Virus record (IMG/VR): IMGVR_UViG_3300020467_000038
Span: 1-26,463 of that record
Reading direction: 5' to 3' (one strand)
DNA from: a virus
Length of the DNA stretch: 26,463 bases
This document shows positions 1 through 26,463 of this stretch, one piece after another; position 1 is the first letter of the stretch; every line of letters begins with the position of its first letter. Position numbers and translations under genes: made by a program. The notes beneath the pieces are model-generated. The model saw nothing but the letters and a program-made list of their open reading frames with translations, had not been told where the DNA came from and ran no database searches.

Positions 1-18
1 CCCCCTTCGGGTTTTTTT
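1..18 (+). terminator. Possible end of an intrinsic terminator at the window edge
   Basis: The window opens with a C-run, a TTCG tetraloop, GGG and seven T, which looks like the loop, descending arm and U-tract of a rho-independent terminator. Only two or three base pairs of stem are visible, so the left arm is either very short or cut off by the window edge. If real, it would end transcription from a gene to the left and isolate the early region. Confidence 0.35.
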
Positions 19-307
19 GTTGTTTTTGCTGATACTCTCTATTTATTTTGTCTTATTTTGTCCTGGTCTTGTCCAATAAAAATAATTAAGGTTAGGAGCT
101 GGCGCTATAACTAGATTTTTATTAGTTGCAGTACTGTCCTAATGACAGTTCTACTACTTTTTGCCTGGTCGATTTAGTCCAGGTGCAATTTTATTTAATA
201 TTTATTTGTAAGAATAGCCGCATAATGATTGCAAACTGTCTAAATATCTAGTAATATTCTTATTAGATCTTATACAGATCTTATTCACACTAACTTAAGA
301 GGTCACC
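19..307. other. Non-coding leader of the early region
   Basis: No convincing gene is present. The stretch is AT-rich and contains two inverted repeats: ACTGTC at 133-138 with GACAGT at 144-149, and CCTGG at 164-168 with CCAGG at 179-183. It also has a 5-bp dyad TAATA/TATTA at about 252-265, two copies of the palindrome AGATCT (265-270 and 276-281) and a sigma70-like promoter (229-257). It is the only gene-free stretch near 300 bases in the window, and is a reasonable place for early promoters and possibly a replication origin, though nothing proves an origin. Confidence 0.5.
229..257 (+). promoter_or_regulatory. Candidate sigma70-type early promoter
   Basis: TTGCAA (229-234) and TAATAT (252-257) are separated by exactly 17 bases. 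Each box matches the sigma70 consensus at four of six positions. Transcription would begin about 40 bases before the first gene at 308. The paired AGATCT palindromes at 265-281 sit just downstream of the -10 box, where an operator could lie. In an AT-rich leader, chance matches are possible. Confidence 0.4.
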
Positions 308-679
308 TTGACAGTATCAATCAAATCATGCACCAGGAAGCAAGCCACAATAGAAGCAAGTTACAACAACTTATGCGCCTTATTTGGTCAGCCTTCCAAA
401 ATCCACCAGGACAAAATCACAACTTTATTTGAAGCTGAGTTTTTAGATTTAAGTTTACACCTGGACTACTTTTTTAATAATGCAAGTAACCAGCAACTTC
501 AAGAAAATCCAGATCAAATTTATATCTGGACTATTTCAAGCGCTGACGTTTTAGCGCCTGACAGGTTACAGAATTTTATTAACTTTGTAAATAATGCCTG
601 GACTAACGACCAAAAATGGAGTCCAGCAGCAAATTTAAAAGTTTATACTGACCAGCGCGGTTATTTTGACATGAATTAA
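308..679 (+). CDS. Early protein of unknown function (123 aa)
   Basis: This is the first gene of the early region. It starts at TTG, chosen because AGAGG (298-302) lies five bases upstream and no good ATG follows nearby. The protein is soluble, with no signal peptide or membrane segment. The central part has aromatic-rich strands (residues 40-75) followed by a helical segment ending near an NNAW motif (about residues 95-98). The pattern SYNNLCALFGQPS near residue 18, followed by a strand and later IYIWTI, faintly recalls small phage proteins that pair a 'LFGxP' helix with a beta-sheet core, but I cannot assign a family. First position after an apparent host-type promoter suggests an early host-takeover or accessory role; that is inference. 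Confidence 0.65.
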   Translation: MTVSIKSCTRKQATIEASYNNLCALFGQPSKIHQDKITTLFEAEFLDLSLHLDYFFNNASNQQLQENPDQIYIWTISSADVLAPDRLQNFINFVNNAWTNDQKWSPAANLKVYTDQRGYFDMN

Positions 680-708
680 TCATGCGCTGGTATTTTTTCT
701 ATTTAATA

Positions 709-734
709 GGGATTATTACTTGTTTAATAATCCT
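709..734. repeat. Inverted repeat 1 of three before ardA
   Basis: GATTATTA (711-718) and TAATAATC (725-732) are perfect inverted copies around a 6-base loop, and G710-C733 adds one more pair. The T-tract that would make it a classic terminator is missing. Confidence 0.6.
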
Positions 735-750
735 ACTTTCCTAACTTCCA

Positions 751-776
751 GGCTTCCAGCTTTCGAGCTGGTCGCC
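751..776. repeat. Inverted repeat 2: UUCG-capped hairpin
   Basis: CCAGCT (756-761), loop TTCG (762-765) and AGCTGG (766-771) form a perfect 6-bp stem. GGC (751-753) and GCC (774-776) can extend it across a 2x2 internal loop. There is no U-tract, so it is more likely an RNA structure or processing site than a terminator. Confidence 0.65.
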
Positions 777-780
777 TAGA

Positions 781-798
781 TGGTAGGCAAGCCTACCA
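781..798. repeat. Inverted repeat 3: 8-bp dyad immediately upstream of ardA
   Basis: TGGTAGGC (781-788), AA and GCCTACCA (791-798) form a perfect dyad. The two-base centre is tight for an RNA hairpin but ideal for a dimeric repressor site. It lies 26 bases before the ardA start codon. Confidence 0.65.
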
Positions 799-824
799 AT
801 TAAAACAATTTACCAGGACTTAAA

Positions 825-1400
825 ATGTCAACAGCAACATTAACCAAGCCTAAAGCATTGAACTATGATGGAGAAATTTCTATTTGTATTCAATGCTTGG
901 CAAGTTATAACGAGGGAGTACACCATTTTTTTTGGTGCGACTTGGAAGCAATAGACCTGGATAACTTCGAGGAAGAGTTCCAGGAGTGTATCGACTACGT
1001 TATTAAAACCAGCCCAAGCGAAAGCGCCGAGGAATGGTTCTTTACTGACCATGAAAACCTTGGCGCAATATATGACGAGTACCAGGACATTAAAACAATT
1101 AAAGAATACCTGGAAAAATACCAGGAATTTAAAGAAAATAATATTTCTATTGATTTAATGAATGAGTACCTCGAAAACTACGGAGAAGATCTTAGTTATA
1201 GCGATTTTGAGAGCGCATATCGTGGCGCTTATGATTCTGACGCAGAATACGCAGAAGAATTTTACACAGAAACAGGTGCCTATGATCCTGACACTTTAAG
1301 TAATTTAGTCATAGACTGGGAAGCAACTTTTAACTATTCTATGCGCTATGACATGACAGTACTTGAAGCAGATGGAGAAAGGCATTATTTCTTAGATTAA
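825..1400 (+). CDS. ardA: ArdA-type antirestriction protein
   Basis: ArdA proteins are elongated acidic dimers that mimic bent DNA and block type I restriction-modification enzymes. This 191-aa product matches the family in order. An N-terminal strand segment has LASYNEG followed by WCDLE (about residues 25-42), then an EE-W segment with DHE (about 67-76). A C-terminal block reads YRGAYDSDAEYAEEF (about 132-146), followed by an ETG-D-L segment and a final short hydrophobic strand. Asp and Glu clearly outnumber Lys and Arg, as expected for a DNA mimic. Family members are usually near 165-180 aa; the extra length is a short N-terminal extension. The start has AGGA at 815-818. Three inverted repeats precede the gene and a terminator follows, so it may be an independently controlled transcript. 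Its early position parallels T7 gene 0.3 (Ocr), an unrelated protein that does the same job. Confidence 0.88.
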   Translation: MSTATLTKPKALNYDGEISICIQCLASYNEGVHHFFWCDLEAIDLDNFEEEFQECIDYVIKTSPSESAEEWFFTDHENLGAIYDEYQDIKTIKEYLEKYQEFKENNISIDLMNEYLENYGEDLSYSDFESAYRGAYDSDAEYAEEFYTETGAYDPDTLSNLVIDWEATFNYSMRYDMTVLEADGERHYFLD

Positions 1401-1407
1401 ACAACTA

Positions 1408-1439
1408 GCCCAGGTGTTACAGCCTGGGCAATTTTTTTT
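1408..1439 (+). terminator. Intrinsic terminator after ardA
   Basis: GCCCAGG (1408-1414), an 8-base loop and CCTGGGC (1423-1429) form a perfect 7-bp GC-rich stem followed by AA and eight T (1432-1439). It begins eight bases after the ardA stop codon and is the clearest terminator in the window. Confidence 0.9.
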
Positions 1440-1474
1440 AATTAATTATTTCCTTTAATAATTTTCTATTAAAT

Positions 1475-1510
1475 GAAGTAATTATTAATTTAATTTACTT
1501 CTTATTCACA
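1475..1510 (+). promoter_or_regulatory. Inverted repeat and shared 11-mer upstream of the small-gene run
   Basis: GAAGTAA (1475-1481) and TTACTTC (1495-1501) are inverted copies separated by 13 AT-rich bases. The right arm runs into TCTTATTCACA (1500-1510), which also occurs at 279-289 before the first early gene. Since a terminator lies just upstream, a promoter is needed near here; this may be its operator or start region. No clear sigma70 boxes were found. Confidence 0.4.
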
Positions 1511-1528
1511 ACATACCAGGAGAAAAAA

Positions 1529-1795
1529 ATGGACATCACTTTTGTAGATGGCATTACAGGAAAGGCAGTAAAAACAATTAGTTTTGAAAGTCATTCTGAA
1601 AAAAAAGACCCAGACTCAGGCATATTAATAAGCCGATACGAGGAGGAGGGATGTAAAAACCGAGCCGAGTATCTTGATATGCTCAGGGAGGACTACGGAG
1701 CTGACATAGTGGATGCACTATTAACAGTATTACCTCCGAGTGAGGACTTCGACGGGTTAATAATGGAACTAAATGACCGATCTAATTACTATTAA
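1529..1795 (+). CDS. Small acidic early protein, unknown function
   Basis: An 88-aa acidic protein opening the run of small early genes after the ardA terminator. AGGAG at 1518-1522 is six bases before the ATG. The sequence is predicted to be soluble: an N-terminal beta segment (ITFVDG, KTISFES) is followed by a charged helix around residues 40-65 and an acidic C-terminus. Many early T7-group proteins are small and acidic and inhibit host enzymes, but no family is recognisable and no function is assigned. The gene ends two bases before the start of the next one. Confidence 0.7.
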   Translation: MDITFVDGITGKAVKTISFESHSEKKDPDSGILISRYEEEGCKNRAEYLDMLREDYGADIVDALLTVLPPSEDFDGLIMELNDRSNYY

Positions 1796-1797
1796 TC

Positions 1798-1959
1798 ATG
1801 GAATCAAGAATAAACAAGCTAACACATAAGGAGATACAAAAAGCTCCTACTAAATGGCTTAAACATTGCTTAAGGTATGACATTGACCTTGAAGTTGCGG
1901 ACATGATAGCTAAAGAGCTATACGAGATAAGGGAAGCTGGACAAGAGGAGGTTATTTAA
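1798..1959 (+). CDS. Small helical protein, unknown function (53 aa)
   Basis: The ORF begins with ATG two bases after the preceding stop and ends in TAATG, sharing its final A with the next start codon. The 53-aa product starts MESRINKLTHKEIQ and is charged and probably helical, with an acidic second half. It has no ribosome binding site of its own, so translation would depend on coupling to the upstream gene. It is too short to assign to a family. Support comes from the gap-free packing with neighbours on both sides. Confidence 0.55.
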   Translation: MESRINKLTHKEIQKAPTKWLKHCLRYDIDLEVADMIAKELYEIREAGQEEVI

Positions 1960-2063
1960 TGATTGAATTTCTTATAATCGCTGGCGGTTTATATGGGTTA
2001 TACCTAGTCGGTATAGCCTTATATACCGACATTAAATATCGAAAGTCCAGGAGGAATAAATGA
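1959..2063 (+). CDS. Small membrane protein (34 aa)
   Basis: AGGAGG at 1946-1951 lies seven bases before the ATG. The product begins MIEFLIIAGGLYGLYLVGIA, a single hydrophobic helix of about 20 residues, followed by a short loop and a basic tail (KYRKSRRNK). By the positive-inside rule, a single-pass inner-membrane protein with its C-terminus in the cytoplasm is likely. The stop overlaps the next start (AATGA). The function is unknown; tiny phage membrane proteins are often inhibitors or lysis and exclusion factors. Confidence 0.6.
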   Translation: MIEFLIIAGGLYGLYLVGIALYTDIKYRKSRRNK

Positions 2064-2197
2064 AACATCTTATTCCATTTACACCAGATCAACTTTCAAT
2101 CGTTGAAGCAAGTTTGCAATCATCACTCAAATATGCAGATAGTGAATACATTGAACAAGTTAATGAAATCTTGCAAGTGATTGAGGTAAACAAATGA
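2060..2197 (+). CDS. Small protein, unknown function (45 aa)
   Basis: AGGAGG at 2049-2054 is five bases before the ATG, and both ends overlap neighbouring genes by four bases. The product starts MKHLIPFTPDQLSIVEASL and is predominantly helical. No family was recognised. The strong ribosome binding site and the ATGA overlaps make it a credible gene despite its size. Confidence 0.6.
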   Translation: MKHLIPFTPDQLSIVEASLQSSLKYADSEYIEQVNEILQVIEVNK

Positions 2198-2568
2198 GCT
2201 GGAATAGTTATCTCGAATTGATAGATTATGTCAATGAATTTTATGGAGCTGGTGGTTTATACCAGCTCCCTATCGAACACAATGATGTTGGCTCACTTGT
2301 AAATGTTAAAACCAGGCACGTTACAAGAGCTGAAATATCACACGCAATAATGATTTATTTTTCTATCCTGGAATACGCTAAACACAAGCGCTATCCGTAC
2401 ACATACGGAGGGAATGATTCTATTGATAGGGAAAGAATCAGGGACATATTGTGTGACTTATTGCTTTACAAAAAAGATCACAACATATACGTTGATTCAT
2501 GCGCCAAGCTGGATCACGATAATGGATCAGGAAAATTTTACCAGGAGGTTAACAATGGAACTAACTAA
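2194..2568 (+). CDS. Early protein of unknown function (124 aa)
   Basis: The start ATG overlaps the preceding TGA, with GAGG nine bases upstream. The protein is mixed-charge and soluble, with aromatic-rich helices (SWNSYLELIDYVNEFYG at the N-terminus and an IMIYFSILEYAKH segment near residue 55). It ends in a polar tail. No catalytic motif, metal-binding pattern or DNA-binding fold is evident. Its 3' end overlaps the next gene by 14 bases, in keeping with the compact early operon. Confidence 0.7.
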   Translation: MSWNSYLELIDYVNEFYGAGGLYQLPIEHNDVGSLVNVKTRHVTRAEISHAIMIYFSILEYAKHKRYPYTYGGNDSIDRERIRDILCDLLLYKKDHNIYVDSCAKLDHDNGSGKFYQEVNNGTN

Positions 2569-2773
2569 AGAACTAACTAAAGAACAACAACAACAAAGAG
2601 ATCTTAAATGGGATGCTGATGTTGTTATGGAACAAATCCAAATGCAAGAGAGTAGCCACAGAAGAATGTCAGCGTTAGTTGAGTATCAACTTGAATATCC
2701 TGACATGACTATTAGAGAGTTCTTTTCTATGGCAAGCGAAGTTGAAGATGAAGATGAAGAGGAGGATATATGA
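2555..2773 (+). CDS. Small acidic early protein (72 aa)
   Basis: The start is placed at 2555 because AGGAGG (2543-2548) sits six bases upstream; longer readings in the same frame run back through the previous gene without a ribosome site. The protein begins MELTKELTKEQQQQRD, continues as a charged helix and ends in a run of Asp and Glu (EVEDEDEEEDI). The acidic tail could bind a basic partner or mimic nucleic acid, but no family was recognised. Confidence 0.65.
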   Translation: MELTKELTKEQQQQRDLKWDADVVMEQIQMQESSHRRMSALVEYQLEYPDMTIREFFSMASEVEDEDEEEDI

Positions 2774-2940
2774 TTGAAGAATTTTTTGAACATCAAGAAT
2801 ACAGTATTCAAAGGGCATCACTTGATGATGCCTGGATATTTGGAGACATAACTAAGGAACAGTATCAAGAATGGTCAAACAAACTTGATGCTAAATATAA
2901 AAAACAACTACGATTTAAAGGAGGTTCAGATGGCAACTAA
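2770..2940 (+). CDS. Small protein, unknown function (56 aa)
   Basis: GGAGG (2761-2765) precedes the ATG, which overlaps the previous stop as ATGA. The 56-aa product starts MIEEFFEHQEY and contains ITKEQYQEWSNKLDAKY, a pattern resembling the 'G-I-T-x-E-E-x-x-x-x' helix seen in short phage and plasmid C-terminal (SHOCT-like) segments. That likeness is weak. The 3' end overlaps the next gene. Confidence 0.55.
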   Translation: MIEEFFEHQEYSIQRASLDDAWIFGDITKEQYQEWSNKLDAKYKKQLRFKGGSDGN

Positions 2941-3178
2941 GGATGAAGCACTTAAAGCACTACACGAAGCAAGCTTATCAATAGCTTGCTTAACTGATTT
3001 TTATGAATATCTTGAAGATGAAAGTGTTACAAAGAACCATACAAAATGGGTTTTAAAAGAAGAAGAACTTCTTAAAAGAGACATATATCATATTCAAGAT
3101 CAAATTACTATTTTAGAAAATTTTCTTGACCCTGATTGTACTTACAACCCTTACACTCCGAGCAAAACAAATGTCTAA
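2930..3178 (+). CDS. Small early protein, member A of a duplicated pair (82 aa)
   Basis: The start at 2930 is set by GGAGG about seven bases upstream; an in-frame ATG at 2885 lies inside the previous gene without a ribosome site. The product is all-helical: an N-terminal LKALHEA helix, a variable middle, then a second helix with DIYHIQDQITILENFLDP. The gene at 3577 encodes the same two helices in the same order, so the two are paralogues separated by one unrelated gene. They probably form helical hairpins and may pair with each other. The biochemical role is unknown. Confidence 0.7.
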   Translation: MATKDEALKALHEASLSIACLTDFYEYLEDESVTKNHTKWVLKEEELLKRDIYHIQDQITILENFLDPDCTYNPYTPSKTNV

Positions 3179-3584
3179 AACTAAATGGACTATCGAACCT
3201 TATGATTCAAAAGGTTATTTAACTGTTCATAACTTTGATTCAGTTATAAAAGAAAGTTTGAATTGTCTTAATGAATTACATAGGACAAAAACCTTATGTA
3301 ATTATGAACAAGAAATTTTTCCTTTTGATATTACTGATACACAAACAGGTGTTAATCAAGGTATGGATATTGAAATATGGTTTGATGTTGACGAACCAGA
3401 TACTATCCATTGTGAGATAGTAAATGCCTTTAGCGAACATGGTTGTTGGACTAGAGGTAATGATTATCAATCTTTATGGACAGTACATAAAGATAATGTT
3501 CAAGAATTTTTAAAGTTTTTTGAAACTAAATCTGATGCAATATCAGATAATAATGAACCACTACAGGAGGAAATCTATGTCTGA
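3171..3584 (+). CDS. Early protein of unknown function (137 aa)
   Basis: The start at 3171 (MSKTKWTIEPYDSKG) overlaps the preceding gene by eight bases. There is little ribosome-site signal, so coupling is likely. The protein is acidic and aromatic, with alternating strands and helices. A central stretch (about residues 60-85) contains DIEIWFDVDEPDTIHCEI. No signal peptide or membrane segment is seen. No family was recognised. The gene sits between two paralogous small genes, which suggests the second paralogue arose by duplication across or beside it. Confidence 0.68.
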   Translation: MSKTKWTIEPYDSKGYLTVHNFDSVIKESLNCLNELHRTKTLCNYEQEIFPFDITDTQTGVNQGMDIEIWFDVDEPDTIHCEIVNAFSEHGCWTRGNDYQSLWTVHKDNVQEFLKFFETKSDAISDNNEPLQEEIYV

Positions 3585-3789
3585 AGTATTAAAAGCATTA
3601 AGAGAAGCTAGAGAAACTCTTGATCGTTTACTAGCTCAATATCCTATTGGGATTTCTGCCAGAAGATTTGAATTAAATGCAGATTTAAAACATATTCAAG
3701 AACGAATCACGTTTATAGAAAAATTTTTAGATCCTTTTACTGTTGCAGAACTAGAAGAAATGGAGGACAGCAATGGAAAAACAATTTAA
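3577..3789 (+). CDS. Small early protein, member B of a duplicated pair (70 aa)
   Basis: AGGAGG six bases before the ATG sets the start. The product shares LKAL-EA at the N-terminus and the block HIQ-x-ITF/ILE-FLDP with the product at 2930, in the same order and at similar spacing, while the intervening part differs. It is probably a helical hairpin with an acidic C-terminus (ELEEMEDS). The 3' end overlaps the next gene. The function is unknown. Confidence 0.68.
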   Translation: MSEVLKALREARETLDRLLAQYPIGISARRFELNADLKHIQERITFIEKFLDPFTVAELEEMEDSNGKTI

Positions 3790-3985
3790 ATCCTACGAAA
3801 TAGTTTACGATTACGAGCATGATGGTCAACGTATGGTCAGTATGCACGTTCAAGTTGCGCAATGCCTGGAGGATGCACTTAATCACTTTATCGAAACAAT
3901 ACCTTACGTTGAAATATACGAAGTAAAGTATCGAGGACTAAGAGTTTACAATGGCAAGCCTACTAAGGAGGTTAAAAGTGTTTGA
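3773..3985 (+). CDS. Small protein, unknown function (70 aa)
   Basis: GGAGG lies about six bases before the ATG, inside the end of the previous gene. The product begins MEKQFKSYEIVYDYEHDGQR and appears to alternate a strand, another strand, a helix and two more strands, with a basic end. Its compact strand-helix-strand pattern is common among phage proteins of unknown role. The 3' end overlaps a tiny membrane-peptide gene. Confidence 0.65.
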   Translation: MEKQFKSYEIVYDYEHDGQRMVSMHVQVAQCLEDALNHFIETIPYVEIYEVKYRGLRVYNGKPTKEVKSV

Positions 3986-4040
3986 AGCTATCATCACACT
4001 AGCCTTATTTATTTTTTTATTTATTATTATTGTTAATTAA
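3978..4040 (+). CDS. 20-residue hydrophobic peptide
   Basis: GTG at 3978 follows AGGAGG (3966-3971) by six bases. The encoded peptide is MFEAIITLALFIFLFIIIVN, almost entirely a membrane-spanning helix, and the ORF fits between two genes with short overlap. The strong, correctly spaced ribosome site is the main evidence. AT-rich sequence readily encodes hydrophobic residues, so the coding potential alone is weak. It may only couple translation to the gene at 4045. Confidence 0.45.
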   Translation: MFEAIITLALFIFLFIIIVN

Positions 4041-4044
4041 TCAA

Positions 4045-4353
4045 ATGACCGAACCAATTTACAAACTAACTGACAAAAAACCAAACCAAAAACATAGCAA
4101 TAACAAAGACCAGGTACTTTATTACTGCTCAAAGGGAGAATATTTTATCTCCGCAAATTGGAACTATCCTCCTAGTGAGGCAACTCATTGGCAAATGTTA
4201 GTAGATGCGCCAGCCTCTACTGAAACAACCGAGGAGATTCAAGACAGATTGCTAAATGAATACCTAAAGGATGCCTTCCCCCAAGTTTCTGATAGAGTAG
4301 CTATGTACCCAATAATTAAAAGAGCCTGGAGGTATGCACAAGATGTTAAGTAA
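4045..4353 (+). CDS. Early protein of unknown function (102 aa)
   Basis: The ATG at 4045 is preferred over an upstream in-frame TTG at 4030. It lies five bases after the stop of the tiny upstream ORF and has no clear ribosome site, which suggests re-initiation. The product has a Lys- and Asn-rich N-terminus, a strand core with LYYCSKGEYFISANWNYPP (about residues 29-47), and a C-terminal helical part. No motif defines a family. The last ten bases overlap the following regulator gene, placing it in the unit that leads into the phage RNA polymerase. Confidence 0.65.
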   Translation: MTEPIYKLTDKKPNQKHSNNKDQVLYYCSKGEYFISANWNYPPSEATHWQMLVDAPASTETTEEIQDRLLNEYLKDAFPQVSDRVAMYPIIKRAWRYAQDVK

Positions 4354-4525
4354 AGACGACTCAGTTAAACTTCAAGTTATGATACCTACGCAATTAGAAA
4401 AAAGAATTAATTATCTAGCTGAAGCGCAGGGAATTAATAAAGCTGACCTGGTTAAACGTGTATTAACTGTATGGTTCGAGCAAAACTATGAAGAGAAGTA
4501 TGACTTTTGGAGTCAAGTTAATTGA
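4343..4525 (+). CDS. Ribbon-helix-helix (CopG/Arc-type) regulator
   Basis: The preferred start is ATG 4343, ten bases after GGAGG (4328-4332). ATG 4334 is only one base from that site, so the three-residue longer form is unlikely. The product has the ribbon-helix-helix layout: a short strand VKLQVMIP, helix 1 LEKRINYLAEAQGI, and helix 2 KADLVKRVLTVWFEQNY. Proteins of this fold dimerise so that the paired strands enter the DNA major groove; in phages they are usually small repressors. The stop codon overlaps the TTG start of the RNA polymerase gene, so the two are translationally linked. It may autoregulate the early unit or repress host genes; the target is unknown. Confidence 0.72.
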   Translation: MLSKDDSVKLQVMIPTQLEKRINYLAEAQGINKADLVKRVLTVWFEQNYEEKYDFWSQVN

Positions 4526-6903
4526 GTACATTAGATGACCAACTAGCTAACGAAAAATTAATGCTTAATCTTGGACGAGATAGGGTAAGAGCTGTATCGT
4601 CCAGGAGGAAAGCAAACAATATGGAGAGTCTCTCTGAATACGGAGAGTCTCTCTGTTCTTTTGGTGTACAAAATATTATTTATCACTTGCGAGCTGTAAG
4701 AAAAAAGATAGAGAAGGGAAGAGCTGGTCAGAACTATGCTTTACTTACTCCATTATTAGACTTAGACCCAAGCCAGATAGCGGCGGCTTCGATAAGATCA
4801 GTAGTCGATAGCCTAAGTATGACTCCCACTTTGCACCAGGTATCTAGCAACGTGATAGAAAAGATATGGATTGAGACTATGCTAGATCGGGCAACTGATA
4901 ATGAACTAAGTAAATACAAACGTGGTCGGCATAAGAAAAGATACAGAATATTTTTAATAAACAATATGATTAATACTGAGCAATGGAACCCCAGGCAACG
5001 TATGGCAAGTGGGTTATTCATGGTTGAACTAATACAAAAACATACAGGCTTAATTGAAATAGTCCTGGACAAATCTACAACACCTCCCAAGAGGATAGTC
5101 AGGGCGACACAAGATTGTATGAATTGGATCAAAGACGTTGACGAAAAATTAAAACTAATGAGTCCTAATTTTTTACCTATGCTGGTAGAACCAAAAGAAT
5201 TTACTACTCCCTATAATGGCGGATATATAACTAAGCCAGCTCGATATAATTTATTTAAAAGTAACAACGAGATACTTGCTAAAAACATGAAGGGCAACGA
5301 ACCTTACCTTGATGCGGTTAACATCCAGGGCAAAGTTGCCTGGCAAGTAAACAAATATATATTAGACCAGGCGCTATATGCTTACGATAATAATTTAGAG
5401 ATCGGATGCCTACTACCAAGAGACGGATACTCTGTTCCTCCATATCCTAAGCATTGCGAAGCGGATAGCCAGGAGGTTTTGCAATGGAGAATAAACTGCA
5501 AGAATATAATCGACAAGAATAATTACACACAAGGTAGTCGTATTGGTATAGCTAAAACATTTTGGATGGCGAAAAAATTTAGGGATGCTGAACAATTATA
5601 TTTTCCTAAACAATTAGACTTTCGAGGAAGGATATACGATAGAGTTCCATACCTTAACAGCCAGGGCAATGATCTATCGAGGGCGCTATTACAATTTGCG
5701 AAAGGCAAGCTAATAAAAACAGAAGAAGATTTGAATTGGTTAAAGATACATGGTGCAAATATGTATGGAGTTAAGTCAGATTTTAAAACCAGAATACAAT
5801 GGGTTAACGAGAATATAAATTTAATTTATGGAGCTGGTAGAGATTGCTGGAACAAACCAGAGTTTTGGATGCGAGCAAGTAAGGCTTGGAGTTTTCTTGC
5901 TTTTTGTAGGTCAATCTATTTATATTCACAAGAACCAGATAGCTATTTATGTCAGCTTCCCTGCCATCTTGATTGCACTTGCAGTTCTATTCAGCACTTC
6001 TCAGGTTTGCTCCGTTCACAAGTAATGGGGGAGAAAGTTAACCTGGTAAATAGTGAACAGCCACAAGATATATACAGCGAGGTAGCACAAGCAGTTAACA
6101 ACGAACTAAGAATGAATGATGAAGATGTAAATAGAAAATGGTTAATGCTTAGTCCTGATAGATCACTAGCTAAACCTTGCGTGATGACAGCTCCATACGC
6201 TGCAACTAACAGCGCCTTCTATCACTTTGCTTACTCCTGGGCTAATGAAAAGATGATGAACACATTAGGTAAAGGTAAACATAACTGGCTAAAGAAACCA
6301 TTAGCTAAAAGTACTGTTGGTTACATGGCTCAATTACTTTATAAACATTCATGCCAGGCTATTAAGCCAGCAGTAGGAGCTATGAAATTTTTTAGGCACA
6401 TAGGTAGAGAGCTAGGTAAGGATAATAAGGGAGTGCAATGGCATAGTCCAAGTGGATTGCTAGTACATCAAAAGTATTTAGATCAGAAAAAATCTAGGAT
6501 ACAACTAAAATATTTATCTGACGTTTATCTGGATATAAGAACAAACATAGATACTCAAGAAGTAGATACAAGGAAGATGGCACTAGCTATCTCAGCAAAT
6601 ATATTGCATAGTTTTGATGCAAGTCACATGGCATTATCCACAATTCATGCTTCAATAGAAGGAGTCGAAAATATCGCTGGCATCCACGATTGTTTCGTTA
6701 CTACTCCGTCTGAAATGAGTGAACTGCGTAACTCAGTTAGGCAAACATTTGCTGATATGTATTCAGAGAATTGTTTATCCAAGCTAAAGGCAGAATTAAA
6801 AGCACAACTAACAGACAACCAAATAAAACATTTACCCTCCGAGCCTACGCTTGGGGAGTTAGATGTTGAACAAACTAGAACATCTACTTATTTCGTCACA
6901 TGA
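4522..6903 (+). CDS. T7-like single-subunit DNA-directed RNA polymerase (gp1)
   Basis: This 793-aa enzyme (T7: 883) should transcribe the replication and structural genes from phage promoters without host factors. Visible signatures include the DFRGRIYD and QGNDLSRALLQFAKGK blocks. The palm Asp of motif A is D484 in HLDCTCSSIQHFS. The finger motif is K551 to Y559 (KPCVMTAPY), equivalent to T7 K631 and Y639. Motif C is HDCFVTTP, with H722 and D723. The HSFDASH block lies just before it. The usual DGSCSG after the motif A Asp reads DCTCSS here, so the first Gly is replaced by Cys. The start is TTG at 4522, overlapping the upstream TGA, with TGGAG (4508-4512) as ribosome site; an ATG at 4561 would remove 13 residues. 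The stop overlaps the next start as ATGA. Confidence 0.97.
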   Translation: MSTLDDQLANEKLMLNLGRDRVRAVSSRRKANNMESLSEYGESLCSFGVQNIIYHLRAVRKKIEKGRAGQNYALLTPLLDLDPSQIAAASIRSVVDSLSMTPTLHQVSSNVIEKIWIETMLDRATDNELSKYKRGRHKKRYRIFLINNMINTEQWNPRQRMASGLFMVELIQKHTGLIEIVLDKSTTPPKRIVRATQDCMNWIKDVDEKLKLMSPNFLPMLVEPKEFTTPYNGGYITKPARYNLFKSNNEILAKNMKGNEPYLDAVNIQGKVAWQVNKYILDQALYAYDNNLEIGCLLPRDGYSVPPYPKHCEADSQEVLQWRINCKNIIDKNNYTQGSRIGIAKTFWMAKKFRDAEQLYFPKQLDFRGRIYDRVPYLNSQGNDLSRALLQFAKGKLIKTEEDLNWLKIHGANMYGVKSDFKTRIQWVNENINLIYGAGRDCWNKPEFWMRASKAWSFLAFCRSIYLYSQEPDSYLCQLPCHLDCTCSSIQHFSGLLRSQVMGEKVNLVNSEQPQDIYSEVAQAVNNELRMNDEDVNRKWLMLSPDRSLAKPCVMTAPYAATNSAFYHFAYSWANEKMMNTLGKGKHNWLKKPLAKSTVGYMAQLLYKHSCQAIKPAVGAMKFFRHIGRELGKDNKGVQWHSPSGLLVHQKYLDQKKSRIQLKYLSDVYLDIRTNIDTQEVDTRKMALAISANILHSFDASHMALSTIHASIEGVENIAGIHDCFVTTPSEMSELRNSVRQTFADMYSENCLSKLKAELKAQLTDNQIKHLPSEPTLGELDVEQTRTSTYFVT

Positions 6904-7538
6904 CTTTAAAAGCATTTTATGTCGTCACTCCTAAGTGCGTACCTCAGTATTCCTGGTTAGTCGAACCAGACACAGCCTTCAACAAACGTCCAGAATGGAA
7001 GGTTGATTTAATCCTGGACTCTAATGACCCTAAAACTCCTATTGTTGCACAGCAGATTGAAGATGGGTTTGCAGCATACAAACAATCTCTCAAAGAAGCT
7101 AACCCTAAGAAAACATTTAGGTTAGCTGACAGTACCAGGTATGAATTTACTACCCACAATGGAGCTAAGGTTTTTAAAATAAAAACCAGAAGATATGTAA
7201 GCGGTACAGATATGAATGGAAAGCCATACAACAATACACCTCCATTGCTTATGGATAAATATAAAACTCCTATTACTGGAGAAGAAAGAGAAAAATATAG
7301 AGGATTAGGAGAAGGAACAATTATCCAGGTACGACTACGTTGCGCTGGCTATGACCACCCTGCTCATGGGGTTGGATTGACTATACAGCCTGACTTAATA
7401 GTGTTCCATAACTTTGTACCTTATAGCAAAACACAAGATGAAGAAGCGACCAGCCTTGATGGGTTCGAGTTCGAGAGTGAAGAGAAGGATCTCGCACCCT
7501 CAAACCTTGACAACAGCTCAGGGGGAAATACATTTTAG
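6900..7538 (+). CDS. Single-stranded DNA-binding protein, T7 gp2.5-like
   Basis: The 212-aa product (T7 gp2.5: 232) has the gp2.5 plan. An N-terminal YSWLVEPDTAFN segment is followed by WKVDLIL and a ligand-binding beta barrel, with KLKAF-like repeated strands replaced here by TRRYVSG and IIQVRLRC. The C-terminal tail is acidic, rich in Glu and Asp, and ends in Phe. In T7 that acidic tail with a final aromatic residue contacts the DNA polymerase and helicase. It directly follows the RNA polymerase gene with an ATGA overlap, as expected for this module. The tail-coding region overlaps the start of the endonuclease gene in another frame. Confidence 0.85.
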   Translation: MTLKAFYVVTPKCVPQYSWLVEPDTAFNKRPEWKVDLILDSNDPKTPIVAQQIEDGFAAYKQSLKEANPKKTFRLADSTRYEFTTHNGAKVFKIKTRRYVSGTDMNGKPYNNTPPLLMDKYKTPITGEEREKYRGLGEGTIIQVRLRCAGYDHPAHGVGLTIQPDLIVFHNFVPYSKTQDEEATSLDGFEFESEEKDLAPSNLDNSSGGNTF

Positions 7539-7881
7539 ATCAAAGTTTGAGGCGCAAGTTGCCAAAGAACTAATAAAATCTAAAGCTAAGTTTACTTATG
7601 AAACTGTCAGTTATGATTACATCATCAGCAGTAGCTACACTCCTGACTTCATCCTCCCTAACTGCGTGGTCGAAGTCAAAGGAGTACTTACTAAAGAGGA
7701 AAGAAAAAAATATATTGCAGTTAAGGCGCAACATCCCACACTAAGAATTTGTTTTTGTTTTCAAAACGCAAGCAACAAACTTAGTAAAGCCAAGAGAAGC
7801 CTGACGTATTCAGCCTGGGCTGAACGTCATGGCTTTCCCTGGTGTAACAAGACTATCCCTAAAGAATGGTATGCCGAGTAA
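7459..7881 (+). CDS. Endodeoxyribonuclease I, T7 gp3-like Holliday junction resolvase
   Basis: T7 gp3 cleaves branched DNA and breaks down host DNA. Family motifs are present in order: FRSKFEAQVAKEL (T7 FRSGLE), a Glu in FTYETVSYDY, then YTPDFILPN with the metal-binding Asp, and VVEVKG with the catalytic Glu and Lys. An IPKEWYAE end matches T7 IPAEW. The 5' end is uncertain: ATG 7459 is used here, but TTG 7507 would start nine residues before the FRS motif, close to the T7 spacing, and ATG 7438 is also in frame. None has a good ribosome site. Whatever the start, the gene overlaps the acidic tail of the ssDNA-binding protein in another frame. It overlaps the primase-helicase start by 11 bases. 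Confidence 0.9.
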   Translation: MGSSSRVKRRISHPQTLTTAQGEIHFRSKFEAQVAKELIKSKAKFTYETVSYDYIISSSYTPDFILPNCVVEVKGVLTKEERKKYIAVKAQHPTLRICFCFQNASNKLSKAKRSLTYSAWAERHGFPWCNKTIPKEWYAE

Positions 7882-9463
7882 ATACAAAAGCAAAGAACCC
7901 TGTCCAGAGTGCGGAAGTAAAGATAACGTAGCTGTTTATGATGATGGTCATAAACATTGTTTCGGATGCGGATGGCAATATCAACCAGGTAAAGATAAAC
8001 CAACAAAAACATTTACACCAATGAAGAAACAATGGAAGCCTTTAGTTCCATTACCCTGCGAACTACCTAAACGTGGAATCACTAAAGAGACTTGCGAACT
8101 ATTTGGATATGGGATTGCAAATTTTAATGGAGCTGATTGCCAAGTAGCTAGTTATAAAAGTCAAAGCGGAATACTTGCAGCTCAACATATAAGATTTAGA
8201 GACAAGAGATTTATATGGCAAGGAGAATTAAAAGATATAAAGCTATGGGGTCAGGATTTATGGAGGCAACACAATACTGGTCAGACGTTTGTAGTTATTA
8301 CTGAAGGAGAGATAGATGCAATGTCTGTATCTCAGGTGCAAGGTAACAAGTTTCCTGTAGTAAGTTTGCCTTCGGGTGCGCAAAGTGCTACGAAGTATGT
8401 AGCTGCAAATTTATCATGGTTATCTCAGTTCGTCCGTATAGTTATTTGTTTTGACTCGGACGCACCTGGTTTGGATGCTGCCGAAAAGGTTGCAAAAGTC
8501 TTACCTACTGGTAAGGCAGCTATCGCAAACCTACCAAGAAAGGATGCTAATGAAATGCTCCTCGCAGGGGAGGGCGAGTTACTTAAAGATTTGCTCTGGA
8601 AAGCAAGTCCTGTCAGACCCGATAACATACACTCTGCCTACAGTTTATGGGAAGATTTAATTAAGGAAGATACCTCGAAGGTATGTAGTTATCCCTTCCC
8701 AGAACTAAATAGAATATGTTGTGGTTTTCGTAAACAAAGTCTAACTACTATCTGCGCTGGCACAGGGGTTGGCAAGAGCCTACTTTGTAGGGAGCTGGCG
8801 CATCACTTCTTAGTTAATGGACTTCGGGTAGGTTGGATTGGTTTAGAAGAAAGCAGCAAGAGAAGTTTGCAAGGCATACTATCTATTGCACTTAACAAAC
8901 CATTACACCTGGACGAGAAAGCAGTAGATCAAGATGAATTAAGACAAGCCTTTGATTATTTATTTAGCGACAATAACTTTATATTGCTTCAGCACTTTGG
9001 TTCACTAGACCCTGACCGATTGATAGATCAGATTACATACATGGCAACTGGCGAGGAATGTGACGTTATATTCCTGGATCATATTTCCCTGGTAGTAAGT
9101 GGACTAAGTGATGGAGACGAGAGAAAACAAATAGATGTATGCTGTACCAAACTGAGACAAGTGGTAGAAAAAACTGGAGTAGGTTTAGTTATGGTTAGTC
9201 ACTTAAGAAGGACGGATGGTAAGCCAGCAGAGGAAGGCGGAGACGTTAACTTGCAAAGTTTGAGAGGGAGTTCGAGCATAGCTCAGTTATCTGATTTGGT
9301 TATATGTGGTATTAGATCGCAGCAAGACGAGGCAACATCAAACGAACTACAGTTAAAAGTATTAAAGAATAGGCATAGCGGTACATTAGGTCGGGCTGAC
9401 AAGCTCGAATACAACGAGAAAACTGGCAGACTATCTGCCTCCCTTACTGATTTTTTATTATGA
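7871..9463 (+). CDS. Primase-helicase, T7 gp4-like
   Basis: A 530-aa bifunctional replication protein (T7 gp4A: 566). The start at ATG 7871 places the zinc-binding residues C11, C14, C30 and C33 (CPEC and CFGC) at the N-terminus, as in T7. The TOPRIM primase domain follows, with E145 in VVITEGEIDAMS and the D195/D197 pair in CFDSDAPG. The ring helicase domain has Walker A GTGVGKS (G297-S303), Walker B in CDVIFLDHISLV, the VSHLRR motif and a GSSSIAQLSD segment. It would unwind the fork and prime lagging-strand synthesis. In T7 the next gene is DNA polymerase; here the stop overlaps the exonuclease start by four bases (ATGA), so no polymerase gene intervenes. Confidence 0.97.
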   Translation: MPSKYKSKEPCPECGSKDNVAVYDDGHKHCFGCGWQYQPGKDKPTKTFTPMKKQWKPLVPLPCELPKRGITKETCELFGYGIANFNGADCQVASYKSQSGILAAQHIRFRDKRFIWQGELKDIKLWGQDLWRQHNTGQTFVVITEGEIDAMSVSQVQGNKFPVVSLPSGAQSATKYVAANLSWLSQFVRIVICFDSDAPGLDAAEKVAKVLPTGKAAIANLPRKDANEMLLAGEGELLKDLLWKASPVRPDNIHSAYSLWEDLIKEDTSKVCSYPFPELNRICCGFRKQSLTTICAGTGVGKSLLCRELAHHFLVNGLRVGWIGLEESSKRSLQGILSIALNKPLHLDEKAVDQDELRQAFDYLFSDNNFILLQHFGSLDPDRLIDQITYMATGEECDVIFLDHISLVVSGLSDGDERKQIDVCCTKLRQVVEKTGVGLVMVSHLRRTDGKPAEEGGDVNLQSLRGSSSIAQLSDLVICGIRSQQDEATSNELQLKVLKNRHSGTLGRADKLEYNEKTGRLSASLTDFLL

Positions 9464-10200
9464 CTTTATTAATTGACGGAGATCATCTAGCTTTTACAGC
9501 AGCTTGCGCAGTAGAACAAGTAGTTGAGTGGGATATTAATGTATGGACTACTCATTCTTTTTTAAGTGATGCAACTAAAGTAGTCGAAACAAAACTAAAA
9601 GGCTTTATTGATATAGCTGAAGATAAAAAGGTAGTGATGACATTTAGTTCATACCCTACATTTAGACATGAAATATACCAGGACTACAAAGCAAACAGAA
9701 TAACTAAGCGAAAGCCTACAGTATTTAAACCATTAATAGAATGGATGGAAGGGGAATGGGAGTCAATAAGATACGCTAACTGCGAAGGGGATGACGTATT
9801 AGGAATCTTGGCTACATCAAAAACTTATGATGATCCAGTAGTAGTAAGTGTCGATAAAGATATGAGAACTATACCTTGCAAGTTATTAGCTGGAGACGAT
9901 CTCGAACTAATAACTAAAAGACAAGCGGATAGAAACTGGATGAAGCAAGCGTGTAGTGGAGATCCAACTGATAACTATAAAGGTATTCCAGGTGTAGGTT
10001 TGGTAGGAGCTGACAAGATACTAGGAGATAGTATTAAGCTAGATGATATGTGGGAAAAGGTAGTTGAAGCATACAAGAAACAAAAGCTAACTTATGCTGA
10101 CGCATTATTAAACGCAAGATTATCCAGGATATTAAGACAAGAAGATATTAATTTGAATACAGGAAAAATTAAATTGTGGTCGCCAAAGAAAAAATTATAA
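9460..10200 (+). CDS. 5'-3' exonuclease, T7 gp6-like
   Basis: T7 gp6 removes RNA primers and degrades host DNA for nucleotide supply. The 246-aa product (T7: 300) lacks part of the T7 N-terminus but has the nuclease landmarks: LLIDGDHLAF near the N-terminus, YKANR in the arch region, EGDDVLG, VSVDKDMRTIP, and the helix-hairpin-helix-like GDPTDNYKGIPGVG block with two Asp. The C-terminus ARLSRILRQEDIN...LWSP matches T7 closely. The acidic residues for two metal ions are therefore present. It starts within the helicase stop codon. The last three codons of the gene overlap the end of an opposite-strand gene. Confidence 0.93.
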   Translation: MTLLIDGDHLAFTAACAVEQVVEWDINVWTTHSFLSDATKVVETKLKGFIDIAEDKKVVMTFSSYPTFRHEIYQDYKANRITKRKPTVFKPLIEWMEGEWESIRYANCEGDDVLGILATSKTYDDPVVVSVDKDMRTIPCKLLAGDDLELITKRQADRNWMKQACSGDPTDNYKGIPGVGLVGADKILGDSIKLDDMWEKVVEAYKKQKLTYADALLNARLSRILRQEDINLNTGKIKLWSPKKKL

Positions 10201-10347
10201 ATCAAGTGGATTTTTCTTTTTCTTTTTAGGAAAGCCAGCTTGCATATTAGCGTAGGCTTGAGGAGATATAGTACTATCCTTCTTACTTCTACTTGTACCA
10301 GCTTTCTTTCTTTTGTTTATGTTGTAATACAAGCCTTTCCTAGCCAT
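10195..10347 (-). CDS. Conserved small Lys-rich phage protein (50 aa)
   Basis: The minus-strand ORF fills the gap between the exonuclease and the next plus-strand gene. It encodes MARKGLYYNINKRKKAGTSR at the N-terminus, then SKKDSTISPQAYANMQAGFP and a KKKKKNPLDL end. Its opening 'M-A-K/R-K-G-L-Y-x-N-I' and basic composition resemble a small protein I recall from many marine phages, with no known role. It overlaps the exonuclease stop by a few bases. No ribosome site was seen upstream, so translation initiation is unclear. The strongly basic composition suggests nucleic-acid binding; that is inference. Confidence 0.72.
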   Translation of the reverse strand: MARKGLYYNINKRKKAGTSRSKKDSTISPQAYANMQAGFPKKKKKNPLDL

Positions 10348-10363
10348 AATAAATAAGTAATAT

Positions 10364-10573
10364 ATGTATAACTTAGCATTGTTTATGGAAGCTGACGACC
10401 TATTTCCACCTATTGATGAAGCATTAATTAAAAAACTAAATGAGATATATCCAGAGAAATGTCCAGACCTTGATATAAAAGATCGAGAGATATGGTATAA
10501 CGCAGGGCAAAGAAGCGTGGTAAAAATGTTAATTTCCGTTTATGATGAACAAAGTAATACATTACGGAGTTAG
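10364..10573 (+). CDS. Conserved small phage protein (69 aa)
   Basis: The product contains LFPPIDEALIKKLNEIYPEK and then DREIWYNAGQRSVVKMLI. A 'REIW-x-AGQRSVV' helix after a Pro-rich start is a pattern I recall from small marine podovirus proteins encoded close to the portal gene. The function is unknown. The start may be ATG 10364 or ATG 10385 (MEADDLF); neither has a convincing ribosome site. It is two bases upstream of the next gene and opens the structural block. Confidence 0.7.
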   Translation: MYNLALFMEADDLFPPIDEALIKKLNEIYPEKCPDLDIKDREIWYNAGQRSVVKMLISVYDEQSNTLRS

Positions 10574-10575
10574 CT

Positions 10576-10887
10576 ATGTGCGGAGGCGGAGGTCGTCCAC
10601 CTGATAGGTCGGAAGAAACTCTTAGGTTACAGCGTGAACAAATGGCTGAACAGAAGAGACAGTATGAACAAACAAGAGCCGATCAACAGGCAAGGCAGCA
10701 AGAGCAAGAAAAGATTGCATCTGCTCCATCTGCTCCGCCTCCATCTGCTACAGCCGAACGTCCAGCAGCAGCACTTGAAATACCTGGAGGAGATCCAGGA
10801 CTAGGAGCTGCACAACAACGTAGAGGATATGGTAGAAAGAGATTAAGAACAGATTTACTCTCTGGCTCAGGTTTACAAATACCTTAA
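10576..10887 (+). CDS. Conserved small protein preceding the portal (103 aa)
   Basis: The product begins MCGGGG, followed by a Gln-, Glu- and Arg-rich stretch that should form a helix or coiled coil (residues 12-47), a Pro- and Ala-rich linker, and the C-terminal RRGYGRKRLRTDLLSGSGLQIP. The 'RRG-x-x-x-LR-D ... GLxIP' ending is a recurring feature of small proteins found next to portal genes in marine podoviruses. It lacks a signal sequence, so the Cys-2 is not a normal lipobox. GGAG about eight bases before the ATG is a plausible ribosome site. A minor virion or portal-associated role is likely from position, but not shown. Confidence 0.75.
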   Translation: MCGGGGRPPDRSEETLRLQREQMAEQKRQYEQTRADQQARQQEQEKIASAPSAPPPSATAERPAAALEIPGGDPGLGAAQQRRGYGRKRLRTDLLSGSGLQIP

Positions 10888-10891
10888 ATAA

Positions 10892-12616
10892 ATGGAAGTC
10901 ACACTAACAAGTGACTTGGATGCTACAGGTAAGTCCTACTCCGACATGGAGAAAAAAGGAATTACTGTAGCGTCTAAGTACGAACAACAAAAAGCAAAGC
11001 GTAATCCCTATGCGGATATAGCGAGAAAGTGTGCAGAACTAACTATCCCTTTTGAGTTTCCAGATACACAATATTCTGGTTCGGCTAGGGCTAGGATCAC
11101 TACTCCCCATCAAAGCGTAGGAGCTAGAGGGGTTGCCAATATTGCTAACAAGCTAGGGCTATCTCTCTTCCCTCCTAATACAAGTATGTTTAAGTTAGAG
11201 ATAGATGACTTAGCGTTAAGACTCCAGGACGTAGATCCACAACAAAAGACAGAACTAGATAGCGCTTGCGTAAAGGTAGAGTTAGCAGTTAATACAATGC
11301 TCGAAACATTATCTGCAAGAGCAGCATTGTACGAAGCATTTAAACAATTAGTTATTGCAGGGAATGTATTGTTATATGTAAACCCAACTGGTATTCGAGT
11401 ACTGCACCTTGAAAGATATACAGTTACCAGAGATCCAATGGGTAACGTAGAAGAAATAATAATAGAAGAGGAAGTAAACCCTAAGTTACTTCCAAAAGGT
11501 TTTCTATCCCCTTCGGATGCAAAGCAATACGATAAGGATTATGGGAAGAAAGATGTAAAAATTTATACTTGCGTTAAATACAAAGATGATAAGTGTCATT
11601 GGTATCAAGAGGTAAAAGGTAAACCAGTTCCAGGAACTAATGGTATGAGTCCGAGGGAATGTAGTCCATTCATCCCACTACGTTTCCAATCAATGGACGG
11701 AGAGGACTACGGACGTTCATACATTGAGCAATGGTATGGCGACCTTTCTGCTCTTGATAATTTGTATCAGGCAGTATTGGAGGCTAGTGCAGCCATGAGT
11801 AAAATTTTATTTATGGTAAATCCCAATGGCACTACAAGGCCAAGAGCCTTAAGCAATGCCGAAAACGGAGCTATCATCCAGGGCAATGCGCAAGACGTTA
11901 CAGTTTTACAAAGCCAGGGCAAGTTAAATGATATGAGCCTGGCAAACAATACTATAGATAGGATCGAAGCCAGGCTTGAGTTTGCTTTCTTGTTTAATAG
12001 TGCAGTACAAAGACAGGCCGAAAGAGTTACAGCCGAAGAGATACGTTATGTTGCCGAGTCGTTAGATGAAAGTCTAGCTGGTTTGTATTCTGTATTAACC
12101 CAAGAACTACAACTACCTTTAGTTCGTAGGTTGATATATATAATGCAAAGAACAAATAAGATACCTGACTTTCCTAAAGGAGAAGATGGAAAAGATTTAA
12201 TGATGCCTAAGCCAGTTACAGGTTTAGAAGCTGTAGGTAGAGGAGACGACAGAAATAAATTAATGGACTTTATTGGAGCTGCAACTGAAACACTAGGCAA
12301 AGAAACAATAGAAAAATATATCAATATGGAAGAAGCATTAAGAAGGTTAGCAGCAAGTAGTTCTATTGATGTAACTAATTTAGTTAAGACTCCGCAACAA
12401 TTACAGGAAGAACAGCAAGCAGCAGCCCAGGCGCAACAAGAAATGCAACAACAAGAAATGATGAGTAATATGATAACAAGCCCTGCTGCTGGCAAAATAG
12501 CAGATAATTTCACACAACCAGGTATGCCCTATGGCGCTCAAATCGAACCAGGAGGAGAAGGCGAGCAAGGAAACGCAGCCCTCCCCAACCTTAGCAACAT
12601 CCCAACCGCCACTTAG
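10892..12616 (+). CDS. Portal (head-tail connector), T7 gp8-like
   Basis: The 574-aa product (T7 gp8: 536) would form the dodecameric ring at the capsid vertex through which DNA is packaged and ejected. Matches to T7 run along its length: QSVGARGVANIANKL near the N-terminus, FKQLVIAGNVLLY, DGEDYGRSYIEQWYGDL, ARLEFAFLFNSAVQR, then ERVTAEEIRYVAESLDESL and TQELQLPLVRRL, TGLEAVGRG. The C-terminal 100 residues are Gln- and Ala-rich and probably flexible, as in T7. The gene starts four bases after the upstream stop and has no visible ribosome site. Confidence 0.96.
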   Translation: MEVTLTSDLDATGKSYSDMEKKGITVASKYEQQKAKRNPYADIARKCAELTIPFEFPDTQYSGSARARITTPHQSVGARGVANIANKLGLSLFPPNTSMFKLEIDDLALRLQDVDPQQKTELDSACVKVELAVNTMLETLSARAALYEAFKQLVIAGNVLLYVNPTGIRVLHLERYTVTRDPMGNVEEIIIEEEVNPKLLPKGFLSPSDAKQYDKDYGKKDVKIYTCVKYKDDKCHWYQEVKGKPVPGTNGMSPRECSPFIPLRFQSMDGEDYGRSYIEQWYGDLSALDNLYQAVLEASAAMSKILFMVNPNGTTRPRALSNAENGAIIQGNAQDVTVLQSQGKLNDMSLANNTIDRIEARLEFAFLFNSAVQRQAERVTAEEIRYVAESLDESLAGLYSVLTQELQLPLVRRLIYIMQRTNKIPDFPKGEDGKDLMMPKPVTGLEAVGRGDDRNKLMDFIGAATETLGKETIEKYINMEEALRRLAASSSIDVTNLVKTPQQLQEEQQAAAQAQQEMQQQEMMSNMITSPAAGKIADNFTQPGMPYGAQIEPGGEGEQGNAALPNLSNIPTAT

Positions 12617-12704
12617 TAAAGTGGAAGTTACAACTGACTCTCCCGATTTACCCAGGGAAATAGTCATTACACCAGAAATGGTTAAAGAATTTAAAAACAC
12701 TTAA
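12531..12704 (+). CDS. Small ORF overlapping the portal end (57 aa)
   Basis: This ORF starts in the +2 frame inside the last 86 bases of the portal gene and continues beyond it, filling the gap up to six bases before the scaffold gene. The product starts MALKSNQEEKASKETQ, is Pro- and Ser-rich in the middle and ends with EIVITPEMVKEFKNT. That end reads like a real helical terminus rather than random translation. A shorter form from GTG 12621 would keep only this part (27 aa). There is little ribosome-site signal. No family was recognised. Confidence 0.45.
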   Translation: MALKSNQEEKASKETQPSPTLATSQPPLSKVEVTTDSPDLPREIVITPEMVKEFKNT

Positions 12705-12710
12705 TTAATT

Positions 12711-13490
12711 ATGCCAGAACCAATCACTATTACTGACCAGGGTACACCTTCCTTATCGGAAGATAACCAAGCTGCATTAGAAGAACTAAAGCAAGCTGAA
12801 GCGGATCTTGAAAAAGAGAACGTAATCGCCCAGGAAGAACAATTAATAGGAGGCGAGTTCCAATCGCAAGAAGATTTACTTGCTGCCTACCAGGAATTAA
12901 AAGCTAACCAAGACCAGTATCGTCCTCCAGGAGAACCGCAAACTGCTCAAGAAATTTATGGAGAAGCGGTTGGCAACAGACTTGAAGAAGCTGGAGTTAA
13001 CTATTCAAAGATGAATGATTACTGGCAAGAAAATGGAGAGATTACAGACAAGCATTACAAGGAGCTGGAGAAGGCTGGCTTTCCCAGGGGGATAGTTGAT
13101 GCACATTTAGATGGTTTAAGAAACCAGGCAACTGTATTACAATCTGATCTTGTAAATATTAAGAATACATACGGAGGAGAAGAAGCCTTTACTGCTATGC
13201 AATATTGGGCTAGGGATAATTTAACTGACGCAGAAAAAGCAGCTTACTCTAAAGGTATTAATGGAGACTTGGAAACAGTTAAGTTAACTGTTGCTGGACT
13301 TCATGCCAGGTACGCAAATTCTGTTGGTAACGAGCCTGATCTAATCTCTGGAAAAGCTGCAACTTATTCAAGTGATAAGTTTGAAAGTACTGCTCAGTTA
13401 GAAGAAGCAATGAATGATCCTCGATACAAAAAAGATCCAGCCTTTAGAGCCAAGGTTGAAGATAGATTAAGTAGGTCTAGTATTTTTTAA
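12711..13490 (+). CDS. Capsid assembly scaffold, T7 gp9-like
   Basis: The 259-aa product (T7 gp9: 307) is highly charged, acidic and mostly helical, as expected for scaffolding proteins that line the procapsid and leave before DNA fills it. The N-terminal half is Gln- and Glu-rich coiled-coil sequence (ALEELKQAEADLEKE). The centre includes GGEEAFTAMQYWARDNLTDAE, typical of T7-group scaffolds. The C-terminus has MNDPRYKKDPAFRAKVEDRL, the usual capsid-contacting end. It follows the portal, as in T7. The capsid gene normally comes next but is absent: the stop codon overlaps that of a minus-strand gene. Confidence 0.9.
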   Translation: MPEPITITDQGTPSLSEDNQAALEELKQAEADLEKENVIAQEEQLIGGEFQSQEDLLAAYQELKANQDQYRPPGEPQTAQEIYGEAVGNRLEEAGVNYSKMNDYWQENGEITDKHYKELEKAGFPRGIVDAHLDGLRNQATVLQSDLVNIKNTYGGEEAFTAMQYWARDNLTDAEKAAYSKGINGDLETVKLTVAGLHARYANSVGNEPDLISGKAATYSSDKFESTAQLEEAMNDPRYKKDPAFRAKVEDRLSRSSIF

Positions 13491-13795
13491 ACATCCCAAT
13501 TAACTAACTTCTTGGCTGCTGTCTGTTCGTCAGTAGTCATTTCCGTTAGTGTGACAGTATCATTAACCCAATTAGTAGGATCGAAGTTTGCTTCAGCAAC
13601 GACTATTGCATAGGTTAATTCTGTTGTGTCGTTTTTAAATGGGTCTAGTAGTTTCATCCAATGTCTGTCTTTATCTTTGGATGCTACTTTCTCCATCATC
13701 CCAATGCCATTTGGTAAAGTTTTGCCTGTTAGTTCATGCTTATACCATTTAGTATAAAGCGATTTAGTTTCTGAAAAAGGTTTGGTTACATCCAT
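13487..13795 (-). CDS. Small protein downstream of the adhesin (102 aa)
   Basis: This is the last gene of the minus-strand tail block, starting four bases after the adhesin stop. The product has a WYKHELTGKTLPNG segment, DRHWMKLLDPFKNDTTELTYAIVV in the middle and an Ala- and Asp-rich end. It is soluble with mixed strands and helices. Its position right after a receptor-binding gene suggests a fibre chaperone or a minor fibre part, but no motif confirms either. Its TAA stop shares bases with the scaffold's TAA on the other strand, so no transcription terminator separates the two converging units. Confidence 0.65.
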   Translation of the reverse strand: MDVTKPFSETKSLYTKWYKHELTGKTLPNGIGMMEKVASKDKDRHWMKLLDPFKNDTTELTYAIVVAEANFDPTNWVNDTVTLTEMTTDEQTAAKKLVNWDV

Positions 13796-13799
13796 AGTT

Positions 13800-16700
13800 T
13801 TATCCGTTTGTATCTAGTGTAGCCCAACTTGTGAATCCGCAATCATATCCACTACTACTATAATCCCCCTGCTGATACCAACTATTATCTCCACCTGTAT
13901 AGTGATCTCCATGTTTACTTATCCAGAACCAACCATGTTCTGAACCATATCCAAGATGGGTGTACCCTCCCTGCATACATTGTGCTGGTTGATCTGGCCA
14001 ATGAATAAAGTACGGAACCCAATAATCTTGGTATCTTAGATAATGCTGGCTGTCGTTTTCATTCATTCTACTTGGGGTGTAATTCCAATACCCTGCAAAA
14101 AATAGCGAGCCATGTTCATCCATTATTACGACACCTTGGCTAGTACTTTCGGGAATTGCGTATGGCATAATCTCAACTATCTTACCTATCTTCATTTTCT
14201 TTTCATTGCTACCGCCAAGCTGGAAACTATCCCAGTTACCTATAGCTTCATTTGGTCTGCTGTTATCTCCACCATCTTCAAAGTCTCCAAAGTCAGAGAA
14301 TAATATTTCCCCACCAAACCAGCCACCTAAAGTAGCAGAGTTAGTATGACTATTAGGAGAGTTATTAGTTCCTTGTATTCCGTAATAATTAGATGCTGTT
14401 GAGTATATCTTTTGACTCTTACCAGTAGAACCACCATCCGTTATAAACCATAAAGTTGAATATCTATTATTGGTACAAGCCATGTAGATAACTTTTTGGT
14501 CTTGGCTATTCCATAGGCTGCTGGAGTTAGTAAGTATTCTAGGCATACCATTAGTTCCAGAACTACTAGAGTCAAATACACCTGTCTGCTGTCCGTAGTC
14601 TCTCCAGTAACCAGCGTAGTAAACTTCTCCATCTTCGGTTAGCCACCATGTTCTACCTTCAGCGTCAGCATCTTGGTTACATACGATATGAATTATTTTC
14701 TTGCCATTTAAAGGAGAACCACTAACTGCTGTTACTTCAGCAAAATCACTTCTATCGGAAGTATTATTTAACCCTAGCTGACCTTGACTTCCATAACCTG
14801 TTGACCAACACTTGCCTGATTCAGTAATAACTAAAGTGTGTGTGTATTGATAACCACTACAGATTACATATAATATTTTTTCATTATTAAATACACTTGC
14901 TGGTATTCTTGTTGCGTAGTAAATATGAGTGGTATTTCCTTTACCTAACTGTCCATATCCATTGTAACCCCAGGTATATAGATAGCCTTCTGTATCTACT
15001 GCATACCATGAACCATAGTCGTTACTATTGGTGTCTTGAGTATGAGCATGAGTACAAGCAAATTGTTTAATCTTTGGATAGCTTGTACCTTTTAATTCAG
15101 ATGTACTTTCGTCATACCATTTCATAGGGCATTGACCAGTATTTCTATCTCTAGTACTTCCATCCCCCATAGGTCCATATCCGTTGTAGCCACCAAACCA
15201 GACCATGCCATTTTCACATAAATGATGTTTAATAGCTCTATTGCCATGAACCTGTAAAACTCTAGGAAATCTATGCTTTATGTTTCCATTTTCATCTAGC
15301 AACCCAATGTCGTTACCATTTAAATCTGTAAGTAAATGAGCATAGTCTGGATTACCAGCTAATGCCTGTCTTAATTTGTAGCCTTGTACCTTACTTCCTT
15401 TATGTGGATGCCACCTAGACCCTTGACCAGCATCCTGTCCGTCTATTCCAATACCTCCACCATATACATAGTCGTTACCATCATGATAGAAGTTACCCCA
15501 GAGGCAAGTTTCCCTACCTCCTATATATCCACCCTGTCTGTACATTCCAGAGTTACAACCATACTGATAGCCTCGACCAACTTTCTTTAAATATTCTGGT
15601 AAAGGTTTAATAGACTCTGTATATGTATTACCAGCCTGGTTAGGGAAATTATTAAACTGCAATATTCCTGACGTTGCATCCCGATAGTTTTCTTTTATAG
15701 AAGCAAGAACACTTCTTTCTTCAAAATCTCCACCTGTATAAGAAGGTAAAAATGTTCTGTCAATAGGAAATAAAGGTAGTCCATCTGTACCGCCACTATA
15801 ATCTTCTATTGTTAATGTTGTTGGTACTGTTTCTGGAACAGTAAAGGTAAAGAATCCTCCAGCAGTAGGGGATGTCTGTACGTTTACAGGGCTGACACCA
15901 GTTAAGAATGAACCTCCAACTGTATATGGGTTATAAGCTCCGTCACTTGAATCTTTGATTGCATAACTTCTACTAGCAGCAGTAGGAGGAAATTCAAATG
16001 TATAGCTTTTTCCTTTAACAAGTTTTCTAGCGGTTGGCCCTTGCTGAGTTACGCTAGAGTAAACAGTTGGTAAATTAACATTGCCTGAGTAATCTCCATA
16101 TCCACTACTTCCGTTATGTCCTGAGTCAATAGTGCTACCCATACCACTATGAGCAGTACAGTAATATCCAGTTACCATTGCTGCGTAAGGAGGCATCTTA
16201 AGAGTTACAGTTGCACCAGCACTTCCTACAGTTCCAGCCCTTGTAACATAACCACCATCCTGTGTTGATAAAGGTACTGAGCCATTAAATATGCTGACCG
16301 CAAAATCTAGTTCATGCGTTACGTTAGAAGCGTCAGATACATCAAAGATATAAACAGAGTTAGCTCTTAGATATATATAAGGAGCCTCGACACCATCTAA
16401 ATAAAATTTACTGTTAGCTACAGTAACCGCATAAGTTTTAGTTTCGTATGGAGGGTAGTTTGTGCCATGCAGCAAAGTAGCAGTATGGGTACTACTTACG
16501 ACTAATCTGTTATATATAAGAACTGTATCGTTTGGTATATCGTGGTTTGGTGCTTCCTTGACTCTTAGGACTTGACCTTTAGTTCCAACAGGTAACCTGG
16601 TATTTGTTGTATTATCTTTATCTCTTACAAGTAAGTCTCCAGATGTAGTCAAGACATCAGCACTAGGAGCATTAACTAAAGTAGCAAAATTAGAATCAGC

Positions 16701-17021
16701 AGCAGGGTTACTACTACTAGGAATAACATAGTATAAAGTAGCTCCTTGATAAATATAAGTTGCGTTATTGTATTGAACTATATCTCCTTTTTTAAAGCCT
16801 TGCCCTATTGAATAAGTTCCCCTGTAATTAAGACCAGATGCCATCTGAGTATAATTGGTACTGTCTTGCGAAGGTGCAGTATTTTGAGCATTAGTTAAAG
16901 GTAGTATTACTAGATAACTTGTGCCTTCAAAGTAAACTATGTCATCAACTTCGTATGCGGTTGCAGTAGTCCAGTTACCCTTCCAAGTAAACTTGAGTTT
17001 TCCTAAATCAATTTGTGCCAT
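13800..17021 (-). CDS. Giant tail-fibre adhesin with RCC1-like repeats and a cupredoxin-like domain
   Basis: The 1073-aa product is probably the receptor-binding part of the tail. Two N-terminal modules (about residues 12-60 and 68-115) share a W-x-x-x-x-AYEVDDIVYFEG-like pattern, as in carbohydrate-binding modules. Residues about 175-300 carry a beta domain with H236, C288, H291 and M294 (in the motif YYCTAHSGMG), a His-Cys-His-Met set like type 1 copper sites. From about residue 600 to 1070, blades with G-x-N-x-Y-G-Q-L-G (WGYNGYGQLG near 682, GYGSQGQLGL near 740) recur, marking RCC1-like propeller repeats. A Gly- and Tyr-rich segment lies near 490-560. It follows the fibre anchor gene with two bases between. 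Confidence 0.85.
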   Translation of the reverse strand: MAQIDLGKLKFTWKGNWTTATAYEVDDIVYFEGTSYLVILPLTNAQNTAPSQDSTNYTQMASGLNYRGTYSIGQGFKKGDIVQYNNATYIYQGATLYYVIPSSSNPAADSNFATLVNAPSADVLTTSGDLLVRDKDNTTNTRLPVGTKGQVLRVKEAPNHDIPNDTVLIYNRLVVSSTHTATLLHGTNYPPYETKTYAVTVANSKFYLDGVEAPYIYLRANSVYIFDVSDASNVTHELDFAVSIFNGSVPLSTQDGGYVTRAGTVGSAGATVTLKMPPYAAMVTGYYCTAHSGMGSTIDSGHNGSSGYGDYSGNVNLPTVYSSVTQQGPTARKLVKGKSYTFEFPPTAASRSYAIKDSSDGAYNPYTVGGSFLTGVSPVNVQTSPTAGGFFTFTVPETVPTTLTIEDYSGGTDGLPLFPIDRTFLPSYTGGDFEERSVLASIKENYRDATSGILQFNNFPNQAGNTYTESIKPLPEYLKKVGRGYQYGCNSGMYRQGGYIGGRETCLWGNFYHDGNDYVYGGGIGIDGQDAGQGSRWHPHKGSKVQGYKLRQALAGNPDYAHLLTDLNGNDIGLLDENGNIKHRFPRVLQVHGNRAIKHHLCENGMVWFGGYNGYGPMGDGSTRDRNTGQCPMKWYDESTSELKGTSYPKIKQFACTHAHTQDTNSNDYGSWYAVDTEGYLYTWGYNGYGQLGKGNTTHIYYATRIPASVFNNEKILYVICSGYQYTHTLVITESGKCWSTGYGSQGQLGLNNTSDRSDFAEVTAVSGSPLNGKKIIHIVCNQDADAEGRTWWLTEDGEVYYAGYWRDYGQQTGVFDSSSSGTNGMPRILTNSSSLWNSQDQKVIYMACTNNRYSTLWFITDGGSTGKSQKIYSTASNYYGIQGTNNSPNSHTNSATLGGWFGGEILFSDFGDFEDGGDNSRPNEAIGNWDSFQLGGSNEKKMKIGKIVEIMPYAIPESTSQGVVIMDEHGSLFFAGYWNYTPSRMNENDSQHYLRYQDYWVPYFIHWPDQPAQCMQGGYTHLGYGSEHGWFWISKHGDHYTGGDNSWYQQGDYSSSGYDCGFTSWATLDTNG

Positions 17022-17023
17022 AA

Positions 17024-18001
17024 TTAAAGTAGTTCGAGAATTAAATGCCCATTACTGTTAATGGAAAACTTAGGAGCATTTGGAGCAGTAGTGGATAATA
17101 CATCCTCGCCTAAAAAGTAGGCATGACTACCTCCATTTTGGACGAAATCTTCTGCTTTGTAAACAGTAGTATCGTTGGCTTCATTATATGTCATTTGCAA
17201 TGTTCCGTCACTTAGCTTTTTAAAACCTACAAATATTGACCTACGAGCTAAGTTAACTGCTGTAATTGCTGAAGCTGAAGCACTATCTTTAAAGCCCTCA
17301 GCTTCGTCTCTAAATACTTTAGTTTCATCCTTATAATCTTCAGCCTGGTCTGCCGATTGCGCTGCTGCTGTTTGAGCTGTATTTGCAGTAGATATACCTT
17401 GATTAAGTTGTAATAAATTAACTGCGTCTGTATCTAGTGTCGCTGTTTCCACATTTTTTATTTTCTTACCACCAGCATTAAAGTCTCCGACCATAGGCAC
17501 AGAGCCATCTGTCTTAAGAAAACCAGCAATATTATCATCTACATAACTTTTAGTCGTAGCATCCTGTGGATTTGTAGGGTCTTGAACATTAATTATTGGG
17601 TTGTTACTTGCGTCTAATCCTACAGGTGTAAAGTTAATACCAGCGTCAGTATCATCTTTTGCTTCCTGGAGTCCATACAATAACTGCAATACAGCAGTAT
17701 CGAGGTCACTAGCTGTTAATGTCGAACCATCCACAAAATCCACCAGGGCATTAAGCAATGGGGTTTCTCTACTAATTAATATTTCTATTCCTGTTTTTGG
17801 TGCGCCTGTGGTTTCTTGCTCGTTAGTTGCTACAGAGTTAAGAGGTGCAAACTCAATAGTAGTGTCGTTTATATATACAAAATTAGTATTAGCTATTTGG
17901 TTTAAAGATACAATAATGTGATCCTTTTTAACGTATGGAAAAGGAATTTGAAATTGTCTTGTAGTTCCGTCTCCAGAACCTTGGAATTGAGCAAAAGGCA
18001 T
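17024..18001 (-). CDS. Tail-fibre anchor with T7 gp17 N-terminal domain
   Basis: The first 130 residues match the T7 tail-fibre N-terminal domain that fixes the fibre to the tail: FQIPFPYVKKDHIIVSLN, a beta segment, the ETPLLNALVDFVDGSTLTAS block and LDTAVLQLLYGLQEAKDD. A linker (about 130-190) then leads to an Ala-, Asp- and Gln-rich helical stretch (ISTANTAQTAAAQSADQAED), likely a trimeric coiled coil, and a short beta C-terminus. At 325 aa it is shorter than T7 gp17 (553) and lacks a receptor-binding tip, so the next gene probably supplies it. It starts within the stop of the upstream giant gene (TAATG), implying translational coupling. Confidence 0.93.
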   Translation of the reverse strand: MPFAQFQGSGDGTTRQFQIPFPYVKKDHIIVSLNQIANTNFVYINDTTIEFAPLNSVATNEQETTGAPKTGIEILISRETPLLNALVDFVDGSTLTASDLDTAVLQLLYGLQEAKDDTDAGINFTPVGLDASNNPIINVQDPTNPQDATTKSYVDDNIAGFLKTDGSVPMVGDFNAGGKKIKNVETATLDTDAVNLLQLNQGISTANTAQTAAAQSADQAEDYKDETKVFRDEAEGFKDSASASAITAVNLARRSIFVGFKKLSDGTLQMTYNEANDTTVYKAEDFVQNGGSHAYFLGEDVLSTTAPNAPKFSINSNGHLILELL

Positions 18002-21000
18002 TAACCTGTTCTAACGTCTGAATTTACTATAGATCGCCAAGCCTCAACTTGGTTGGGGAAATCATTAGTAGTTTGTGCTACTTCTTTATTTAATATCTTA
18101 TTTTCATTTTGTAAATGTTGCAAATATGGTTTTGTATTAATAAAATATCTTACTGCTGCATCCCTGTATTTTTTAGCTAATTGGTCTATAGCATATAATT
18201 TTGTCAGCATTGCACGTTTTGACACTATATTTCTAGGCAGACCAGTTGCGTCAAACTCTGGATCATAGTCAGGTAATTCTTTGTAGGCATCACTATTAAT
18301 TAATCTTTCCAGGTCTTGCGCAAAAGTTAAGCCACTTCCATTTGGATCTTTGAGAGTAGTCATTAATTCTCTAAACTCCATAAATTCCTGGTTACTCATT
18401 ACATAACCCTTAATGCCTAAGCTAGTTCTTGTACTAAATCTTGGGTATGCACCAAAACCATGTAGCCTGGATAACTCTTTATAAACAGTTCCGTTTCTTT
18501 CTTTAGTTGGTCTAAACATTGCCAATGGATGTATGTTCATTACTAATGATCTTAAAAGAGGATTTTTAATATTTTCAGCTCCATAGGCATAGTCATATTC
18601 TACTGGCTGTCCATAAATAGGATCTAGTTCTGGTGTTCCAAATAGATTTTGTAATCCAGGTATTTCACTTAATAACTCCGTTGCCAGGTCGGATGCTGTT
18701 GCGTACCAGGTTCTTTCTCCTGTTGTTGCATTTACCGATTCATTTATTAAGTATCTTTTATTATCAAATCCAATTCTTGTTTGCCTTAACAAAGCTAATG
18801 GCATTTTCATATAACGAGCAATAGTTGTTTCAAGCATATTGCGTTTACCAGTATGTATATATTGGTTGCCACTTTCTTCTGTTTGCATTAATTCTGTAAT
18901 TAAATCATAAAAATTACCAATATTAGCCATAACACTTTTTCTAAAGTAACCAACAGTATTTTCTTTAACAGTATCCCCTATAGCTTTAGCTGCTGTGTAG
19001 CCATCAAATCTTCTTAAAGTATGAGCATTAGCAATAATATATGCTTCCTGAGCCTTATCGCTGTAAACAATTTCATCATTTTCTGTATATGGTATTTCAA
19101 ATTGATCGTCTCTAGGCATACGTTTTATAGCATCTACATATCCTCCTATTGAACCAAAAATGAAACTAGCGGTATCAAACATATCCAATGAATACCAATC
19201 TGACCATTCATTACTTCCAGGAGTTCTAAATCTTATTGCGTTTGGAGGTCTGTGCATATATCTATTTAATCTATCTCTGTTAGGGTTTGTACTTTGTGGG
19301 CCACTAAATTCAACAAGTCCTGTAGCTACAGCTCCAATACCTAGCGCAAATAAATGTTGACTTGTAGCTATTTCTCCTATAGCTCTTTCTCTTTGGAATA
19401 AATCTTCTGATGTTATATCTCTCCAATAACTATCTACCAATCTGTTAGTTGGTAAAGGCAAATGCCTTAATGCACTTTTTACTAAGTTTAATGGAGTTCT
19501 GTTTGTTGGGAATACGACACCTAAAAGCGGTACTGCTCTTGTAGCTTTATGTATTCTTTTTGAAGGATAATTTAAAATTTGCTGACCAAGCTCGTCAAAA
19601 CCTGTTTCAGTAGAAGAAAGACCTTTTCCAAAAACTCTAAATTGATCGTTAGTAGGTTCAGATGCTTTAGTAAAATATTCTAAATTGTTTAAATCAGCAT
19701 CATTTCTGTATTGCTCTGCAAATTCTAAAATATCCTCTGGTTGTGTTAATCCTTTTTCTTGCGCCCTTCTTATTCCGTATTCAACTGTTCTTTCATTTCT
19801 GTCAACTTCTATGCTGTCGGTAAAGTTTACATAATCAACAGCTTGCCTTGCGTGAACACTATCCATAAATCCACCTTTTATTACGCTTCCATCTGGCATT
19901 TCTACATCTGCCAATGATCTATTTAATGCTGCTTCTGCTTTTTTATGCGCTTCATTAAATATTCTAGGGTCGTGCATATCAAATCCCTGAGCCATTTTTT
20001 GGAATAACTCTTGTTCCATTAGCCTGGCATATTCATAGGAAGGTGCAACTGTCATACCAACTAACGTATCTAACCCACTCATAACTCTCGAAGCTCCTGA
20101 TCCAAAAGTAGTTTTAACTCCTTTAGTTAAATAATGTGTTGCCAGTATTACTGGATTTGTTTCTGGATTTGTTAAATGTTTAGCTACACCCTTACCTCCA
20201 CTTAACATTCTCCTTGCTTCGTCATCTATTTCTTCTTGAACATAATCATCAAATCTTCTTATTTTTGGTTGTTTATTTGGATTTTTACTTTTTCTATAGC
20301 CATCTGCCTCGAAATAGCCTCTGTTAATATTTCCAAAAACTTCATCATGCTTTACAGCAGATAAAGCCAACCTAAAAGCGTGTGCAGAATGAACAAAATA
20401 TCTAAGATACATAGTCAAGTTTAATTGCTGCCTCATTCTTGCCATTCTTGCTCCATCCATATCTCCAGCAGCTAAAGCCTTACGTTTTGTTTTTCCAGCT
20501 CCCATATATTGTGAATAAGGTAAAGTAACAGCTCTAAATAAACTACCTCCTAAAACTTTTCCAAGTGTTGCAGAGTTCAAGAAAATACCATTCCTTGCTA
20601 TTTGAGCAATTTTTTCTTGTGTTAACTGACCTTTACCTACATTGTCTAAACCTTTGGCAAAATTAGTCATAAAATTATTCATTGATTTAGTTCTGTCTTT
20701 ATATAAATAAAGTGATTCAGCAATAATTTCCATAATTTCTCTAGCTCTTTTTGTAGGTTTGTTATTCATAACGCTTTCATAATCCTTTTTACTCATTAAG
20801 TTTTCAAAAATATTTTCTTGTTCTAATACAGCTTTTTTAAATACACCAGGAATAGATTGCTGTTCTGGTATATCTGCTGGATCTGAACCTTCTTGTATCT
20901 GCGCTTTTGAGTTAATTATTTTATTAGCTTGATTACTGTCTGGAACATAAATAATGTCGCCTGGTTGACCAAACTCTGTACCATCTACCCTAATTCCTTG

Positions 21001-24000
21001 ATATTTCTTAGAAGCTAAATATTCAGCTAATGCTCCTTTCTGCTCAGCAGTTAATTTGCCATCTAAAACAGCACCAACATTTTCTATGTTTAATTCTTGT
21101 AATAACTTAGAAAGTGATTTATTTTGAGAAGTTAAATCAAGAATCATAATATCTGCATTTACGACTCCATCTACATAAGTACTTTTTTCTCGGACTTCTC
21201 CTCCGTCCATAGATTTAAAATATGTACCTTTTCCTAATCCTTTATCTTGGACTAATCCAGCTTCTTCTACTCCTTTCTCAAGAGCTGTTGTACCTGTTTT
21301 TGTTGTAGCTACATCTACTTCTATATGTTGATATGGAGGTATAAACATTTCTTGACCGCCCAAGAAATCCATTTGCTGCATCCTTAAGTTTTGCGCAGAG
21401 GGTCTATTAACCTCAGCTATTGCAACGCTTACTTTCATTGCATCTTCCCATAAAGATATTAATAATGATTTTGATGTACTATCGTTGGGGTTTAATTTTA
21501 TATCTAACGCTACTTCTTTCATTTGCTGTATCTGTACGTCTCTTTGTAAAATTATTGCTGCTTGGGCGACTTGTTTTTGCAATGCGTTTTTATCTCCTCT
21601 CATTGCTTTTTTGTGCAAAGCCAATATTTCATCTGTTCTAAAATTACTTTCTGTTATTAATTGCAAGCCTAATCTTTTCATGTTTTCCATAGTAAAAGAA
21701 GGCACTTTTGTAGCATCTTCTCTTGTTCCTAATAGTTCAAACAAGCTAGTTTCAAATGCTTTATTAGTAGCAATTAAATCGGCTTCGCTAGTTGGTATAT
21801 ATCTTTTGCCATCTGGATTTAGTTTTCTATTTATTAATCTTCTATATAATCCGTCCATTGCTTCTTCAATAGTCATATCTCCGTCTCTTATTGCAACCTT
21901 TATAGTCTCTAGGTTTTCTGTAAATTCATCTGGATTTAATGCAAAACTAGCTGGTTCTGGAGCTGTATTGCCTGGTATATTTTTTGCAAAACGAAAAGGT
22001 CTAGGAGTTCTTTCTGCTAATCTTCCAGCTTGTGCGTCTCTAAATATATCTTTATAAGTTTTAAAGCCATAACCCGAAAGTTTGTTGTTTATTTTTTCTG
22101 CAATTTCTTTTAATTTTCTAAATGGCTGTAGCCAAGTAGGTTCTTTGGCAAAATCAAGTTCATCAAATACTGAAAAAGCAAATGCCTGGACTTCTCTTTC
22201 ACTCATTCTTTTAGCACCAAATAAATATTTTTGATGTTTAGGATAGAAAGATGCGACTATTTCCCTTAACTGTCTATCTACTGCTGGACTATCTAATAGT
22301 CTTTGCTCTTTAAGAGTTAAATATCTATCTTGTATTCTATGGAATGATTCATGTCTCAATGTCTGCATCATTGATCCAAAGTTTATAAAATGACTTTTAT
22401 AAGTCATTGCAAGAATTATTAAATCTTTTGCAGGGGTTGAACCAAACTTGAATACACCTTTAGCTCTACCAGTTCTACCTATTGCGCTAGGAGGTAAACC
22501 ATAGTCGGCTGCTGCCTTTGCAGTTATTTTAGGTTCAATAGCATCAACAAGACGTAAGTTTTGGACGTTCGCACCAGCTATTTTTCTAGCTATATCAACT
22601 AATTCTTGCGCTTGCTGTTCAGTAAGATTTACGTCAGCATTAACATGATCGTTACCCATGTTTGTATATATATCATCTTCCAACGCAAACTCTAATTGCT
22701 CATTATTTTTAGGATCAAGTGGATCAAAATTCTTAGGGTTAGTCGAGTCTTTGTATTCTTTGTTGTATTTATCCTGGAGTTTTTTGTTTGCTTTCTTTAC
22801 ATTTTCATTTTCTATTTCTCTTAAATCATCTAGCTCGAAATCCCCTTTCTTTAAATTTTTGTCAAACATTTCTGGTTTATATCTAGGATCTTTTCGTACC
22901 CAACCTCGTTCGTCAGTATAGTTTCCTATAATTGTAAATCTGCCATTTCCTAACATTTTTCCGCCTCTAGTTGCTATTGGCGCTTCTATCGAATATTCAT
23001 AAGCTCTACTATTCTCTAATATTAAAACTCCGTCCTCTGGATCTTGTGCTGCTAATTCTTTTAATTGGTTTTTTATTTTTATAAAACTTTCATATTGTCT
23101 GTTTGAAGGTATGCCAACCTCTTCTAAAAACGCACGAAATTCTCCGTCTTTAGCTGAAGGTTTTTTGTTCCATCTATTACCTGTAATATATATAGCTTTA
23201 TCAATATCATTAGCAAACTCTATTTGATATTTTCCATATCTAGGTTTTGCAGTACCAGCCCATTTTTCGTTATCAAACCTTAAAGTCATTGGATGTCTAA
23301 CCTTTAATATCTTCCACATATCAGCAAAAGTTACTCTACTTACATCCCCTAGTTCTTTAAATTTAAAACCACCTCTTGTACTTATAGGTAATTTTTTCTT
23401 ATTAGCATTAGTAACAGTACTCTTTAATGTTTCTCCAATCTTTGAATGATTTTTGTTTAACGAACCATTGTTACCTACTAATTCATCTTCTATGTCAAAA
23501 ATTTCTTGCTCTGAATATCCCTGCAATAGTTCTTCTTTTTCTTTATTTACAACTTTTTGTACTTCTTCCCTGCTAATAGGCTCAGGCTTTTCGTTTCTTA
23601 AAAGGTCGTTAGCTTTTTCATTTAACTTAGCATCAACTTCTTTTTGTACTCTTGCTGGCTCTGATTCAATCTTAGTTAGAGGTGCGTCATCCCCTGCCAT
23701 AGCTGATTTTATTGTTTCAAAGTTATTTTTTATTATTTGATTTGCGCTAATTTTATTAGCTTTCATTTGAGTAGCTAACTCGTTAATTAATCTGTTTGTA
23801 TCTGAAACTGTATATGCTAAACCCTCAAACCTTTCAACTTGTCTTTCTGCCTCAAGCCTTCTATCAACTGAATCGTCATAAGCAATTTTGTTTCCTTGTA
23901 CTTTTTCAATAGCAGCTTTTTTATTTTTTTGAGTTACAGCTCTTAAACCGCTTATTTCTGTTCTAAGTGTTTTTAAAAATGCTTCAGCTATAGCGCTTAT

Positions 24001-26439
24001 TTCTGGTAAATTATTTTCTTTTGACCATTGCTCTAGTCCAGGTAAAGTGCCTTCCGTAACTGTTTCTACTGCTCTAGTAGATGCAAGCATTATTTGTCTG
24101 ATTCGATCTGCGCTAAATTTTGTATTTTTAGCAAATTTACTATAAACAAAATTAATTGATTCAACACTAGCTCCTTCTACTGAGCCAAGCGCTAACGCTT
24201 TATTGTATGGAAGTTCTTTAGTCGCAACTTTATCTAAAAGATTTCTTGGTAATCTTGAAAGCTGAGTGCCTTCAATCATTAATGTATTTGTTAAAGTAAT
24301 ACCTTTCTGCGCTAACGACTCTAATGTTTCTCCACTATTTTGCATAAACAATGCAACATCTATTGCGGTCATAGATCCTTTGATAGATGCGCCTTGAGCA
24401 ATATTCTTTAAAGCTGATATTGTTTGTGCTTCTCTAACTGTTGCTACATCTACAAACCTTACATCTACTTCTCCTATTCCTGATCTTTGAGCAAGGTCTA
24501 ATCTATTGTGACCATCAACAATATAGACCTTACCCACATCCCCTATTTCTCCTGTTGTATCTCTCCATACTGTTAGCAAGTCAGCTAAGTTTGGATCAAA
24601 AGTACTAGCTTCTTTAAGAGATCCACTTACCCCTTTCTTGTTAAATTTACCTTCTGATTTAACTTGAAATACATCTGGACGAACTGTTAAGTCAGTAATT
24701 TTAACCTTTGCAACTTCTCCAGCAGTAGGAGCAGCTAACCCAACGCTTGTACCTAGCTCATTAGAAAATCCTCTATCCGAGTCAGGTCTTATTTGTGATT
24801 GTATTTTTTGTTCTGCTACAAATTCTTCGGTAGCTTCGCCAAGTTCTTTTGCAGCCTTTTTAACTATATTCTGTGACTTCTTGACTTCAGTTTCAAGATC
24901 AACTTGTTTTTGTTCTGTATATCCTGTTTCCCATTGTGGATCTTTTATCTCTCCTTCTTTTTTGTAATAACCTAATAAATCTTTTCCAGGTGCATCTTCA
25001 TCTACTTCTCCTATTCTTATAGGTTGCCTAACCTTTCCATCTAATGCTCTTTTTGGCTGAGGTGTTTGTTGTTCTTCTATTGTTTCAGCTTCTATTGTAT
25101 TTTCTTGATTACCTTTAGTTTTTTCATCTGCGTCTAATTTTGCTCTTATCTTTTTGTAGTATTCAATTGCGTCATATTCTTTCTTTAAATTATCAGCGTT
25201 ATCTATTGCTGCTTCAAAAATTTTCCACTTGCTTAAATAGTTAACCATTGGCTTAATTATTCTTGCTTCCGCAGAGTCAACTATTGATCGCAAATAATTT
25301 TCAGCAATTTGATACCCATAATCTTCCGCAGTTTTAGTTCCAATAGATTTATCTAACAAATCAAGTTGTGTATTTTTTGTAGGAAATTGCCCTGGAAAAG
25401 CTCCTTTAAATCCGCCTTGACCAAACTTTCTTGTTAAGTTTAACGCTTTACCTCCAGCTCCAAACGCTACACCCATAGGTATTCCGTTAATTATTTCATT
25501 TACAAATAATGATTTTATTTTTGCTTCGACAAATGAATCATTTAATCTAGCGTTGTTATTAATTCCTTCTGGTAATAAATTATCCATTAAAGAAGGTTGG
25601 TATGGATCTCCTAAAATAGTTTCTGCTATAAGCGAATTTCTTGCTCCTTCTACTGAATTTTTAGCTACAAACTTACTTACCTTGCTTACTCTTGGCATAT
25701 TAACCTTCATCCAACTTATAGCTTTAGCAAACTGTGGAGAGGCAGCTTTAGCTTTCTTAAATACGTTTGCAGCATATACATATTCATCTGGTAGTCCAGG
25801 AGTTAATGCTTTAGCAGCAGCAAAGGTTAAAAAGAATGGTGCTACTTCTCCAGCAAAAGTTGACCCCATATCAGCTAATGGTCTGCCAGTATCTATAACT
25901 GGAAAACCGCCAACCAGTTCGTCAAAAGATGCACCTTTACCGCCAAGTAATCCCCAGTTTTCGCCAGCCAATCTGTCTTGACCACTCATAGGTTCAAAGT
26001 CAGGATCATCTTTTATTTGGAATGGATCTTTATTATCTGCAATATCTTGGAATATATTTTTACTTATAAGTCCTGTACCCATAGCATCTGCTATGCTCAT
26101 TCTGTTATTTATATCGCCAAGTTTTTTAAAAAATTCTGGCAAACTTTTTTTATCTATACCAGCTTTTATTGCTTTCATTGCCAAAGCATTAGCACCAACT
26201 ACATCCCCTGTTAGCATTTCTGCCATAAATCCAGGCATATCCATCCTTACCATGTCATTCAAAGTATTATTAATACCTGTAACACCACTAATAGCGGTTC
26301 TATCTACAATTCTTGCTAAGTCTCCTAATGCGTTTCTTAATCTAAACTGACCTTTTAGTTCTTTTGGAGCATACTTTCCTTTGTAATCTTTGCTGAAAAT
26401 ATTTAATTTGTCGTATAAACCTAAAATTGGTGTTGACAT
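18001..26439 (-). CDS. Giant internal virion (ejection) protein with polyvalent effector domains
   Basis: At 2812 aa this is twice the length of T7 gp16 (1318). Position before the fibre anchor fits gp16, and the C-terminal third has the FPTNRTPLNLVKSALRHLPL block (about 2306-2328) typical of large ejected proteins, with a hydrophobic GIGAVATGL segment near 2365. Enzyme-like parts occur earlier. ParB/Srx-type: a strand segment from about 576 and D642-G-H-N-R646. Zincin-type: HESFH at 1363-1367. A possible ADP-ribosyltransferase-like segment spans about 1700-1845 (H1705, GKGTYF, KYQGIRVDG). Between them lie charged coiled-coil regions. No lytic transglycosylase motif was found at the N-terminus. 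The ATG at 26437-26439 is preceded by AGGTAGAG. Such multidomain proteins are called polyvalent and are thought to enter the host with the DNA. Confidence 0.9.
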   Translation of the reverse strand: MSTPILGLYDKLNIFSKDYKGKYAPKELKGQFRLRNALGDLARIVDRTAISGVTGINNTLNDMVRMDMPGFMAEMLTGDVVGANALAMKAIKAGIDKKSLPEFFKKLGDINNRMSIADAMGTGLISKNIFQDIADNKDPFQIKDDPDFEPMSGQDRLAGENWGLLGGKGASFDELVGGFPVIDTGRPLADMGSTFAGEVAPFFLTFAAAKALTPGLPDEYVYAANVFKKAKAASPQFAKAISWMKVNMPRVSKVSKFVAKNSVEGARNSLIAETILGDPYQPSLMDNLLPEGINNNARLNDSFVEAKIKSLFVNEIINGIPMGVAFGAGGKALNLTRKFGQGGFKGAFPGQFPTKNTQLDLLDKSIGTKTAEDYGYQIAENYLRSIVDSAEARIIKPMVNYLSKWKIFEAAIDNADNLKKEYDAIEYYKKIRAKLDADEKTKGNQENTIEAETIEEQQTPQPKRALDGKVRQPIRIGEVDEDAPGKDLLGYYKKEGEIKDPQWETGYTEQKQVDLETEVKKSQNIVKKAAKELGEATEEFVAEQKIQSQIRPDSDRGFSNELGTSVGLAAPTAGEVAKVKITDLTVRPDVFQVKSEGKFNKKGVSGSLKEASTFDPNLADLLTVWRDTTGEIGDVGKVYIVDGHNRLDLAQRSGIGEVDVRFVDVATVREAQTISALKNIAQGASIKGSMTAIDVALFMQNSGETLESLAQKGITLTNTLMIEGTQLSRLPRNLLDKVATKELPYNKALALGSVEGASVESINFVYSKFAKNTKFSADRIRQIMLASTRAVETVTEGTLPGLEQWSKENNLPEISAIAEAFLKTLRTEISGLRAVTQKNKKAAIEKVQGNKIAYDDSVDRRLEAERQVERFEGLAYTVSDTNRLINELATQMKANKISANQIIKNNFETIKSAMAGDDAPLTKIESEPARVQKEVDAKLNEKANDLLRNEKPEPISREEVQKVVNKEKEELLQGYSEQEIFDIEDELVGNNGSLNKNHSKIGETLKSTVTNANKKKLPISTRGGFKFKELGDVSRVTFADMWKILKVRHPMTLRFDNEKWAGTAKPRYGKYQIEFANDIDKAIYITGNRWNKKPSAKDGEFRAFLEEVGIPSNRQYESFIKIKNQLKELAAQDPEDGVLILENSRAYEYSIEAPIATRGGKMLGNGRFTIIGNYTDERGWVRKDPRYKPEMFDKNLKKGDFELDDLREIENENVKKANKKLQDKYNKEYKDSTNPKNFDPLDPKNNEQLEFALEDDIYTNMGNDHVNADVNLTEQQAQELVDIARKIAGANVQNLRLVDAIEPKITAKAAADYGLPPSAIGRTGRAKGVFKFGSTPAKDLIILAMTYKSHFINFGSMMQTLRHESFHRIQDRYLTLKEQRLLDSPAVDRQLREIVASFYPKHQKYLFGAKRMSEREVQAFAFSVFDELDFAKEPTWLQPFRKLKEIAEKINNKLSGYGFKTYKDIFRDAQAGRLAERTPRPFRFAKNIPGNTAPEPASFALNPDEFTENLETIKVAIRDGDMTIEEAMDGLYRRLINRKLNPDGKRYIPTSEADLIATNKAFETSLFELLGTREDATKVPSFTMENMKRLGLQLITESNFRTDEILALHKKAMRGDKNALQKQVAQAAIILQRDVQIQQMKEVALDIKLNPNDSTSKSLLISLWEDAMKVSVAIAEVNRPSAQNLRMQQMDFLGGQEMFIPPYQHIEVDVATTKTGTTALEKGVEEAGLVQDKGLGKGTYFKSMDGGEVREKSTYVDGVVNADIMILDLTSQNKSLSKLLQELNIENVGAVLDGKLTAEQKGALAEYLASKKYQGIRVDGTEFGQPGDIIYVPDSNQANKIINSKAQIQEGSDPADIPEQQSIPGVFKKAVLEQENIFENLMSKKDYESVMNNKPTKRAREIMEIIAESLYLYKDRTKSMNNFMTNFAKGLDNVGKGQLTQEKIAQIARNGIFLNSATLGKVLGGSLFRAVTLPYSQYMGAGKTKRKALAAGDMDGARMARMRQQLNLTMYLRYFVHSAHAFRLALSAVKHDEVFGNINRGYFEADGYRKSKNPNKQPKIRRFDDYVQEEIDDEARRMLSGGKGVAKHLTNPETNPVILATHYLTKGVKTTFGSGASRVMSGLDTLVGMTVAPSYEYARLMEQELFQKMAQGFDMHDPRIFNEAHKKAEAALNRSLADVEMPDGSVIKGGFMDSVHARQAVDYVNFTDSIEVDRNERTVEYGIRRAQEKGLTQPEDILEFAEQYRNDADLNNLEYFTKASEPTNDQFRVFGKGLSSTETGFDELGQQILNYPSKRIHKATRAVPLLGVVFPTNRTPLNLVKSALRHLPLPTNRLVDSYWRDITSEDLFQRERAIGEIATSQHLFALGIGAVATGLVEFSGPQSTNPNRDRLNRYMHRPPNAIRFRTPGSNEWSDWYSLDMFDTASFIFGSIGGYVDAIKRMPRDDQFEIPYTENDEIVYSDKAQEAYIIANAHTLRRFDGYTAAKAIGDTVKENTVGYFRKSVMANIGNFYDLITELMQTEESGNQYIHTGKRNMLETTIARYMKMPLALLRQTRIGFDNKRYLINESVNATTGERTWYATASDLATELLSEIPGLQNLFGTPELDPIYGQPVEYDYAYGAENIKNPLLRSLVMNIHPLAMFRPTKERNGTVYKELSRLHGFGAYPRFSTRTSLGIKGYVMSNQEFMEFRELMTTLKDPNGSGLTFAQDLERLINSDAYKELPDYDPEFDATGLPRNIVSKRAMLTKLYAIDQLAKKYRDAAVRYFINTKPYLQHLQNENKILNKEVAQTTNDFPNQVEAWRSIVNSDVRTG

Positions 26440-26463
26440 TTTTGTGTCTCTACCTACTCCAAA

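Follow-up and report, generated by a model that had tools for sequence, protein, structure and literature searches.

A capsid-to-fibre operon read in reverse in a clade of T7-like phages related to the MPP-C cyanopodoviruses

Coliphage T7, the archetype of the Autographiviridae, carries genes that all run one way, and this textbook one-way order of the T7-like phages is tied to timed gene expression and to RNA polymerase-driven entry of the genome. Among the cyanopodoviruses, the MPP-A and MPP-B phages such as Syn5 possess a T7-type RNA polymerase, portal, scaffold, capsid, gp11/gp12 and fibre module, in common with the phages considered here. Their genomes are reported to be highly syntenic (PMC4646655), unlike the flipped clade described below, and to encode a DNA polymerase (PMC9860041), unlike the DNA analysed here. 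The MPP-C cyanopodoviruses, represented by the isolates P-SCSP1a-u (PMC9860041, PMC10575957), are reported to lack the DNA polymerase gene (PMC9860041). In P-SCSP1, the portal, scaffold, capsid, gp11 and gp12 genes are followed further on by the fibre genes and h28, all on the plus strand, and then by a stretch in which most genes, the large terminase among them, lie on the minus strand. Words beginning with "inver" are absent from the main texts of PMC9860041 and PMC10575957, and among the open-access papers retrieved, no title or abstract opening reports an inversion such as the one presented here in T7-like cyanophages.

The window, i.e., the whole stretch of DNA analysed, represents part of a T7-like phage genome and corresponds to a linear IMG/VR virus record of 26,463 bases made of a single contig. 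According to the ORF map, its plus strand holds the genes from the RNA polymerase (4522) to the scaffold, and the large genes to the right of the scaffold lie on the minus strand. The left arm (4522..10200, plus strand), assigned from PHROGs, comprises the T7-type single-subunit RNA polymerase (PHROG 414, 4.7e-177), SSB, endonuclease, primase/helicase and exonuclease genes, in the order of P-SCSP1a. It is followed on the same strand by the portal or head-tail connector of 574 aa (10892..12616; PHROG 449, 1.8e-158) and by the scaffold or capsid assembly protein of 259 aa (12711..13490; Pfam PF05396, 1.8e-14; PHROG 1052, head assembly). Among isolates, the 17 P-SCSP1 Prochlorococcus phages of the MPP-C clade come nearest (RNA polymerase 53%, portal 54-55% and scaffold 43% identical), the Syn5 portal being more distant (39%); a cyanobacterial host, Prochlorococcus, is thus suggested by relatedness. 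In a concatenated tree, the window clade forms a branch separate from the P-SCSP1 isolates, with low backbone support. No match to the family-A DNA polymerase (PF00476) occurs in the window, in seven near-complete relatives or in P-SCSP1a, while control genomes do match. The window clade and the MPP-C phages resemble each other in the set and order of their left-arm genes, the lack of DNA polymerase and the minus-strand terminase block, but the isolates are co-directional from portal to fibre whereas the capsid-to-fibre block of the window clade is flipped and bears other fibre cassettes.

As proposed in the first-pass annotation and confirmed by gene calls, the tail block reads on the minus strand, opposite to the head genes. 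From the junction rightwards, it consists of a 102-aa gene closing the fibre cassette on its 3' side (13487..13795), conserved in 24 loci and devoid of Pfam or PHROG matches, an RCC1-repeat tail fibre protein of 1073 aa (13800..17021; PF00415, 1.3e-12; PHROG 9851, tail fibre; PF25390, 1.2e-41, just below the family cut-off), a 325-aa tail fibre with the N-terminal anchor domain of T7 gp17 (17024..18001; PF03906, 4e-29), and a very long ORF of 2812 aa in the position of the internal virion protein gp16 (18001..26439). The latter has no Pfam match and is assigned from its position and its homologues in the relatives G002, G006 and G025; T7 gp16 is about half its size. RCC1 repeats are normally known from eukaryotic-type beta-propellers. 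Coliphage T7 shares with these phages the modules and their order, the gp17 anchor domain and the scaffold family, but in the window clade the late block runs towards the scaffold from the opposite strand. Structural genes co-directional with the early and middle genes, a usual but not formally defining trait of the Autographiviridae, are not what is found here.

The two blocks meet with zero spacer at 13487..13490, the left inversion breakpoint, where the convergent TAA stop codons of the scaffold (plus) and of the 102-aa gene (minus) share TTAA inside TTTAAA (13486-13491), exactly as first described. Both the GC skew and the AT skew change sign at this point. The overlap itself does not qualify as a special feature, since the palindromic stop TTAA is supplied by the conserved TTTTAA ending of the scaffold and serves as the end point of many different minus-strand cassettes. 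The absence of a terminator between the converging units also holds, since a scan of 12400-14600 yielded one weak match away from the junction, for a mean of 1.8 in shuffled sequences; RNA folding at the junction gave z values of -1.4 (plus strand) and -0.3 (minus strand).

A junction of this kind in a metagenome contig could result from the erroneous joining of two T7-like phages at 13487, the alternative raised with the first description, especially as fibre cassettes common to several lineages could mislead assemblers. In this respect, G004, one of the long contigs backing the flipped order, differs in scaffold allele from one end to the other and may be mixed. However, in at least 33 contigs from 29 datasets, with scaffolds 60-100% identical to that of the window, the next recognisable gene is on the minus strand in all cases, and a plus-strand capsid follows the scaffold in none of the 33. 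The 29 datasets are counted by IMG identifier, so some perhaps derive from the same sampling campaign or from re-assemblies, and the locus counts, obtained from IMG/VR searches of up to 80 loci each (38 with the scaffold, 24 with the 102-aa protein), are not to be read as frequencies. Moreover, a separate contig, IMGVR_UViG_3300020448_000075, crosses the junction with 99.96% identity to positions 2711-13864 of the window (11.2 kb), also spans positions 1-3865 at 99.8%, and bears h34, terL, h31 and h30 in the expected order beyond the left end of the window. The other breakpoint was found as well, and an assembly artefact deserves almost no credence. The junction is fixed in the window's own lineage: close relatives are flipped without exception, and co-directional order is confined to the more distant MPP-C phages (scaffold 43%). 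Contig 3300029319_000129 (L082/L083/L066) has a scaffold gene towards each end, with 61% and 87% identity to that of the window, and is possibly a mixed population or an assembly made via a shared fibre cassette.

The window has no capsid gene because the contig breaks off where gp16 begins, and none of the contigs that could be joined to it carries its own continuation on the right. The near-complete relatives G001, G002, G003, G004, G006, G025, G026 and G027 do possess, rightward and on the minus strand, the tail-tube and capsid genes that were predicted. The portal, scaffold and fibre anchor of T7 type are found in the window itself and the T7-type capsid in relatives only. The capsids of these relatives are 78-79% identical to that of P-SCSP1. 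Read in the direction of the window, G001 runs from the RNA polymerase to the portal and scaffold on the plus strand, continues on the minus strand with the 102-aa gene, two fibre genes, gp16, gp15, gp14, h18, gp12, gp11 and the capsid, and then shows h28 on the plus strand and h29, h30, h31, terL and h34 on the minus strand. The seven other relatives match this order over the parts they cover, fibre cassettes excepted. The plus-strand gene h28, which in MPP-C comes right after the fibre block, here adjoins the capsid: at this right breakpoint the two genes diverge across a constant gap of 112-113 bp in the near-complete relatives, and the same divergent arrangement occurs at 27 or more capsid loci. 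Directly past the capsid gene of L078 (16824-16934, minus strand), the hairpin GGGAGTAAACTTACTCCC is followed by TTATTATT; the T7 terminator, which stands after gene 10, is placed likewise.

Compared with P-SCSP1, the order of the relatives has both of its breakpoints at operon edges and therefore corresponds to a clean two-breakpoint inversion. It is thus very probable that the inversion about the junction proposed in the first-pass annotation is real and inherited, the flipped order of the capsid-to-fibre operon having been passed to a diversified clade which includes the window. An MPP-C-like T7-type cyanophage would have inverted its late operon once, with one breakpoint separating the scaffold stop from the 5' leader of the capsid and the other separating the last gene of the fibre cassette from the plus-strand h28; the divergence is too deep for the ancestral breakpoint sequences to be rebuilt. 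A segment with fibre genes at one end also recalls the phase-variable tail fibres whose orientation is switched by a site-specific recombinase. Such a switch is nevertheless very improbable, given the single orientation in every clade member found, the extent of the segment, which is the whole virion block of about 21 kb rather than a fibre switch, and the lack of a recombinase among the window genes run through family searches. Inverted repeats between the two junctions are not in evidence either, the longest match in five contigs (8-11 nt) being the same as in random pairs.

Conservation of the scaffold extends as far as its stop codon, and the gene beyond varies across contigs: it belongs to the 102-aa/RCC1 cassette, to a diverged version of this cassette, or to MPP-C-like fibre genes. 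Identities are mismatched across the junction, scaffolds 97-99% identical occurring with fibres of 41-43%, and scaffolds of 61-62% with a 102-aa gene of 96%. With respect to the window, L038 has for example a scaffold of 99%, a fibre of 43% and a gp16 of 95%, and L033 a scaffold of 61% and a 102-aa gene of 96%. Since, in addition, the same cassette stands co-directionally in another lineage (G012, G013), the fibre module is, as judged from these comparisons, exchanged between lineages at the edge of the junction. Module exchange of this type is known for the host-recognition islands of marine phages. The RCC1-repeat cassette (13800-17021 in the window) is seen in flipped and co-directional phages alike. 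The evident mobility of the fibre cassettes lends some weight to a replacement, in which the original capsid-to-fibre block would have disappeared and its homologue from another phage would have been inserted in reverse. However, the capsid, gp11 and terL each resemble those of MPP-C phages, a single clade is returned by the concatenated tree, which combines genes from inside and outside the block, and an inversion in place requires fewer steps, which makes such a replacement unlikely.

About 110 nt upstream of the capsid are conserved in the co-directional phages and in clade C, a second flipped clade dealt with below, and contain the hairpin CCNUUGCGANGG, the third pair of which is U-A, C-G or G-C across all 21 representatives. 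Outer elements ACCUAGA/UCUAGGU occur in many members, e.g., L002:10155-10268 and L078:17922-18033 (minus strand). No Rfam family matched in any of six sources, capsid leaders included, and this structured leader is possibly a new phage RNA element. The flipped clade to which the window belongs, clade A/B, has a recognisable version of it, e.g., CCUUGCGAGG or CUUUGCGAAG, which aligns with the co-directional leader and has the same hairpin core. With a model derived from the leaders of co-directional and clade C phages, three of the four best matches in 320 kb of flipped A/B sequence fall exactly at the capsid start, with weak genome-wide E-values (0.67-1.9) and in three closely related sequences. 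From position and alignment, the leader appears to have moved together with the capsid, which would place the left breakpoint between the scaffold stop and the leader.

In T7, the main late promoter precedes the capsid gene. A search of the genome for repeats of the capsid-upstream sequence disclosed no promoter motif; nevertheless, by analogy with T7 and with a leader that seems to have accompanied the capsid, the flipped operon has probably retained a phage RNA polymerase promoter of its own above the leader. The phages would have tolerated the inversion since the block makes up a complete transcription unit, whose leader and presumed promoter would have travelled with the capsid and would now stand, divergent from h28, in the gap of 112-113 bp. 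Late transcripts would start before the capsid gene, extend through the fibre genes in the direction of the scaffold and face the middle operon tail to tail; as no terminator was found at the junction, the two units would be convergent. The T7 genome is drawn into the cell largely by transcription and, if an entry of T7 type applies, one may guess that antisense read-through of the flipped block may be needed for genome entry.

The flipped phages of clade A/B form one clade in a tree of portal, capsid, gp11 and terL (100/100), also recovered among 79 capsids (SH-aLRT 98). The window, which has the portal alone of these four genes, stands outside the four-gene tree and is placed by the 91-100% identity of its RNA polymerase, primase, portal and scaffold to clade A contigs. 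The second flipped clade, C, comprises G017, G018 and three more contigs, and is separate in these trees. Portal and capsid are on one strand in every phage record among the matches listed for both genes; with outgroups and more distant phages co-directional, the co-directional order is therefore the older state. That clades A/B and C stem from two separate inversions at a recurrent breakpoint, a refinement of the inherited inversion rather than its rejection, has somewhat less than an even chance. The two clades are not sisters in free trees, the capsid tree calls for two changes, and the breakpoints differ, a 72-aa gene standing between scaffold and fibre in G017 and beyond the capsid in G018; on the other hand, a single origin is not rejected by the AU test (p 0.58), the constrained tree scoring even slightly better. 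Within clade C, the 72-73-aa gene thus follows the scaffold in G017 and lies beyond the capsid in G018 (L230/L231), where h29-h31 are also flipped relative to the terminase.

A separate inversion was observed in G030 and its relatives, in which the terminase-to-exonuclease block (terL, RNA polymerase, SSB, endonuclease, primase and exonuclease) is flipped and the portal-to-fibre block is co-directional. It is whole in one contig, 3300020411_000820 (L243/L244), with related loci L155, L156, L158 and L223; terL lies on the plus strand directly before h8/portal in five contigs, L187 included.

It may tentatively be suggested, with a likelihood below even, that MPP-C-like phages underwent several operon-sized inversions (A/B, C and G030 type), so that whole operons with their own promoters would act as reversible bricks. 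If true, the terminator-free convergent junction would imply that antisense transcripts over about 21 kb of the late genes are tolerated or used, e.g., in RNA polymerase-driven genome entry. The flipped clade departs from the one-way gene order thought to be typical of T7-like phages, and the curation of metagenomes that treats such joins as chimeras would throw away real ocean phage genomes. A natural clade with a reversed late operon represents a ready experiment on how much of the gene order is required.
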